A stretch of DNA of 64,000 nt from Pseudomonadota bacterium (GTDB lineage: Bacteria > Pseudomonadota > Alphaproteobacteria > Rhizobiales > MH13), in the NCBI GenBank assembly GCA_039024915.1, contig JBCCPK010000006.1:1-64000 (forward strand). The letters are read 5' to 3'. The notes under the pieces are model-generated. The model did no database searches, was not told the DNA's origin, and saw nothing but the letters and a program-made list of their open reading frames with translations. The position numbers and the translations under genes were made by a program. Of the stretch, positions 1 through 64,000 are shown in pieces (the stretch's first letter is position 1; every line of letters starts with the position of its first letter).

Positions 1-133
1 GATGCCGGGCGATAATGTTGAGATCAATGTCGAGCTGATCGTGCCGATCGCGATGGAAGAGAAGCTGCGCTTCGCTATCCGCGAAGGCGGCCGCACCGTC
101 GGCGCAGGCGTCGTCTCCAAAATTACCGATTGA
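1..133 (+). CDS. tuf: Elongation factor Tu, C-terminal end (partial)
   Basis: Only the last 43 codons are inside the window; the gene begins upstream. The visible end contains the EF-Tu domain 3 segment PGDNV, then [10 protein letters not shown], and finishes with [12 protein letters not shown] and two further residues, the usual EF-Tu terminus. EF-Tu delivers aminoacyl-tRNA to the ribosome as a GTP complex. A tuf copy directly before rpsJ is the normal str-S10 junction in alphaproteobacteria, which often carry a second tuf elsewhere. Identification is firm despite the truncation. Confidence 0.95.
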
Positions 134-148
134 TTGTAAACAAAACTG

Positions 149-182
149 GCGGGCGGCCGGCACATGCCGGTCGCGGGCCCGC
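149..182. other. Large GC-rich stem-loop between tuf and rpsJ
   Basis: An outer stem GCGGGC (149-154) pairs with GCCCGC (177-182), and an inner stem GGCCGGC (155-161) pairs with GCCGGTC (166-172) around a CATG-type loop, leaving a four-base bulge at 173-176. No T-run follows, so this is not a standard terminator. It may be a processing or attenuation structure at the tuf-S10 boundary; that role is inference. Confidence 0.45.
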
Positions 183-280
183 AGCGGGTGAAGATGGCGC
201 TGCTGCTTCGGAAAGAAGGTTTCATGAGGTGGGTTACAGTCCCTCCTTTGTGAGCCGTGGCTCTTGAAAGACAAGATACA

Positions 281-595
281 ATGCAAAGCACGAACATACG
301 TATCCGGCTTAAGGCATTCGACCACCGTGTGCTCGATTCATCGACGGTTGAAATCGTGTCCACTGCTAAGCGGACCGGTGCGCAAGTGCGCGGACCGATC
401 CCACTGCCGACGCGGATCGAAAAGTTCACAGTGAACCGCTCGCCGCATATCGACAAGAAGAGCCGCGAACAGTTCGAGATCCGGACGCATAAGCGCCTGC
501 TCGATATCATTGACCCGTCTCCGCAAACGGTCGACGCGCTGATGAAACTCGATCTTTCGGCTGGCGTAGACGTGGAGATCAAGCTGGGCGGTTAA
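281..595 (+). CDS. rpsJ: 30S ribosomal protein S10
   Basis: S10 (104 aa) binds 16S rRNA in the head of the 30S subunit and, in bacteria, also serves as NusE in antitermination complexes. The start [12 protein letters not shown] and the middle [21 protein letters not shown] are unmistakable family signatures. An in-frame upstream codon at 257 would add eight residues not found in S10, so the ATG at 281 is preferred, giving the usual length. It is the first gene of the S10 operon, 65 bases ahead of rplC. Confidence 0.97.
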
Positions 596-660
596 TGCGC
601 CCCCGTTTGCTCTAAGAACACATTGCATCCGTTTGGATGCTCACAACAAGGACAGGACCC

Positions 661-1377
661 ATGCGGTCAGGACTTATTGCACAGAAGGTCGGAATGACCC
701 GGATTTTCGCCGAGGATGGGCGACATATTCCCGTCACCGTGCTGAAAATCGACAACTGTCAGGTTGTTGGTCAACGGACCATGGAAAAGAACGGCTACAC
801 GGCCGTGCAGCTTGGCGCCGGTCTGGCCAAGGTGAAAAACACGAATAAGGCAGACCGCGGAGCGTTTGCGAAAGCCAATGTAGAGCCGAAGCGGAAGCTC
901 GCGGAGTTTCGGGTTTCCGAAGACAATCTCGTGGATGTCGGCGCAGAATTCACCGCGGACCATTTTGTTGCGGGCCAGTTTGTCGATGTTTCCGGAACAT
1001 CGATTGGTAAGGGCTTCGCTGGCGCAATGAAGCGCCACAATTTTGGTGGCCTGCGCGCTTCGCACGGTGTCTCGATTTCCCACCGTGCGCATGGCTCGAC
1101 CGGTCAGTGCCAGGATCCTGGAAAGGTCTTCAAGGGTAAGAAGATGGCCGGCCAGATGGGCAATGAGCGCGTCACGACGCAGAACCTCAAGGTGGTCAAG
1201 ACCGACGTTGAACGTGGCCTCATCATGATTGAGGGTTCGGTGCCAGGCTCCAAGGGCGGCTGGGTCATGGTACGCGATGCTGTCAAGAAGTCTCTTCCAG
1301 ATGGTGTCCCGATGCCAGGCGCTTTCCGCGCAGCAGCTGCGGCCGAAACCGCTACCCAAGTTGAGGAGACGGCCTGA
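661..1377 (+). CDS. rplC: 50S ribosomal protein L3
   Basis: L3 (238 aa) binds near the 3' end of 23S rRNA and reaches toward the peptidyl transferase centre. The start [15 protein letters not shown], the central [13 protein letters not shown] and the [15 protein letters not shown] segment are conserved L3 regions. An in-frame codon at 637 would add eight atypical residues; the ATG at 661 follows AAGGACAGG and gives the family N-terminus. Its stop overlaps the start of rplD in TGATG, which suggests translational coupling. The Ala/Glu-rich tail is a common alphaproteobacterial extension. Confidence 0.97.
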
Positions 1378-1997
1378 TGGACCTGAGTGTCACGAAATTT
1401 GACGGCAAATCAGCTGGTAAATTGGCTGTGTCGGATGATGTGTTCGGGCTCGAGCCGCGCGCTGATATTCTTCAGCGCATGGTTCGTTACCAGCTCGCCA
1501 AGCGGCAGGCCGGTACCCACAAAACCAAGCAGCGCGCTGAGATTTCCCGCACAGGTGCGAAGTTCGGCAAGCAGAAGGGCGGCGGTCGTGCCCGTCACGG
1601 TTCGCGCCGCGTCGGCTCATTCATCGGTGGTGGCAAGGCTCACGGACCGGTGGTTCGTAGTCACGCCATCGATTTGCCGAAGAAGGTGCGTTCGCTCGCG
1701 CTCAAGCATGCCCTTTCGGCAAAGCTGAAGAGTGAAAGCCTGGTGGTCATTGACAGCTTTGACGGTGTCGAGGCCAAGACGAAAGCTGTCGCGACGGCGT
1801 TGAGCGCTCGCGGGCTGACCAATGCGCTCTTCATCGATGGTGCGTCGGTAAATGACAACTTCGCCAAGGCGGCTCGCAACATCCCAAACGTGGATGTGCT
1901 GCCGGTCCAGGGCATCAATGTTTACGATATTTTGCGCCGCAACACTCTCGTCCTGTCCAAGGATGCGGTTGAGGCGTTGGAGGCGCGCTTTCAATGA
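1377..1997 (+). CDS. rplD: 50S ribosomal protein L4
   Basis: L4 (206 aa) binds 23S rRNA, and its long loop lines the polypeptide exit tunnel. The tunnel loop is visible as the basic stretch around [17 protein letters not shown]. In gammaproteobacteria L4 also represses the S10 operon; no equivalent leader was looked for with certainty here. The start overlaps the rplC stop by one base, and the end overlaps rplW in an ATGA-type junction, so the three genes are translated in a tight series. Confidence 0.97.
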
Positions 1998-2290
1998 GCA
2001 CCAACCCTAAACTCTATGATGTGATCGTCTCGCCGGTGATCACGGAAAAATCGACCATGGCCTCCGAAGACGGCCAGGTCATGTTCAATGTGGCACCTAC
2101 CGCGACCAAGACCGAGATCAAGCAAGCGGTTGAAGCGTTGTTCTCAGTCAAGGTGAAGGCGGTGAATACGCTGGTGCGCAAAGGTAAAGTGAAGCGCTTT
2201 CGCGGCGTCATCGGTAAGCAGTCCGACCAAAAGAAGGCCATTGTGACGCTTGCGGATGGTGAATCCATCGACGTTACAACTGGTCTCTAA
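1994..2290 (+). CDS. rplW: 50S ribosomal protein L23
   Basis: L23 (98 aa) sits at the exit of the ribosomal tunnel and is the docking point for trigger factor and SRP. Family features are [12 protein letters not shown] near the start, the [21 protein letters not shown]-type helix-strand (split here as [12 protein letters not shown] and VKVKAVNT) and the basic [10 protein letters not shown] turn. The ATG lies inside the rplD stop region with a four-base overlap. Length is typical. Confidence 0.97.
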
Positions 2291-2314
2291 GGCGCGGGGC
2301 AGGGAACCAATACA

Positions 2315-3151
2315 ATGGCTTTGAAGACGTTCAATCCAACTTCGCCGGGCCGCCGACAACTGGTAACGGTTGATCGATCGGCGCTCCATAAAGGTAAGCC
2401 GGTCAAGACGCTAACCGAGGGTCTCACCTCCAAGGGCGGCCGGAACAACACGGGCCGGATTACGGTTCGTCGGCGCGGTGGTGGTGTGAAACGCACCTAT
2501 CGCATCATTGACTTCAAGCGCCGCGCAAAGCTCGACGTACCTGCGACTGTTGAGCGCCTGGAATACGATCCCAACCGCACCGCATTCATCGCGCTTTTGA
2601 AATACAGCGATGGCGACCTTGCTTACATTTTGGCGCCGCAGCGTCTCAAAGAGGGTGACACTGTCGTCGCGGGCAACAAGGTTGATGTGAAGCCGGGCAA
2701 CGCAATGCCGCTGGCCTCTATGCCGGTTGGCACCATCATTCACAATGTTGAGATGAAGATTGGCAAGGGTGGGCAGATCGCGCGGTCGGCGGGAGCCTAT
2801 GCGCAGCTCGTTGGTCGTGACGGTGCCTATGCGATTGTTCGGCTCCAGTCCGGGGAGCAGCGCCTGATCCATGGCCAGTGCTTCGCGTCGGTCGGCGCCG
2901 TGTCTAACCCCGATCACATGAACACCAACCTCGGTAAGGCTGGCCGTTCGCGCTGGCTGGGTCGTCGCCCATCGGTTCGCGGTGTTGTTATGAACCCGGT
3001 TGATCACCCCCATGGTGGTGGCGAAGGCCGGACCTCAGGCGGTCGTCACCCGGTGACACCTTGGGGTAAACCCACCAAGGGCAAACGGACCCGGTCGAAC
3101 AAGTCGACCGACAAATTCATCATTCGCTCGCGCCATCAGCGCAAGAAATAA
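2315..3151 (+). CDS. rplB: 50S ribosomal protein L2
   Basis: L2 (278 aa) is among the most conserved large-subunit proteins and is needed for subunit association and peptidyl transferase activity. The C-terminal signature [17 protein letters not shown], with the conserved histidine, is intact, as are the N-terminal TSPGRRQ and [14 protein letters not shown] segments. Twenty-four bases separate it from rplW. Full length, with the basic C-terminal tail ending in RHQRKK. Confidence 0.98.
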
Positions 3152-3162
3152 CGGAGACCAAC

Positions 3163-3441
3163 GTGGCACGTTCGGTTTGGAAGGGCCCGTTTGTAGACGG
3201 GTACATCTTGAAGAAGGCTGATAAGGCGCGCGAAAGCGGTCGTAATGACGTGATCAAAGTCTGGTCGCGCCGCTCAACGATCCTGCCGCAGTTCGTCGGC
3301 CTGACTTTTGGGGTTTACAACGGCCAGAAGCATATCCCGGTGTCGATCTCTGAAGACATGATCGGGCACAAGTTTGGCGAGTTTGCCCCGACACGAACCT
3401 ATTATGGCCACGCTGCCGATAAGAAGGCGAAGAGGAAGTAA
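3163..3441 (+). CDS. rpsS: 30S ribosomal protein S19
   Basis: S19 (92 aa) binds the 16S rRNA head with S13 and contacts the A-site finger. The start [17 protein letters not shown] and the [17 protein letters not shown] block are diagnostic. Translation begins at a GTG, preceded by GGAG seven bases upstream; no ATG option fits the family start. The short gap to rplB indicates one transcript. Confidence 0.97.
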
Positions 3442-3443
3442 CG

Positions 3444-3824
3444 ATGGGCAAAGCATCTCGTGAACGGGCGCTTGCCGATAATGAGGCCCAGGCGGTTGCA
3501 CGCCGCCTGCGTGTAAGTCCGCAGAAACTCAATTTGGTTGCATCCATGATCCGCGGAAAGAAGGTTGAAAAGGCTCTGGCCGACCTGACTTTTTCCCGCA
3601 AGCGGATCGCCGTGGACGTCAAGAAGGCATTGGAGTCGGCCATCGCTAACGCCGAAAACAATCATGACCTTGACGTTGACAGTTTGATTGTCGCGCAGGC
3701 GTATGTCGGCAAGGCTTTGGTGATGAAGCGTTGGCAACCCAGGGCGCGGGGCCGTGTGGGACGTATTCACAAGCCTTTTTCCAATTTGACGATCATCGTC
3801 CGCGAAGTTGAGGAGGCCGCCTGA
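3444..3824 (+). CDS. rplV: 50S ribosomal protein L22
   Basis: L22 (126 aa) contacts all 23S rRNA domains; its beta-hairpin forms part of the exit tunnel constriction and is a classic macrolide-resistance site. Seen are [17 protein letters not shown], the [16 protein letters not shown] helix and the hairpin [16 protein letters not shown]. The two-base gap to rpsS and the one-base TGATG overlap with rpsC place it in the continuous S10 operon. Confidence 0.97.
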
Positions 3825-4567
3825 TGGGCCAGAAAGTCAATCCGACCGGCCTGCGTCTGGGTATCAACCAGACCTGGAACTCCCGCTGGTTTGCAGACAA
3901 TGATTATGCGCGCTTGCTGCATGAAGACCTCAAGATCCGCCGGTTCATTTCCGAGGAGTTGCCAAAGCTGGTCAAGAAGGGTGGCAAGGAGGATCGCCGC
4001 GGCGGTGCTGACCCTGCAATTTCGAAGATCGTTATCGAACGCCCACTGAAAAAGTGCCGTATCTCAATTCACACCGCTCGGCCCGGTTTCATCATTGGTC
4101 CGAAGGGTGAGAATATCGAGCGTTTGCGCCGCGTCGTATCGAAGATGACGGATTCAGAGGTACATCTGAACATTGTTGAGGTGCGCAAGCCCGATACAAA
4201 CGCAACCCTCGTTGCTCAGTCGATCGCGTCACAGTTGGAACGTCGTGTTGCCTTCCGGCGAGCGATGAAACGCGCTGTGCAGAACGCGATGAAGGCTGGT
4301 GCCCTGGGCATCCGCATCAACTCCGGCGGTCGCTTGGGTGGTGCAGAGATTGCGCGGACCGAGTGGTATCGCGAAGGCCAGGTGCCGCTGCACACATTGC
4401 GGGCTGATGTCGACTACGGGACGGCGGAAGCAAAAACGGCTTACGGGATCATCGGCATCAAAGTCTGGATCTATAAGGGCGAGATCATGGAGCATGATCC
4501 GCTCGCGTCCGAAAAGCGCGCCATGGAAAGTGCCGGTGGCGGCGGTGGAGGGCGTCGCCGGGACTAA
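3824..4567 (+). CDS. rpsC: 30S ribosomal protein S3
   Basis: S3 (247 aa) lies at the mRNA entry site and is part of the ribosomal helicase. The KH domain with its GxxG loop is seen as [16 protein letters not shown], and the C-terminal domain includes [17 protein letters not shown] and [16 protein letters not shown]. The last residues are a glycine run followed by RRRD, a low-complexity tail commonly seen in alphaproteobacterial S3. The start overlaps the rplV stop by one base. Confidence 0.98.
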
Positions 4568-4671
4568 GCTTCGGCGCGGTCTGGTAAGACGATTGAATTG
4601 AAACCGTGTTGTGCGTCCGCTTAAACCAGTTTTCAGCGGAGACCTGGCACGAAAACGTAGGAACGAAGACG

Positions 4672-5085
4672 ATGCTACAGCCGAAACGGACAAAGTTTCG
4701 CAAACAGCATAAGGGCCGCATCAAGGGCGTTGCAAAAGGTGGCACGGAGCTGACCTTTGGCGCATTTGGCCTGAAAGCACAGGAGCCTGAGCGTGTAACG
4801 GCTCGGCAGATTGAAGCTGCTCGCCGTGCCATGACGCGTCATATGAAGCGTGCAGGTCGCGTTTGGATTCGCATCTTCCCAGACGTGCCAGTGACCAAGA
4901 AACCGACCGAAGTTCGCATGGGTAAGGGCAAGGGCTCGGTCGAGTATTGGGCAGCCAAGGTCAAGCCTGGCCGCATCATGTTTGAAATCGATGGGGTGCC
5001 CGAAGACGTGGCGCGTGAGGCCCTTCGTCTTGCAGCAATGAAGTTGCCGGTGAAGACCCGTTTCGTTCAGCGCATCGGCGATTAG
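4672..5085 (+). CDS. rplP: 50S ribosomal protein L16
   Basis: L16 (137 aa) helps shape the A-site for tRNA in the large subunit. The start [15 protein letters not shown] and the internal [17 protein letters not shown] with [17 protein letters not shown] are diagnostic. An in-frame codon at 4606 would add 22 unrelated residues, so the ATG at 4672 is chosen. This leaves a 104-base gap after rpsC, the longest inside the S10 operon here; I see no convincing promoter or hairpin in it. Confidence 0.97.
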
Positions 5086-5102
5086 GGCAGGAGTACGCAA
5101 CG

Positions 5103-5306
5103 ATGAAAGCACAAGACGCTCAAGTGATGACGGCCGATCAGCTCGTTGATGAGCTGGTCAAGCTGAAGAAAGAGCAGTTCAACCTGCGTTTTCAGCGCGC
5201 CACCGGGCAACTCGAAAACACAGCGCGCTTCCGGCAAGTTCGCCGCGATATCGCGCGCATCAACACCGTGCTGAACGCCAAGCGGCGCGAAGCGGCGGCC
5301 GCGTAA
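5103..5306 (+). CDS. rpmC: 50S ribosomal protein L29
   Basis: L29 (67 aa) is a small helical protein beside L23 at the tunnel exit, contributing to the surface that trigger factor and SRP use. The pattern [18 protein letters not shown] followed by [17 protein letters not shown] is the two-helix L29 fold. It sits 17 bases after rplP and 24 bases before rpsQ, as in most bacteria. Confidence 0.95.
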
Positions 5307-5330
5307 GCGGCGCGAGGCCAGGAGACAGAT

Positions 5331-5591
5331 ATGCCAAAACGCGTCCTGCAAGGTACGGTCGTAAGCGACAAGACCGACAAGACGGTTACCGTTCTCGTCG
5401 AGCGTCGATTTACGCATCCTTTGCTTAAGAAGACCGTGCGCCGCACCAAGCGGTACCACGCACACGATGCGGACAACGCTTTCAAGAACGGTGACACCGT
5501 TCTGATCGAAGAATGCCGTCCGCTTTCCAAATCCAAGACATTCATGGTTCTGGGCGATGAATCGCGCGCGCTTATGGCGTCGAACGGTTGA
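5331..5591 (+). CDS. rpsQ: 30S ribosomal protein S17
   Basis: S17 (86 aa) is a primary 16S rRNA binder with an OB-fold. Seen are [21 protein letters not shown] and the loop [20 protein letters not shown]. An AGGAGA ribosome-binding site lies just upstream of the ATG. It is the last gene of the S10 group before the spc group starts with rplN, 35 bases on. Confidence 0.97.
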
Positions 5592-5626
5592 TCGAACAGG
5601 TTGAGATTTAAGAGAGGCTTAGTGCC

Positions 5627-5995
5627 ATGATTCAGATGCAGACGAACCTCGACGTCGCCGACAATTCCGGTGCACGCCGTGTTATGTGCATCAAGGTTCT
5701 GGGTGGCTCCAAGCGCAAATATGCGGGCGTGGGCGACATCATCGTCGTCTCCGTCAAGGAAGCCATTCCCCGGGGTCGCGTCAAAAAGGGCGATGTCATG
5801 AAGGCGGTTGTCGTGCGCACCGCCAAGGATATCCGCCGTCCCGACGGTTCGGTGATCCGCTTCGACCGCAATGCGGCCGTGCTGGTCAACAACAACAAGG
5901 AACCGATCGGTACTCGTATCTTCGGGCCCGTCCCGCGCGAGCTGCGCGGCAAGAGCCACATGAAGATCATCTCGCTCGCACCGGAGGTGCTGTGA
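5627..5995 (+). CDS. rplN: 50S ribosomal protein L14
   Basis: L14 (122 aa, the standard length) forms intersubunit bridges with 16S rRNA and is the binding site of RsfS. The start [20 protein letters not shown] and later [11 protein letters not shown] and [20 protein letters not shown] are hallmark stretches. AGAGAGG precedes the ATG. The stop shares a base with the start of rplX (GTGATGG). Confidence 0.98.
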
Positions 5996-6309
5996 TGGCT
6001 GCACGGATCAAGAAGGGCGATACCGTTGTAGTGCTTGCCGGCCGCGACAAGGGTCGATCAGGGCAAGTGCTGCAGGTCCTGCCGAAGGAAAATCGGGCTT
6101 TGGTCCAGGGTGTGAACCTCGTCAAAAAGCACCAGCGCGCAGCGCCGGGCAAAGAGGCGGGTATCATATCCAAGGAAGCGCCCATTCAGATTTCGAACAT
6201 CGCTTTGCGCGACCCGAAGGACGGCAAGCCGACCCGGGTTCGCTTCGAGACGAAAGACGGCTCCAAAGTCCGCGTTGCGGTTCGCTCGGGAGAGACGATC
6301 GATGGCTGA
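5995..6309 (+). CDS. rplX: 50S ribosomal protein L24
   Basis: L24 (104 aa) starts large-subunit assembly and binds the 5' region of 23S rRNA through a KOW motif, visible as [20 protein letters not shown] much longer in-frame opening from 5686 runs through rplN in another frame and is not the real start. The ATG at 5995 lies on the rplN stop and gives the family length. Its last eight bases overlap rplE. Confidence 0.97.
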
Positions 6310-6865
6310 TGCAATGACATACACCCCGCGCATGAAGACGCTTTATGAGGACACGATCCGCGCGAAGCTGCAGGAAGAGTTCAACTTTGCGAACCCTATG
6401 CAGATTCCGGCACTCGATAAGATCGTGCTGAACATGGGTGTCGGCGAAGCGGTTGGAGACAGCAAGAAGGTTCGTACAGCTGCCGAAGACCTGTCAGCAA
6501 TTGCTGGCCAGCGTGCGGTGATCACCCATGCTCGCAATTCGATCGCCGGCTTCAAGGTGCGCGAAGAGATGCCGCTTGGTGTCAAGGTCACACTCCGCAA
6601 GACGCGCATGTACGAGTTTCTCGACCGTCTGGTGACGATTGCCCTTCCGCGTGTTCGTGACTTTCGTGGGCTGAACCCCAAGAGTTTTGATGGCAACGGC
6701 AATTATGCGATGGGCATCAAAGAACACATCGTCTTCCCCGAGATCGATTACGACAAGGTCGACCAGATGTGGGGTTTCGATGTGATCATATGCACGACCA
6801 CACGGAACGATGATGAAGCGCGGGCATTGCTCAAGAACTTCAATTTCCCGTTCCGCGGCAACTAA
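6302..6865 (+). CDS. rplE: 50S ribosomal protein L5
   Basis: L5 (187 aa) carries 5S rRNA into the central protuberance. Seen are the family blocks [14 protein letters not shown], the [16 protein letters not shown] segment, [14 protein letters not shown] and [15 protein letters not shown]. An in-frame codon at 6275 lies within rplX; the ATG at 6302 gives an N-terminus ([15 protein letters not shown]) matching other alphaproteobacteria. The resulting eight-base overlap with rplX suggests coupling. Confidence 0.97.
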
Positions 6866-6894
6866 CGCGTTTTTCAAAGAGGATCGAACAGACA

Positions 6895-7200
6895 ATGGCT
6901 AAGAAAAGCGCCATCGAAAAAAATGCCCGTCGCCGCCGCATGGTTGACCAGTATGCCGCCAAGCGCGCTGAGCTGAACGCTGTCGTACGCGACAAGAATG
7001 CGAGCCCTGAAGAGCGGTTTAATGCGACGTTGAAGCTCGCTGAGTTGCCACGCAATGGCTCGAAGACACGTATACGCAATCGCTGCAACGTTACAGGGCG
7101 TCCGCGCGCCTATTATCGCAAGCTCGGCATGTCACGCGTTGCATTGCGCGAACTGGGGCTTTCCGGCGATGTGCCGGGCCTTGTGAAGTCGAGCTGGTAG
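6895..7200 (+). CDS. rpsN: 30S ribosomal protein S14 (zinc-free type)
   Basis: S14 (101 aa) assembles late into the head of the 30S subunit. This is the long, zinc-independent form: the C-terminal core [21 protein letters not shown] has a single cysteine rather than the four of the short zinc-ribbon form. The ATG follows AAAGAGGAT. It stands between rplE and rpsH as usual in the spc operon. Confidence 0.97.
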
Positions 7201-7212
7201 GAGGTCTTTGGT

Positions 7213-7611
7213 ATGGCTATGACCGATCCAATTGGCGACATGCTGACACGCATTCGTAACGCGCACATGCGCAACAAGACGACCGTCGTCGCGCCAGCTT
7301 CGAAACTTCGTGAGCGCGTTCTGCAGGTTCTGGTTGATGAGGGCTACATTCGCGGCTATTCGCGCACCGATTTGGGTGACGGACGCTCGGAAATCAGCAT
7401 CGAATTGAAATACTTCGATGGTGCGCCGGTCATCCGTCGATTGGAGCGCGTTTCGAAGCCCGGGCGTCGCGTTTACGCATCCGTGCGGAACATTCCGACC
7501 GTCAACAACGGGCTGGGTGTATCTATTCTGTCCACGCCTAAAGGTGTCATGGCGGATCATCAGGCGCGCGAAGAAAACGTCGGTGGCGAGGTTTTGTGCC
7601 AGGTCTTCTAG
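7213..7611 (+). CDS. rpsH: 30S ribosomal protein S8
   Basis: S8 (132 aa) binds helix 21 of 16S rRNA and is an early assembly protein; in E. coli it also represses the spc operon. Seen are the start [19 protein letters not shown] and the C-terminal [23 protein letters not shown] lies just ahead of the ATG. Length and position are typical. Confidence 0.97.
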
Positions 7612-7655
7612 CGTTTTGCGTCTGAAGAAACCGGCTCATTAGAAGGACACATCAC

Positions 7656-8189
7656 ATGTCACGTATCGGAAAGAAGCCTGTCGCGCTTCCCAGTGGCGTC
7701 ACCGCCAACGTCGATGGCCAGACGGTTTCCGTCAAAGGGCCAAAGGGCGAATTATCCGTCACGGTCGTTGACGAGTGCACAGTTGCACTTGGCGACAGCG
7801 GCATTGAAGTTAATCCACGCGGCAAGGACAAGCGGTCCCGCTCGATGTGGGGTATGTCGCGGACGCTCGTGAACAACATTGTCGTCGGTGTATCGGACGG
7901 CTTCGAAAAGAAGCTTGAGCTCAACGGTGTCGGCTATCGCGCGCAGGCACAGGGGTCGAAGCTGACGTTGGCGCTCGGTTATTCGAATGACGTCATCTAT
8001 GACGTCCCTGACGGGGTTTCCGTTGCTGTGCCGAAGCCGACTGAGATCGTGTTGTCAGGCATCGACAAACAGCGCCTTGGTCAAGCCGCAGCGGAGATCC
8101 GCAAGTTCCGGCCGCCCGAGCCCTACAAGGGTAAGGGCATCAAGTATGCCGATGAGTACATTTTCCGTAAGGAAGGTAAGAAGAAGTAG
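7656..8189 (+). CDS. rplF: 50S ribosomal protein L6
   Basis: L6 (177 aa) has two similar RNA-binding domains near the factor-binding site. Seen are [14 protein letters not shown], the repeated KGPKGELS motif and the signature [16 protein letters not shown] near the C-terminus. AGAAGGA precedes the ATG. A 44-base gap follows rpsH, and about 100 bases separate it from rplR. Confidence 0.97.
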
Positions 8190-8290
8190 GTGGCATGAAG
8201 CTCATTTGAGCGATCACCAAGTCGAAAGCCTGCGGCCGCATCCCGCGCTCAACGTGGGACACAGGGTTGTCAGCAAAAAAGGCCAGAACA

Positions 8291-8650
8291 ATGCCCAAAA
8301 CCACAACCACTGAGCGCCGCCGCGCGCGCGTTCGTCGCCAACTCAAAAAGATCGCCAACGGTCGTCCTCGCCTGTCAGTGCACCGTTCAGGCAAGCACAT
8401 CTATGCTCAAATCATAGATGATGATGCCGGTCGTACGCTCGCCGCCGCTTCCTCACTAGAAAAGAGCATGCGCGAGAGCTTGAAGACCGGCGCTGATGCC
8501 ACTGCCGCCGCTGAGGTTGGTAAACTGGTGGCGTCACGCGCTAAGGAAGCGGGCGTGGATGCTGTGGTGTTCGACCGTGGATCCTATCGATACCATGGAC
8601 GCGTGAAAGCGCTTGCCGATGCCGCCCGTGAAGGTGGCCTATCGTTTTAA
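8291..8650 (+). CDS. rplR: 50S ribosomal protein L18
   Basis: L18 (119 aa) binds 5S rRNA with L5 and L25. The core [31 protein letters not shown] and [21 protein letters not shown] identify it. An in-frame codon at 8267 would add eight residues; the ATG at 8291 gives the usual length near 120 and is chosen, though no strong ribosome-binding site is obvious. The 115-base gap to rpsE has no recognised gene. Confidence 0.96.
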
Positions 8651-8765
8651 CCGCCATTTGGGCATGTGCCCGATGGTTCCCTCCGGTCTCGAATGATTGA
8701 GGCCGCACTTGGCAGCAGGCTTGTCGGATTGATTTGCCCCTGCGAGACACATAAGGAAATTGCCC

Positions 8766-9317
8766 ATGGCACCGCGTGAACGCAATCGCGATCGCGACGA
8801 AGAAAAAAGCGAGTTCGTCGACAAGCTCGTCCACATCAATCGCGTTTCAAAAACGGTTAAGGGCGGTAAGCGCTTCGGTTTCGCCGCCCTTGTTGTTGTT
8901 GGCGACCAGAAGGGTCGGGTCGGCTTTGGTCACGGTAAGGCCCGTGAGGTTCCTGAAGCGATCCGTAAGGCGACCGAGTCGGCAAAGCGCACCATGATCC
9001 GCGTGCCGCTGCGTGAGGGTCGGACGCTGCATCACGACATCAAGGGCCGCCATGGCGCCGGTAAGGTGCTTCTGCGTGCCGCGCCTCCGGGCACTGGTAT
9101 CATTGCTGGCGGTCCGATGCGTGCCGTTTTCGAGACACTGGGTATTCAGGATATCGTTGCGAAATCCCAGGGCACCTCGAACCCCTACAACATGATCCGC
9201 GCCACATTCGATGCGCTGCGAGAAGAAGATAGCCCACGCTCGGTTGCCGCGCGCCGTGGCTTGAAGGTCTCTACGTTGCAGGCGCGTCGCGGTGACGCTG
9301 TTGCCGCCGAAGGCTAA
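8766..9317 (+). CDS. rpsE: 30S ribosomal protein S5
   Basis: S5 (183 aa) acts in decoding fidelity and mRNA unwinding; mutations in its N-terminal loop confer spectinomycin resistance. Seen are [20 protein letters not shown], the loop [15 protein letters not shown] and the C-terminal half [19 protein letters not shown]. The ATG at 8766 follows AAGGAAAT; a TTG two codons earlier is less likely. Normal length. Confidence 0.97.
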
Positions 9318-9343
9318 GGGTCTGAGCGAAGGAAAAGCTGACA

Positions 9344-9535
9344 ATGGCTGAGAGCAAAACCATCACGATCGAACAGATCGGAAGCCCGATTGGGCGCCAG
9401 CCGGATCAACGGGCGACCCTCAAAGGTCTCGGGCTGAACAAAATGCGGCGGCGCAAAACGTTGGAAGATACCCCAGCGGTCCGTGGCATGATCAACAAGG
9501 TCCAGCACTTGGTGCGGATCGTCGAAGACGCTTAA
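9344..9535 (+). CDS. rpmD: 50S ribosomal protein L30
   Basis: L30 (63 aa) is a small peripheral large-subunit protein, absent from some lineages. Seen are the paired motifs [22 protein letters not shown] and [16 protein letters not shown], ending in the helix [13 protein letters not shown] (each stretch shorter in the actual family consensus). It stands between rpsE and rplO, its normal place. Confidence 0.96.
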
Positions 9536-9599
9536 CCGGCGATCGTCTAAAGCGAGCGGACGTGCATGGCAGCGTTCCGCGCAAGTGGAGACAATGAAA

Positions 9600-10097
9600 A
9601 TGAAACTCAACGAACTGTCAGACAAGCCTGGTGCGGTTAAAGCCAAGAAGCGCGTCGGTCGTGGCATCGGCTCCGGCAAGGGTAAAACCTCTGGCCGGGG
9701 CGTGAAGGGTCAGAAGTCGCGTTCAGGTGTGGCCATCAAGGGCTTCGAAGGCGGGCAGATGCCAATGTATCGCCGCCTGCCTAAGCGTGGCTTCACCAAC
9801 ATCTTTGCCAAGGACTATTCCGAGGTTAATGTCGGGCGCATCCAAGCGGCTCTCGATGCCGGTAAGCTCGATGGCAAGGCCCCGATCGATGCCACCGCGC
9901 TCGTCGCAAGCGGCGTCATCACCAAGCTGGGTAAAGACGGTGTTCGATTGCTTGGCAACGGCGAATTGACTGCTAAGGTCGACATTACTGTTGCGGGCGC
10001 CTCCAAGGGTGCGACGGCTGCGGTTGAAAAAGCTGGCGGCAAGGTCCACATCGCCGAAACAAAGGCTGCCGAGGGCGGCGACAAAGCCGCGGGCTAA
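9600..10097 (+). CDS. rplO: 50S ribosomal protein L15
   Basis: L15 (165 aa) is a late assembly protein bridging several 23S rRNA domains. The start [21 protein letters not shown], then [18 protein letters not shown] and the [18 protein letters not shown] block are diagnostic. ATG codons at 9594 and 9600 are both possible; GTGGAG ends three bases before the first but nine before the second, so 9600 is chosen, and it matches the family N-terminus. Confidence 0.96.
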
Positions 10098-10187
10098 GCG
10101 CGCGGCGTTGGCTCGCGTTAAAATGCGGGTCGCGCTTATCTAAGAGGCTTTGACGGATCTGTCGGGGCCGGCAAGACGAGAGATCGC

Positions 10188-11528
10188 ATGGCGTCAGCAG
10201 CAGAGCAGCTAGCATCAAATTTTTCCTTTAAGGCCTTTTCCAAGGCCGAGGAGCTCAAGAAGCGCATCTGGTTTACCCTAGGTGCGCTTCTGGTCTATCG
10301 ACTTGGCACCTATATCCCCATGCCCGGCATCAACCCGGATGCCTTTGCCAACGCGTTCGATCAGGCTGCGCAGGGCGTTGTCGGCCTGTTCAACATGTTC
10401 ACTGGCGGGGCCGTCGAGCGCATGGCCGTCTTTGCGCTGGGCATCATGCCGTACATCACGGCATCGATTATCATCCAGCTGATGACCACCGTTTCGCCGA
10501 AGCTAGAGCAGCTTAAGAAAGAGGGCGAGGCGGGCCGTAAGGTCATCAACCAGTACACCCGATATGGCACGGTGTTACTGGCGGCTGTCCAGGCCTATGG
10601 CATTTCTGTCGGTCTTGAATCGGCGGGCACGATCGTTACTGACCCAGGCTGGTTTTTCCGACTGACGACGGTCATCACGCTGGTTGGCGGCACCATGTTC
10701 CTGATGTGGCTGGGTGAGCAGATCACCTCGCGCGGCGTTGGCAACGGTATCTCGCTGATCATCTTTGCTGGCATCGTTGCAGAACTTCCGCGCGCCATTG
10801 CGCAGACGCTGGAGCTGGGTCGCCAAGGTGCCATCAGCACCGGCCTGATCCTGACCATTATCATCCTCGCGATCGTTGTCATCGCCTTCATCGTGTTCGT
10901 GGAACGGGCGCAACGCCGCCTGTTGATCCAGTATCCGAAGCGCCAGGTCGGCAATCGGATGACGCAGGGTGAAAGCTCGCATTTGCCGCTGAAGCTGAAC
11001 ACAGCGGGCGTGATCCCTCCGATTTTCGCGTCTTCGCTTCTTTTGCTTCCAGCGACGCTCGCCGGCTTTTCCGGCGGCGAAGGGCAGGCAGCCAGCGGAT
11101 GGGTGGCGACCGTCACAGCGCTGCTCGGCCATGGCCAACCGCTCTACATGCTACTGTATGCTGCGCTGATCATTTTCTTTGCGTTCTTCTACACGGCTAT
11201 CGTGTTCAATCCGTCCGACACAGCGGACAATCTGCGCAAACATGGCGGGTTCATCCCGGGCATACGCCCAGGCGAGCGGACCGCGACGTATATCGACTAT
11301 GTCTTAACGCGTGTGACCGTTGCTGGTGCGTTGTACCTCACCATCGTCTGTCTCATACCCGAATTCCTGATTTCCTACTCCGGAGTTCCCTTCTATTTCG
11401 GAGGGACATCGCTTCTCATTGCGGTCACGGTGACGATGGACACCGTCCAACAGGTGCAAGGTCACCTCTTGGCGCACCAGTATGAGGGGTTGGTGAAAAA
11501 AGCGAAGCTCCGGGGGAAACGCAGATGA
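10188..11528 (+). CDS. secY: Preprotein translocase channel subunit SecY
   Basis: SecY (446 aa) is the ten-helix channel of the SecYEG translocon in the inner membrane, exporting unfolded precursors with SecA and inserting membrane proteins with SRP/FtsY. Seen are the first membrane segment [19 protein letters not shown], the plug and TM2 region, the conserved [26 protein letters not shown] and the cytoplasmic loop GIRPGERTA. Length is typical. It follows rplO as in most bacteria and its stop overlaps adk by four bases (ATGA). secG lies near the other end of this window. Confidence 0.98.
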
Positions 11529-12106
11529 GACTTATACTTCTTGGACCGCCAGGGGCGGGAAAGGGAACGCAGGCAGCACGTTTGGTTGAACGACATGGCA
11601 TACCGCAGCTGTCCACCGGGGACATGCTGCGAGCAGCCGTCGCAGCAGGCACACCGACGGGGCTGAAAGCAAAAGCCGTTATGGAAGCTGGCGATCTCGT
11701 ATCCGACGATATCGTCAATCAGATTGTTGCCGATCGGATTTCCGAGCCTGACTGCGCCCCCGGCTTCATACTTGATGGCTATCCGCGCACCTTGGCTCAG
11801 GCGGATGCGGTCGAGACGATGATGGCGGAAAAGGGTCTTACGCTTGATGCGGTCGTTGAATTGGTGGTCGATGACCGCGCGCTTGTCGGCCGGATCGTCA
11901 AGCGTGCTGAGGACGCAGCAGCGGCAGGTCAACCCGTCCGTAAAGACGATACGCCGGAAGTCTTCGATGAGCGACTGCGTGCCTATTACAAGAGCACCGC
12001 GCCGTTGACTGGGTACTACTATGCTAAGGGTTATCTGAAGACGGTCGATGGCATGCTTTCGATTGACGGCGTGACCGACGAAATCAACGGTGTGCTGGGC
12101 AGCTGA
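11525..12106 (+). CDS. adk: Adenylate kinase
   Basis: Catalyses ATP + AMP = 2 ADP, setting the cellular energy charge. The N-terminal P-loop [12 protein letters not shown], the AMP-site [10 protein letters not shown] and the [14 protein letters not shown] segment are conserved. At 193 aa with no Cys-rich lid it is the short-lid form usual in alphaproteobacteria. The four-base overlap with secY shows translational coupling, and its place before rpsM is conserved in the group. Confidence 0.97.
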
Positions 12107-12182
12107 GAAGCCCGACACCAGGTTTGGTTTCAGCGTTTAAGCTGCTTTGACGGCATCCTTACGTAGAAATGAAACGGCACGC

Positions 12183-12211
12183 TTGACAAACGCGGGATCA
12201 GGGCATAGGCG
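12183..12211 (+). promoter_or_regulatory. Possible promoter for the rpsM-rpoA segment
   Basis: A perfect TTGACA (12183-12188) is followed after 17 bases by TAGGCG (12206-12211), a weak -10. It lies in the 250-base gap between adk and rpsM, which has no gene of its own. Only the -35 half is convincing, so the call is tentative. Confidence 0.3.
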
Positions 12212-12356
12212 ACCCTATCTTCCCAAACATGTCAGCGCTGGCACCTTTTGTGCATTCGTTCGTCAATGGGTGACCGCAAGGGCCGGCCTCCACCGGACGC
12301 GGTTCAATAGTCACGCGGGTACGCGCTTTGCGCAGACCCCCACATGGAGATTATCG

Positions 12357-12725
12357 ATGGCCCGCATTGCAGGCGTAAACATCCCGACCAATAAGCGCGC
12401 AATCATTGCGTTGCAGTACATCCACGGCATCGGCGCTGCCAATGCCAAGGACATCATGACCAAAGCGAACGTCGATGAGGCGCGGCGGGTTAATGAGCTG
12501 TCCGATTCTGAAATAATCCAAATCCGTGAGATCATTGATCGTGATTACACCGTTGAAGGTGATCTTCGTCGGCAAACGTCGATGAACGTGAAGCGGTTGA
12601 TGGATTTGGGGTGCTACCGTGGATTGCGTCACCGGCGCGGTCTGCCCGTGCGCGGTCAGCGCACACATACGAACGCTCGGACCCGCAAAGGCCCTGCAAA
12701 AGCAATTGCAGGCAAAAAGAAGTAA
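12357..12725 (+). CDS. rpsM: 30S ribosomal protein S13
   Basis: S13 (122 aa) contacts P-site tRNA and forms bridges to the large subunit. Seen are [20 protein letters not shown], the [11 protein letters not shown] turn and the basic C-terminus [20 protein letters not shown]. The frame stays open upstream to 12147, but those 70 residues have no S13 character and the ATG at 12357 follows GGAGA, so it is taken as the start. Confidence 0.97.
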
Positions 12726-12730
12726 GTGAG

Positions 12731-12752
12731 CCGCGCCTGCTGGCGCGGTTTT
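12731..12752 (+). terminator. Terminator-like hairpin between rpsM and rpsK
   Basis: CCGCGCC (12731-12737), loop TGCT, GGCGCGG (12742-12748), then TTTT. The seven-base-pair perfect GC stem with a T-run is a good intrinsic terminator, starting five bases after the rpsM stop. Because rpsK and rpoA follow in the same direction, it may act as a partial terminator. Confidence 0.6.
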
Positions 12753-12821
12753 CGGTGGAGCCGGCTGGGCCCCTCGCAAGGCGATGGCAACGGCTGGCTA
12801 TGAGATCGACAAAGGACCAAA

Positions 12822-13211
12822 ATGGCCAAAGATACCTCCCGTGTTCGGCGCCGTGAGCGCAAGAACATAACATCAGGCGTTGCGCATGTGCGCTCGTCCT
12901 TCAACAACACCATGATCACCATCACCGATGTTCAGGGAAATGCTATTTCCTGGTCATCATGCGGCACGATGGGGTTCAAGGGTTCGCGCAAATCAACGCC
13001 CTACGCTGCGCAGGTCGCAGCTGAAGACGCCGCGAAAAAGGCGCAGGAGCACGGCGTGAAAACGCTTGAGGTCGAAGTATCGGGACCGGGCTCGGGTCGC
13101 GAATCGGCTTTGCGCGCTCTGCAGGCAGCCGGTTTCACGATCACCTCGATCCGTGATGTGACACCGATCCCGCACAATGGGTGCCGCCCGCCCAAGCGTC
13201 GGCGCGTTTAG
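12822..13211 (+). CDS. rpsK: 30S ribosomal protein S11
   Basis: S11 (129 aa) lies on the 30S platform near the E-site mRNA. Seen are the conserved [32 protein letters not shown] and the C-terminal [16 protein letters not shown], which is the textbook S11 end. An AAAGGA site precedes the ATG. Hairpins with T-runs stand on both sides of the gene, which is unusual in this operon. Confidence 0.98.
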
Positions 13212-13231
13212 CGCTGCTGACTTGTTTCTGC

Positions 13232-13268
13232 GGCTTCGCGTAGCGCTCGTAGCGCTTTGAAGCCTTTT
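13232..13268 (+). terminator. Terminator-like hairpin between rpsK and rpoA
   Basis: GGCTTC (13232-13237) and AGCGCT (13242-13247) pair with AGCGCT (13251-13256) and GAAGCC (13259-13264), with an internal loop between the two helices, followed by TTTT. It is weaker than the rpsM-rpsK hairpin because of the internal loop. It could reduce read-through into rpoA. Confidence 0.45.
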
Positions 13269-13337
13269 CCCTGTAGACGCGTGCCGGACCCGCTAGCAGT
13301 CACCCGCGCACCGTCAAACCCAAAGGGGTGCTAAAAC

Positions 13338-14354
13338 GTGATTCACAAGAACTGGCAGAACCTCATTAAACCGTCCAAGCTTGAAGTAAAATCAAGTGAC
13401 GACGGACGTATCGCGCAGATTGTTGCTGAGCCGCTTGAGCGCGGTTACGGCTTGACGCTGGGCAACGCGCTGCGCCGCATCCTGCTGTCATCTATCCAAG
13501 GTGCTTCGGTCACCGCGATGCAGATTGACGGCGTTCTTCACGAGTTTTCCTCGATCCCAGGCGTTCGCGAAGACGTTACCGACATCGTGCTGAACGTCAA
13601 AGAGATTGCTTTGCGCATGGAAGGCGAGGGACCCAAGCGCATGATCGTGCGCAAGCAGGGTCCTGGTATCGTAACCGCTGGCGATATCCAGACAGTCGGT
13701 GATGTGGAAATCCTCAACCCTCAACATGTGCTGTGCACGCTTGATGAGGATTCGGAAATCCGCATTGAGTTCACCGTAAATACGGGCAAGGGATACATCG
13801 AAGCTGAGCGCAACCGGCCAGACGACGCGCCGATCGGGATGGTGCCGATCGACTCGCTTTTCTCGCCAGTCAAGCGCGTTGCCTACAACGTACAGAACAC
13901 GCGCGAGGGCCAGATTCTCGATTACGATAAGCTGACACTGGACGTCGAAACCAACGGTGCCGTTACCGCCGAAGACGCAATCGCGTTTGCGGCGCGTATT
14001 CTGCAGGACCAGCTTCAGATTTTCGTCAATTTCGAAGAGCCGGAGAAAGAGCAGGTCGAAGAGGACTTGCCAGACTTCCCATTCTCGCCAGAGCTTCTCA
14101 AGAAGGTTGACGAGTTGGAGCTTTCGGTCCGTTCGGCAAACTGCTTGAAGAACGACAACATTGTCTACATTGGCGACCTGATCCAAAAGACGGAAGCGGA
14201 AATGCTCCGTACCCCGAACTTTGGCCGTAAATCGCTCAATGAGATCAAGGAAGTGCTCGCGTCGATGGGGCTCCATCTGGGTATGGATGTCCCGAATTGG
14301 CCGCCTGAGAACATTGATGAGCTTTCCAAACGGTATGAAGAACACCAGGTTTGA
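13338..14354 (+). CDS. rpoA: RNA polymerase alpha subunit
   Basis: RpoA (338 aa) dimerises to nucleate core polymerase assembly; its C-terminal domain contacts UP elements and activators. The start [15 protein letters not shown], the assembly motif [18 protein letters not shown] (N-terminal domain) and the C-terminal domain with [13 protein letters not shown] and [17 protein letters not shown] are intact. Translation begins at a GTG preceded by AAAGGGG; the N-terminus then matches other alphaproteobacteria exactly in layout. Confidence 0.98.
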
Positions 14355-14428
14355 CCACCTGGCAGGAGCAACATGCATCGGCTGAACAAGCAAGTGCTTG
14401 GAAGGCTGCGCAATAAAGGAGAAGGGCC

Positions 14429-14857
14429 ATGCGCCACGGTAAATCAGGCCGCAAGCTCAATCGCACCGCAAGCCATCGCAAGGCGATGTTCGCCAACATG
14501 GCGGCGTCGCTAATCACACATGAGCAGATCAAGACCACCTTGCCCAAGGCTAAAGAGATGAAGCCGATCATGGACAAGCTCATCACGCTGGCAAAGCGCG
14601 GCGATCTGCATGCGCGTCGTCAAGCTTTGTCGCGGGTCCGCGACGAGGCAGCGGTTCGCAAGCTGTTTGGTGTTCTTGGTGAGCGGTACTCGGATCGCCA
14701 GGGTGGGTATACGCGCGTCCTCAAAGCTGGCTTCAGGTTTGGCGATAATGCACCAGTGGGTGTTATCGAGCTTGTTGGTCGTGATGTCGAAGCGAAGGGC
14801 GCGGCCGATCGCGCGCGCGTTGAAGCAGAAGAAGCGGCGGAGGAAGTCGCGGCCTAA
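14429..14857 (+). CDS. rplQ: 50S ribosomal protein L17
   Basis: L17 (142 aa) is the last gene of the ribosomal cluster. The start [20 protein letters not shown] and the [15 protein letters not shown] helix are conserved; the C-terminal acidic Ala/Glu extension after residue 120 is common in alphaproteobacteria. AAAGGAGAAGGG precedes the ATG. A strong terminator follows. Confidence 0.97.
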
Positions 14858-14889
14858 TTTGGCCCGGCACCCTGTGAGAATAGGAAAGA

Positions 14890-14917
14890 GGGCGGCCTTG
14901 GAGCTGCCCTTCTTTTT
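14890..14917 (+). terminator. Intrinsic terminator of the ribosomal operon
   Basis: GGGCGGC (14890-14896), loop CTTGGA, GCTGCCC (14903-14909) with one G-T pair, followed by TTCTTTTT. It lies 33 bases after rplQ and closes the ribosomal transcript. Confidence 0.8.
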
Positions 14918-14965
14918 GTCTAGCGTCCGCAGTGAGGGCTTTTTTGTAAGCAAACGGATTCGCCC

Positions 14966-16516
14966 ATGATCAGCGGAACATTTCTCCGATTTTCCAATCG
15001 CTTGCTCATGGCTGTTTCCGCTTGTGTGAAGGCCCTTGCGGCACTGGCCGTCTTGGCAGTTTCCAGCCTGCTTTCGGTGCCGGCGTACGCCCAAGCTACT
15101 GATGATGTTCCCGGACGCATTCTCGACTTTCTGTTCGAGCAAGGCCCGGAAATCGTGGAGGGGCTCAATAACGAGGGCGTACACCGGCAAACACCTGGCA
15201 GCATGGGCCAGCTGCAGCTCTCGTTCGCACCGGTGGTTGACCTGGCAGCCCCGGCGGTCGTTAACGTCTTTGCGACGCGCCGCGAGCGCTTGCGCGATCC
15301 GTTTGCAACGATGGATCCCTTTTTCAGGCGGTTCTTTGGCGACCAGATGCCGCGTCGTCCGCGCGAGCGCATGGCGTCCTCGCTGGGTTCCGGTGTTATT
15401 GTTGATCCCTCAGGCATCATCGTAACGAACAACCATGTTATCGATGGCGCGGATGAGGTTCGCGTTGCTCTGGCTGATCGTCGGGAATTTGCCGCTGAGG
15501 TCCTTATCCGAGATGAGCGGACCGATCTCGCAGTTCTCGAAGTGTTGGACCTTGATGGGACATTGCCTTCAATCCGCATCGGCGCCTCGGATGACCTATT
15601 GGTTGGTGACGTTGTGCTCGCGATCGGCAATCCGTTCGGCGTTGGACAGACGGTAACCCAGGGCATCGTGTCGGCGCTGGCGCGCACTCAAGTTGGTGTG
15701 ACCGACTTTCAGTTCTTCATCCAGACCGACGCAGCCATCAACCCAGGCAATTCGGGCGGCGCACTTGTTGATTTGTCGGGCAACCTGGTGGGTATCAACA
15801 CAGCCATCTTCTCTCGGTCCGGTGGCTCAAACGGTATCGGCTTTGCCATCCCCACGGAGATGGTTCGCGTTGTGCTTGATCAGTCCGCCTCCGGCGCAGA
15901 TTTCGTTACCCGGCCCTACCTTGGCGCTCAGGTCCAAAGCGTTACACCGGCGATAGCCGAAGGGTTGGGGCTTCGACGCCCGCGCGGTGTCTTGCTTGCG
16001 GATGTGATAGCAAATGGACCTGCGGATCGAGCAGGCCTGAGAAGGGGTGACATCGTCGTTTCGGTCGGCGGTAACCCGGTCAACGATCCCGACGCCTTTG
16101 CCTTTCGTTTTTCGCTTGGCGGCATTGGTGGATCTCTGGATTTGGTTTACCTGCGAAACGGCCGGGAACGCGAGACTGTCATCGCGCTTGAAGGCCCACC
16201 GGAGACCACCCCACGAGACATTCGCCTGATCGACGGCGGCTCGCCTTTCACGGGGCTGCAGGTCGTCAACCTCTCCCCTGCAGTTGCCCAGGAGCTAGGG
16301 ATCGACCAATCAAACGGTGTTATGATCACGGACGTTCGTCGGGGCAGCCCCGCCGAGCAGCTCGGCTGGCGTCAGGGCGATCTCGTTCTGCAAGTGAATG
16401 GCGTACAAGTGAGCGATACAGAAATGCTTGAGACGCTTGCCGCCGCGCGTGTCAGACGTTGGGATATCGTCTTTGAGCGCGATGGTCGGATCAGGTCGGC
16501 GAACTTGCGGTTTTGA
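14966..16516 (+). CDS. Periplasmic HtrA/Deg serine protease
   Basis: A 516-aa trypsin-fold protease and chaperone for misfolded envelope proteins. Residues 1-43 form a signal peptide ending in AYAQA. The catalytic triad is visible as His157 (TNNHVID), Asp187 (RTDLAVL) and Ser263 (GNSGGAL). Two PDZ domains follow at roughly 310-400 and 425-510. It resembles DegQ/MucD-like members; the acidic segment 45-80 before the protease domain is less conserved. It is first in a run with rarA, crcB and rluC; the four-base gap to rarA suggests a shared transcript. Family assignment is firm, the specific paralog is not. Confidence 0.92.
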   Translation: MISGTFLRFSNRLLMAVSACVKALAALAVLAVSSLLSVPAYAQATDDVPGRILDFLFEQGPEIVEGLNNEGVHRQTPGSMGQLQLSFAPVVDLAAPAVVNVFATRRERLRDPFATMDPFFRRFFGDQMPRRPRERMASSLGSGVIVDPSGIIVTNNHVIDGADEVRVALADRREFAAEVLIRDERTDLAVLEVLDLDGTLPSIRIGASDDLLVGDVVLAIGNPFGVGQTVTQGIVSALARTQVGVTDFQFFIQTDAAINPGNSGGALVDLSGNLVGINTAIFSRSGGSNGIGFAIPTEMVRVVLDQSASGADFVTRPYLGAQVQSVTPAIAEGLGLRRPRGVLLADVIANGPADRAGLRRGDIVVSVGGNPVNDPDAFAFRFSLGGIGGSLDLVYLRNGRERETVIALEGPPETTPRDIRLIDGGSPFTGLQVVNLSPAVAQELGIDQSNGVMITDVRRGSPAEQLGWRQGDLVLQVNGVQVSDTEMLETLAAARVRRWDIVFERDGRIRSANLRF

Positions 16517-16519
16517 TGC

Positions 16520-17896
16520 ATGGTGGCAGAGACAGACTTATTCGCCGAGGATCCGACTTCTAGGACCGAAGAGGACCCTGCCGTGCGTGGCACAACCGTG
16601 CCACTCGCCGAACGCTTGCGCCCCAAGACCCTTGAGGCCGTCGTCGGCCAAGACCATTTGCTCGCCAAGGACGGAGCGCTTCGCCGCTTGGCCGCAGCGA
16701 TTGAGGCTGGTGCGGGCTTACCTTCACTCATCTTTTGGGGACCCCCAGGCACGGGCAAAACAACCCTGTCACGGTTGATCACGGACCTCATGGGCGAGAA
16801 ACCTCGCTTTCGCCAGCTCTCGGCTTTGACGAGCGGGGTCAAAGACCTGAAGTCAGAGTTCGAGGCGGCGCGCGTGGCAGCCAGCACGGGTCGCCGGACG
16901 GTTCTGTTCGTCGATGAGATCCACCGCTTCAACAAGGCGCAGCTCGACAGTTTTTTGCCTGTCATGGAAGACGGCACAATCACCTTGATTGGCGCTACGA
17001 CCGAAAATCCATCGTTTGAGCTGAACCCCGCGCTTTTATCCCGCTGTGAGGTGCTGATACTCGAGCCATTGGGCGCGGATAGTCTGTTGGTGTTGATCCA
17101 GCGGGCGCTCGACATTTTTGAGCTTGCAAGCCTTGTCGGCGAGGAAGCTCGCCGACTGATTGCCGCGCGCGCCGATGGTGATGGCCGCCGCGCAATCGCC
17201 CTTGTTGAGGCAGTCGCTGCTGGCCAACCCCCAGAGAAGAAGTCTTTCACAGCCGAAGCCGTCGCAGCGCGTCTGGGAACGGTCTTGGCGCGTTACGATA
17301 AGGATCGTGACGGCCACTATGACCTGATTTCTGCCTTGCATAAATCGGTACGCGGCTCTGACCCTGATGCCGCGCTTTATTGGTTTGCCCGCATGTTGGA
17401 GGGCGGCGAAGACCCGTTGTTTCTCGCTCGACGACTGATCCGGATGGCAAGCGAAGATATCGGCATGGCTGACCCACAGGCGCTTACAGTCTGTGTAGCG
17501 GCGCGCGACGCCTTCAGGACTTTGGGCACCCCGGAGGGAGAGTTGGCATTGGCGCAGGCGGTGGTGCACGTCGCAACGGCTCCTAAATCAAACGCCGTCT
17601 ATGTCGCCTATAAGGCTGCGCGCGTTGCAGCTCGCGAGGGTGGGTCGCTGACGCCGCCCCCTGAGATCTTGAATGCGCCGACTGGGCTGATGAAGGATAT
17701 CGGCCGTGGTGCGGGCTATCTTTACGACCATGATCAACCTGAGGGTTTCTCCGGTCAGAATTATTTTCCTGAACAGTTGGGACGACGGTCCTTCTACGAT
17801 CCACCAGAGCGCGGTTTTGAACGTGAGATAACCAAGAGACTGCGTTATTGGCAGGGCCTTCGTGAGGCCCGTGGGAAAGCACGGGGTGCCAAGTGA
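16520..17896 (+). CDS. rarA: Replication-associated recombination protein A (AAA+ ATPase)
   Basis: RarA/MgsA (458 aa) is a clamp-loader-like AAA+ ATPase that acts at stalled replication forks. Walker A is GPPGTGKTT with Lys80, Walker B is LFVDEIHR with Asp132-Glu133, and sensor 1 follows in GATTENPSFELN. The C-terminal tetramerisation domain includes SEDIGMADPQAL and the NAVYVAYKAA block. The first 30 residues are variable and acidic. The gene overlaps crcB by four bases (ATGA), an arrangement shared by many Hyphomicrobiales. Confidence 0.95.
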   Translation: MVAETDLFAEDPTSRTEEDPAVRGTTVPLAERLRPKTLEAVVGQDHLLAKDGALRRLAAAIEAGAGLPSLIFWGPPGTGKTTLSRLITDLMGEKPRFRQLSALTSGVKDLKSEFEAARVAASTGRRTVLFVDEIHRFNKAQLDSFLPVMEDGTITLIGATTENPSFELNPALLSRCEVLILEPLGADSLLVLIQRALDIFELASLVGEEARRLIAARADGDGRRAIALVEAVAAGQPPEKKSFTAEAVAARLGTVLARYDKDRDGHYDLISALHKSVRGSDPDAALYWFARMLEGGEDPLFLARRLIRMASEDIGMADPQALTVCVAARDAFRTLGTPEGELALAQAVVHVATAPKSNAVYVAYKAARVAAREGGSLTPPPEILNAPTGLMKDIGRGAGYLYDHDQPEGFSGQNYFPEQLGRRSFYDPPERGFEREITKRLRYWQGLREARGKARGAK

Positions 17897-18309
17897 TGGC
17901 GTTGGGTGCTGGTCTTTTGGTGTTTGTTGGAGGCGGTACAGGCGCATTGCTGCGTTATGGTCTGGTCCGTTGGTCGGAAACCGCGTTCGGCGCCGCATTC
18001 CCCTATGGCGTTCTTTTGGCCAACATTATGGGTTCATTCGCGATGGGCATGCTGACGGGTTGGCTAATCGCACGCGCTGGCGGCTTGCAAGGGTTTCTTG
18101 ACCTTGAAGGTCATGAAGCCGCCAGGGCTGCGCTTGCGACGGGCCTCCTAGGCGGCTTCACAACCTTTTCTGCGTTCTCGCTTGATGCGGTCCGGCTATG
18201 GGAGAACGGAGCAATAGGCTCAGCGGTCGCTTATGTTGCGCTTAGTGTGGGCCTTGCTATTGGGGCACTCATCGTGGGGTTGACAATCGCTCGCCAGGTG
18301 TGGGCATGA
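17893..18309 (+). CDS. crcB: Fluoride ion transporter CrcB/Fluc
   Basis: CrcB (138 aa) forms a dual-topology dimeric fluoride channel in the inner membrane. Four hydrophobic segments are visible, with the conserved GGGTGALLRYG in the first, the NIMGSF motif in the second and GLLGGFTTFSAFS, which carries the Phe-lined pore residues, in the third. No fluoride riboswitch is evident because the gene is embedded between rarA and rluC with four-base overlaps on both sides. Confidence 0.93.
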   Translation: MMALGAGLLVFVGGGTGALLRYGLVRWSETAFGAAFPYGVLLANIMGSFAMGMLTGWLIARAGGLQGFLDLEGHEAARAALATGLLGGFTTFSAFSLDAVRLWENGAIGSAVAYVALSVGLAIGALIVGLTIARQVWA

Positions 18310-19304
18310 GCGGCGTCGAGCAGCGGCAGGTAAGCCAGGACGAAGCGGGTATGCGGCTCGACCGCTGGTTCCGTGAGCACTATCCTGGCCTTGCCTTCGG
18401 AGCGTTGAACAAGCTTTTGCGCAAAGGCTCTATCCGCATTGATGGCGGCCGCGCCAAATCGAACAGTCGGCTGGCAGCAGGGCAACTGATCCGGGTTCCT
18501 CCTCTGGGCGCAGATGCGATGGTGGAGCGTCCTTCGAATTCAATAGCGCCGCAACAGACCGACACCCTGTCCGAACTAAAACGATTGACGCTGTTTGAAG
18601 ATGACGCCTGTCTGATCTTGAACAAGCCATTTGGCCTGGCCGTTCAGGGAGGCTCGGGCTTGAACCGGCATGTGGACGGTATGCTTGAGGCCTTAAGGGA
18701 CAGGCTAGGGCGCAAGCCGCGGCTGGTCCATCGCCTCGATCGCGATACCAGTGGAGTGCTGGCCATCGCGAAAACGAAGGCGGCAGCGACTGCGATGGCC
18801 GCATCCTTCCGTGGCCGGGCAACGCGTAAGATCTACTGGGCTTTGGTTCGAGGCGTGCCGAAGCCGAGGCAAGGACGCATCTCAAATCATCTTGTTAAGG
18901 GAAGCGGCGACGACGGCAATGATCGGATGCGGATTGCGCGGCACGGCGAGGCCGGCGCGGACCACGCGCTCACCCTTTACAACGTTATTGAAACAGCGGG
19001 ACAACGGCTCACATGGCTGAGCTTACGTCCGATCACCGGACGAACGCACCAGTTGCGTGCTCACTGCAATCACATCGGCCACCCGATTATTGGTGATCCC
19101 AAATACTTTGACGTTGAGAACTGGGAAATACCAGGTGGCATTCAAAAGCGGTTGCATTTACACGCGCGTCGCCTTGTTATCCCGCATCCGAAGGGCGGAC
19201 TGTTGGACGTCACAGCGCCTCTGCCGCCGCATATGCAGCAAAGCTGGAATCTTCTCGGGCTTTCGGCGGACGACAACGGTCAGGATGACGATTGGGACAG
19301 CTAG
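18306..19304 (+). CDS. RluA-family 23S rRNA pseudouridine synthase (RluC-like)
   Basis: A 332-aa enzyme that isomerises uridine to pseudouridine in RNA. An N-terminal S4-like domain (about 15-65) precedes the catalytic domain; the catalytic Asp145 lies in VHRLDRDTSGVL. LRPITGRTHQLRAH and GDPKY are further family motifs. The ATG at 18306 overlaps the crcB stop; a GTG two codons earlier is less likely. RluC is the best guess from the order rarA-crcB-rluC in related genomes, but target uridines cannot be read from sequence. Confidence 0.9.
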   Translation: MSGVEQRQVSQDEAGMRLDRWFREHYPGLAFGALNKLLRKGSIRIDGGRAKSNSRLAAGQLIRVPPLGADAMVERPSNSIAPQQTDTLSELKRLTLFEDDACLILNKPFGLAVQGGSGLNRHVDGMLEALRDRLGRKPRLVHRLDRDTSGVLAIAKTKAAATAMAASFRGRATRKIYWALVRGVPKPRQGRISNHLVKGSGDDGNDRMRIARHGEAGADHALTLYNVIETAGQRLTWLSLRPITGRTHQLRAHCNHIGHPIIGDPKYFDVENWEIPGGIQKRLHLHARRLVIPHPKGGLLDVTAPLPPHMQQSWNLLGLSADDNGQDDDWDS

Positions 19305-19328
19305 GGCGTTGGCTGCTAGGATAGATGT

Positions 19329-19568
19329 GTGGACAATGAACTGATCCTTTGGGCTGCTCTGGGCGCTCTGATTGCGCTGTTGGCGCTCGCTGTTTGGGCA
19401 GGGCGTCGCGGGTTGCACGCGCTGGGCGTTGTTGGACCAGGTCAGCGACCGACGGCACAAGCGCGGCAAATGGACGAGTTGATTATCGAGCTGCGCAGGC
19501 TCAACGCAAATCTTGAAGCAGTTGTTGAGGCAAACAGTCAGCGCAGTTCGAAGGCCGACAATGAGTGA
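19329..19568 (+). CDS. Small single-span membrane protein, unknown function
   Basis: A 79-aa frame starting at GTG. Residues 4-24 are a membrane helix rich in Leu and Ala, followed by basic GRRG, then from about 45 an amphipathic, probably coiled-coil stretch MDELIIELRRLNANLEAVVEA. It overlaps the atp12 start by eight bases and follows rluC by 24 bases, which supports it being a true gene in the operon. No family is recognised. It might be a membrane-tethered accessory to F1 assembly given its neighbour, but this is only a guess. Confidence 0.55.
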   Translation: MDNELILWAALGALIALLALAVWAGRRGLHALGVVGPGQRPTAQARQMDELIIELRRLNANLEAVVEANSQRSSKADNE

Positions 19569-20364
19569 TACGACTTCCCCGTTCGATGCGATCTTCGACG
19601 GCCATGCAGAGGAACCTATGCGTTCTGCGCAACGCGGAATGCGGCCAGAGCTGCCGAAGCGGTTCTGGTCGGATGTTGCGCTCTCAGAGTCCGGCGGTTT
19701 TTATGAAATTCAGCTAGATGGCCGTCCCGCGCGCACTCCCGGACGTAAACCGCTGGGATCGGCCAATCTCGCCGTGGCCGAGCAGCTCGCCATCGAGTGG
19801 CGCAACGTTGGAGAGCGGCTTGATCCGCTGACGTTGCCGCTGACCCGCCTGATCAACGTGGCAATTGACCGGGTCGAGGCACGCCGTGACGAGATCGTAG
19901 ATGACCTTGTCTCCTATGCCGGCTCTGACCTGCTGTGCTATCGTGCTGACCGGCCTGAGGGGCTTGTCGCTATCCAGGCCGAGCACTGGGACCCGCATCT
20001 CACTTGGATCGATAAGGTGTACGGCGTTCAACTGAACTTAGCCCAAGGTGTCATGCCCGCCGAGCAGTCTCCCGGGGCGCTGGATGCCTACGGCAGTGCC
20101 GTTCGGACAATTGCCGCAACTGCTGAAGTCCTTGCAGCGCTGAGCCTGGCGACCACGCTTACCGGTTCTGCGGTGTTAGGCCTACGCTTGGCCAGTGGAA
20201 CTATCACCTCCGATGAGGCGTGGGCCGCCGCGCACGTCGATGAGGACTGGAACCGACGACAGTGGGGTGAAGACGACGAGGCAACACGTCTGCGCGAGGG
20301 CCGGAAGCGGGACTTCCATTGTGCGGCGTTTGTGCTCGCGGCCCATGCGCCCGAAGCATCCTAG
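19561..20364 (+). CDS. ATP12-family F1-ATPase assembly chaperone
   Basis: A 267-aa homologue of mitochondrial Atp12, which binds free alpha subunits during F1 assembly; in bacteria it is largely confined to alphaproteobacteria. Recognised by PKRFWSDVALSESGGFYEIQLDGRP at the start (shown here as PKRFW and YEIQLDGRPARTP), RLINVAIDRV, SDLLCYRADRP and DEDWNRRQWGED near the C-terminus. The ATG at 19561 lies within the end of the small membrane protein gene. It closes the protease-rarA-crcB-rluC run. Confidence 0.92.
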   Translation: MSDTTSPFDAIFDGHAEEPMRSAQRGMRPELPKRFWSDVALSESGGFYEIQLDGRPARTPGRKPLGSANLAVAEQLAIEWRNVGERLDPLTLPLTRLINVAIDRVEARRDEIVDDLVSYAGSDLLCYRADRPEGLVAIQAEHWDPHLTWIDKVYGVQLNLAQGVMPAEQSPGALDAYGSAVRTIAATAEVLAALSLATTLTGSAVLGLRLASGTITSDEAWAAAHVDEDWNRRQWGEDDEATRLREGRKRDFHCAAFVLAAHAPEAS

Positions 20365-20499
20365 AATTGGAAGACCGTGGGTTGGCCTGTTGCTCGTCCT
20401 GCCACCGGACTCAGTGATGTCCGCCCTTCGGATGGTTGGAGTGCGTTGCAGCAACTGGTAAGCGAAGGCGTTGTTTCGCCATTTGGAGGCTTACCGCCC

Positions 20500-22029
20500 A
20501 TGACCGTTCTCGAAGAGTTGGAGACACGCCGCGCAGAGGCGAGAGCCGGCGGTGGTGAACGGCGGATCAACGCCCAGCACAAGAAGGGCAAGCTCACCGC
20601 ACGCGAGCGACTGGGGGCCTTACTCGATGATGGCTCCTTCGAAGAGTACGACATGTTCGTGCAGCATCGCTGCAAAGAGTTCGGCATGGACGAGACACGC
20701 TATTCGGGCGACGGGGTCGTGACCGGTTGGGGTACGATCAACGGCCGGGTCGTTTATGTTTTTGCCAAAGACTTCACCGTATTCGGTGGGTCGTTGTCGG
20801 AAGCGCACGCCGAGAAGATGATAAAGATCCAGGATATGGCGCTGCGCAATCGCGCGCCGATTATCGGCCTGTTCGACGCGGGTGGCGCGCGAATACAGGA
20901 AGGGGTGGCTGCGCTTGCGGGCTATGGTGAAGTGTTTCACCGTAATGTTCGGGCGTCCGGTGTGATCCCACAAATCTCCGTAATTATGGGACCGTGCGCG
21001 GGTGGCGATGTCTATTCGCCGGCGATGACCGATTTCATCTTCATGGTTCGCGACACCAGCTACATGTTCGTGACCGGACCGGATGTTGTGAAGACTGTGA
21101 CAAACGAGACGGTCACCGCTGAAGAGCTCGGTGGTGCTAAGATTCATACAACAAAATCATCCATTGCAGACAAGGCATTTGACAATGACCTTGAAGCGTT
21201 ACTTGAAGTCCGAAGGCTGATCGACTTCTTGCCCGCTTCGAACAGCGCAGAGCTTCCGGAAATTCCGTGCTTCGATAGTGTGCAAAGCCAGGACGATAGC
21301 CTCGATACGCTTGTGCCTGCCAATCCGAACCAGCCCTATGACATGCGCGAGCTGGTCCTTAAAACGCTCGACGACGGCGATTTTTACGAGATTCAAGGGG
21401 CGTTCGCGCAGAATATCATTACTGGTTTCGGACGCATCGAAGGCGCACCGGTCGGTATTGTCGCCAATCAGCCCATGGTGTTGGCAGGTGTCCTCGATTC
21501 AGACGCCTCCCGAAAGGCTGGCCGCTTTGTTCGGTTCTGCGACTGTTTCAACATCCCGCTTGTGACGTTCGTCGACGTTCCGGGTTTCCTGCCCGGCACC
21601 GCGCAGGAATATGGCGGTCTCATCAAGCATGGTGCCAAACTGCTCTACGCTTTTGCCGAAGCGACAGTGCCGAAGATCACGGTCATCACCCGCAAATCCT
21701 ACGGCGGCGCCTACGTGGTTATGTCGTCGAAGCACATCGGTGGCGATATAACGTACGCATGGCCTTCGGCTGAAATCGCGGTGATGGGCTCCAAGGGTGC
21801 CGCCGAGATTCTCTACCGGCATGAATTGGACGATCCTGAAAAAGTCGCGGGGCGCATCGCGGACTATGAAGATCGCTTTGCGAACCCGTTTGTGGCTGCC
21901 GAGCGCGGCTTTATCGATGACGTGATTCTGCCGCACTCGACCAGACGCAGGGTTGCGCGTGGTTTGCGCCTCCTGAAGTCGAAAGCTGTCGACATCCCCT
22001 GGAAGAAGCACGACAACATTCCACTCTAG
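20500..22029 (+). CDS. pccB: Propionyl-CoA carboxylase beta chain (carboxyltransferase)
   Basis: A 509-aa carboxyltransferase subunit that moves CO2 from biotin to propionyl-CoA, giving methylmalonyl-CoA. N- and C-terminal crotonase-type halves are seen: [18 protein letters not shown] with the acyl-CoA oxyanion region, and later [15 protein letters not shown] and [15 protein letters not shown]. An in-frame opening from 20377 adds 41 unrelated residues; the ATG at 20500 follows GGAGG and gives the family length near 510. The partner pccA lies beyond one reverse-strand gene. Confidence 0.95.
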
Positions 22030-22063
22030 GCCACCATCAGAAGCGACGTGGCCATGTCTCGCG

Positions 22064-22858
22064 TCATGCTAGCGGGGCGGGATGCAGCTGACCGACGAGG
22101 GTCAGAAGTCCGATCAGGATGGGTTGGTGGATGAGATAGATCGCCAGACTATGCCTACCCATCCAACTGAGCACATCGTAAGTGGGCCAGCTTGAAATAT
22201 CGGCGGTGGCAGTTGGCCGGCTTGCCAGCCACGGCAAAAGCCAAGCCCGGCCCAGAGCGCACGCGATGCACCCAACGGCGAGCCACGGCATCATCGGTAC
22301 CCAATCCGCTGTCACTGGCGCGCGGGTTCCGAGCCCGATCCAGATAAGGGCGGGGGTGTTAAACGCTTCAAGCGCAACCGCCTCGTGAACGATCAGAACG
22401 ACCGCACCGACGCTCAAAGTAAAAAAGGGATGAGCCCCAACAAGCAGAGCCAGCAGAATACTGGCGACGAAGATATGATGCAGAACACCGAAATAGATCG
22501 GTGCTTGGGGCAGCGCAAACAGCGTGACGATTGTGATCAAGGCAGCAGCGCTCGCCAGAAACACCATGCGCCGAAGAAAGCGATGATTGGTGATCAGTGG
22601 TCCGTCACAGGCACGATCGGCGAGGGCAATCGACAGGCCGCTGATGGCGAGAAACGAGCCGGCGATGAACGGAGCGATCACGCCAAGGAGCGCATCTCGC
22701 TGGGGAGACCAGGCCCAAACACCCAGAAAGAGGGCATCCCAGAAAGCGTGATAGATGATCATGGCAACCAGCGCAGCGCCACGTGCGCGATCGATCCAAA
22801 CAAGCCGCTCGCGCGTCAACTTGGGCGGGCGTTTAAAAGCTCGTAGATCGAGCGCCAT
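22064..22858 (-). CDS. DUF1624 membrane protein (heparan-alpha-glucosaminide N-acetyltransferase-like)
   Basis: A 264-aa polytopic protein with about seven membrane helices. The first-helix pattern LVWIDRARGAALVAMIIYHAFWD (here split as WIDRARGAALVAM and IYHAFWD) with its conserved Asp, Arg and His is the DUF1624 hallmark; the motif YLIHQPIL near the C-terminus also recurs in this acyltransferase superfamily. It presumably transfers an acyl group at the membrane; the acceptor is unknown. AAAGGTGA precedes the ATG. It is inserted, on the opposite strand, between pccB and pccA. Confidence 0.85.
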   Translation of the reverse strand: MALDLRAFKRPPKLTRERLVWIDRARGAALVAMIIYHAFWDALFLGVWAWSPQRDALLGVIAPFIAGSFLAISGLSIALADRACDGPLITNHRFLRRMVFLASAAALITIVTLFALPQAPIYFGVLHHIFVASILLALLVGAHPFFTLSVGAVVLIVHEAVALEAFNTPALIWIGLGTRAPVTADWVPMMPWLAVGCIACALGRAWLLPWLASRPTATADISSWPTYDVLSWMGRHSLAIYLIHQPILIGLLTLVGQLHPAPLA

Positions 22859-22938
22859 GCCATCACCTTTCGGTCAAGTTGCCGGCTTTTGTGCACTGCC
22901 GTAGGAAAGGACGATTCATCTAGCTGGGGTGGGCTTAC

Positions 22939-24951
22939 TTGTTCAACGCTCTTTTGATTGCCAACCGCGGCGAAATCGCCTGCCGCGTCATCAAGACCGC
23001 ACGTGCGATGGGAATTCGAACCGTTGCGGTCCATTCTGAAGCAGATAGCTATGCACTGCATGTGCGCATGGCTGATGAAGCGGTGTTGATTGGCCCGCCG
23101 CCCGCTGCACAGTCCTACTTGCTTGAAGATGTCATCATCGAGGCTTGCCGCAAGACCGGTGCCGATGCCGTACATCCCGGCTATGGCTTCCTGTCCGAGC
23201 GGCCAAGTTTTGCGGGTAAACTGAAGGAGGCAGGTATCGCTTTTGTTGGCCCTAATGTTGGGGCGATTGAGGCAATGGGCGATAAAATAACCTCCAAGAA
23301 GGTCGCATCCGATGCCGGCGTTTCGACTGTGCCCGGTTATCTAGGCATTCTTGAGAGCCCCGATGAGGCTGTGCGCATTGCCGGTGAAATCGGCTATCCG
23401 GTCATGATCAAGGCATCGGCCGGCGGTGGCGGCAAGGGCATGCGCATCGCCTATTCGGACGATGAGGTACGCGAAGGGTTTGAGCGTTCGAAGTCTGAGG
23501 CGGCGTCGTCATTTGGAGACGATCGGCTCTTTGTTGAGAAGTTTATCGAGAACCCACGTCACATCGAGATCCAGGTTCTCGGCGACAAACACGGCAACTG
23601 CGTTTATCTCGCTGAACGTGAGTGCTCCATCCAGCGGCGAAACCAGAAGGTTATTGAAGAAGCGCCGTCGCCGCTTTTGGACCCCCAAACGCGCGCCAAG
23701 ATGGGGGAGCAGGCTGTGGCTTTGGCCAAGGCGGTCGATTACGATTCCGCTGGCACTGTCGAGTTTGTTGTTGGTCAGGACAAGAGCTTCTACTTTCTGG
23801 AGATGAACACCAGGCTGCAAGTCGAGCATCCGGTAACGGAATTGATCACCGGCGTCGATCTGGTGGAGCAAATGATCCGATCTGCAGCCGGGCAGCAGCT
23901 TGAACTCAAACAAGATGATATTTCCATCAACGGTTGGTCGGTTGAGTCGCGTGTGTACGCCGAAGACCCGGCACGCGGCTTTCTTCCCTCAATAGGCCGT
24001 CTGACCCGCTACCGTCCGCCGCCCGAAGGCATGCACGGTGGCGAGATGGTCCGTGTCGACACCGGTGTGGTCGAAGGCTCGGAAATCTCGATGTTCTATG
24101 ACCCGATGATCGCAAAACTTGTGACACATGCTAGCGATCGTTCGTCCGCCATTGCCGCAATGGAGGATGCCCTTGACCGCTTCGAAATCAAGGGAATTGA
24201 ACACAATCTCGGTTTCCTTTCAGCCCTGATGGCGCACCCGCGGTGGAAAGCGGGCGAGCTGACCACCAACTTTATCGCCGAAGAATTTCCCGACGGCTTC
24301 CTTACACCGGAGCCCGGAGCCGAAGAGCGATCGACATTTGCAGCCGTCGCGCTTGCGATAGAACTTGTGCACCAGAGGCGCCTCGATCATCTCACCGGGA
24401 GACTACGCCCCAACCTTGCTCCCGTGGACGCCAATTGGCGGGTCTTGTTGCAAGGCGACGCCGTGGATGTCAGCGCCGTAGAGGGAGATGCCCTGCCGCC
24501 GCTTAAAATCACGGCCAACATTAACGGCATCGCCACCTCCATTGAATCGGACTGGAAACCCGATGATGGTTTGTGGCTCGGGACTGTCTCTGGAAAGACT
24601 GTGGCCGCGCGGGTCAAGCGTCACGGGCACAAGCTGACTATCGAACGGCGCGGTGTTCGCTTGGATGTACAGGTGGTGCGGCCACATTTAGCGCCTCTGG
24701 CCGCCCTCATGCCAGAGAAGGTCGCCCCGGACACCTCGCAGTATCTTTTGTGTCCCATGCCGGGGCTTGTTGTCTCTATGAGTGTTAGCGAAGGTGATCA
24801 GGTCCAGGCCGGGCAACAGCTCGCCGTCGTAGAAGCCATGAAGATGGAAAACGTCTTGCGGGCCGAGCGCGACGCAATCGTCAAAGCTGTTCATGTCGAG
24901 GCCGGTCAAAGCCTCGCGGTCGACGAGATCATGGTTGAGTTCGAGCAGTAG
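22939..24951 (+). CDS. pccA: Propionyl-CoA carboxylase alpha chain (biotin carboxylase and biotin carrier)
   Basis: A 670-aa subunit. Residues 1-450 are biotin carboxylase with ATP-grasp motifs (MIKASAGGGGKGMR, ECSIQRRNQKVIEE, FLEMNTRLQVEHPVTE), followed by the PCC-specific BT region and a C-terminal biotinyl domain whose lysine is Lys635 in EAMKMEN. Translation appears to start at TTG, giving FNALLIANRGEIACRV directly as in homologues; no nearby ATG does so. With PccB it forms the dodecameric enzyme of propionate, odd-chain and branched amino acid catabolism. Confidence 0.95.
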   Translation: MFNALLIANRGEIACRVIKTARAMGIRTVAVHSEADSYALHVRMADEAVLIGPPPAAQSYLLEDVIIEACRKTGADAVHPGYGFLSERPSFAGKLKEAGIAFVGPNVGAIEAMGDKITSKKVASDAGVSTVPGYLGILESPDEAVRIAGEIGYPVMIKASAGGGGKGMRIAYSDDEVREGFERSKSEAASSFGDDRLFVEKFIENPRHIEIQVLGDKHGNCVYLAERECSIQRRNQKVIEEAPSPLLDPQTRAKMGEQAVALAKAVDYDSAGTVEFVVGQDKSFYFLEMNTRLQVEHPVTELITGVDLVEQMIRSAAGQQLELKQDDISINGWSVESRVYAEDPARGFLPSIGRLTRYRPPPEGMHGGEMVRVDTGVVEGSEISMFYDPMIAKLVTHASDRSSAIAAMEDALDRFEIKGIEHNLGFLSALMAHPRWKAGELTTNFIAEEFPDGFLTPEPGAEERSTFAAVALAIELVHQRRLDHLTGRLRPNLAPVDANWRVLLQGDAVDVSAVEGDALPPLKITANINGIATSIESDWKPDDGLWLGTVSGKTVAARVKRHGHKLTIERRGVRLDVQVVRPHLAPLAALMPEKVAPDTSQYLLCPMPGLVVSMSVSEGDQVQAGQQLAVVEAMKMENVLRAERDAIVKAVHVEAGQSLAVDEIMVEFEQ

Positions 24952-25162
24952 AGAGACGCTGGCGGCCTTCCGCATGGGTCGCGTCTGGCACGCGTGCAAA
25001 AATGTCCGAAGCACCAGGTAACAGGTACTAGCTCGGCGTAACAACCGGGTTGAATATTCTGACTACGCCAGAGTGCTTGCGGACGTTAAGGCCGCAAGTA
25101 CAGCGGACGTAGGCACCTGACAAGTGCTGCGGGCAGGCTGCGAAAACGTGCGCTAAAACAGC

Positions 25163-25873
25163 CTAATATCGGCGGAACAGCGCCACCAACTTACCCTGAA
25201 TCTTGACGCGATCTGGACCGAATATCCGGGTCTCATAGCTCGGGTTAGCTGCCTCAAGCGCGACCGACGCCCCACGTTTGCGCAACCTCTTGAGAGTTGC
25301 CTCTTCCTCGTCGACCAACGCCACTACGATCTCGCCATTGTCGGCATTGTCAGAGCGTCTAATCAACACGGTATCGCCGTCGAAAATACCAGCCTCGATC
25401 ATCGAATCGCCCCGCACTTCAAGGGCAAAATGCTCGCCGCCCGCTATGAGTTCCGCAGGAATCGAAACCGAATGGCTATGGTTCTGGATTGCTGATATCG
25501 GCGTACCAGCCGCGATCCGGCCCATAACCGGAATCGACACGCTTTCGCCACCTTGAACATCCTTGGCGACGGCTGGCTTTTCGGAGGCCTGACCGCCAGA
25601 ACCCTGAATAACGCTCGGCGTGAACCCGCGCGTGCGCCCACCGATGCTGGGATTGTGCAATTCAGGCAACCGAATGACTTCCATTGCGCGCGCACGGTTT
25701 GGCAAGCGACGGATAAAGCCACGTTCCTCCAGCGCCGTGATCAATCGGTGAATGCCCGACTTTGACTTAAGGTCCAAAGCGTCTTTCATCTCGTCGAAAG
25801 ATGGTGGAACACCGCTTTCGCGAAGGCGCTCATGAATGAACATGAGCAATTCGTATTGCTTTGGCGTCAGCAT
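25163..25873 (-). CDS. lexA: SOS repressor LexA
   Basis: LexA (236 aa) represses the SOS regulon and cuts itself when bound to RecA filaments. The winged HTH occupies about 1-65 ([33 protein letters not shown]). The self-cleavage bond is Ala122-Gly123 in RIAAGTP, with catalytic Ser157 (RGDSMIEAG) and Lys195 (ATLKRL). The linker at 70-110 is Gly/Pro-rich as in other alphaproteobacteria. An SOS box 80 bases upstream indicates autoregulation. In many relatives lexA is next to moeA or comEC; here neither is adjacent. Confidence 0.97.
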
Positions 25874-26475
25874 CGCAAAGACCCTTTTTGCAAATTAGGC
25901 AGTGATCAGCCCCAAAACCGACTCACTGGTACAAATCCAGAACAAGATACATGTTCTTGATGTGTTCTTCAAGCGGGTGTGCTGAATGAAATAGTCAGCG
26001 GGGTCAGCTGTGGCGTCCGCACTTACTGGTCGCGTACGGGTCTGCATTCGTGCGTGGTTCCAAGTGCACAGCGATACCCAGGCTGCGTTGACGAACTGGA
26101 CGTTCAAATCCGAGCTGCCGTGATTGGCGGTCGTTTTGCCAGAGTTGTTGATATATCGGCAGCTGTTGGGATACGCGAATGGGCGTTTTGTGAACTCTTT
26201 ATCTTGAGGTTTGGGGCAGGGGAGGCAAGCCGCCCCAGATTATGCCAGAGCATCAAACGCCATTCCATACTCTCAAGATCGGCAACAGCAACGATACGGG
26301 CTGGGACTAGCAGCCGCGAAACTACCACTTCCGGTTCGTCTTCATTTCTGCCCACAAGCCAGATCTTTTCACGCGGGCTGAGCGCGTAGGCTTATTTGTC
26401 CAGGCCGGACAGTTGTGTTTGAGCGCAAACAGCCAACCGCTTCACTAGTTTGAGCTAATCGATACCCGAAGCACC
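25874..26475. other. 600-base region without a recognised gene
   Basis: Between lexA and the dehydrogenase gene. It holds the SOS box and presumably the lexA promoter. Open frames exist on both strands (a 136-codon plus-strand frame and an 83-codon minus-strand frame at 26104-26355), but their translations show no recognisable domain and no clear ribosome-binding site. It may contain decayed sequence. Confidence 0.4.
25953..25967 (-). promoter_or_regulatory. SOS box (LexA operator)
   Basis: GTTC (25953-25956), seven bases, GTTC (25964-25967): exactly the alphaproteobacterial direct-repeat LexA site GTTC-N7-GTTC. A nearby GAAC at 25940-25943 extends the symmetric region. It is 80 bases upstream of lexA, so LexA probably represses its own gene. 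Confidence 0.8.
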
Positions 26476-27507
26476 TCAATTATGGGTGACGGGTGCGGAG
26501 CGCATCCGCGAGACCGTCTCGCGTTCAGCGCGCTTGCAGCGGATCGGTGGTAAATTCTTGTCGATCAGTTCCATATCGTCCAGCACCATCTCACCCATGC
26601 GCTTGAACGCGAGGTCGAGGGCGCCTGCGCGATGGGCTGAGCGAATGAAACCCGGCAAAGACCGCACGCGATGGTTCGCTGGGAGGGGCTCCTGGGGAAA
26701 AACATCGCTGGCGGCAACAATGTGGCCCGATGCTACCGCATCCATCAGGGCATCAAAGTCTACCACATCCGCTCGGCTGAGAAGGATGAACGCCGCACCA
26801 CGCCGCATGCTGGCAAAGCTGCTTGCGTCAAGAAAGCCACGGTTTTGGGTTGTCACCGCGGCGACCACAAATACGGTATCACTTCGCGTCAGCACCGCCT
26901 CCAAGCTCGCCGCGCGGACCCCCGCGTCCGCCAATACGGCGTCAGGCAACCACGGGTCGTAAACGGCGATATCGGCACGGAATCCTCCCAGCAGACGGGC
27001 CAGCGCGCGTCCCAGATCGCCGAAGCCGATGATGCCAATGGTGGAACCACTCATCAGCCGCGCAGATGCGTTGCCATCGCCGCCCCAAAGCTCGGTGCCC
27101 GCACGGAAGGCATTGTCTGCGTCGATCACTGTACGGGCGAGGTTGAGCGCAAGCGCCAAGCCCATCTCCGCGACTGGTTCGGCAAACACGGCACCTGTTG
27201 TCACCACGTGTATGCCACGCGCGAAAGCATCATCGTAGGGCATGTTGTCCAACAGGTTGGATTCAACATTGAAGACGCAGCGCAGTGCTTCCATACGCGC
27301 TAGCGTTTGTTTGCTAAGCGGCGGCTGCCCGATGATATAGCGTGCTTTCGCAAGCACTTGAGGGTCGAGCGAGACAATCTCGGTCTCAGATACCTCAACC
27401 ACCTCATATCGGTCGTGAAGCGAGGCCAGGTACTCGGTGCTGAAAATCAGTTCCAAGGTGCGCGGCTCGGGCGCGGCGATCACCAGCGGTCTTTCGGTTT
27501 GCGTCAT
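26476..27507 (-). CDS. NAD-dependent D-2-hydroxyacid dehydrogenase family protein
   Basis: A 343-aa Rossmann enzyme of the D-isomer-specific 2-hydroxyacid dehydrogenase family. The nucleotide motif GFGDLG is at 161-166; the catalytic set is Arg245 (SRADVVD), Glu273 (PQEPLP) and His292 (SAHRAGA). AAGGTGA stands ahead of the ATG. It is divergent from a LacI regulator with two operators between them, so it is likely part of the sugar regulon to the right, possibly oxidising or reducing a sugar acid. The substrate is unknown. The C-terminal 40 residues are basic and variable. Confidence 0.85.
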   Translation of the reverse strand: MTQTERPLVIAAPEPRTLELIFSTEYLASLHDRYEVVEVSETEIVSLDPQVLAKARYIIGQPPLSKQTLARMEALRCVFNVESNLLDNMPYDDAFARGIHVVTTGAVFAEPVAEMGLALALNLARTVIDADNAFRAGTELWGGDGNASARLMSGSTIGIIGFGDLGRALARLLGGFRADIAVYDPWLPDAVLADAGVRAASLEAVLTRSDTVFVVAAVTTQNRGFLDASSFASMRRGAAFILLSRADVVDFDALMDAVASGHIVAASDVFPQEPLPANHRVRSLPGFIRSAHRAGALDLAFKRMGEMVLDDMELIDKNLPPIRCKRAERETVSRMRSAPVTHN

Positions 27508-27564
27508 CAGCTGATCACCTTGTGCGCCACTCTGTGAGGCGCCTCTCGTTACGGCTGTGCAGAA

Positions 27565-27576
27565 TAAATCGGTTTA
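27565..27576. promoter_or_regulatory. LacI-type operator, copy 1
   Basis: TAAATCGGTTTA, a near-perfect palindrome (10 of 12 positions symmetric) with the central CG typical of LacI/GalR sites. It lies between the dehydrogenase gene and the LacI gene. Confidence 0.6.
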
Positions 27577-27586
27577 CAAACAAAAG

Positions 27587-27598
27587 TAAATCGGTTCA
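27587..27598. promoter_or_regulatory. LacI-type operator, copy 2
   Basis: TAAATCGGTTCA, 11 of 12 bases identical to copy 1 and 22 bases away, which is about two helical turns. It ends five bases before the LacI ATG, so binding here would also block translation-proximal transcription; autoregulation is likely. Confidence 0.55.
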
Positions 27599-27603
27599 TT
27601 TTG

Positions 27604-28686
27604 ATGGACAAGAAGAGCCAAAGGGCCAGGACTGTGTCCATAAACGAGCCGAAACGAGCCTCCATTCATGACGTTGCGCGCACCGCCAGTGTGTCAGCTG
27701 CGACGGTCTCTAAGGTCTTGCGCGGCGCTTCCACCGTCAAATCCGCCAATGTCGAAAAGGTGAAGGCTGCAGTCGAAGCCCTTGGCTATCAGATGGACCC
27801 ACTCGCTGCCGGCTTGCGCCAATCACGCCGCCGTATTCTTGGGCTGATCGTTCCAGATCTTGAGAGTGAGTTTTTTGGCCGGATCGCCGCGCGCGTCGAG
27901 CTTCTCGCTGAAAGGGCTGGCTACAGCCTATCGATTGCATCCAGCCATGAATCCGAAGAGCGTGAGGCGCAGCTTGTCGAACGCATGCACGTCCTGAAAG
28001 TCTCGGGAACCCTGCTTGCGCCGGTGCGCAGCGAACGTGGGGCCGGGGTTCAGCGGATGAAAGCGCTCGGCCTGACCGGTGCCCTCGTCGACCGCGTCAT
28101 TTCGGATGACGTCTATGACACCATTGGCGTCGACAATGCGGGCGCTAGCGCGCAAGTCGCCAGGCTCCTCGCTGAAAAAGGCCATAGGCATGTGCTGCTG
28201 ATCGGCCTCAATGAAGTCTCCCGCAATGTACGCGCCCGCGCCGGTGCCTTTACCAAGGAAGCTGGGTCCCTCGCGCCGGACATGCGTGTCGACTCACTGA
28301 TGATCGATGAGCGGACCGACAGTTCGCGCGGGCGTCTGTCGGACTATCTCGATCGGCAACAGCCGACGGCTGTCTTCTCCTTGTTTCAAAAGGGCACGCT
28401 TTTGGCACTGGCGGAGTTTCGACGGCGCGGCATCCGCTGCCCAGACGATGTTTCACTGGTCGGGTTCGATGATGCCGAATGGATGCGCGTTACCTACCCA
28501 TCGGTGACGGCGGTGGTTCAACCCTTAGACCGGCTAGCTGACATCGCGTTTGAACGACTTCTTGCCCGCGTGGAAGGACAAACGGGCGCGTCTATCTCTC
28601 GGCTGGAACCGTGTGCTCTGACAGCGCGTGAATCGTTGATTGCAGTGCAAGCGGCTGGCCCTCGCCGAGCGCGGAGGATCAGCTGA
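27604..28686 (+). CDS. LacI-family transcriptional regulator
   Basis: A 360-aa sugar-responsive repressor. The HTH and hinge are ASIHDVARTASVSAATVSKVLRG (about 17-39), followed by a periplasmic-binding-protein-like effector domain beginning ILGLIVPDLESEFF. The ATG at 27604 has no clear ribosome-binding site and sits against the second operator; a GTG at 27634, preceded by AGGGCCAGG, is a plausible alternative start and would only trim ten residues. It likely controls the divergent dehydrogenase and the downstream transporter and epimerase genes. Confidence 0.9.
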   Translation: MDKKSQRARTVSINEPKRASIHDVARTASVSAATVSKVLRGASTVKSANVEKVKAAVEALGYQMDPLAAGLRQSRRRILGLIVPDLESEFFGRIAARVELLAERAGYSLSIASSHESEEREAQLVERMHVLKVSGTLLAPVRSERGAGVQRMKALGLTGALVDRVISDDVYDTIGVDNAGASAQVARLLAEKGHRHVLLIGLNEVSRNVRARAGAFTKEAGSLAPDMRVDSLMIDERTDSSRGRLSDYLDRQQPTAVFSLFQKGTLLALAEFRRRGIRCPDDVSLVGFDDAEWMRVTYPSVTAVVQPLDRLADIAFERLLARVEGQTGASISRLEPCALTARESLIAVQAAGPRRARRIS

Positions 28687-28724
28687 CCGGCCTAGTCTCA
28701 ACTAACAATCTACCAGTCCAATAA

Positions 28725-28742
28725 GCCCGCAAAAAAGCGGGC
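28725..28742. other. Stem-loop between the LacI gene and the sugar-binding-protein gene
   Basis: GCCCGC, loop of six A, GCGGGC. No T-run follows on the plus strand. It stands 39 bases after the LacI stop and nine bases before the AAGGAGG site of the next gene; it may mark an mRNA processing point. Confidence 0.4.
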
Positions 28743-28763
28743 AAGACCACAAGGAGGAAACCA

Positions 28764-29753
28764 ATGGTCACCATGACAGGAACTCTCAAGCGCGCCCTGA
28801 TCGGCACGGTCGCCGCAATCGGTGTACTGGCTGCGCCGGCTGCGATGGCCCAAGACGGAGAGTACGGCGTTTTGATGAAAACGCTGGCCAACCCCTTCTG
28901 GGGCGCAATGGGCACCGGCGTTGAAGACGGTGCGCAATCCGCAGGAGTGGAGTACTTTATACAGGCAGTGGAAAGCGATCAGGCCGCCGAGCAGCAGCTG
29001 AATGTCTGCAACACCATGCTTCAGCGCGAGCCGGTCGCGATGATCACAGCCGCTATAAACTCGACCAACCTGCTCCCTTGCCTCAGCGCGGCGCAGGACT
29101 CCGGCATTCCGGTGGTCGATCTTGATGGTAATCTTGATCCGTCCATCCTTGAAGCCGAGGGCATTGAAATCGCCTTCCGGATCGGTTCCGACAATTTGGC
29201 CGCAGGCGCTCAGGGTGCGGAATACATGGCCGAGCAACTTGGCTCAGACGCAACGGGGCCGGTGCTGATTATTGAAGGGCTGTCCGGCAACGTTACCGGC
29301 CAAGCGCGCGTCACCGGGTTCGGTGAGCGCCTGGCAGAGTTGGCACCGGGCCTTGAAATCGTGGCATCGCTGCCCGGCGACTGGGATCGCGGCAAGGCCG
29401 CCACGATCACCAACGATATTCTCATCCGTCACCCTGATCTGGTCGGCATTTTTGCTGCGAACGACGGCATGGCACTTGGCGCCGTTGAAAGCGTCTTTGC
29501 AGGCGGCCGGGGTGGCGAGGTTGTCATCGTTGGTGTTGATGGAAACTCAGATGCGGTCCGGTCGATCAATGACGGTCGTCTGACCGCCTCGGTGGCACAG
29601 TTGCCTTATCTGGTAGGCCTGCAAGCGGTTGAGAACGTCGCCAAGGTGCTTGCTGGCGAGGAGGTGCCGGGCTTCATTCAGGTGCCAACCATGGTGTTGA
29701 CCCAAGAGGTGCTGGAAGCGGGCACTGAGCCGATGCTCGAGTTCGTGAAATAA
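28764..29753 (+). CDS. Sugar ABC transporter substrate-binding protein (AlsB-like)
   Basis: A 329-aa periplasmic ribose-type binding protein with a signal peptide ending near AAMAQ (about residue 30). Blocks EYGVLMKTLANPFW, VVDLDGNLD and LPGDWDRGKA align in order with E. coli D-allose-binding protein AlsB as I recall it, pointing to a rare hexose as ligand. AAGGAGG six bases before the ATG is an excellent translation signal; an ATG three codons later is an alternative. It heads the transporter genes and is followed by a strong stem-loop. Confidence 0.88.
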   Translation: MVTMTGTLKRALIGTVAAIGVLAAPAAMAQDGEYGVLMKTLANPFWGAMGTGVEDGAQSAGVEYFIQAVESDQAAEQQLNVCNTMLQREPVAMITAAINSTNLLPCLSAAQDSGIPVVDLDGNLDPSILEAEGIEIAFRIGSDNLAAGAQGAEYMAEQLGSDATGPVLIIEGLSGNVTGQARVTGFGERLAELAPGLEIVASLPGDWDRGKAATITNDILIRHPDLVGIFAANDGMALGAVESVFAGGRGGEVVIVGVDGNSDAVRSINDGRLTASVAQLPYLVGLQAVENVAKVLAGEEVPGFIQVPTMVLTQEVLEAGTEPMLEFVK

Positions 29754-29791
29754 ACACTAGCGCGCGGTTCCTTCTGGCGGCGCCGGCTTGT

Positions 29792-29820
29792 TGCGGCGCG
29801 CCCCGTGTGGGCGTGCCGCA
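29792..29820 (+). other. Stem-loop between binding-protein and permease genes
   Basis: TGCGGCGCGCCC (29792-29803), loop CGTGT, GGGCGTGCCGCA (29809-29820): a 12-pair stem with one G-T pair and no T-run. Such hairpins after periplasmic binding-protein genes commonly protect the upstream mRNA and raise its level. Confidence 0.6.
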
Positions 29821-29860
29821 TCAATCTCCCCATCACACATAGCTTTCCCATGAGGGCCTG

Positions 29861-30874
29861 ATGTCAGTTGAAGCGGCAAACACGAAGCGTGCGGCGGCGC
29901 AGCCTGGCCTATGGAGACGGGCGCAAGCGGCTTCACAAGAGCGTTTGCATTTGCGACTTGAGTCACTTGTCGTGTTGGTTGGTTTGTGCGTCATCATGAC
30001 GGTGTTGTCGCCGTTTTTTCTGTCGGTCAGCAACTTCCTGAACATCCTGCTCGCCACAGCAACCATCGGCGTTCTGGCCATCGCTGCGACCTTTGTCATC
30101 AGCTCAGGTGGCCTCGACCTGTCGCTTGGCTCGGTCATGGGCTTATCAGGCGTTGTCGGTGCCTATGTTGCCGTTACCATAGGCGCGCCTGCGGGTTTCG
30201 GTGTGTTGGGTTGCCTTGCCGCAGGCGCTGCTGCAGGCTTCGTCAATGGCTGGCTTGTCACACGCGCCGGTGTACCCGCCTTCATCGTAACACTGGGCAT
30301 GTTAGGGCTGGCCCGCGGGCTCGCCTTGGTGATCTCCGATGGCCGAGTGATCTACGGATTGCCCGCCGAGTTGGTATACCTCGGTCAGGGGCGACCTTTC
30401 GGTGTTCCCATGCCGGTGTTCATTCTCATCGCAACGGCCCTCGCTTGCCACTACATCCTCGCTTACACGCGCTTCGGCCGCTACACGCTGGCGATCGGTG
30501 ACAATGAAACGGCCGTACGCACTGCTGGCATTAAGGTCGAGCGCCACCGGGTGATCCTGTACACGCTATCGGGTGCGCTGGCAGGTCTTGCAGGCATGCT
30601 GTTCATGGCCCGGATCAATGCCGGTGATCCAACCGCTGGCCTGACGTATGAGCTGACCGCGATCACCGCCGCAATTATCGGCGGCACCAATCTGTTCGGT
30701 GGCAGGGGATCGATCCTCGGCACGCTGGTCGGTGCCTTGATCATGGGTGTCTTGCAAAACGGGCTGAATCTGCTGGCCGTACAGTCTTACTATCAGCAGA
30801 TGGCCATCGGCGCGGTGCTCATCCTGGCGGTGTTTATCGACCAGTATCAGTCCCGCCGGGAGACGCGCGTATGA
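29861..30874 (+). CDS. Sugar ABC transporter permease (RbsC family)
   Basis: A 337-aa inner-membrane permease with about nine helices. Family marks are FVISSGGLDLSLGSVMGLSG after the second helix and the coupling region GDNETAVRTAGIKVERHR; GGTNLFGGRGSILGTLVGAL near the C-terminus is also typical. The N-terminal 35 residues are soluble and basic. It overlaps the ATPase gene by four bases. Works with the preceding binding protein and following ATPase. Confidence 0.92.
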   Translation: MSVEAANTKRAAAQPGLWRRAQAASQERLHLRLESLVVLVGLCVIMTVLSPFFLSVSNFLNILLATATIGVLAIAATFVISSGGLDLSLGSVMGLSGVVGAYVAVTIGAPAGFGVLGCLAAGAAAGFVNGWLVTRAGVPAFIVTLGMLGLARGLALVISDGRVIYGLPAELVYLGQGRPFGVPMPVFILIATALACHYILAYTRFGRYTLAIGDNETAVRTAGIKVERHRVILYTLSGALAGLAGMLFMARINAGDPTAGLTYELTAITAAIIGGTNLFGGRGSILGTLVGALIMGVLQNGLNLLAVQSYYQQMAIGAVLILAVFIDQYQSRRETRV

Positions 30875-31647
30875 GCGTTCTGACTTTGAAGGCGATCCGC
30901 AAGAGTTTTGGTGCTGTTGACGTGCTGCATGGCGTCGACCTCACCGTCGGGGAAGGCGAAGTGATCGGTTTGGTCGGCGATAATGGAGCGGGTAAATCCA
31001 CGCTCATGAAAACGATCACTGGCATGTACCGCGCCGATGATGGCGATATCGAACTCGATGGTCAGTCGATCCTGCATCTGGACCCCGGCCAGCGCCGTGC
31101 GTTGGGGATCGAGATGATTTACCAGGACCTTGCGCTCGCCAAGCAGCAGGACGTGGCCAGCAACATCTTCCTCGGTCGAGAGCCGGTTCGGCGCTTCCTA
31201 GGCGTCATCCCTGGTATGGTCGATAAAAGGACGATGGACAAAAAAGCTCAGGATATGATCGATCGGCTGGGCGCGCACTTGCCATCGATCAACCGACCTG
31301 TGGGCTCGTTCTCAGGGGGACAGCAGCAAACGGTTGCCATCGCACGCGCTCTGACCTTCGATCCCAAACTGGTGATCATGGATGAACCGACGGCCGCGCT
31401 GGCGGTGCGTGAGGTGCAGAGCGTCCTTGACCTGATCCGGCGCCTCAAAACACAAGGTATCTCGGTGATCTTGATTTCGCACCGTCTCAACGATGTGCTG
31501 GGGGTAACGGACCGCATCGTCGTCTTGCGGCAAGGGGTTGCGACGGCAAACCTGAAAACCAGCGAAACCAGCATGGCAGAGGTCGTCAGCGCGATTGTTG
31601 GCGGCAATGATATGGCGCACGCTGCTGAGCACGAAGCGGCTGGCTGA
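30871..31647 (+). CDS. Sugar ABC transporter ATP-binding protein (single domain)
   Basis: A 258-aa ATPase. Walker A is GDNGAGKST, the signature is FSGGQQQ rather than the usual LSGGQ, and Walker B runs LVIMDEPTAAL. Unlike RbsA/MglA it has one nucleotide domain, as in FrcA, so it must dimerise. It overlaps the permease gene by four bases and is followed after 23 bases by the epimerase gene. Confidence 0.92.
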   Translation: MSVLTLKAIRKSFGAVDVLHGVDLTVGEGEVIGLVGDNGAGKSTLMKTITGMYRADDGDIELDGQSILHLDPGQRRALGIEMIYQDLALAKQQDVASNIFLGREPVRRFLGVIPGMVDKRTMDKKAQDMIDRLGAHLPSINRPVGSFSGGQQQTVAIARALTFDPKLVIMDEPTAALAVREVQSVLDLIRRLKTQGISVILISHRLNDVLGVTDRIVVLRQGVATANLKTSETSMAEVVSAIVGGNDMAHAAEHEAAG

Positions 31648-31670
31648 GCCGCTTTTGGAGGAGAACCACC

Positions 31671-32525
31671 ATGGAAGGTTTTGGCGTTCATACCAGCATG
31701 TGGACCATGAACTGGGACCGTGAGGGCGCAGAGCGCGCGGTGGCCGGGGCGTCTCACTACGGGGTCGATTTCATCGAAATTCCAATGCTGCAACCCGAGC
31801 AAATCGATACGCAACACACCCGTGCCTTGCTTGAAGCCAACAATCTTCGTGCGATTTGCTCACTGGGTTTGCCCGAGGCGCAATGGCCGACCAACGACGT
31901 TAATGGTGCGATTGTCTATTTGAAGCTGGCTCTCGACAAGACCAAAGCGCTCGGCGCCGAAGCGCTTTCAGGCGTCACCTATGGCGGGATCGGTCAACGC
32001 TCGGGTCTGCCACCAACAGAGGCGGAGCTTGACGCCGTAGCCCGTACGCTCGAGCCGGTGGCGGCCTATGCGAAGAGCATCGGTCTTCTGTTCGGCGTCG
32101 AGCCGGTGAACCGCTACGAGAACCACCTCATCAACACGGGTTGGCAAGCCCGCGACATGATCGAAAAGGTGGGCTCGGACAACATCTTCATCCACCTCGA
32201 TACCTATCACATGAACATCGAGGAGAAGGGGGCGGCCAACGGCATTCTCGATACGCGTGAGCACCTGCGGTACATCCACCTCAGTGAGAGTGATCGCGGC
32301 ACGCCCGGTGAAGGTACTTGTGATTGGGACGAGATTTTCGCGACCCTTGCTGCCATAGGCTTCTCAGGTGGCCTCGCAATGGAGAGCTTCATCAACATGC
32401 CACCGGAGATCGCTTACGGTCTGTCCGTTTGGCGCCCAGTGGCCAAGAGTCATGATGAGGTTATGTCAAAGGGCATGCCGTTCTTGCGCAACAAGGCGCA
32501 GCAATATCGGCTGATAAACGCCTGA
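31671..32525 (+). CDS. Ketose 3-epimerase, D-psicose (D-allulose)/D-tagatose 3-epimerase family
   Basis: A 284-aa TIM-barrel metalloenzyme. Probable metal ligands are Glu144 (GVEPVNRYE), Asp177 (HLDTYHMNIEE), His203 (IHLSESDRG) and Glu238 (AMESF). The spacings 33, 26 and 35 equal those of Agrobacterium D-psicose 3-epimerase (Glu152, Asp185, His211, Glu246), with Glu150, His180 and Arg209 at the matching substrate positions. It would interconvert D-allulose and D-fructose, or a related ketose pair. GGAGG precedes the ATG. It follows an AlsB-like transporter, which fits uptake and epimerisation of a rare sugar; exact substrate is inference. Confidence 0.85.
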   Translation: MEGFGVHTSMWTMNWDREGAERAVAGASHYGVDFIEIPMLQPEQIDTQHTRALLEANNLRAICSLGLPEAQWPTNDVNGAIVYLKLALDKTKALGAEALSGVTYGGIGQRSGLPPTEAELDAVARTLEPVAAYAKSIGLLFGVEPVNRYENHLINTGWQARDMIEKVGSDNIFIHLDTYHMNIEEKGAANGILDTREHLRYIHLSESDRGTPGEGTCDWDEIFATLAAIGFSGGLAMESFINMPPEIAYGLSVWRPVAKSHDEVMSKGMPFLRNKAQQYRLINA

Positions 32526-32948
32526 GTAGACGAATGGGTGGGTCGGGTTGGAATGACTCGCTAGGCTGAATTCACAACTTCACCGCCAAGTGCGGGCCGA
32601 CGTCAATCATGGCATGTCTAAAGCGTACTCCAGCGACTAGCCGGACCTCTTTCACCTGGGAAGGATGCCGCCAGACCGCGTGTCGCTAACAGGCAATCTA
32701 AAGCGCTCGGGCCGATCTCGCCTAGATAACCAACACCAGCTCCTTTGTCATCGAGCGGAAGGCCCCCAGGTCAGCGGGTTGTGCACGTCGATGAAGTTTG
32801 AGTTTGCGGGATCGCCGGAGGGTCAGCGGATGGTCGGTCGACACAGACCCTAGCGCGGAAAACCTCGATATGTGTTTGCGTCGCATCAACGGAAAAGGCC
32901 ACGGTCCCTTCGGATCGTGGCCTTATGTCATGCGGATAGGTCGGTTGT
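32526..32948. other. 420-base intergenic region
   Basis: It separates the sugar operon from the converging gene at 32949. Apart from the terminator hairpin at 32895-32924 nothing is recognised; short frames on both strands have no coding character. Confidence 0.5.
32895..32924 (-). terminator. Strong intrinsic terminator for the Calx-beta/repeat protein gene
   Basis: AAGGCCACGGTCC pairs with GGATCGTGGCCTT over 13 pairs (one G-T) around a four-base loop. Read on the minus strand, the stem ends in CCTT and continues TTCC, giving a short T-run, 25 bases beyond the stop of the gene. Confidence 0.7.
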
Positions 32949-34745
32949 TCAGACCATCGACAGATCGTCAACGATACCAAACGTTCGAATGTCTCCATCG
33001 TCTGTGGTGACTGTGCGCCCAATCACCGCGCCGCTCGCATCATAGTTGTACTCGATGCTTGCCCAACTGAAGGCATCCAGGGGATCCGTCTGCGAACCTG
33101 ATGTTGTGATACCGTTCTCGAACCCTTCGGTGAGAATGCGCCCATCATCAAATGTGAAAGTCCGCGTATCCCGGCTGCCATCTTCATTGAAGGTCTCATC
33201 GACAGTCGCCCAAAGGAAGGTGTCGGCCGTATCAAAACGTTTTATGGTTGTGACCGCACCATTGTCGAAACTGGTCTCGGTTTGCTGACCGTCATCGCGG
33301 ATCACCGTTTGTGCGGTTACGTTTCCGGCCTCATCGAAGGATTGGCTGAAGACATCCCACTGAAACAGATCGGCCGTTTCGCTGTCCGTCCGGGTGCGTT
33401 CGCTCAGCACGCCATCTGTGAAGGTTTCTTCGGTCTCGCGGCCGTCGTCGTATATCGTCGTCCTCTTGGCGACCGTTGAGCCATCTTCTTGAAACTCGGT
33501 TTCGACGGATGACCATATTTTGTCATCACCGACGTCTGTGCGCGTGGTCTTCGTCAGAACGCCTTCGACGTAGTCAAAGGTCGTCGTGATGCTGTCCTCG
33601 TCAGGGCCACTTAGCGTGGCGCTCGCGATTACGCCCTCTTCATAAGTTTCCTCGCGAACGCGGCCATCGTCATAATCGATGACACGGCTCACAAGAACGC
33701 CTTCATCGTCCGTGGTGTCGGTAATCTTGTCCCAAATCTTATCGCCGTCGACGTCCTCGCGAACGGTCGTGTTCGGCGGCAGCGGTGCGGTATCCTGAAG
33801 CGTAATCGTCACATCACCTTGGCCGTCTTTGATCTGAAAATCGCCGATGACACCCTGACCAAAGTCGACCAGCCGCCAGATCTGCTGTTCCGTACCTTGG
33901 TCGTCGTTCCGCAAGGGACCTGCCGGGTCGGTCAGTGAACCATCTGCAGTTCGATCCGGATCATCAAAGATCGGGATGCTGAAGCTGGCCGTTTCTTTCG
34001 TAATCGTGAAAGCGATGGAGTCATTAAGTGCACCACCCGATGGCGCTTGGATGCCATCAAGGCTGCCGAAAACGACGGGACTGAAGAAGCTCCAATCGCC
34101 CAGACCAAACTTATAGGTGTCCTCGCCGTCATCGCCTGGACGATAAAGCGCAAGACCCACACGCAACCCATCCTCGGGCAGGTTCTCTGTGGTAAATGTA
34201 AAGGTGAGGATCGTGCCTTCGTCTTCGGTGGCCACGGTCTGATCGACCGAGATGCTGACGACCGGCAGTTCATCGTCGCTGTCAAATTCGGTGAACGCTA
34301 TCGAGCTGTTCGTGACGGTATTGGCCTGCTCATCATCAGGATTATCGATAACGTTCCAGAAAACTTGCCTCGGGCCATCGTCGATGGCCGGGAATTCGGC
34401 AAAGCCATCGAAGGCAATGTAGCCCTCTTGCTCGGTGACACGTATCTCAATGACCGAAAAATCTAGTCCGTCGGAAACGTCGAAGTTGTAGCTGGTCGGA
34501 TCGACGATCCCTTCAAAGTCAGCCCCGCCGAAGAAAAAGGGAAGCAGATTGAACTGATTAAGTTCTGAATCGACCCCCGTAAGGGCGTCATCGATCGTGC
34601 CGTTCTGGTTGGGAGTCGCATAGAGGTACAGCGAGACAAACTCGCCCTCTGCAGGGGCCTCATCAAGCGAAAACCGGAAGAAGGTGGTCGACGCCGGGTC
34701 TTCGACAACGAACGGCGGATCGATGGAGAATGTTACGTTGGCCAT
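32949..34745 (-). CDS. Acidic Calx-beta-like protein with C-terminal 49-residue repeats, unknown function
   Basis: A 598-aa protein with no cysteine and a strongly acidic composition. Two Calx-beta-like modules lie at about 1-155 and 160-325 (the second opens PVVSISVDQTVATEDEG). Residues 331-598 hold five units of 45-51 residues plus a half unit (380-403), with consensus W near position 8-10, EDG or DEG, then a DDGR turn, an aromatic, and GV before an RT. No signal peptide is seen; the composition and the hydrophobic end DLSMV resemble type I secretion substrates, but no RTX nonapeptides or transporter genes are nearby. The start is the ATG reading ANVTFSIDP. Probably a secreted or surface protein; function unknown. 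Confidence 0.75.
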   Translation of the reverse strand: MANVTFSIDPPFVVEDPASTTFFRFSLDEAPAEGEFVSLYLYATPNQNGTIDDALTGVDSELNQFNLLPFFFGGADFEGIVDPTSYNFDVSDGLDFSVIEIRVTEQEGYIAFDGFAEFPAIDDGPRQVFWNVIDNPDDEQANTVTNSSIAFTEFDSDDELPVVSISVDQTVATEDEGTILTFTFTTENLPEDGLRVGLALYRPGDDGEDTYKFGLGDWSFFSPVVFGSLDGIQAPSGGALNDSIAFTITKETASFSIPIFDDPDRTADGSLTDPAGPLRNDDQGTEQQIWRLVDFGQGVIGDFQIKDGQGDVTITLQDTAPLPPNTTVREDVDGDKIWDKITDTTDDEGVLVSRVIDYDDGRVREETYEEGVIASATLSGPDEDSITTTFDYVEGVLTKTTRTDVGDDKIWSSVETEFQEDGSTVAKRTTIYDDGRETEETFTDGVLSERTRTDSETADLFQWDVFSQSFDEAGNVTAQTVIRDDGQQTETSFDNGAVTTIKRFDTADTFLWATVDETFNEDGSRDTRTFTFDDGRILTEGFENGITTSGSQTDPLDAFSWASIEYNYDASGAVIGRTVTTDDGDIRTFGIVDDLSMV

Positions 34746-35238
34746 AGTTGGACTGTCCTACTGATCAAGTGACGGAATGCGTCGGTTCTTGTGCCCGTTC
34801 GACGGCCAAAAGGCCGGCGCTTCGCCAATTTTCTCGCATGCTGCGAAATCTCAAAACTGCGTACACGAACAGGGCATTGCTGCGCATTCAACCAAACGGG
34901 CATGGCGCATGCCTACCCAAGCGTTGCGACATTATTTGCGTACATAATTATCGTCAAGAGAAGTTGAATTTCTTTTTCAACTATTTGCCTGAATTGGAGA
35001 GATTCTAAATCAAGCCCGATAAAATCGTATTTATTTTGCCTACAAACAAATATTTGTGCGACCATCGATGGATATGAGAAAACAATAGCGTACGACTTTG
35101 ACGTATATAATTGTGGTAATCGGTCAAACACTTGGCTCGGCAAACGACTGCATGCCGCTGAATTACCATACGCCCCACAGAGCGCCCTGCGATGGTGTAC
35201 CGGGCTTCTGCAAAGGTCTTAGACTTATCCGAGCAGCT
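34746..35238. other. AT-rich 490-base intergenic region
   Basis: It lies between the tonB stop and the start of the Calx-beta/repeat gene, so it should carry that gene's promoter. The part 34920-35110 is clearly richer in A and T than its surroundings and contains an AGTTGAA/TTCAACT hairpin near 34966-34986 and the palindrome ACAAATATTTGT at 35046-35057. No gene is recognised. Confidence 0.5.
35046..35057. promoter_or_regulatory. 12-base perfect palindrome, possible regulator site
   Basis: ACAAATATTTGT, inside the AT-rich region about 300 bases upstream of the Calx-beta/repeat gene. No specific regulator is recognised; it could also arise by chance in AT-rich DNA. Confidence 0.25.
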
Positions 35239-36099
35239 CTAGCCGCCGATACTGATTGGCAGCTGAAAACGATGGGTCTCGCCAGGCAGTTCGTTGGGCG
35301 CTGCGGGGAATCGCCCGGCACGAGCGACCGCCTCGAGGGCTGCGTTATCGGTATCGGGGCTGCCGGAAGACTGCAGCACACGGGTCTGTTGAACCTGGCC
35401 GTTTCGGTTGAGGACAATCTGGACGATCACCCGACCGGACTGGGCGCGAGCGCTCCTCGCGCGCCGTGCGATCTGCGCCTGTATCTGACCACCCCAACTT
35501 GCCATCAGGGATCGCTGCTGTCCGGGGTCAATGGATGCCACTTCTTGCGGTTGTGCAGTTCCTGCAATTGTTCCACCTCCGGTCCCAGCCGCTCTTTGTT
35601 CCCGGACCGCGGGCGCCGACGGCTGCGGACTTGGTTGAGCGCGCTCTGGCGGCGTCGGTCGCGGTCGCTCCGAAGGGGGCGGGGGAGGGACCGGAGCCGG
35701 CACGCTTTCCAATCTTGGTCGCACCTCTGGCTGAGATGGTAACTTGGTTGCGATCTCCTCGATCGGGGTCTCGACATCTGTCTGCTGGTCCGTGATCACG
35801 GGCTCGGGTTCGATTGGAGGTTCTGCTTCAGTTGTCGGCTGCACAGCCTCTTCTACTGGCGGCTCCGGCTCGGCGACTGTTTGCTCAAGCTGTGGATCGG
35901 GATCGTTGGCCGCCTCTTGTGCGGCCTCCCATTCCTCGATCACGGCTTGCATGGCTCCATCGGCGGCAGCAACGGAGACAAACACGTCCCCGCCAGACCC
36001 GCCGCTTTCGACGCCCTCTGCAGGCCATTGCAGCCATACGGCAACGTGAATCGCGAGCGCAAGTGCGAGAAAAACGACCTTCTCAATGGTTTGCCTCAT
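35239..36099 (-). CDS. tonB: Energy transducer TonB
   Basis: A 286-aa periplasm-spanning protein that passes inner-membrane energy to outer-membrane receptors. One N-terminal helix (VVFLALALAIHVAVWLQW, about 8-25) with the conserved His anchors it; residues 65-165 are the Pro/Glu-rich spacer, and the C-terminal TonB fold (about 205-286) includes GRVIVQIVLNRNGQVQQTRV and SGSPDTDNAALEAV. It overlaps exbD2 by four bases and ends the iron-uptake operon. Confidence 0.92.
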   Translation of the reverse strand: MRQTIEKVVFLALALAIHVAVWLQWPAEGVESGGSGGDVFVSVAAADGAMQAVIEEWEAAQEAANDPDPQLEQTVAEPEPPVEEAVQPTTEAEPPIEPEPVITDQQTDVETPIEEIATKLPSQPEVRPRLESVPAPVPPPPPSERPRPTPPERAQPSPQPSAPAVREQRAAGTGGGTIAGTAQPQEVASIDPGQQRSLMASWGGQIQAQIARRARSARAQSGRVIVQIVLNRNGQVQQTRVLQSSGSPDTDNAALEAVARAGRFPAAPNELPGETHRFQLPISIGG

Positions 36100-36479
36100 C
36101 GCGAACCTGTAACCAGCACGATGTCACCTGTATCCAGCCGCGCCAGACGCTGGACTAGTTCGGCAACAGTTGCGCCGTCAGCATTTGCGTCCGCACGGAC
36201 CAGAAGAACGTCACCGGAAGGCTGGCGAGCGGCAATCGCTTCGAACACCGCTTCGCCCGTGACTGTTCCAAAGGCCAGTTGACCATCCGCTGAGACGTAC
36301 AAGGGCTCATTGCCTTCGGCGACAGCCTCCGACTGCGAAACTGGAAGTGCAATCTCAAACGGGTCCGGTGGCGCGATTTGGGCGGTCATCAAAAAGAAGA
36401 TCAGCAACAAAAACACCACGTTGATCATCGGCACGTAGTTCTCAGCGCGTCTTTTGCGATCTGGCGCCCGCAACCTCAT
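36096..36479 (-). CDS. ExbD-like protein lacking the membrane aspartate (second copy)
   Basis: A 127-aa single-span protein of the ExbD/TolR family. The membrane segment reads YVPMINVVFLLLIFFLM: position 20 is Asn (codon AAC), whereas ExbD and TolR have an Asp there that is required for proton flow. The periplasmic domain (about 45-127) looks intact. It lies two bases after exbD1 and overlaps tonB by four bases, so it is co-expressed with a normal ExbD. It may form a mixed dimer with ExbD1 in which only one chain carries protons; that is inference. Confidence 0.88.
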   Translation of the reverse strand: MRLRAPDRKRRAENYVPMINVVFLLLIFFLMTAQIAPPDPFEIALPVSQSEAVAEGNEPLYVSADGQLAFGTVTGEAVFEAIAARQPSGDVLLVRADANADGATVAELVQRLARLDTGDIVLVTGSR

Positions 36480-36481
36480 AG

Positions 36482-36865
36482 CTATTGCGCCATCACAAGA
36501 CGTTGGAACCCCGCACTGCCGAGCTGCTCGGCGACATCGACAAGCCTTTGCAGCCTCGCCTCGTCCCGTGCACGGATGACGATAGGGTCGTTGATCGTGT
36601 CGGTGAGAGCTTCCAGCGCACGGATAAGCTCGGCCTCATCAATGCGTTCGCCATTCAGCCGGATCGCATCGGGAAGTATATCAACAATACGTGGCTGGTT
36701 GTTTTCTGACGCCGCCGTGCCTCCGGAACTTGCGGTTAGCGGGATGTAGTGGTCGAGCCCGAAGCGCGAGGCGAGCATAAAAAACACAAGCAGCAAGAAC
36801 ACCACATCGATCATGGGGGTCAGGCTGATTGCGCGGCGGCGCTTCTGCTTGCCGAGTGCGATCAT
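36482..36865 (-). CDS. exbD: Biopolymer transport protein ExbD (first copy)
   Basis: A 127-aa ExbD with the canonical membrane motif LTPMIDVVFLLLVFFML, in which Asp20 is the proton-carrying residue. The periplasmic part ends in SAGFQRLVMAQ. It shares one base with exbB (TGATG) and is two bases from the second exbD, so stoichiometric synthesis is expected. Together with ExbB it forms the proton-driven motor for TonB. Confidence 0.92.
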   Translation of the reverse strand: MIALGKQKRRRAISLTPMIDVVFLLLVFFMLASRFGLDHYIPLTASSGGTAASENNQPRIVDILPDAIRLNGERIDEAELIRALEALTDTINDPIVIRARDEARLQRLVDVAEQLGSAGFQRLVMAQ

Positions 36866-37545
36866 TATTCCGCCGCTTGCCGTTCTGGTTCCGGCGCGCG
36901 GCGCACTGTTCCGCGCGTGAAGACCTTTGTTGCCAGCCCTTCAACATCGGATTGAACGCGGTCAACCACGCTTTCAAACCATGTCAGAGCGACCGACACG
37001 GGTATTGCCACCGCCATACCGGCTGCGGTCGTCAAAAGTGCTTCCCAGATACCGCCCGCCAGAGTGGCTGGGTCCGCGCGCCCACCTTCGGCTTGGAGCG
37101 CCTGGAAAGCAGAAATCATACCCAACACCGTGCCAAGAAGCCCAAGAAGAGGCGCGATGGCGGCGATAAGTTCCATGGCGCGCAGTCCCGAACGCGCTTC
37201 CTGAAGGCTGGCCGCAGCAAAGACTTCGACCTCTTCACGGGCCGCCTCGTCCGAGACGTTGCGATCTAGGCGTGCTGACATTGCGCTGCGAACAATCCGG
37301 GAGCGAATGTCGCGTCCTGCCATTATTGTTTGGGCCGCCTGACGGATCTCGTTGTCAGTCCACTCCTGAACGGCGCGGTGCGCACGAAGCTTTGACCATG
37401 CGCCCAGCCGCCAAAGCTGCCAGACCTTCCAGAGGATCAGCGCGAGGCTGAACACCGACAGAGCGGCAATCGCCCAAATGGCCGGTCCGCCTTGAACGAG
37501 AAAAATCTGAAGGTTCTGCAACGGCCCGCCCGAAGACTGATCCAT
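36865..37545 (-). CDS. exbB: Proton channel protein ExbB (MotA/TolQ/ExbB family)
   Basis: A 226-aa inner-membrane protein, three helices: about 20-42, and the conserved pair APLLGLLGTVLGMISAF and LLTTAAGMAVAIPVSVAL, which carry the pore threonines. ExbB pentamers surround an ExbD dimer and use the proton gradient to work TonB. The ATG at 37545 is preferred over a TTG one codon earlier, with GGAG upstream. It follows the receptor gene by about 146 bases containing a hairpin. Confidence 0.92.
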   Translation of the reverse strand: MDQSSGGPLQNLQIFLVQGGPAIWAIAALSVFSLALILWKVWQLWRLGAWSKLRAHRAVQEWTDNEIRQAAQTIMAGRDIRSRIVRSAMSARLDRNVSDEAAREEVEVFAAASLQEARSGLRAMELIAAIAPLLGLLGTVLGMISAFQALQAEGGRADPATLAGGIWEALLTTAAGMAVAIPVSVALTWFESVVDRVQSDVEGLATKVFTRGTVRRAPEPERQAAE

Positions 37546-37645
37546 CAATCTGCTCCGTTATCGCCAACGCCGTTGAGTGTACGGCCTAAGCGTAGGTTAG
37601 TTGATCGCAAGGCACGACCATGCGCTGCGATTGAGGAACGCAAGG

Positions 37646-37690
37646 CCGACGCCCCATGAGCATGGGCATGAGCACGGGCCATGGCGTCGG
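37646..37690 (-). other. Inverted repeat between receptor and exbB genes
   Basis: CCGACGCC (37646-37653) and GGCGTCGG (37683-37690) can pair, extended by CATG/CATG with a bulge; the loop holds a direct repeat CATGAGCA(T/C)GGG. It begins directly after the receptor stop codon. No T-run follows; it may limit read-through or stabilise the receptor mRNA. Confidence 0.4.
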
Positions 37691-37691
37691 G

Positions 37692-39806
37692 TTAGAACGA
37701 TACGCGGACCTCGGCGCCCATGCGGCGCTCAGCCCCAAGGGACGCTTCTGCACCACCGCGCGTGATGCCGGTGATGTACTCTTCATCAAAGACGTTATCG
37801 ACGAACACGGTCGCTTTGACGTGATCGCGTTCAAAGCCAGCGCTGGCGTTGACGACCCAATAGTGGGACAGGAACTGGGTAGGATCGTTGGTGATAGACC
37901 CGTTCGAAAAAAAGCTGTCCGTGTAGGCTGCGTTAGCCGTCGCGAAGAAGCCGCTATCATGGTTGTAGGCAAAGCCAAGCGATGCCGTGAGGCTTGGAGC
38001 TTCGGGGAACTCGTTACCGGACAGATCCACGCCGTTGACCACCAGGGTATCGAACTCCGTCCGAAGCAGCCCCACCGACCCGAAAACCGATAGACCGTTC
38101 CCGAAATCGTATTGCCCCTCGAGCTCAAGCCCGATGCTCGTGGATTCGCCCGCGTTAAGCGTGCGCGCGAAGGGAACGGTCGCCCCTGCCACCAGTCTGG
38201 TGCCCGACTGCGCGATCTGTTGATCGGTGTAGCGCGTGAAGAAACCCGTCGCCCCAAAATTCCAGCGGCCATCGTCAGACCGGGTCTTGAAGCCAAGCTC
38301 AAACGAGTCGGCGTATTCAGGGTCAACCGTATAGATCGCGCCGTTGTTGGCTGCATCGCTTCCCGTAAATCCGGAACGGTAGCCGCGCTGATAGACTGCG
38401 GAGATCGTGGTCAGCTCATTGATGTCGTAGGCAAGGCCAAGCTTCGGCAGAAACTCCGTAAAGCTGGCTTCGGCGAGAATGTCGTTGTTGGCGGGCCCTC
38501 GGTCGTTAAAATCGTTCACCACAGTCTCACGAAGCAGACGCCCGCCGATGATGAAGCTGACGTCAGAATACTGCTCAAAGGGGCGCACGCGCAGATCGGC
38601 ATAGATACTCAGATGCTCGGTCTCGTTATCTGACTCGAGGTCTTGCAACACGTTCGGCCCCGCACGTACGACCGAATCTCGTGGCAAGGTGAAAAGCCCA
38701 TAATAAGCTCCGATGACACCTGATAGACGGTCTTCACTTTCGCCGATCTCGACACGTAAATCCTGCGTGAAGTCGCGCCCCTCGCGGTTCTCGCTGCGCT
38801 GATACAGCTGGCTTTGGGGCGTTGAAATCTCCGTGTCCGAAAGGACAAAAGAGCTCAATGATCGCAGCGTTAGCGTCGGGCTGAACTCATAACTACCTTC
38901 AAGGATGAAGTTCCGGTTTGTCGCCTCATAGACCTCGACTGTCGAGAACGCGGTTACCGAAAAGCGGCGATCAAAAAAGGAGTCATTGCCTGGAATGGCA
39001 GGATTGATGTTCACCGAGTTGACTGCGGGTCGGTCGAAGGTCTGCACGGCAGTGAACAGCAAAGACAGCCCGGGGATTTCGGACGGTTCGATCAAGACCT
39101 TGCCGCGAAGCGAGTAGAACTCATCGTCCTCGAACTCTTGCGCAAAGGGCGAGTTGTACGTGATGCCGTTGGTGCGGTTGCGCCATTCACCGCTCACGCG
39201 GAACGCAACCTGATCATCAATGATCGGTCCCGACAGGTAAAAGGCGCCGTCACGCTGGTCGAGCGTGCCCAGAGTGCCTTGGGCGGCTGCCTCCCACTCA
39301 AACGTCGGATCGCGTGTCGAGACGATCACCGCGCCTGCCAGGGCCGCACGCCCCTGGATTGCGGATTGGGGCCCACGAAACACTTCAACCTGTTCAACAT
39401 CCCAGATCCCGCGAGAGCCACGCCGCGTCGCTTCAAGCGATTGCGTGGCGCCGTCTATGATGACTGCAGTGACGGGATTGTTGTTCTGCGGCTCGGTTAG
39501 GCCGTCGGAATTGACACCCCGAATAGAGAAGCCGGCATTGCCTCGATTGCCTTCGTTCCAGCGCACATTGCCAAGCAGACTGAACCCCTCGCGAAGATCG
39601 TCGATGCCCTGCGCTTCGATTGCGTCGCCTCCGATGACGCCTACGCTGCCGAAGGTGTCCTCATAAGCGCGGTCAATCTTGCCGCCTTCGATGACGATCT
39701 CGTCGAGAACGAACCCGTCAGCATCATCAAGTTCCTGGCCATTTGCGTACGATATTGTACCTAAAATGACCGCGACTGTACTTGCGGAAAAAGAAACCCA
39801 ACGCAT
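37692..39806 (-). CDS. TonB-dependent outer-membrane receptor
   Basis: A 704-aa receptor. Residues 1-24 are a signal peptide ending in YANGQ; a plug domain follows (about 40-160, with RGVNSDGLTEPQNNNP and QVEVFRGPQSAIQGRAALAGAV), then a 22-strand-type barrel ending in EVRVSF, whose terminal Phe is the outer-membrane assembly signal. An upstream TTG at 39818 is possible, but the ATG at 39806 gives a cleaner signal peptide. With its own exbBDD-tonB and a FecBCDE importer in the same run it should bring in an iron-siderophore or related metal complex; the ligand is unknown. Confidence 0.9.
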   Translation of the reverse strand: MRWVSFSASTVAVILGTISYANGQELDDADGFVLDEIVIEGGKIDRAYEDTFGSVGVIGGDAIEAQGIDDLREGFSLLGNVRWNEGNRGNAGFSIRGVNSDGLTEPQNNNPVTAVIIDGATQSLEATRRGSRGIWDVEQVEVFRGPQSAIQGRAALAGAVIVSTRDPTFEWEAAAQGTLGTLDQRDGAFYLSGPIIDDQVAFRVSGEWRNRTNGITYNSPFAQEFEDDEFYSLRGKVLIEPSEIPGLSLLFTAVQTFDRPAVNSVNINPAIPGNDSFFDRRFSVTAFSTVEVYEATNRNFILEGSYEFSPTLTLRSLSSFVLSDTEISTPQSQLYQRSENREGRDFTQDLRVEIGESEDRLSGVIGAYYGLFTLPRDSVVRAGPNVLQDLESDNETEHLSIYADLRVRPFEQYSDVSFIIGGRLLRETVVNDFNDRGPANNDILAEASFTEFLPKLGLAYDINELTTISAVYQRGYRSGFTGSDAANNGAIYTVDPEYADSFELGFKTRSDDGRWNFGATGFFTRYTDQQIAQSGTRLVAGATVPFARTLNAGESTSIGLELEGQYDFGNGLSVFGSVGLLRTEFDTLVVNGVDLSGNEFPEAPSLTASLGFAYNHDSGFFATANAAYTDSFFSNGSITNDPTQFLSHYWVVNASAGFERDHVKATVFVDNVFDEEYITGITRGGAEASLGAERRMGAEVRVSF

Positions 39807-39880
39807 CCCAAGTCCCAATAGCTATGCGGCCTTTTAGGCGTTGGAAATTTCTTAAGTCAACCAGATAGGCGTACGCTTTC

Positions 39881-40930
39881 CTATTTTTTGCAAATTAGAT
39901 GCTGAAAAACGAGGGTGGCCGGATTGTGACCGCTGAGCGTGTTCGACAGATTTGCCAAGACGGCGATGGCGAGACCGTCATCAGGCCGGACATAACAACA
40001 GGCCGAGTAGCCCGGCACGTCTCCGTCATGGCCCCAAAAGGGAGAATAAGCGTGCGTGAGCAGAGCATAATGTTGCTCGTGCGAGGTGAAGAGGTCCTTG
40101 CACTCTTCAACCATTGAGCCAATCGATTTGGCCAAACCAAGCAGATCGGAGATCGTCGCGGCATAACAGCCTGCTTCCGCACTCCATGACGGATTGAAGT
40201 GCTCGGTGGAATAGAACGCCGATCCATATTCGATGTTCCCATCCGTACGACCGTAGCGATAGCCCCGCGCAAAGCCGGCACTTGGCGCAGGGCCAGGAAC
40301 GTAATGGATTGAGTGGTCGCCAATCTGGGCCGCCAGAGTGCTGGCGGCGACTTCTTGAAAAGGTTTCGCGGCGTTGGCTTCGATCACCTTGGCCAGTATC
40401 ATCGCATTGGTGTTTGAATAGCGGACCTGTGAGGGATCATAGGCGCGCTCTGTAACGTCAAAAGAGAACTGCAATGCCTCGTCACGGGTCCACACCCGAC
40501 CGAGGTCAGCATTGATGAGCGCACGAAAGGCGGGGTTGTACAGAGCGTCGGTGAAGCCCGTTCGGTGTTGGGCAAGCTGTGCGATTGTGATGTGCTCGCC
40601 GTCAGGGACATCCTTGAGGTAGCGGCACACTGGTGCGTTCAGCTCTATCTCTCCCGCACGCAAAAACCTTCGCAGGCACAGTCCGATTATCAGTTTGGAC
40701 ACGCTGCCAATGCGAAAGTGCACACCACTGCGCATGGTTTCGCGGGTCTCAAGGTTCGCAACGCCGAAAGTGGCCGTCTTACAACCTGATGGACCCGAAA
40801 CACCCACGATAAGCCCGGGGAGGCCCTGACCGTGGAGTTTCTCGAAGACGCTGGATAAGCCAACCGCCCCATGGGCGGTTTCAACACCGGGTGCTTCTGT
40901 TTTCATCGCTGCCGTTCTCTCATCAGCCAT
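39881..40930 (-). CDS. Cytosolic serine hydrolase of the beta-lactamase/class C esterase family
   Basis: A 349-aa hydrolase of the beta-lactamase superfamily. The nucleophile motif SVSK (Ser76, Lys79) and the YSN motif (Tyr171) are present, and HDGDVPGY near the C-terminus stands at the third motif. No signal peptide is seen for either candidate start (40930 or 40906); an upstream extension to 41032 would overlap the preceding gene. So it is probably cytosolic. It sits in the iron-uptake run between another hydrolase gene and the receptor gene. It might open an ester or lactone of an imported ligand; penicillin-degrading activity is not implied. Confidence 0.82.
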   Translation of the reverse strand: MADERTAAMKTEAPGVETAHGAVGLSSVFEKLHGQGLPGLIVGVSGPSGCKTATFGVANLETRETMRSGVHFRIGSVSKLIIGLCLRRFLRAGEIELNAPVCRYLKDVPDGEHITIAQLAQHRTGFTDALYNPAFRALINADLGRVWTRDEALQFSFDVTERAYDPSQVRYSNTNAMILAKVIEANAAKPFQEVAASTLAAQIGDHSIHYVPGPAPSAGFARGYRYGRTDGNIEYGSAFYSTEHFNPSWSAEAGCYAATISDLLGLAKSIGSMVEECKDLFTSHEQHYALLTHAYSPFWGHDGDVPGYSACCYVRPDDGLAIAVLANLSNTLSGHNPATLVFQHLICKK

Positions 40931-40953
40931 CAGGGTATCTGAAGTGACATGGC

Positions 40954-42798
40954 CTAAGCGGACCACGTCATGAGGGGCAGCCAGCTTTGGGTCGCAAGAA
41001 ACCCTGCTGCGATGCTCAGCCCGGCAATGCACGTCAAGGCTGCGACGCGACCTAGAGCGCTCATGTGACGGTACGTTTTAACGGACGCCCATATGCCAAG
41101 CAGCAGCAAAACGGGCCAGCCGATACTCAGAGCGAACAGCGTTACTGATCCGGCACCAACGACTCCAAGGCTGGCCACGGTGTCGATCGGTGCCAACATC
41201 CCCCAAAGGACATGAAGCACCTGCAAAGCTAGCAGGCCGGTGGCGGCTCCGCCAAGCAGAAGCCTCCAATATGAGCCAGGTCCCAAGCGCTTTCGAAACA
41301 GGCCTTGCAGCGATGTGAACAAGAGCAACCCAACGCCCAAGAAGGTTGCAAAGACCGCAACCCAGAACCCAGCGACGTGTCCGGCGGCGGCGAGCGCGCT
41401 TATCTTCCGGTAGCTGTTCTGTTGGTCGCCGAGCAAGAAGAGGTCTTCGCCCAGTGGCGTGAAGACATGGGTGCCAACCGGAGCACCCAAAGCACGAAAG
41501 ATTCCATTGCCCAGCGGCTCCAGTTCCGCCTCGCCTATGGGAAGCAACGCAGATGCGATGGTGAGGTTGGGCGAGGCGTTCGAAACCCGAACAAGGCCAA
41601 GCGCGTGCGTGATCCAGGCGCGCAGCTCCATGTCATCGGTAAAGGGTCGATACCAGCCAGCAAGGTCAAGCTCGTTCGCAGTTGCCGATGAAGGGTTTCC
41701 AGTTTCGCCAACCACCGATGCGTTTTTGATAACGTGCTCCGCAAGAACCTGGCGAATAGCCGCGAAGCCTTGGCGGTTGCTCGTGTTGCTCGCGAGCGCG
41801 AAGCCGTCCGTGGATCCATCCAGGATCCCGAATGTCGCCTGTGCGCCGTCTATCCGGCCCCAATGCCCCCAGAAGACGTGATCGGCCTGCAGAAAGCCAA
41901 ACGTTCCCAGCCCGTATGCCAGATCATAGCCTGCGCGCGCAGCCAGCGAGGTCTGCGGCCTGCGCATTTGGATGAGATCACTCGACAAGGGTGTTGTTGA
42001 TGACGGTACTTCGGCGGATGCGTGTGCAGCGGCATAGATGGCAAAGTCTGCCATTGACATCGCAAGCGAGCCGGCGGGCCGGACTGAAAGCTCCCAAAAG
42101 TGTGCCCGGTTACCAGCATCATCAAACGTCGCCGGGCGGGACGCAACGCTCTCATTCCAAGCAAAGGTGGCAGTCGACAGACCCAAGGGGTCAAAGATGT
42201 GCCGAGACGCCAGCGCATCGAAGCTCTCGCCGGTCGCAGCCTCAAGCGCCGCTGCGGCTGCCGCGATACCCATGTTCGAATAGGAGTAGAAGCGTCCGGG
42301 TGGCCACCGCACCTTACCACCGTAACCCGCCAAGACGTCCGTTGCAGACAAAGGTTCAGAAGCGTCGGCATATTCGCGATAGGACGAACCTGGAAAACCT
42401 GCGGTATGTTCCAGCAGCATGCGTATCGTGAAGGGATCGCTTGCCGCCCATGGGTTTTCACCCCATCCGGTGGGCAGTAATGGCTCTGCTGGTTGATCAA
42501 GATCGACGGCGCCTTCGGCTGCGAGCTCCAGTGCGAGCAAGGCTGTGACGTTCTTTGAGACCGAGCCAAGTCGCAACAGGTCGGTCGTTGCGAGGGCCCG
42601 ACCATCAGGCTCGATGGTGCCGAGGGCACGCACATCGCGGACAGCTCCATCTTCGATAAGGGCGTAAGCAACGCCAACCATTGCGTGTTCCACGCGGATG
42701 GCATCGATCCGCTCCCCCAACGTATCGTCCGCCAGGGTGTCTGAGACGGCCTGGGCGATTAAGGCAGCTGAAATGACAAACAGAAATAGGCAGCGCAT
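40954..42798 (-). CDS. Membrane-anchored serine hydrolase of the beta-lactamase family
   Basis: A 614-aa protein with a signal peptide (1-23), a beta-lactamase-fold domain (about 25-370) with SVSK (Ser79, Lys82) and YSN (Tyr173-Asn175), a linker domain, and four C-terminal membrane helices (about 470-610). The catalytic domain should face the periplasm. Its start shares one base with the stop of the fecE-like gene, so it belongs to the importer operon. A role in processing the imported iron complex or a peptide or ester group on it is inferred only from context. Confidence 0.82.
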   Translation of the reverse strand: MRCLFLFVISAALIAQAVSDTLADDTLGERIDAIRVEHAMVGVAYALIEDGAVRDVRALGTIEPDGRALATTDLLRLGSVSKNVTALLALELAAEGAVDLDQPAEPLLPTGWGENPWAASDPFTIRMLLEHTAGFPGSSYREYADASEPLSATDVLAGYGGKVRWPPGRFYSYSNMGIAAAAAALEAATGESFDALASRHIFDPLGLSTATFAWNESVASRPATFDDAGNRAHFWELSVRPAGSLAMSMADFAIYAAAHASAEVPSSTTPLSSDLIQMRRPQTSLAARAGYDLAYGLGTFGFLQADHVFWGHWGRIDGAQATFGILDGSTDGFALASNTSNRQGFAAIRQVLAEHVIKNASVVGETGNPSSATANELDLAGWYRPFTDDMELRAWITHALGLVRVSNASPNLTIASALLPIGEAELEPLGNGIFRALGAPVGTHVFTPLGEDLFLLGDQQNSYRKISALAAAGHVAGFWVAVFATFLGVGLLLFTSLQGLFRKRLGPGSYWRLLLGGAATGLLALQVLHVLWGMLAPIDTVASLGVVGAGSVTLFALSIGWPVLLLLGIWASVKTYRHMSALGRVAALTCIAGLSIAAGFLATQSWLPLMTWSA

Positions 42799-43625
42799 CA
42801 GTTGGCGTCCCCATTTGCCGTTTCGGGTAAACGGGCGGGGCGCAGCGGAACGAAACCGCGTATGCTGCCATCCACATGGTGGAGCATTTCGCCATCAATC
42901 CCGAAAACGTCAAAGAGAATTTCCGGCCCAATCACCTCATCCGGCGCGCCCTGAGCAACAATTCTGCCATGCTGCATAACGATCAGGGACCGGGCGAACA
43001 CCATAGCTTGATGCAGGTCGTGCATGACGGCGACAATGGTTGTTCCACTGTCACGGTTCAGCTTGGCCAGAAGCTCAAGAATCTCAAACTGATGATGTAC
43101 GTCGAGATAGGTTGTCGGCTCGTCCAGCAGGATGATCTCCGTCTGCTGTGCAAGCACCATAGCGAGCCACGCCCGCTGTCGCTGGCCGCCGGAAAGCTCG
43201 GCAAGGGGCCTATTGCCCAAATCCGTTATGCCGGTGGCCAGGAGGGCATCATCGAGCGCAGCTTGGTCCGCTCGCGTCCAACCGGCAAATAGCGAGCGTT
43301 GCGGATAGCGTCCCTGGGCAAGCAACTCGAGCACCGTCATGCCCGGCGGTGCTTCCGGGTGCTGGGACAGGATACCCAGTTGTTTGGCAACCGCTTGCGT
43401 TGGCAGCTGATGAATGTTCTGCCCGGAAAGCAAGACCTCGCCGGCCTTTGGCTTCAAGACACGGCCGAGCGCTTTCAATAGGGTCGATTTTCCGCAGCCA
43501 TTTGGTCCAATGATGATTGCGAAATCGCCCTTGGCGATGCGCAAATCAAGCCCACTACAGATCGTCGTTCCGCCATAGCCAAGGCTGAGTGACCGGCCCA
43601 AAAGCGCGACGTCTTGATCAGACAT
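42798..43625 (-). CDS. Iron-complex ABC transporter ATPase (FecE/FepC family)
   Basis: A 275-aa ATPase. Walker A is GPNGCGKST (40-48), the signature is LSGGQRQRAW, Walker B is ILLDEPTTYLD, and the H-loop is VMHDLHQA. The GQNIHQL and SQHPEAP stretches are typical of siderophore and vitamin B12 importers. It overlaps the permease gene by eight bases and shares one base with the next hydrolase gene. Confidence 0.92.
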   Translation of the reverse strand: MSDQDVALLGRSLSLGYGGTTICSGLDLRIAKGDFAIIIGPNGCGKSTLLKALGRVLKPKAGEVLLSGQNIHQLPTQAVAKQLGILSQHPEAPPGMTVLELLAQGRYPQRSLFAGWTRADQAALDDALLATGITDLGNRPLAELSGGQRQRAWLAMVLAQQTEIILLDEPTTYLDVHHQFEILELLAKLNRDSGTTIVAVMHDLHQAMVFARSLIVMQHGRIVAQGAPDEVIGPEILFDVFGIDGEMLHHVDGSIRGFVPLRPARLPETANGDAN

Positions 43626-44670
43626 GGGCAGACCGCTGCGCTGCGCTGCCAGAGGTGGAGCGGATCATCAGAAACAGGAAGTAGGGTGCTCCAAGCAGAG
43701 ATGTGACGATACCTGCTGGCAGCTGCGCGGGGGCGATCACTGTGCGTGCCGCCAAATCGGCGAATGCGCATAAGGCGGCGCCCACCAGAACCGCGACCGG
43801 CGCCGCAGCTCGATGTTGATGGCCCACCAACAAGCGTGCGGCATGTGGGGCAATTAAACCCACAAACGCGATGATCCCACCGATCGCGGTGGCGACGGAC
43901 GCCAGGATAACCGCCACCGCCAGCAAGGCGAGCCGTGTTGTCTCGAAAGGAAGTCCAAGCCCGACAATCGACGTGCGGTCGAGGTTCAGAACATCCAACT
44001 GGCGGTGGCTGAGGAAAAGTGCTGCGCAGCCCATCAGGGCGAAGACCATCAACAATTGGGCCTGGGCAACCGTGACGCCACCAAGGCTGCCGGAGAGCCA
44101 CGCAAGAGCGCGTTGCACCGCTTGCGGCTCTGCAAACAGGGTGATCAGTGAGATCAACCCGGAGCACAACGCGCCGACACCAACACCAGCGAGGATCAGG
44201 CGGCCGGTGTTTGTTCCTGACTTCCAGCTGACCAGGTAAACGATGATCGCGACCAGCATGCCGCCAATGCAAGCAGCGAGCGTGAGAGGCAGGCCGGCGG
44301 CGAAGGGTAGGGCACCAAGGCTGATGCTGACCGTTGATAGAGCGGCCCCTGCGTTGATCCCCAGCAAGCCTGGCTCCGCTAAGGGGTTTCGAACGACCGC
44401 CTGAAGGATCAGGCCCGATGCGGCTAACATTGCGCCAATTGCCAGTGCCGCAACGGTGCGTGGTCCGCGCAGCAACAGAACAAGCTCGTTGGTGGTGTCA
44501 CCAGCGCCCGCCGGAGCAAAACCAAGAAGATGCGCAAGAACCTGCCAGTCAGGCCTTCCCCCTGAAAGACTGGCAAAAAACACCATGATCGACGCCAACA
44601 GCGCGATGATCACCACGGGCCAGAAGCGATGGCTCAACGTCGATTTTGGCGCTTTGGCTCGCATCTTCAC
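43618..44670 (-). CDS. Iron-complex ABC transporter permease (FecCD family), second subunit
   Basis: A 350-aa permease with about ten helices. Family marks are LLRGPRTVAALAIGAMLAASG, RNPLAEPGLLGINAGA and GLIAPHAARLLVGHQHR, the last being the coupling region with the ATPase. It overlaps the fecC-like gene by four bases (ATGA). With that gene it should form a heterodimeric permease. Confidence 0.92.
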   Translation of the reverse strand: MKMRAKAPKSTLSHRFWPVVIIALLASIMVFFASLSGGRPDWQVLAHLLGFAPAGAGDTTNELVLLLRGPRTVAALAIGAMLAASGLILQAVVRNPLAEPGLLGINAGAALSTVSISLGALPFAAGLPLTLAACIGGMLVAIIVYLVSWKSGTNTGRLILAGVGVGALCSGLISLITLFAEPQAVQRALAWLSGSLGGVTVAQAQLLMVFALMGCAALFLSHRQLDVLNLDRTSIVGLGLPFETTRLALLAVAVILASVATAIGGIIAFVGLIAPHAARLLVGHQHRAAAPVAVLVGAALCAFADLAARTVIAPAQLPAGIVTSLLGAPYFLFLMIRSTSGSAAQRSAHV

Positions 44671-45674
44671 GCTCCGCGCCTAAGAATGAGCAGAAAGAAG
44701 GGCGCTCCAATCAGGAGCGTTGCCACGCCAACCGGTGCTTCCGCCGGCGGTGCGAGGATCCGAACAATCGCGTCCGAAAACAGAAGAAGAGCTGCGCCAA
44801 CCAATACGGCGACCGGCAGGCACATCGTCAAGCGACCGCCGACAATGCTTCGTGCAACGTGCGGAGCGATTAGCCCGACAAAGCCTATCGGGCCGGCGAT
44901 GGCGACCGCGAGGCCCGCAAAGCAAAGCGCGAAGAGCAGTGACAGCACCCGCGTTTGCAACGGATCGATGCCAAGCCCTGTCGCTGTTTCATCGCCCATG
45001 CTCAAAATGGTGAAGCGTCCACTGTATGCCCAGGCGAGCAAGGCAACGATCAGGATGATGACACCTAGTGGCACGACCACGTTCGGTGGCCGATCCGCCA
45101 GCGACCCAGCAAGCCAGACACGCGTATCGCCAAGCGTATTGGTATCAAGCGACAAAACGGTGGTGGTCAGTGCAGCAAACAGAAGGGCGAGGACAGCGCC
45201 GGACAAGATGAGCCGGGTTTTGCTTGCGCCAACACTCGAAAAGCCGCCAGCCAACGCAAAGGCCATGGTCCCGGAAACGACCGCGCCGACAATTGCGGCC
45301 CCGGTGCTCGAAAGAAGCGTCAACTCGCCGGGGAAGAGCGCCGTATAGAGGACAACAGCAAGACCCGCGCCCGACGAGATCCCCAAAAGGCCCGGCTCCG
45401 CCAACTCGTTCCTGGTAAGCGACTGAAGCAACAAGCCGCTGATCGCGAGCGCCGCGCCAACGGACAGCGCGCCGATGATCCGAACTGCGCGTAGCGACGC
45501 AACGGTCGCATCAGTTGCCGGTAGGTCCTGTGCAAACAGAAAGCCCATAACCGCCGATGGTCCTAGCGGGTAGGCTCCTGCGAGAAAGCTTACGGCAATC
45601 CCGCAAAAAACAAGCACGTATAGCGCGAGTAGGCCGGGGGATCGCCAAGTCAACTCGGCACGAGCGCTACTCAC
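44667..45674 (-). CDS. Iron-complex ABC transporter permease (FecCD family), first subunit
   Basis: A 335-aa permease, ten helices, with LRAVRIIGALSVGAALAISG, RNELAEPGLLGISSGA and GLIAPHVARSIVGGRL. The frame remains open upstream to 46073 through the binding-protein gene, but a GTG at 45674 overlaps the stop of that gene by eight bases (GTGAGTAG) and gives the family length, so it is chosen as the start. Confidence 0.9.
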   Translation of the reverse strand: MSSARAELTWRSPGLLALYVLVFCGIAVSFLAGAYPLGPSAVMGFLFAQDLPATDATVASLRAVRIIGALSVGAALAISGLLLQSLTRNELAEPGLLGISSGAGLAVVLYTALFPGELTLLSSTGAAIVGAVVSGTMAFALAGGFSSVGASKTRLILSGAVLALLFAALTTTVLSLDTNTLGDTRVWLAGSLADRPPNVVVPLGVIILIVALLAWAYSGRFTILSMGDETATGLGIDPLQTRVLSLLFALCFAGLAVAIAGPIGFVGLIAPHVARSIVGGRLTMCLPVAVLVGAALLLFSDAIVRILAPPAEAPVGVATLLIGAPFFLLILRRGA

Positions 45675-46635
45675 CGAGGAAGATGCGTTCGATATCGTCA
45701 AGGATCGCTTCAGCCGAGTGCAGCCCGCCAAACGCCGTCCAATGATCGGGGGAAACTTCGTGGGCTTGATCGTCAGCGACAGCAGGGATTTCCGCCCACA
45801 GAGGATGGTTGACCGTCTCGCTGCGAAGGGTGGACCCTTGTGACACGTGATGCCCGCCCCCAAAAACGTAAAGCAGGACATCGCCATCCAACAAAGGCAC
45901 ACCTTCCCAAGTGGGCCGGATGAAAACGGTATCCCCATCGGTTGTTTCGGCCGCAGGTCGACCGATGCCGACATCGGACAGCACCGCCATCGGGGCGTAG
46001 GCAGATGGCCCGTCGAGATAGACCTGAAAGCCTCCCGGAACGATCCGCAAAAACGAGGCTGTAACCTCGCCATTCAACTGATCTTGCAGCTCTGCAAGGC
46101 GTTCCTTATAGGCGGCGAGGCTTTGTTCAAACTGGCGACTGGAGTTCGTCGCTTCGCTGATGACCTCGAAGTAAGTTTCCCAGTCCGCCGTATCGACCAA
46201 AACCGTCGGCGCAATGCGCGTCAGGTTTTCCAGCAAGCGTTCGTGCATATAGGCATCGCCGAGAATCAGATCGGGCTGTGCAGACAACAACTCTTCAAGG
46301 CTGGGCTCCTGGAACTGCCCGAGATACACAATCGAGCTTAGCTGATCCTCAGTTGCGAGATCTGTCACGCCAGCTGGCCACTGGGGACCCGAGCGAGCCG
46401 CGGCAACAACTGGCAGGTCCAGATAAAGGGCCATTTGCATATTGAAATATGGGTCGAGGACGGCAATGCGTGCCGGAACGTCCGGAACACAGACGGCACC
46501 GCCTACGATGTTCGAGCTCTCCAATAGACGGCCGCTGCAGGCCTCGCTTGCCCAGCTCGAGCGAGCTTCCGATAGATTTGCGACGCTCAACAGGAGCATG
46601 GCCAAGAAGACGCACGCTGAAGGGCCCCTTCGCAT
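45667..46635 (-). CDS. Iron-complex ABC transporter substrate-binding protein (FecB/FhuD family)
   Basis: A 322-aa periplasmic protein with an N-terminal signal peptide (about 1-25) and no lipobox cysteine, so it is soluble. PARIAVLDPYFNMQMALYLDLP, LSAQPDLILGDAYMHERL and the end HPLWAEIPAVADDQ are typical of siderophore-binding proteins. The frame is open to 46869, but the ATG at 46635 follows AAAAGGTGA and starts the signal peptide, so it is chosen. It is the first structural gene of the importer, about 420 bases after tetR. Confidence 0.88.
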   Translation of the reverse strand: MRRGPSACVFLAMLLLSVANLSEARSSWASEACSGRLLESSNIVGGAVCVPDVPARIAVLDPYFNMQMALYLDLPVVAAARSGPQWPAGVTDLATEDQLSSIVYLGQFQEPSLEELLSAQPDLILGDAYMHERLLENLTRIAPTVLVDTADWETYFEVISEATNSSRQFEQSLAAYKERLAELQDQLNGEVTASFLRIVPGGFQVYLDGPSAYAPMAVLSDVGIGRPAAETTDGDTVFIRPTWEGVPLLDGDVLLYVFGGGHHVSQGSTLRSETVNHPLWAEIPAVADDQAHEVSPDHWTAFGGLHSAEAILDDIERIFLGE

Positions 46636-46815
46636 CGCATTCACCTTTTGCACGTTTCCATACCGCCGCATGGCGCAGACGGTTCCTGACGGTACCGAAC
46701 CTCTGCTTGCAACCCGCGACGATCGCTGCGCCTTCGTAAGGGCCAGCCGAGCTCGAAAAGACCGGTCCACAAAAGCGAGGTCGGGCGCGCACCCTTCCGC
46801 TTCGATGGCCAGGCT

Positions 46816-46832
46816 TTTCATACCGTTCGAAA
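46816..46832. promoter_or_regulatory. ICE-like 7-3-7 inverted repeat, copy 1
   Basis: TTTCATA-CCG-TTCGAAA: five of seven arm positions are symmetric. Extended leftward, CTTTT-N3-ACCGTTCGAAA is shared with copy 2 (16 of 19 bases). About 180 bases upstream of the binding-protein gene. Confidence 0.4.
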
Positions 46833-46927
46833 TCAAATTGGGGTTATTATCGCGTACAGAGCGAGTCAAGCTACAGCACTCCGCGCGCTACGGCGTAGCC
46901 AAGCAAAAGCCCAAAAAACAACAGTCT

Positions 46928-46944
46928 TTTAGAACCGTTCGAAA
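46928..46944. promoter_or_regulatory. ICE-like 7-3-7 inverted repeat, copy 2
   Basis: TTTAGAA-CCG-TTCGAAA: six of seven arm positions are symmetric. The left arm equals the half-site TTTAGAA that I recall for the Irr iron control element of Hyphomicrobiales. It lies upstream of the importer genes. Confidence 0.5.
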
Positions 46945-47058
46945 GTATGCCCGGATTTCATGATGCTAATGGCGTACATGATGTCCAGGAATGCGGCGGA
47001 ACTGAGTGGGAGTGACGTTCGCAATAGCGCGTGTCGGCTGAGCCAGCTTGAAGGGAGC

Positions 47059-47769
47059 TTACACTGCGGGCTGCGTGCTGTTCGACGCCCACAACAGGAC
47101 ACGTCGGACATTGGAGATATAGGGCTCCACCTCGGGGGGTTCTGATGCCATGTCCTTTTCGACCATCCGGCTAATGGTCGGGTATTGCTCGTGATCCCAA
47201 TGGACGGGGCTGGGATCGCGGCTTTGCATGCGCCGGTCCCACGCCTCCATCAACATGGCTTCGCCATACGTGTAGTGCATAAGCGTATGAAGCGTGTGGA
47301 AGGCGACATCGTCGGACATGCCAAGCTTCTTCAGCGCGACGACCACGCGCTCGTTAATTGCCAGAACGTGCGCATTGCCGCCTGCATAGTTGACCATCAC
47401 CGTGATGACCCAAGGCTCAGATCGAAACAGGGAATACAACCCATCGAAGATCGAAAGCAGCTCGTCTATCGGGTCTTTCAGGCGGCGCAACTTGACACGC
47501 TTCAAAGCGACCCCAAGCATCTCCGAAAGCAGATCATCGCGATCATCGATGTAGCGATAGAGCGACATGGTGCCGACGCCGGCTTCCGTCGCGATCCGGC
47601 GCATCGTGACGGACGAGCCCCCATCGCGCCGTGCGATGGTCAATGCCGTCGCAACAATCTTCTTTCGTGACAGTTTTCCGGACGGCTTGCGACCGCGCCG
47701 CGACTTCTTCTCGCCGGGAGATGGGCTGTCGATAGCCGTACGTGTCTGGCCGTCTTGCGATAAGTCCAT
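47059..47769 (-). CDS. TetR/AcrR-family transcriptional regulator
   Basis: A 236-aa regulator. A basic N-terminal tail (about 15-35) precedes the HTH: KKIVATALTIARRDG, then MRRIATEAGVGTMSLYRYI. The C-terminal ligand domain has the pattern of the tetracycline-repressor C-terminal family. AAGGAT lies upstream of the ATG. It is in the same direction as, and upstream of, the iron importer, with a perfect 17-base inverted repeat 38 bases before its start. It may sense the imported ligand or its breakdown product; that is inference. Confidence 0.88.
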   Translation of the reverse strand: MDLSQDGQTRTAIDSPSPGEKKSRRGRKPSGKLSRKKIVATALTIARRDGGSSVTMRRIATEAGVGTMSLYRYIDDRDDLLSEMLGVALKRVKLRRLKDPIDELLSIFDGLYSLFRSEPWVITVMVNYAGGNAHVLAINERVVVALKKLGMSDDVAFHTLHTLMHYTYGEAMLMEAWDRRMQSRDPSPVHWDHEQYPTISRMVEKDMASEPPEVEPYISNVRRVLLWASNSTQPAV

Positions 47770-48101
47770 GGCATCCTTGCCGCGCGCCGCACATTAGGTC
47801 TGCAACCTTAGAACAATTCTAAGATACCAATCATTACCCTGCAAATTGCTGGAGATGCAAGCGGAAAAGTTGATCGTTTAGTCCCTGATACGGAGCGCTG
47901 GCTACGCGATAGATGACTGAGAACGCCTTTTTGAACACTACCTGCCTGGCATTTCTTTTCAGCACTTTTGTACGCAAATTACGCGTTTCATGGTGGGACC
48001 AGCCACTCCAAATTTATCCGCTGGAAGGCTCGCGGAAGACCGGCATAGACTGCGAGTAAAACGTGCGGGGAGGACTACGCGCCGGTGTCCTTGTTAGGCG
48101 A
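47770..48101. other. 330-base region upstream of tetR
   Basis: Between the frcK stop and the tetR start. It holds the inverted repeat at 47807-47823 and presumably the tetR promoter. The rest shows nothing recognisable. Confidence 0.5.
47807..47823. promoter_or_regulatory. Perfect 17-base inverted repeat upstream of tetR (ICE-like or TetR operator)
   Basis: CTTAGAA-CAA-TTCTAAG: seven-base arms, perfectly symmetric, three-base centre. Its inner part TTAGAA-N3-TTCTAA equals the core I recall for the Irr iron control element; alternatively it is the TetR protein's own operator. It lies 38 bases before the tetR ATG. Confidence 0.6.
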
Positions 48102-48758
48102 TCACGGCCGGTAAATGATATTCGTCGCAGCTGAACCTTGCTGAACTAAGTCCACATTCGGCAGGTCGTTTTCGTCGATCCACGCCCGCGCTACGTCGTC
48201 TGGCCGGCCATGGGTGCGCCAACGATCCACCAGCCGTCGTTCGAGTTCATCCCGATCACTGGCGATCATGATGGTGAGGTCGAAGAGCGGTCTAAGGTCT
48301 CGCCATCCTTCGTCGTCAAGCAGCAGATAGTTTCCTTCAACGATCAAGGTTTTCACGCCTTGGTCGATGATCCGTGCACTTGCGCGCGACAGCTCCTGGT
48401 GCCGGTCAAACACTGGAACCGCTACATCGACCTCCTCATTGGTCCTCAGCCTCTGGAGCAACGAGGTCAAGCCTCCCAGATCGAAGGTATGGGGGGCGCC
48501 TTTCCGGTCTTGATGACCTCGTTGCGTGAGGACCGCGTCATCATAATGAAAGCCATCCATCGGAACGACAGCGCACGTCTCGTGCGATGAGCTCAACACC
48601 GCTTCGCACAGGCTTTCTGCAAGGGTGGATTTTCCGCTCGCCGGCGGGCCTGCCAGCGCAATCATGCGGCGATTACCGCTACCCATTGGCGCGGCTTGAA
48701 CGGCAGCGACCAACACATCGAAGCGCTCGATAGTCTGCGGCTCGGCCTGTATGGTCAC
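48102..48758 (-). CDS. frcK: FrcK-type kinase-like P-loop protein
   Basis: A 218-aa P-loop protein of the phosphoribulokinase/uridine kinase group. Walker A is AGPPASGKSTLAE; PMDGFHYDDAVL and VPVFDRHQE are family motifs. It is the last gene after frcBCA, 18 bases downstream of frcA, as in the fructose operon of Sinorhizobium, where FrcK is a kinase-like protein of unsettled role. Translation seems to start at GTG with a weak ribosome-binding site. The symbol rests on operon position and family. Confidence 0.8.
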   Translation of the reverse strand: MTIQAEPQTIERFDVLVAAVQAAPMGSGNRRMIALAGPPASGKSTLAESLCEAVLSSSHETCAVVPMDGFHYDDAVLTQRGHQDRKGAPHTFDLGGLTSLLQRLRTNEEVDVAVPVFDRHQELSRASARIIDQGVKTLIVEGNYLLLDDEGWRDLRPLFDLTIMIASDRDELERRLVDRWRTHGRPDDVARAWIDENDLPNVDLVQQGSAATNIIYRP

Positions 48759-48776
48759 GAACGGGAATCCGGGTGT

Positions 48777-49553
48777 TTACGCCGCTACCGCCATGGCGGG
48801 CGGCTCTTTGGCTCCAGTCATGAACTGCACGGCTTCTGACATGGAGTAGTCAGTCGGTTTGATGACGCAGATTCGCTTTCCGAGCCGGTGCACATGAATT
48901 CTATCGGCTACCTCGAAGACATGGGGCATATTGTGGCTGATCAGGATGATCGGAATACCGCGTGCCTTCACATCGACGATAAGCTCAAGCACCTTGCGGC
49001 TCTCCTTGACCCCTAAAGCCGCGGTTGGCTCATCGAGGATTATGACCTTCGATCCAAAAGCGGCGGCGCGCGCCACCGCCACGCCCTGCCTTTGGCCGCC
49101 GGATAGCGTCTCAACCGCCTGGTTGATATCCTGAATAGTCATCAGACCGAGCTCCGACAGCTTGTCCCGTGCAAACTTTTCCATGGCAGGCCGGTCGAGT
49201 TTCCGAAACCACTTGCCCAGCGGCCCGGGCTTACGCAGTTCACGACCCATGAACATGTTATCGGCAATCGACAGGGCCGGGGACATCGCCAGCTGCTGAT
49301 AGACCGTTTCAATGCCCGCTTCCCGTGCTTCAATGGGGCTACGGAACCGCACTTTCTGGCCCTCCAGAAAGATATCACCTTCGTCCGGCATGACCGCACC
49401 GGAAACCGCCTTGATCAGCGTCGACTTTCCGGCGCCGTTGTCGCCGATAACAGCGAGGATCTCGCCGGGCAGCAGCTCGAAGTCGCAATGATCGAGCGCT
49501 GTGACGCGGCCATAACGTTTGACCAGATTGGTCCCTTTGAGGATCGGTTCCAT
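48777..49553 (-). CDS. frcA: Fructose ABC transporter ATPase FrcA
   Basis: A 258-aa single-domain ATPase. Walker A is GDNGAGKST, signature LSGGQRQGVAVARAA, Walker B VIILDEPTAAL, H-loop ISHNMPHV. The frame is open to 49631, but the ATG at 49553 lies on the frcC stop (TGATG) and gives EPILKGTNLVKRYG, as in FrcA proteins. It energises FrcC; the substrate set in relatives is fructose, mannose and ribose. Confidence 0.88.
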   Translation of the reverse strand: MEPILKGTNLVKRYGRVTALDHCDFELLPGEILAVIGDNGAGKSTLIKAVSGAVMPDEGDIFLEGQKVRFRSPIEAREAGIETVYQQLAMSPALSIADNMFMGRELRKPGPLGKWFRKLDRPAMEKFARDKLSELGLMTIQDINQAVETLSGGQRQGVAVARAAAFGSKVIILDEPTAALGVKESRKVLELIVDVKARGIPIILISHNMPHVFEVADRIHVHRLGKRICVIKPTDYSMSEAVQFMTGAKEPPAMAVAA

Positions 49554-50614
49554 CAGGCGGCCACCTTTCTGATCCACTGGTCGACGGCGACGGCCCCGAT
49601 GATGAGGACCCCAATCAGCAGGTAGGTCCACTGCGCATCAGCACCCAGCAGCCGGAGGCCCAAGGTGAAAACGCCGACGATTATGGCACCAAAAAGCATG
49701 CCCAGAATTGAGCCGCGTCCACCGAATAGGGATATCCCCCCGATAACCACAGCCGTAATGGAATCGATGTTGGCCAGCTGGCCAGAGGTGGGCGACACAG
49801 AGCCGATACGACCGATCAGCGCCCATCCAGCGAAAGCGCAGATAAGACCTGCCAACATGTAGACCGAGATAAGCGTCTTTTTGACATCGACTCCGGATAG
49901 CTCGGCCGCTTCAGGGTCGTCGCCAACGGCGTAAACGTGCCGCCCCCACGCGGTGTGCTTAAGGACGTAGGCAAGGACAAGCGTAAGCGCGATCATGAAG
50001 ATTGCGCCAATTGTCAGCCGCGCGCCGCCGATCTCTATGCTGGTGCCGAATATCTGCAGGATCGGCGCTTCAGCTGCGATGGTCTGGCTACGGATGGTTT
50101 CATTGGCCGAATACAGGAAGTTTGTGGCCAGAACGATCTGCCACATGCCAAGCGTGACGATGAAGGGTGGCAGCTTAACATGCGCGACGAGCCAGCCATT
50201 GATGAAACCGATACCTGTTCCGACGGCAAGGCCGCAGACAACTGCGGTTTCCGGTGGCAGGCCATACCGGAAGGCAAACTGCCCCATCACCACGGAGGAC
50301 AACACCATAATCGCACCGACCGACAGGTCGATACCGGCGGTGAGGATCACCAGTGCTTGTGCAGCGCCCACGATGCCGACGATCTGCACCTGCTGGAGGA
50401 TAAGGGTGAGCGCAAATGGCGAGAAAAAGCGTTGGCCGATCAGAAGGCCGAATATGATGATCGCCGCAATCAAGACCGTCAGCGGAACGAGAGAAGGAAT
50501 CTGATGCAGCAGATGCTGAAGCCGGCTGCCAAAACTTTTCTTGCCAGTATCAAACTCTGCGACACGCTGATCAGCGCCTTGTGTAGCCGCTTCATAGTTG
50601 TCGGACGTTGTCAT
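49553..50614 (-). CDS. frcC: Fructose ABC transporter permease FrcC
   Basis: A 353-aa RbsC-family permease with about ten helices. ILTAGIDLSVGAIMVLSS, FINGWLVAHVKLPPFIVTLG and GGISLFGGRGSILGMLFGA mark the family; GDDPEAAELSGVDVKKT is the coupling loop. About 140 bases with a strong stem-loop separate it from frcB, while it shares one base with frcA. Confidence 0.88.
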   Translation of the reverse strand: MTTSDNYEAATQGADQRVAEFDTGKKSFGSRLQHLLHQIPSLVPLTVLIAAIIIFGLLIGQRFFSPFALTLILQQVQIVGIVGAAQALVILTAGIDLSVGAIMVLSSVVMGQFAFRYGLPPETAVVCGLAVGTGIGFINGWLVAHVKLPPFIVTLGMWQIVLATNFLYSANETIRSQTIAAEAPILQIFGTSIEIGGARLTIGAIFMIALTLVLAYVLKHTAWGRHVYAVGDDPEAAELSGVDVKKTLISVYMLAGLICAFAGWALIGRIGSVSPTSGQLANIDSITAVVIGGISLFGGRGSILGMLFGAIIVGVFTLGLRLLGADAQWTYLLIGVLIIGAVAVDQWIRKVAA

Positions 50615-50707
50615 GGGGAGCGCCTTGCCGCGGGTTTGGGTTGATGGGCACAGGTCAATGGACTGGCATATGGTGCCCGATACCAGAAGTTTCGTTGGTC
50701 ATTGGAT

Positions 50708-50734
50708 GCTGGGGGCATCCCGGATGCCCCCAGC
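50708..50734 (-). other. Stem-loop between frcB and frcC
   Basis: GCTGGGGGCATC (50708-50719) and GATGCCCCCAGC (50723-50734): a perfect 12-pair stem with a three-base loop and no T-run. Being 20 bases after the frcB stop, it is well placed to protect frcB mRNA from 3' decay and to lower expression of the downstream genes. Confidence 0.65.
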
Positions 50735-50753
50735 AACACGCAAGGTCTGGTCG

Positions 50754-51788
50754 TTAGCCCCAGCAGAGGTTGGTACCCTCTTCGACGTCGATGCTGTCGA
50801 CGCCATCAACCGGGTTAGCGGTGACAAGGGCAACGCCGGTATCAAAAAAGTCTTTCCCCGGTGTGGGCTGGGGCAGAATTCCGTCCGCAGCGAACGCAGC
50901 AATCGCTTCGATACCAAGCGACGCCATCAGCAGCGGGTACTGCTGTGACGTTGCACCGATAACGCCTTCCGCAACGTTCTGGACGCCTGGGCATCCGCCA
51001 TCAACAGACACGATGAGGACATCACCCTGCCGCCCAATTGCGGTCAGCGCTTCATAGGCGCCCGCAGCCGCCGGCTCGTTGATCGTGTAAACGACGTTGA
51101 TCTCTGGATCGACAGCAAGAAGCGCTTCCATGGCCTGACGACCACCTTCTTCGTTACCCGCGGTAACTTCGTTGCCGACAATGCGGGGATCATCTTCATC
51201 ACCCCAGCGCGTTGGGTCGCCAAGATCAATGCCGAAACCCTGAAGGAAGCCCTGATCGCGCAGAACGCCAACCGTTGGCTGGCTGACGGCAAGATCTAGC
51301 ATCGCGATCTTGGCGTTGGCAGCGTCGTCACCGAGTGTGGCAGCGGCCCATTGGCCGATCAGCTCGCCAGCAAGGAAATTGTCGGTCGCAAACGTAGCAT
51401 CGGCCGAGTCGATCGGCTCCAGCGGGGTATCGAGAGCGATCACGACGAGACCGGCATCACGAGCCTGTTGGACGGCGGGAACGATCGAGGAGGTGTCTGA
51501 CGCTGTCAGCAAGATACCCGATGCGCCTTCGAGGATGCATGTTTCGATGGCGGCGACTTGTGTCTCATGGTCGCCATCGACGCGGCCGGCGAATGTAAGA
51601 AGGTTGATGCCCAACTCTTCAGCCTTGGCCGTCGCACCTTCACGCATCTTCACAAAAAAGGGGTTGGTGTCGGTCTTGGTGATCAGGCAGGCGGTTGTGT
51701 CCATCGCATGCGACGTCGTTATGGTCGTCGTCGTCGCGCCAGCCGCCGCGATGGCAACGAGAGCGGTGCTAGCAATCAGTCTTTTCAT
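50754..51788 (-). CDS. frcB: Fructose ABC transporter substrate-binding protein FrcB
   Basis: A 344-aa periplasmic sugar-binding protein with a signal peptide of about 27 residues rich in Ala and Thr. [39 protein letters not shown] and [21 protein letters not shown]-type stretches (each seen in order) resemble FrcB of rhizobia. The ATG at 51788 follows CGGGAGAAG; the frame is open 12 codons further. It is divergent from a ROK regulator. Confidence 0.85.
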
Positions 51789-51911
51789 GATCTTCTCCCG
51801 GGAGGTTTCTCTTGTTTCCGTCACTGACGGACGGTTTTCAGTCGCTTAATCTGTGCGACACGTCCGGAACTAAACAGAGCCCATTCTCGCCGTCAATAAA
51901 TAAATAAACTT

Positions 51912-51924
51912 GATTTAATAAATC
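51912..51924. promoter_or_regulatory. Palindrome between frcB and the ROK regulator
   Basis: GATTTA-A-TAAATC, symmetric arms of six bases, within an AT-rich block (about 51892-51924) that also repeats AATAAAT. Position between divergent genes suggests the ROK regulator's operator; sequence of such operators varies, so this is tentative. Confidence 0.4.
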
Positions 51925-51953
51925 TCAGCGGTAGGCTGGTACGCTGAGGGATC

Positions 51954-53231
51954 ATGAAACAGCACTCCCAAACCGCCCAGGGTAAACGCCCGTCTTTCCG
52001 TTCGGGTGCCAGCAACGGCGCAACGCCTGCAGGCGTGCGCAACTACAATGAACGTCTCGTCTTGTCGGTCATTAAGAATGAGGGGCAGGTGGCGAGCGCC
52101 CAGATTGCTCGCTTAACCTCGCTTTCCGCTCAAACGGCTTCCAACATCACCAGATCGCTTGAAGCGGACGGCATGTTGTTGCGCGGAACGCCCCAGCGCG
52201 GGCGGGTCGGCAAGCCATCTGTACCGGTTTATCTGAACCCTGAGGGATCACTGGCCTACGGGCTGAGAGTTGGCAGGCGCGGCGCCGATCTGGTGCTGAT
52301 GAACATCATCGGCAGCGTGATTGATACGCGCTCGGTTCGCTACGATTATCCCGTTCCAGAAGCGATTGATGCCTTTGTGGCTGAAGGCATGGCCTCGATG
52401 GAGGACGTCTTGCCAGTGCCGCTGCGCGCCCGGATTGTCGGAATCGGCGTCGCCATGCCCTTTGGTCTTTGGCACAAACCCGAAGCTGCTGGCGCACCAC
52501 CGGGCGTCATGGATGCTTGGCGTGGGCATGATTTTGTCGAGAGTTTCGCGCGCTTCACGCGCCTGCCTGTCCTCGTTGCCAATGATGCCAGTATGGGGTG
52601 CAGTGGCGAGCTGATCTTTGGCGCGGGTGAGGCGCTCTCGGATTTCCTCTATTTTTATGTAGGCGCCTTCGTCGGGGGCGGGGTGGTCCTCGATGGGAAG
52701 GTCTTCTTCGGCAAACGCGGGAACGCCGGCGCCATGGGAACCGTCCTCGTTGACGGGCTTGCCGCAGAACCTAATCAACTTGTCCATCGAGCGTCGATTT
52801 ATGTCCTGGAACAGGAACTGTCCCAGACTTCCGGACGTGACGTGCGCTTGCGGATGGATTCTCCTGAATGGACGCTAGAGGATCCAAGGATCGATGCTTG
52901 GACACAGGCGACGGCCCAGGCGCTGGCAAGCGCCGCGGTTTCGTCCGCAGCTCTGGTCGATGTTGACACGGTGGTCGTGGATGGCGGCTTTCCGGCATCA
53001 ATAAAAGATGCCGTGATCAACCGGATGAGGGTCGCGTTGGAAAACGTTGATATGATGGAAATCAGACCCGTTCGGGTCCATGCTGGCGTACTGGGCCGCA
53101 TTTCGGCGGCCATGGGCGCAGCCTATCAGCCAATACTCGGCGCGCACTTCCTTGAAGGCAGTAAGCTGGGTGCATTCAGCCCGACGATTCTGGCAGCAAA
53201 TGTCACTCCCGAAGAATCGCTGATTGTTTGA
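51954..53231 (+). CDS. frcR: ROK-family transcriptional regulator of the frc operon
   Basis: A 425-aa protein. The HTH is at about 30-75 (LSVIKNEGQVASAQIARLTSLSAQTASNI), followed by a sugar-kinase-like ROK domain with VGIGVAMPFGLW, VLVANDASMGCSGE and FVGGGVVLDGKVFFG. The zinc-binding CxCGxxGC motif of glucose-type ROK proteins is absent: the place after the glycine-rich strand reads KRGNAGAMGTVLV. Divergent from frcB, so presumably its fructose-responsive repressor. The symbol is by position only. Confidence 0.8.
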   Translation: MKQHSQTAQGKRPSFRSGASNGATPAGVRNYNERLVLSVIKNEGQVASAQIARLTSLSAQTASNITRSLEADGMLLRGTPQRGRVGKPSVPVYLNPEGSLAYGLRVGRRGADLVLMNIIGSVIDTRSVRYDYPVPEAIDAFVAEGMASMEDVLPVPLRARIVGIGVAMPFGLWHKPEAAGAPPGVMDAWRGHDFVESFARFTRLPVLVANDASMGCSGELIFGAGEALSDFLYFYVGAFVGGGVVLDGKVFFGKRGNAGAMGTVLVDGLAAEPNQLVHRASIYVLEQELSQTSGRDVRLRMDSPEWTLEDPRIDAWTQATAQALASAAVSSAALVDVDTVVVDGGFPASIKDAVINRMRVALENVDMMEIRPVRVHAGVLGRISAAMGAAYQPILGAHFLEGSKLGAFSPTILAANVTPEESLIV

Positions 53232-53235
53232 AAAA

Positions 53236-54501
53236 TCAAAGCGGTAAGGGCATTATCTCACATGACGTACCAACTGCGAGTACGTTTGCACCGGAAGGCC
53301 GATACAGCAAAGCGTCCGCGTCGGATAAAAGCTGAAGAAGCGACGAATCTTGCGACGTAACCGGTGCGTAAGAACCGTCAGGCAGCCGCCTCGCTCGCAT
53401 GAAATGGGCCCGCGGTCCATTCGAGGGAACCGGTGCACCAACGATCGCATCCTCGAGCGGCAATAGAGGTTCTGACCGACCGGAAAGTGCCGCAATCAGA
53501 GGGCGCATGAAGATCATCGCACTCACCAGTGCCGATACAGGATTGCCAGGCAAACCAAGAACATAAGCCGACCCTCCACTATTTTTTCGGGTGCCGAAAA
53601 TCGTAGGTTTGCCTGGCCTTAACGCCACCTTTGGAAAGCTTAGTGCGTAGCCATTTTCCTCCAGGGCAGGGCGGACAAGATCATAATCGCCAACCGACGT
53701 GCCCCCAATCGTCACCAGCAAGTCTGCCCCACTGCAGGCAATCGCGTCTCCAAGTGCATCACGATCATCGGCGATCAAATCGAGCTTAACCAGCTTGCCG
53801 CCGAAACGCTCAGCGAGCGTTGCTACTCCAAAACCGTTCGATGCAACGATCGCCGACCCATCCTCCGACTTGTCGCGACAACTAGACTGTTCTGTCGCGA
53901 CAAACGGGGTTTTTGTCGCGACAAACGGGCCACCACCTTGAGGCCAGCGCAACTCATCGCCATTCATCAAGATGGTGACAGTTGGGCGAGACTGGACGTT
54001 CAGAGATCCATGATCACCACTTGCGGCCAAAGCAAGCTTCTGCGGCGTCAGACGCATCCCCTTCCTGAGCAGCCGGTCGCCTTCGGAGAAATCTCCGCCC
54101 GCCGGCCTGATGTTCGCGCCCGAGCCAGCGCGTTCACCGACGGTGATAAAGGCTCCATCTTTCACCGCGTCTTCCTGGATGAGAACATGAGATGCGCCTG
54201 CTGGGACGGGGGCGCCGGTGAAGATACGGACCGCTTGACCTGCGCCGACTGTACCGGCCCAATGACCACCCGCAGGAACCTCACCGAGTACCTCAAACCG
54301 CTGACCGGATGAGGGTTCAATGGGCAGCGCATAACCGTCCATCGCTGAAACGGCCGACGGCGGCTGCGTGCGCTGCGCGATCACGTCCTGCGCCAACACC
54401 AACCCGTCGCATTGGAGGAGGGGCAAGTCGACGGCATCAAGCGGCGAAACGCTGTCGATCATCACCGCTAGCGCCTCTTCAAGAGGCAGCAGATCAGCCA
54501 T
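53236..54501 (-). CDS. moeA: Molybdopterin molybdenumtransferase MoeA
   Basis: MoeA (421 aa) inserts molybdate into adenylylated molybdopterin. Seen are SAMDGYAL, FTGAPVPAGASHV, TVTILMNGDEL, TIGGTSVGDYD, RPGKPTIFG and GLPGNPVSALV, in order. Between residue GDEL and IVASNGFGVA about 25 extra residues (including a doubled PFVAT) are present; they are encoded by three palindromic TGTCGCGACA repeats. The frame stays open through it, so the protein is probably functional with a surface loop. The ATG at 54501 is preferred to a GTG at 54540. Converges with frcR four bases away. Confidence 0.92.
   Translation of the reverse strand: MADLLPLEEALAVMIDSVSPLDAVDLPLLQCDGLVLAQDVIAQRTQPPSAVSAMDGYALPIEPSSGQRFEVLGEVPAGGHWAGTVGAGQAVRIFTGAPVPAGASHVLIQEDAVKDGAFITVGERAGSGANIRPAGGDFSEGDRLLRKGMRLTPQKLALAASGDHGSLNVQSRPTVTILMNGDELRWPQGGGPFVATKTPFVATEQSSCRDKSEDGSAIVASNGFGVATLAERFGGKLVKLDLIADDRDALGDAIACSGADLLVTIGGTSVGDYDLVRPALEENGYALSFPKVALRPGKPTIFGTRKNSGGSAYVLGLPGNPVSALVSAMIFMRPLIAALSGRSEPLLPLEDAIVGAPVPSNGPRAHFMRARRLPDGSYAPVTSQDSSLLQLLSDADALLYRPSGANVLAVGTSCEIMPLPL
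53871..53923. repeat. Three palindromic TGTCGCGACA repeats inside moeA
   Basis: The 10-base palindrome TGTCGCGACA occurs at 53871-53880, 53893-53902 and 53914-53923, at 22- and 21-base spacing. The last two copies share AAACGGG to their right. The array is in frame with moeA and accounts for the extra loop. It looks like a small mobile or amplified palindromic element. Confidence 0.75.
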
Positions 54502-54540
54502 AAGAGGGCTCTCGCACGCTCCGAGCAGGAGCACCGGCAC

Positions 54541-55035
54541 TCATGGTGTAGGTACAGGCGCGACCCAGTCCCCAGATGCGCCGCCCGATTTCTCGACGAC
54601 CGCGACGCCATCGATAACCATGCGCCGGTCTATCGCCTTGGCCATGTCGTAAAGCGTCAAGAGCGCGACAGTGCATGCCGACAGAGCTTCCATTTCAACG
54701 CCCGTCTTGCCGGTCGTTCTGACCGATGTCTCCACTGAAAAGCCCTGGTCCGTCTTGATTATGTCCACCTGAACATCGGTCAGGGCGAGCGGGTGGCACA
54801 GCGGTATCAGGTCATGGGTGCGTTTGGCTGCCATCACACCTGCGATGCGCGCCGTCGCCAGCACATCGCCCTTCTTGAGCCGATTTCCCTCGATAGCGCT
54901 CACTGTTTCCGCCTGCATTTTAATCTGGCCCCGCGCATGGGCGGTTCGCTGCGTGTCCGGTTTGTTCGAGACGTCGACCATTGAGGCCTTGCCCGCCTGA
55001 TCAACATGGCTCAAGCGTTTGGACTTGCCGCTCAT
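54541..55035 (-). CDS. moaC: Cyclic pyranopterin monophosphate synthase MoaC
   Basis: MoaC (164 aa) converts the cyclic dihydro-GTP made by MoaA into cyclic pyranopterin monophosphate in molybdenum cofactor synthesis. The blocks [31 protein letters not shown] and [20 protein letters not shown] with DMAKAIDR hold the active-site Lys and Asp. It overlaps trpC by four bases upstream and precedes moeA by 39 bases, the conserved trp-moa arrangement of this group. Confidence 0.96.
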
Positions 55036-55832
55036 GCATGCACCGGATCAAGCAGCGCCAGCGTCGCAGCAACCACATCATCCTCGCGCATCAGGCTCTC
55101 ACCGATCAGAAAGGTGGTGATGGAACTACGCGCCATGCGGTCGAGATCGTTCCGCGTAAAGAGCCCGGACTCACTGACAAGCAACCGATCCTCCGGCACG
55201 AGTTTGGCCAGCTCTTCGGATGTTTCAAGCCGCGTTTCGAACGTCCGAAGATTGCGGTTATTGATGCCTATGAGCGGCCCACCAAGCTTAAGCGCTCGAT
55301 CAAGCTCCGGGCCGTCATGGACCTCAATCAATGCATCCATTCTATGATGGCCCGCCGCCGCAACAAGATCAGCTGCCAGCTCATCGTCGATCATCGCCAT
55401 GATGATGAGGATGCAGTCAGCGCCCCAGGCGCGCGCTTCGGCGACCTGATAGGTGTCCAACATGAAATCCTTGCGCAAGCAGGGCAGGCCGGTCGCCGCG
55501 CGTGCAGCGACCAGATAGTCCGGGTGCCCCTGAAAGGACGGCGCATCGGTGAGAACGGAAAGGCAGGCAGCGCCACCGTTTTCATAAGCCTTGGCGTGGG
55601 CCGGAGGATCGAAGTCCGCACGGATTAGGCCCTTGGAAGGCGACGCCTTCTTAATCTCTGCGATCAGACCATAGGTGCCGGCGTCACGCTTTGTCTTCAA
55701 CGCGTGCAGGAAGCCCCTTGGTGCGCTCTGCGCCCGGATCTCCGCGTCAAGCGTTGCAATCGATGCAACCCGCTTCGCTTCCTCAACTTCCTGCCGTTTG
55801 TAAGTAGCAATTTTTTCGAGAATGTCGGCCAT
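55032..55832 (-). CDS. trpC: Indole-3-glycerol phosphate synthase
   Basis: TrpC (266 aa) closes the indole ring in tryptophan synthesis. A TIM-barrel with [13 protein letters not shown] (catalytic Lys), [25 protein letters not shown] (second Lys), [12 protein letters not shown] and LLVSESGLF. It shares one base with trpD and overlaps moaC by four bases. Monofunctional, without a fused TrpF. Confidence 0.97.
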
Positions 55833-56866
55833 CAGACGCCGCCGTTGGATACATCGACGAGGCGTGCGAGCGTTCGTTCCGCCCCGCCGGTCTCAATGGC
55901 TTCACGCGCTACGTTGAGGCCTTTCTCAACCGAGGTCACCGCGCCAGCGACACACAAGGATGCAGCCGCGTTCAGCAGCACGATATCGGCATAAGCGCTT
56001 GGCTCGCCAGCCAGCACCGCTTGCAAGGCGCTTGCGTTATGGTCGGCATCGCCGCCGACAAGCTCCCGTTCGTCGACCAGATCAATACCCTCGTCGCGCG
56101 GATCGAGCATTGCGAGGCTCACAGTGCCTTCTTCAAGCTTGGCCATCTGCGTGATGCCGGTGGTGGTGATTTCGTCCATCCCGTCTGACCCGTGAACAAC
56201 CCAAGCGGCTTCGCAGCCAAGAGCATGCAGCGTCTCGGCCATGGGCATCATCCAGCGTTCGTCATAGACACCCACCAGCTGACGGGTGACCCGTGCAGGA
56301 TTCGACAACGGACCTATCAGATTGAAGATCGTCCGTTGCCCCAGTTCTGCGCGGGTCGGGCCGACATGCTTCATCGCCGAATGGTGCATGGGTGCGAACA
56401 TGAACCCGATTCCGGCATGTTCAATGCAAAGAGCGATTTGGTCGGCAGAAAGCTCGATATTGACCCCGAGCGCCTTGAGAACGTCCGCAGCGCCTGAGTT
56501 CGATGAAACTGCCCGGTTGCCATGCTTGGCGACGGGTACACCGCACGCGGCGACCACGATGGCAGTCGCCGTTGAAACATTATAGCTGCCCTTGCCATCG
56601 CCGCCGGTGCCCACAATGTCGATCGCGCTTGCCGCAAGGTCCGGGGGCAAGTCCACCGGGGTCATTTTCGATCGCATCGTCCTGACCGCACCGACCAATT
56701 CGTCGACGTTTTCGCCGCGCACTTTGAGCGCGATCAGGAACCCCGCTATTTGCGCCATACCAAGCGAGCCGGACATGATCGCATCGAAAGCGGTAGAGGC
56801 TTCTTCGCGGGTTAGCGCATTTCCTTGGCACACCTTAGTAAGAAGCGGCTTGAAGCTGTCGGTCAT
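55832..56866 (-). CDS. trpD: Anthranilate phosphoribosyltransferase
   Basis: TrpD (344 aa) joins anthranilate to phosphoribosyl pyrophosphate. The PRPP loop [35 protein letters not shown] and the metal-site region near IGPLSNPA are seen. It follows trpG after 11 bases and overlaps trpC by one base. Confidence 0.97.
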
Positions 56867-56877
56867 CGGGACCTCTG

Positions 56878-57504
56878 TTATGCGCCGGAACGCTTTTTGG
56901 CGTCGTTGAAGCGGGTCGCGATCGCCACGAAGTTCGCCAGAATCCGCTCACCATGCTGCGAGGCTATGCTTTCGGGATGGAATTGAACACCGTGCACGGG
57001 GTGGGATGTGTGGCTCAGGCCCATAATCTCCCCATCATCGGCACGCGCGGTAATCGCCATCGTCGTTGGCAGCGATGTGCGCTCGACCGCCAGAGAATGG
57101 TAACGCGTTGCATCGAAGGGGCCGTTGATCCCGCTGAAGACGTCCGCCTCGGCTGCGGGCGTTATGGGCGAGACTTTGCCATGCATAAGCTTGCTGGCCG
57201 TGATGACGTTGCCGCCATAAGCCTGGCCCATAGCCTGCATCCCCAGGCACACACCAAACATCGGTGTACTCGCGCCTAGCTTTTCGATCAGTTCAAGGCA
57301 CATGCCGGCATCGTCGGGCGTACAAGGGCCTGGTGAGATGACGATGCCCTCAAGCTCTCCGCTTGCGCGTCGCTTGGCTATCGCATCGACCGTCGTCGCG
57401 TCGTTGCGCACCACATCCATCTTCACACCGGTTGCACCGAGGCAATGCACGAGGTTGTAGGTGAAACTGTCGTAGTTATCGATGACCAGATAGGTGCCGG
57501 TCAT
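56878..57504 (-). CDS. trpG: Anthranilate synthase glutamine amidotransferase
   Basis: TrpG (208 aa) supplies ammonia to TrpE from glutamine. The triad is Cys86 (GVCLGMQ), His176 and Glu178 (QFHPES). The frame is open to 57555, but that part is read from a repeat element; the ATG at 57504 gives the family start TYLVIDNYDSF. Its G-rich ribosome-binding region lies in the edge of the repeat. Not fused to TrpE, unlike in some rhizobia. Confidence 0.96.
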   Translation of the reverse strand: MTGTYLVIDNYDSFTYNLVHCLGATGVKMDVVRNDATTVDAIAKRRASGELEGIVISPGPCTPDDAGMCLELIEKLGASTPMFGVCLGMQAMGQAYGGNVITASKLMHGKVSPITPAAEADVFSGINGPFDATRYHSLAVERTSLPTTMAITARADDGEIMGLSHTSHPVHGVQFHPESIASQHGERILANFVAIATRFNDAKKRSGA

Positions 57505-57510
57505 TGCAGG

Positions 57511-57607
57511 CCCCCCACCCTTGATCCCTCGCCACAAGGGGGAGCGAGACGCCACGTGGCATTCTCGCGTACCCCTCCCATTGGTGGGGAGGGGCTAGGG
57601 GTGGGGT
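57511..57607. repeat. Palindromic intergenic repeat element between trpE and trpG
   Basis: About 97 bases flanked by CCCCCCACCC at one end and GGGGTGGGGTG at the other, with an inner hairpin CCCCTCCC/GGGAGGGG (57572-57594). The whole can fold into a long imperfect stem. Similar C/G-block elements are, as I recall, dispersed between genes in many alphaproteobacteria. It supplies the sequence just upstream of trpG. Confidence 0.6.
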
Positions 57608-57640
57608 GATGCTTTACCGGGAAGGTTTGCCGACAGCCCA

Positions 57641-59161
57641 TCACTGCCCCCGCTGCGACGTGGCCGCAAAGCGCACAGCTTCTTCAGCGGCACGGAACAG
57701 AGCCTTGGCCTTGTTCACACATTCGTCCTGTTCCGACTGCGGATCGCTGTCGGCGACGATCCCGGCGCCTGCCTGAACATACATGACGCCGTCTTTCACT
57801 ACCGCTGTGCGCAGCACGATGCACGTATCCATAGCACCAGAGGCATCAAAATAGCCGACGCAGCCAGCATAGATGCCGCGCTTGTCCCGCTCCAATTCGT
57901 CGATGATTTCCATCGCGCGCACTTTTGGGGCTCCGGAAACCGTGCCGGCGGGAAAGCCTGCGCCGAGCGCGTCGAGCGCGTCGAACCGGCCTTCATCCAG
58001 CTCGCCGACCACGTTTGAGACGATGTGCATGACGTGACTATAGCGCTCGATAAAGAACTGATCGGTGACCTTAACGGTGCCCATCTTGGCGACCCGGCCA
58101 ACATCGTTCCGGCCAAGATCCAGCAACATCAGATGCTCAGCGCATTCCTTCGGATCGGCCAGTAGCTCGTCAGCGAGGGCGTTGTCTTCAGAGGGCGTCG
58201 CTCCGCGCGGCCGCGTGCCGGCGATTGGACGAATGGTCACCTCGCCATCGCGCGCGCGCACCAGAATTTCCGGGCTTGAGCCTATGATGGTGAAGCCATC
58301 GAAGCACAGATAGTAGAGAAAAGGGGCAGGGTTGGTGCGGCGCAGGGCGCGGTAAAGCGCAAAATCGGGAAGCGGGAAGGGTGCTTCGAAGCGCTGCGAC
58401 AGGACCACCTGAAAGATATCGCCGGCGCGGATGTACTCTTTCGCGCGCTCAACCATAGCCTTGTAGTCCTCTGGCGAGGTGTTCGATGTCACCGTCGGCA
58501 TTGGCAGTTCTATGGGATCGCTGGAGCGCGGCAGTGGGGTATCGAGGCGGTCAACAGCCTCGGTCAGTCGGTCAATGGCACGCGCATAAGCGGTTGAGGA
58601 AGAAACCGCGTCGTCAGGCCGGACGGGCGTGACGATGGTGATTTCATCGCGCACAGCGTCGAAGATAACGATAACCGTCGGTCGCATCAGCAGCATGTCC
58701 GGGACGCCCAGGACATCCGGGTTCTGTTGCGGCAGGCGCTCAATCAGGCGCACGGTATCGTAGCCCAGATAGCCGAAGACGCCCGCCGACATTGGCGGCA
58801 ACCCGTCGGGCAAATCGATACGGCTGTCATCGATCAAGGTCCGCAGCGCATCAAGGGCAGGGGCGTCGAGTTCATCGAAGCCGCCGACCTTGCCGTCGCC
58901 AGACACCTGGGCGACGGCCGCGCGGTTGCCGTCCGCCCGGAAGATCAGGTCCGGGCGTAGCCCGATCATCGAATAGCGGCCCCGAACCGCGCCGCCTTCA
59001 ACAGACTCCAGCAAGAACGCGGTGCTTGCCCCACCTTGGGAGAGTTTCAGCATCGCAGAAACAGGGGTCTCAAGGTCAGCCACAAGGCGTGTGTAGACCA
59101 CCTGGGCCTGGCCCGCGGAATAGCGTGCGTTAAACGCGTCTGAGGCGGGTTCGATGAGCAT
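57641..59161 (-). CDS. trpE: Anthranilate synthase component I
   Basis: TrpE (506 aa) makes anthranilate from chorismate. The feedback site LLES (Ser53) near the N-terminus implies inhibition by tryptophan; the catalytic half shows EYIRAGDIFQVVLSQRF, ILVRARDGEVTIRPIAGTRPRG, DLGRNDVGRV, the AGFPAGTVSGAPKVRAMEII block and GAGIVADSDP. No leader peptide or attenuator was recognised upstream. It heads trpE-trpG-trpD-trpC and lies 27 bases after ppiD in the same direction. Confidence 0.96.
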   Translation of the reverse strand: MLIEPASDAFNARYSAGQAQVVYTRLVADLETPVSAMLKLSQGGASTAFLLESVEGGAVRGRYSMIGLRPDLIFRADGNRAAVAQVSGDGKVGGFDELDAPALDALRTLIDDSRIDLPDGLPPMSAGVFGYLGYDTVRLIERLPQQNPDVLGVPDMLLMRPTVIVIFDAVRDEITIVTPVRPDDAVSSSTAYARAIDRLTEAVDRLDTPLPRSSDPIELPMPTVTSNTSPEDYKAMVERAKEYIRAGDIFQVVLSQRFEAPFPLPDFALYRALRRTNPAPFLYYLCFDGFTIIGSSPEILVRARDGEVTIRPIAGTRPRGATPSEDNALADELLADPKECAEHLMLLDLGRNDVGRVAKMGTVKVTDQFFIERYSHVMHIVSNVVGELDEGRFDALDALGAGFPAGTVSGAPKVRAMEIIDELERDKRGIYAGCVGYFDASGAMDTCIVLRTAVVKDGVMYVQAGAGIVADSDPQSEQDECVNKAKALFRAAEEAVRFAATSQRGQ

Positions 59162-59188
59162 GGCTGGCGGTTTGCAACTGTTTGGGGA

Positions 59189-61084
59189 TTACCGGGCGAT
59201 GCCGCCCACCAAGAGCTGATTTAGCAGGTCCTGGTTGACTTGCACGCCCAGGCTAGCCTGCAGCGCCCCTACATATTGCGTCAGAATGCTGTTCTCGATC
59301 GACGGGCCGAGTTCCTCGGCAAGCTGCTGGACGTCTGTCGCTTGCTCGAAAAAGGCGGGCCGCGCCACATCGGTGACGACGAAGACCAGCCGGCTGGTAC
59401 GGTCGGGAGCTTCAACATCGCCAAAATGGCCTTCAGCCCCCTCAAATGCTGCCACCGTTGCGGGACCACCAAGCTCATCAGGCGCTTCGCCCCGGGTGAA
59501 AGGTTCGGTCTGCTGGAGTGGGACATCAAGCGCGAGCGAGAGTGTTTCCAGCGTGCGACCGCGTTCGAGTTCGTCAACGAGTTCGGCCGTGCGGTCGCGC
59601 AGCAGGTTGTCACGCTGGTCGGCGATGAAATCGTCGCGTACCCGGCTTTCGGCCTCTTCGAAGGTCAGGTCGCGGGCCGCTTCGATCCCCGTCACGTCGT
59701 ACCAGACAAAGCCGCCATCGGCCGTATCAACGACATCGTTTTCGAGGCCGACATCGGTTTCAAACATTTCGCCCAGCAGATCGTCGGTCTCGGGAAGTCC
59801 GGCATCATTGCCCTCGCGGTCAAAGCCGTTGGAATCGACGGCCGCCACCGTAACCAGCTCAAGATCGAAGCGCTCCGCGATGGTCGCCAGCGTATCGCCG
59901 CCCGCGCGCGCGTCCTCAACGGCGTCAAACAGGTTGAACAGATCATCGCGTGCCCGCGCGCGTGCCAGCTCGTCACGAAGCGGACCTTCGAGATTTTCGA
60001 ACGCTACCGTGCTTTCGCTGCCGATGCTGTTGACCACCATGATGATGTTGCCAAAGCGCCCTTCGATCACGCCGGTAGGACCGGCAGCGGCCAGGGCAAA
60101 TGCGGCGTCGCCTGCGCTATCGTCGAGGATGGCATCTCTGCGAACAGAACCAAGCTCGGTCACGGTGAAACTGAAGCCATCATCGGCTTGCAGATCGGAG
60201 ACGCTTTCGCCGGCGGCCAGCCTGTCGCGCGCCCTCGATGCAACAGCGGCATCCGTGAAGAGGAGCTGCGTGACGTCACGCTGACCGGCGGCCGCCCGCG
60301 CACCAAGCTCCTGCTCATAGGCGGCACGCACTTCATCTTCCGGCACACCGGCGGGATCGGCAAGCGCCGCCTCCGACAGCACGACCATCTCAACGCTACG
60401 ATATTCGGGAGCCCGATAGTCCGATGTCCGCTCATTGTAGAACGCCACAAGCTCTTCGTCTGTTGGTGGTGCTGGCGGCTCAAGGTTCTCTTCGGTCAGC
60501 CTCAAATAGCTGACCTTGCGCAATTCGTTGGCGTACGTGTTGGCCACCTCCAGCATGAATTGTGGCGGTTGCAGGCCGCCGGTCACACCCTCTGCGAGTT
60601 GCTGCCGTGCTGCAAAAGAGCGCGTGTCGGCAACGAAATCATCTTCGGATATGCCGTAGCTGCGCAGAACTTGCTGGAAGAATTGCCGGTTGAACCCGCC
60701 AACCTGAAGAAAAATGGGGTCGGACGCGATGCGCTCGGCAAGGCGGGGATCGGAAACCCCGATATTCAGGCGGTCAGCTTCGGAATCGAGCGCCGCTTCC
60801 GACGCGAGCTGGCTCAGGAGCTGCCGATCAAGGCCGAACATGCGAGCCTGTTCCATCGTCAGCCCCGTGCCGATCTGCTGGCTCAGCTGGTTAAGCTGCC
60901 GCCGCAGGGCAATCTCGAACGTTTCGGCGGAGATTTCAGCATCGCCGACGGCAAGAACCGTCCGCTGGCCGATACCCCCAAAATAGCTGCCAAAACCCAA
61001 CCCAGCCACGACGGCGACGGACACGAGAATCAAAAAGACTTTGGCAACGGTGCCCTTGGCGCCTTCGCGCATCCTGGTGAGCAT
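59189..61084 (-). CDS. ppiD: Peptidyl-prolyl isomerase/periplasmic chaperone PpiD (SurA N-terminal type)
   Basis: A 631-aa membrane-anchored folding factor. A short cytoplasmic tail and one helix (about 15-37, FLILVSVAVVAGLGFGS) precede a large periplasmic part: a SurA-N-like region (about 45-200), then a parvulin-type domain (about 240-360). The C-terminal third is acidic and variable. It assists proteins leaving the Sec channel. Standing before trpE and divergent from tpiA is usual in this group. A long open frame on the opposite strand is a reading artefact. Confidence 0.88.
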   Translation of the reverse strand: MLTRMREGAKGTVAKVFLILVSVAVVAGLGFGSYFGGIGQRTVLAVGDAEISAETFEIALRRQLNQLSQQIGTGLTMEQARMFGLDRQLLSQLASEAALDSEADRLNIGVSDPRLAERIASDPIFLQVGGFNRQFFQQVLRSYGISEDDFVADTRSFAARQQLAEGVTGGLQPPQFMLEVANTYANELRKVSYLRLTEENLEPPAPPTDEELVAFYNERTSDYRAPEYRSVEMVVLSEAALADPAGVPEDEVRAAYEQELGARAAAGQRDVTQLLFTDAAVASRARDRLAAGESVSDLQADDGFSFTVTELGSVRRDAILDDSAGDAAFALAAAGPTGVIEGRFGNIIMVVNSIGSESTVAFENLEGPLRDELARARARDDLFNLFDAVEDARAGGDTLATIAERFDLELVTVAAVDSNGFDREGNDAGLPETDDLLGEMFETDVGLENDVVDTADGGFVWYDVTGIEAARDLTFEEAESRVRDDFIADQRDNLLRDRTAELVDELERGRTLETLSLALDVPLQQTEPFTRGEAPDELGGPATVAAFEGAEGHFGDVEAPDRTSRLVFVVTDVARPAFFEQATDVQQLAEELGPSIENSILTQYVGALQASLGVQVNQDLLNQLLVGGIAR

Positions 61085-61278
61085 GGGTCTAAGCTTTTGT
61101 TATATCGTACTATTCAACGAGATGGCTTGATGAAGCCGGACTATAATCAGAAGGGCAGCCGCCTCGCAAGCACACTGCGCATGCGCGCGCCTTTTGCACC
61201 TTTTTGCCAAACCTGCTAGCAGGCCCGCGATTTACAGGACAGTTGGGCCAGAATTTGGCCCCAGATTTGGAAAGCGCG

Positions 61279-62058
61279 ATGCCAACCCAAGCAATCCGGC
61301 CCCTCGTTGCGGGAAATTGGAAGATGAACGGACTGCGCCGTTCGCTCGATACGATCGAAGCGGTGATGCGCCGCGCAGCCGAAGAGGGTGTGCTCGAGGC
61401 GCTCGACCTTCTGGTGTGCCCGCCGGCAACCCTTGCTGCGCTTGCCGTCAAAACCGTCGACACCGTGCCCGTGCATATCGGCGGACAGTATTGCCATGCT
61501 GCAGAAAGCGGCGCGCATACCGGCGACATCTCTGCGGAGATGCTTTGCGACCTTGGCGTCGACTTTGTTCTGGCGGGCCACTCCGAGCGCCGTACTGACC
61601 ATGGCGAGACCGATGCTGAGGTGAACGCCCAGACGCTTGCGGCGTGGCGCGCTGGATTGTGTGCTGTCGTTTGTGTTGGTGAAACCAAGGATGAGCGCGA
61701 AGCGGGCCAGGCGGTTGAGATTGTTTCCGGCCAGTTGGCGGCGTCCATCCCCGACGGCGCGACGGCTGAAAACACGGTGGTTGCTTACGAGCCGGTGTGG
61801 GCGATTGGCACGGGGCTAACACCCACCGTCGATGACATCGCCCAAATGCATGACTCAATTCGCAGGACCCTTGCGGAACGTTTTGGCGATGCGGGTGCGG
61901 CGATGCGCATCCTTTACGGCGGCTCCGTAAAACCAGCGAACGCGGCTGAAGTCTTGAGCCCAACCAATGTCGATGGCGCCTTGGTCGGCGGGGCAAGCCT
62001 GTCCGCCAGTGACTTCATGGGTATCGCGACCGCCGTGCGTGACCTTGTTCGGATGTAA
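61279..62058 (+). CDS. tpiA: Triosephosphate isomerase
   Basis: TpiA (259 aa) interconverts dihydroxyacetone phosphate and glyceraldehyde 3-phosphate. Catalytic residues are Asn13 and Lys15 (GNWKMN), His101 (AGHSERR) and Glu171 ([11 protein letters not shown]); the phosphate loop GGSVKP is present. The frame is open upstream to 61204, but the ATG at 61279 gives the normal start. Divergent from ppiD, with 194 bases between. Confidence 0.97.
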
Positions 62059-62269
62059 TGCTCGCAGACTTGGCACGGATCATGGTCAGCGGTTTGGTCT
62101 GAAAGGTTTTGCGTTGACGATTGCCTTGGTGTAATCGCCAGCGAGAGGGAAGAGCGCAGTCACCAAGGACCTGCAGCCCTTAGAACACTTGCACTGCAAA
62201 GCACGATGCACATCTATCGAGCAGTTGCCGAAACGGTGATGCCCGACCGGAAGAAATTGGGAAGCGCGT

Positions 62270-62656
62270 ATGGAAACGCTTGAGACTGTTTTGATCGTTG
62301 TCCACCTGCTGGTGGTTGTTGCCCTTGTCGCTGTGGTGTTGTTGCAGCGCTCAGAGGGTGGCGCACTGGGTATCGGCGGTGGCGGCGGAGGCGGCAACTT
62401 CATGTCGAGCCGAGGTCAGGCGAATGTGTTGACGCGGGCGACCGGATTCCTTGCGATCGGCTTTTTCGCCACCTCGATCTCGTTGACCATCCTGGCACAG
62501 ACAACCGCCGGTCCTTCGTCCATCCTTGATTCGATTCCCGACGCGCAGCCGTCCGGGCCCGGCACCACACTGCTTGAACAGATCGGCGGCGAGGTCGAGC
62601 CGGTCACGCCGGATGCGACGGTGCCCGCCGAACCGCAGGTCCCGACGTCGCAGTAA
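62270..62656 (+). CDS. secG: Preprotein translocase subunit SecG
   Basis: SecG (128 aa) is the small SecYEG subunit. Two membrane helices (about 5-24 and 58-76) flank the conserved LLQRSEGGALGIGGGGGGG turn and FMSSRGQANVLTRATGFLA; the tail after residue 80 is Pro- and acid-rich. It follows tpiA by about 210 bases and is followed by a terminator. The tpiA-secG-pyrG order is widespread. Confidence 0.95.
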   Translation: METLETVLIVVHLLVVVALVAVVLLQRSEGGALGIGGGGGGGNFMSSRGQANVLTRATGFLAIGFFATSISLTILAQTTAGPSSILDSIPDAQPSGPGTTLLEQIGGEVEPVTPDATVPAEPQVPTSQ

Positions 62657-62684
62657 ACGGCCGAAAGACGCGAACCTCCTTAGA

Positions 62685-62711
62685 GCCCGCCGCTTGTCGG
62701 CGGGCTTTTTT
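62685..62711 (+). terminator. Intrinsic terminator after secG
   Basis: GCCCGCCG (62685-62692), loop CTTGT, CGGCGGGC (62698-62705), then six T. A textbook rho-independent terminator, 29 bases after the secG stop. Confidence 0.9.
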
Positions 62712-62791
62712 GTGCGGCATTGCAGCCATGCACAAACAGCTGGCAATGAGTGCTTGTCGGATGCAGTGCTGTTCGCTAGACCCTGAGTCCC

Positions 62792-64000
62792 ATGGCGCGA
62801 TACATCTTTATCACCGGCGGCGTGGTTTCTTCTCTTGGAAAAGGCATCGCTGCGGCGGCTCTTGGAGCTTTGCTGCAGGCACGTGGCTATAAGGTCCGCA
62901 TCCGGAAACTCGACCCCTATCTCAACGTCGATCCGGGGACCATGTCTCCAACCCAGCACGGAGAAGTCTTCGTCACCGACGACGGGGCGGAGACCGACCT
63001 CGATCTCGGTCATTATGAGCGCTTCACGGGCCGTTCGGCCAACAAGCACGACAACATCACAACCGGCAAAATCTATCAGACGATCATCGCAAAAGAGCGC
63101 CGGGGCGATTATCTTGGCGCGACCGTGCAGGTCATCCCACACGTCACCGATACGATCAAAGCCTTCGTTTTGTCAGGAAACGATGACTATGATTTTGTGA
63201 TCTGCGAAATTGGCGGAACGGTTGGCGATATTGAAGGGCTGCCCTTCTTTGAAGCCATTCGCCAACTCGGCAATGAACTGCCCCGCGGTGATGTCATCTA
63301 TATGCATCTGACTTTGATGCCGTTCATCCCCAGCGCCGGCGAGTTGAAAACGAAACCGACGCAGCACTCCGTCAAGGAGTTGCGCTCGATCGGCATACAG
63401 CCGGATATCCTGATGGTGCGGTGCGACCGGCCTATTCCGCCTGGTGAACGCAAGAAACTGTCACTGTTCTGCAATGTGCGTGAGCAAAGCGTCATCCCCG
63501 CACTTGATGTGCCGCACATTTATGACGTGCCGCTTGCCTACCATGACGAAGGTCTCGACGAGGAGGTTCTTGCCGCCTTTCGTATCGACGACGCGCCTCC
63601 GCCCGACCTGTCACGGTGGGAGCAAATCTCAACCGGCGTGAAGAACACGGACGGCTCGGTGAAGATTGCAGTCGTGGGCAAGTACACCGACCTGAAGGAT
63701 GCCTACAAATCTCTGATCGAGGCGCTGACCCATGGCGGTATCGCCAATCGCGTGAAAGTCGATATCGAGTGGATCGCGTCCGAGGTGTTCGAGCGCGAAG
63801 ACCCCAGCCCCTACCTTGAGGGCGTGAACGGCATACTTGTGCCCGGCGGCTTTGGCCTGCGCGGCGCGGAAGGCAAGATCAACGCAGCGTCCTTCGCGCG
63901 GACACGTGGCATTCCCTATTTTGGCATCTGTTACGGCATGCAGATGGCCGTGCTTGACGCGGCTCGCAACCTGGCCGGCATTTCCGGCGCACGGTCCTCT
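62792..64000 (+). CDS. pyrG: CTP synthase, N-terminal 403 residues (partial)
   Basis: PyrG makes CTP from UTP, ATP and glutamine. The start [21 protein letters not shown] holds the ATP loop; the synthetase part shows [29 protein letters not shown] and later [16 protein letters not shown]. The glutaminase part begins near residue 300, with the nucleophile Cys380 in YFGICYGMQ. The gene runs off the window end after 403 codons; about 140 more are expected. Its frame is open throughout. Confidence 0.97.

Follow-up and report, generated by a model that had tools for sequence, protein, structure and literature searches.

Several hydrolases, among them Fes, IroD, IroE and Cee, are paired with siderophore uptake and free the iron from the imported complex. 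These enzymes and PfeE are trilactone esterases of the alpha/beta-hydrolase fold, and hydrolytic iron release from trilactone siderophores by such esterases is familiar. PfeE, too, is a hydrolase that is paired with siderophore uptake and frees iron (PMC8001512). The S12 hydrolases ClbP, ZmaM and XcnG, which are prodrug-activating peptidases, have an N-terminal periplasmic catalytic domain and a C-terminal transmembrane (TM) domain; in ClbP the latter has three helices, and residue 188, within the YxN motif, is Ser/Thr (PMC9889268). Degradation of peptide- or amide-linked siderophores has been seen, for example with amphibactins, with no gene named in the available text (PMC11800396). No S12 siderophore hydrolase was found in a full-text literature search. 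The locus described here combines a siderophore-type receptor with two S12 hydrolases, called H1 and H2.

Gene content of the uptake locus

The window, the whole 64,000-nucleotide stretch of DNA that was analysed, carries twelve open reading frames on the minus strand in the order tetR, fecB, fecC, fecD, fecE, H1, H2, receptor, exbB, exbD, exbD and tonB, with order, strand and count all as given in the initial annotation. Their Pfam and NCBIfam matches are, from the tonB end, TonB_C, ExbD (twice), ExbB, TonB-dependent receptor, PF00144 (twice), ABC_tran, FecCD (twice), Peripla_BP_2 and TetR. The TetR-family regulator (47059..47769; 236 aa) has the Pfam domains TetR_N and TetR_C_1. By profile matches the Fec-type ABC importer is complete with its binding protein: fecB (45667..46635; Peripla_BP_2, E=4.3e-15), whose ATG start at 46635 was picked by an AAAAGG resembling a ribosome-binding site, encodes a periplasmic binding protein with a signal peptide, fecC (44667..45701, start approximate; PF01032, E=2.7e-77) and fecD (43618..44670; PF01032, E=6.9e-80) encode FecCD permeases, and fecE (42798..43625; Pfam/NCBIfam) encodes the ABC ATPase. 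The whole genome has only two strong FecCD loci, one of them being the pair in the window.

The receptor (37692..39818; 708 aa) is a TonB-dependent protein of siderophore type, with plug and barrel and without an N-terminal signalling domain in Pfam; its best subfamily match is TIGR01783 (TonB-siderophor; E=1.7e-53), at 182 bits under the curated cut-off of 223.5. With it are found exbB (36865..37548; PF01618), two exbD genes (36482..36865 and 36096..36479; PF02472) and tonB (35239..36099; PF03544/TIGR01352). Overlaps of 1-8 bases, said at first to join most of the genes, are present at five junctions (fecC/fecD, fecD/fecE, fecE/H1, exbB/exbD1 and exbD2/tonB), but about 47 nt separate H1 from the best-supported H2 start, 62 nt separate H2 from the receptor, and a gap of about 143 nt precedes exbB. 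The observed gene content supports the proposed identity as an iron-complex uptake locus and, as judged from sequence, this is a complete TonB-powered Fec-type uptake operon.

Upstream of tetR lies a 17-bp palindrome, CTTAGAATTGTTCTAAG (47807..47823; two strand matches against 0.02 expected by chance), at which TTAGAAnnnTTCTAA is found with zero mismatches. A second copy with one mismatch is located between tetR and fecB (46929..46943), and a weak copy with two mismatches ahead of the downstream gene (34994..35008). The palindrome fits a candidate Irr-box/ICE-like iron-control site or a candidate TetR operator.

Architecture and class of the two hydrolases

H1 (40954..42798; 614 aa) is an exported S12 serine hydrolase, identified by PF00144 (E=2e-36), a structural model, PDB matches and orthologues. 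An N-terminal signal segment precedes the catalytic domain, which is followed by a C-terminal beta domain and four TM helices; the AlphaFold model has four long C-terminal helices (468-501, 507-534, 549-574 and 581-603), in agreement with the signal peptide and helices first proposed. TM-anchored S12 enzymes of the H1 type are also found in receptor-free contexts (L137-L139).

H2 (39881..40906; about 341 aa; PF00144, E=4.5e-34) is an S12 serine hydrolase without a signal peptide, as had been claimed. Its start is taken as the ATG at 40906; even in the longest open reading frame, which starts at 41032, the N-terminus is not hydrophobic, with a best 15-residue hydropathy of 0.88 against 1.46-1.95 in the orthologues. 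In all three other genomes with an orthologue, H2 opens with an export-signal-like stretch. The proposal that the inner membrane has one hydrolase on either side is therefore borne out by sequence for this genome but not for the three orthologous loci, and the split seems particular to this genome.

Both enzymes retain the SVSK and YSN motifs reported for them, with HWG (H1) or HDG (H2) as the third motif, and SxxK, YxN and HxG are conserved among aligned H1s and among aligned H2s. PF00144 is the sole family matched by either, and the superfamily motifs and fold are present. By their motifs, H1 and H2 are intact S12 serine hydrolases and lie closer to DD-peptidases and D-aminopeptidases than to class C beta-lactamases; HxG is also the third motif of R61 and D-aminopeptidase. 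The term "beta-lactamase-fold" was thus right as to fold, but the HxG motif and the best structural matches indicate D-peptidases, D-aminopeptidases and PBP-type cyclases. The top PDB matches of the H1 model, aligned at 15-26% identity, are a Pyrococcus PBP homologue (Pab87 type), Ulm16, SurE, esterase IS11, R61 DD-peptidase and Lip3 DL-peptidase, and several of the nearest S12 structures act at D-residues. The target bond is not fixed by the fold, which in S12 covers peptidases, esterases, amidases and cyclases.

An esterase of the Fes/IroE/PfeE type would have the alpha/beta-hydrolase fold, and H1 and H2 match PF00144 only. A ClbP-type role was rejected: in H1 and in its orthologues the YxN motif reads YSN or YAN, without the Ser/Thr that ClbP has at the third position, and the model has four TM helices rather than three. 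In the tree, the H1 orthologues cluster as a clade (SH-aLRT 99), as do the H2s (88), and H1 and H2 fall apart; the pair is therefore not a recent tandem duplication.

The fold shared with class C beta-lactamases, together with a TetR-type regulator that could sense a drug, might suggest a detoxifying role for the hydrolases, directed at antibiotic-siderophore conjugates or beta-lactams that come in through the receptor. This is very improbable, since HWG/HDG stands in place of the class C KTG, the class C score is 35-39 bits against an NCBIfam cut-off of 415, and at none of the other loci was a tetR noticed. Alternatively, H1 and H2 could be cell-wall DD-carboxypeptidases or endopeptidases that merely share the operon, for instance remodelling the wall around the TonB complex, in line with R61 DD-peptidase being among the sequence matches in PDB and with weak matches to AmpH and D-aminopeptidase. 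These matches are far under the curated cut-offs, however (57 against 266 and 31-35 against 443, respectively), H2 in the window is predicted not to be exported, and the linkage that recurs is to one receptor family, not to cell-division or wall genes, all of which makes a wall function decidedly improbable.

Company of the hydrolases in other genomes

Three further alphaproteobacterial genomes (G629, G630 and G640) carry orthologues of H1 and H2 at one locus, close to a related receptor, with 39-45% identity to the window for H1 and 33-34% for H2. The trio is thus observed in four genomes, the only known H1-H2 loci, two of them from the same order, the three relatives being draft assemblies and L145/L234 a 15-kb contig; its recurrence indicates that the receptor and the two S12-fold hydrolases are not in accidental company. 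Within the locus sequence examined, no Fec genes are present at the three other loci, and none of the 24 FecCD-linked receptor relatives (among 80 loci) has the pair. Since the pair recurs near receptors without Fec, and FecCD-linked relatives are without the pair, the hydrolases appear to belong with the receptor and not with the Fec importer. The pairing of hydrolases and importer put forward in the initial annotation does not hold up; the outcome that it named as refuting, homologous importer operons without the hydrolases, is largely what is seen.

Beyond these loci, an order-wide search with H1 and H2 gave distant S12 paralogues only. The best order-wide matches of H2 were open reading frames of about 1200 aa, and the one that was read fully resembles an autotransporter-like barrel carrying an S12 passenger and is of no use as a gene fusion. 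An exact-peptide scan with H1 alone gave no match, and a plasmid search with H1 and H2 gave distant serine hydrolases only.

Receptor relatives adjoin FecBCDE and FecI/FecR, nonribosomal peptide synthetase (NRPS) genes on Agrobacterium plasmids, and dihydroxybenzoate genes in Rhodovulum. The receptor of the window groups with those of G629 and G640 (100), and that of G630 is in another clade. In an unrelated lineage (L140, L143), tandem TM-anchored S12 genes adjoin receptors, at L140 together with an M19 dipeptidase and an alpha/beta hydrolase. Such neighbours, and the structurally nearest relatives that act at D-residues, would suit a receptor importing a non-siderophore peptide, for example one with D-residues, that H1 and H2 digest as a nutrient. 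This is rather unlikely, however, since FecBCDE and the receptor families indicate iron complexes, and the siderophore type is the best-scoring one even for the receptors at L140.

In two of the three other loci (G629 and G640), the pair adjoins genes for type I secretion and for a repeat-bearing surface protein of secreted type, not an ABC importer. The first two domains of a 598-aa protein without signal peptide (32949..34745, minus strand), encoded just downstream of tonB and outside the locus as first delimited, match the repeat regions of these proteins (45% over 171 aa, E=1e-33, for the first; 26-29% for the second); it has no Pfam family, and its predicted structure (mean pLDDT 44.6) was given no weight. 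This shared gene set could point to a single surface or secretion system made up of hydrolases, receptor and secreted repeat protein; the hydrolases would act on that protein or on a ligand caught by it extracellularly. We regard this as quite unlikely: G630 has receptor, H1, H2 and a TonB system, but no such repeat protein was recognised nearby, and no type I secretion genes adjoin the gene in the window, the nearest exporter homologue (50%) being on another contig. A novel module, in which the type-I-secreted repeat protein catches the ligand outside, the receptor imports it and two unrelated S12 hydrolases free the iron in the periplasm by opening a peptide bond, is likewise unlikely.

Proposed mechanism and known systems

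What might the hydrolases cut? The best explanation, in which we have about even confidence, is a ferric-siderophore uptake operon with S12 hydrolases that cut the imported ligand. Counting against it are the H1-type enzymes in receptor-free contexts, the secretion genes that adjoin the pair in G629 and G640, the breadth of the fold and the small number of known loci. The ligand is probably a foreign siderophore, made by other microbes, because the genome (97.6% complete) has neither an NRPS condensation domain nor an IucA/IucC synthetase. Because D-residues are the site of action for several of the closest structures, the most likely substrate is a nonribosomal peptide siderophore that contains a D-amino acid, and our best guess is that this peptidic siderophore is cleaved in the periplasm. 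The receptor, powered by its own ExbB/ExbD/TonB, would pass the iron complex across the outer membrane. H1, tethered by its four membrane helices (and in the relatives H2 too), would hydrolyse the ligand in the periplasm at an amide or ester bond, which would free the iron or trim the ligand to a size that the next transporter accepts, and the complex or its remains would cross the inner membrane via FecB and FecCDE. In the window H2, having no export signal, might act in the cytoplasm after import or be a lineage-specific remnant. The genes present, their intact catalytic motifs and the recurring trio are observed, whereas substrate, bond, iron release and a cytoplasmic role of H2 are what we infer.

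The recurring receptor and S12 pair suggest an undescribed way to process imported iron carriers, and offer concrete candidates for the breakdown of peptide or amide siderophores, a question that thereby becomes testable. Speculatively, siderophore-antibiotic conjugates might also be opened by such enzymes.

Fec loci with the same receptor family in Shinella, Agrobacterium and Rhizobium have receptor and FecBCDE as in the window, but none has H1/H2, and FecI/FecR is found where the window has tetR. Pab87-type enzymes, SurE, Ulm16, R61 and D-aminopeptidase share the fold and SxxK/YxN with H1 and H2, but serve other pathways and have no TM domain. H1 shares with ClbP, ZmaM and XcnG the periplasmic S12 domain and C-terminal TM domain; it differs from ClbP in the Asn at the third YxN position, the extra beta domain and the fourth TM helix, and its genome has no NRPS condensation domain. 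Fes, IroD, IroE, PfeE and Cee are alike in that a hydrolase accompanies siderophore uptake, whereas here there are two enzymes, both of S12 fold, one of them membrane-tethered.

The conserved unit

The twelve minus-strand genes annotated at 35239-47769 exist in the order originally given, with secure family assignments for all of them (Pfam, NCBIfam), and the operon itself is solid. The receptor (37692-39818, minus strand) belongs closest to the TonB-siderophore subfamily TIGR01783 (E=1.7e-53), at 182 bits against a curated cut-off of 223.5. Ribosome-binding-site-like sequences point to ATG 46635 as the most likely start of fecB and to ATG 40906 as that of the second hydrolase, H2 (39881-40906, minus strand), in which case H2 would not overlap the exported hydrolase, H1 (40954-42798, minus strand).

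Which of these genes belong together? The initial annotation paired the hydrolases with the Fec importer, and this pairing was not supported. A receptor profile search of GTDB genomes returned 80 relatives, 24 of which had FecCD within 6 kb; none of these 24 had H1 or H2 within 12 kb. Orthologues were found at only two of the 80 loci, each with both hydrolases: L145 in genome G629 (receptor 51%, H1 45%, H2 34% identity) and L169 in G630 (34%, 39% and 34%, followed by exbB, exbD and tonB). A remote S12 protein occurs at a third locus, L159. Another genome, G640, was found by searching the order of G629 (53%, 45% and 33%). H1 adjoins H2 in all four genomes, and across the 15 to 40 kb of sequence at the other three loci nothing was recognised as a Fec gene. 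The conserved unit is thus receptor, H1 and H2, in agreement with the receptor tree, and the recurring trio is solid. There, the window joins G629 and G640 (support 100) and the G630 receptor falls in a separate clade; the hydrolase pair thus goes with receptors of two clades. Among the loci seen, only in the window does a Fec importer accompany the unit.

Secretion genes and a shared palindrome

In G629 and G640, the interval between receptor and H1 contains a PrtD-type ABC exporter (TIGR01842), an HlyD adaptor (TIGR01843) and a DUF4347/cadherin-like protein of 1270-1730 aa; family scores refer to G629, where the exporter reached 723 bits against a cut-off of 510. In the window, a gene at 32949-34745 (minus strand), some 490 bases below tonB, matches two domains of the cadherin-like protein, one at 45% over 171 aa and the second at 26-29%, with their order preserved. 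Its product has no signal peptide, as expected for a putative type I substrate, and a homologous exporter (50%) and adaptor (41%) are encoded on a different contig of the window's genome. At L155 (9965-19521), in a Rhizobiales genome, a receptor relative is accompanied by FecBCDE and by a type I secretion pair of PrtD/HlyD-like genes (45-49% to their G640 counterparts); neither the hydrolases nor the surface protein were recognised there.

Three copies of the palindrome TTAGAAnnnTTCTAA, allowing up to two mismatches, lie in the 64 kb, where 0.51 would be expected (1 of 100 shuffles gave three copies). All are intergenic: an exact one before tetR (47808-47822), one with a single mismatch before fecB (46929-46943) and one with two before the downstream gene (34994-35008). 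It resembles the alphaproteobacterial Irr box/ICE and could equally be the TetR operator. Boxes of the Irr type are described in PMC3413700.

Two S12 hydrolases and their compartments

Both hydrolases match PF00144 and retain the SVSK and YSN motifs, as annotated, and both score well under all curated cut-offs in the NCBIfam search. In place of the KTG third motif of class C beta-lactamases, H1 carries HWG and H2 HDG. In the predicted model of H1 (mean pLDDT 78.8), the export signal and catalytic domain are followed by a beta domain (~380-466) and, at the C-terminus, four long helices. Among solved structures, the model best matches a PBP homologue from Pyrococcus, the cyclases Ulm16 and SurE, the esterase IS11, the R61 DD-peptidase and the Lip3 DL-peptidase; several of these enzymes act at D-residues. 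A ClbP-type prodrug peptidase was considered and rejected, since H1 fails the signature of that group, Ser/Thr at position 188 plus three TM helices (PMC9889268).

When 86 S12 proteins were placed on one tree, the H1s of all four genomes clustered in a single clade (support 99); the four H2s made up a second (88), distant from the first. The proposal of one hydrolase on each side of the inner membrane stands for the window by sequence, as H2 lacks a signal-peptide-like start there, and appears to fail for the other genomes, where H2 begins with signal-peptide-like sequences: RRRVLQCGLAVALAGLWPGLSKVRAAD in G629 (twin-arginine-like), MRLRCFVVFLAMFTPSAMAQ in G630 and QRRWVFRCGLAMAVAGVWPCLRKAQA in G640, all judged by eye and hydropathy rather than with a signal-peptide predictor. 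The two-compartment arrangement would therefore be specific to the window genome among the four. Its H2 has a long branch (1.57, versus at most 0.6), which would fit altered constraint after export loss.

S12 domains are also found in ~1200-aa ORFs, H2's closest relatives within the order, in at least seven genomes (L032-L036, L038 and L039; G100, G244, G131, G217, G159, G205 and G243). The only such ORF read whole, L061 (G100), resembles an S12 passenger displayed on the surface, with an autotransporter-like barrel after it. In another lineage, tandem TM-anchored S12 hydrolases adjoin TonB-dependent receptors at L140 (G262), together with an M19 dipeptidase and an alpha/beta hydrolase, and at L143 (G394), possibly as an independent receptor-plus-S12 peptide uptake locus. 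An adjacent S12 gene pair with a 4-nt overlap at L142 (G263, 7984-10547) adjoins a CAAX-protease-like gene, with a MatE transporter nearby; the S12 tree gave no orthology to H1 or H2.

Ligand and function

Neither an NRPS condensation domain nor an IucA/IucC synthetase was found in the genome, making siderophore theft likely, as far as a draft 97.6% complete and the two families searched can show. Some receptor relatives adjoin NRPS or dihydroxybenzoate genes, which hints at catecholate-type ligands without fixing the ligand. As to function, the best guess is that a siderophore is cleaved in the periplasm, with about an even chance of being right; if true, hydrolase-assisted siderophore uptake would gain a new variant.
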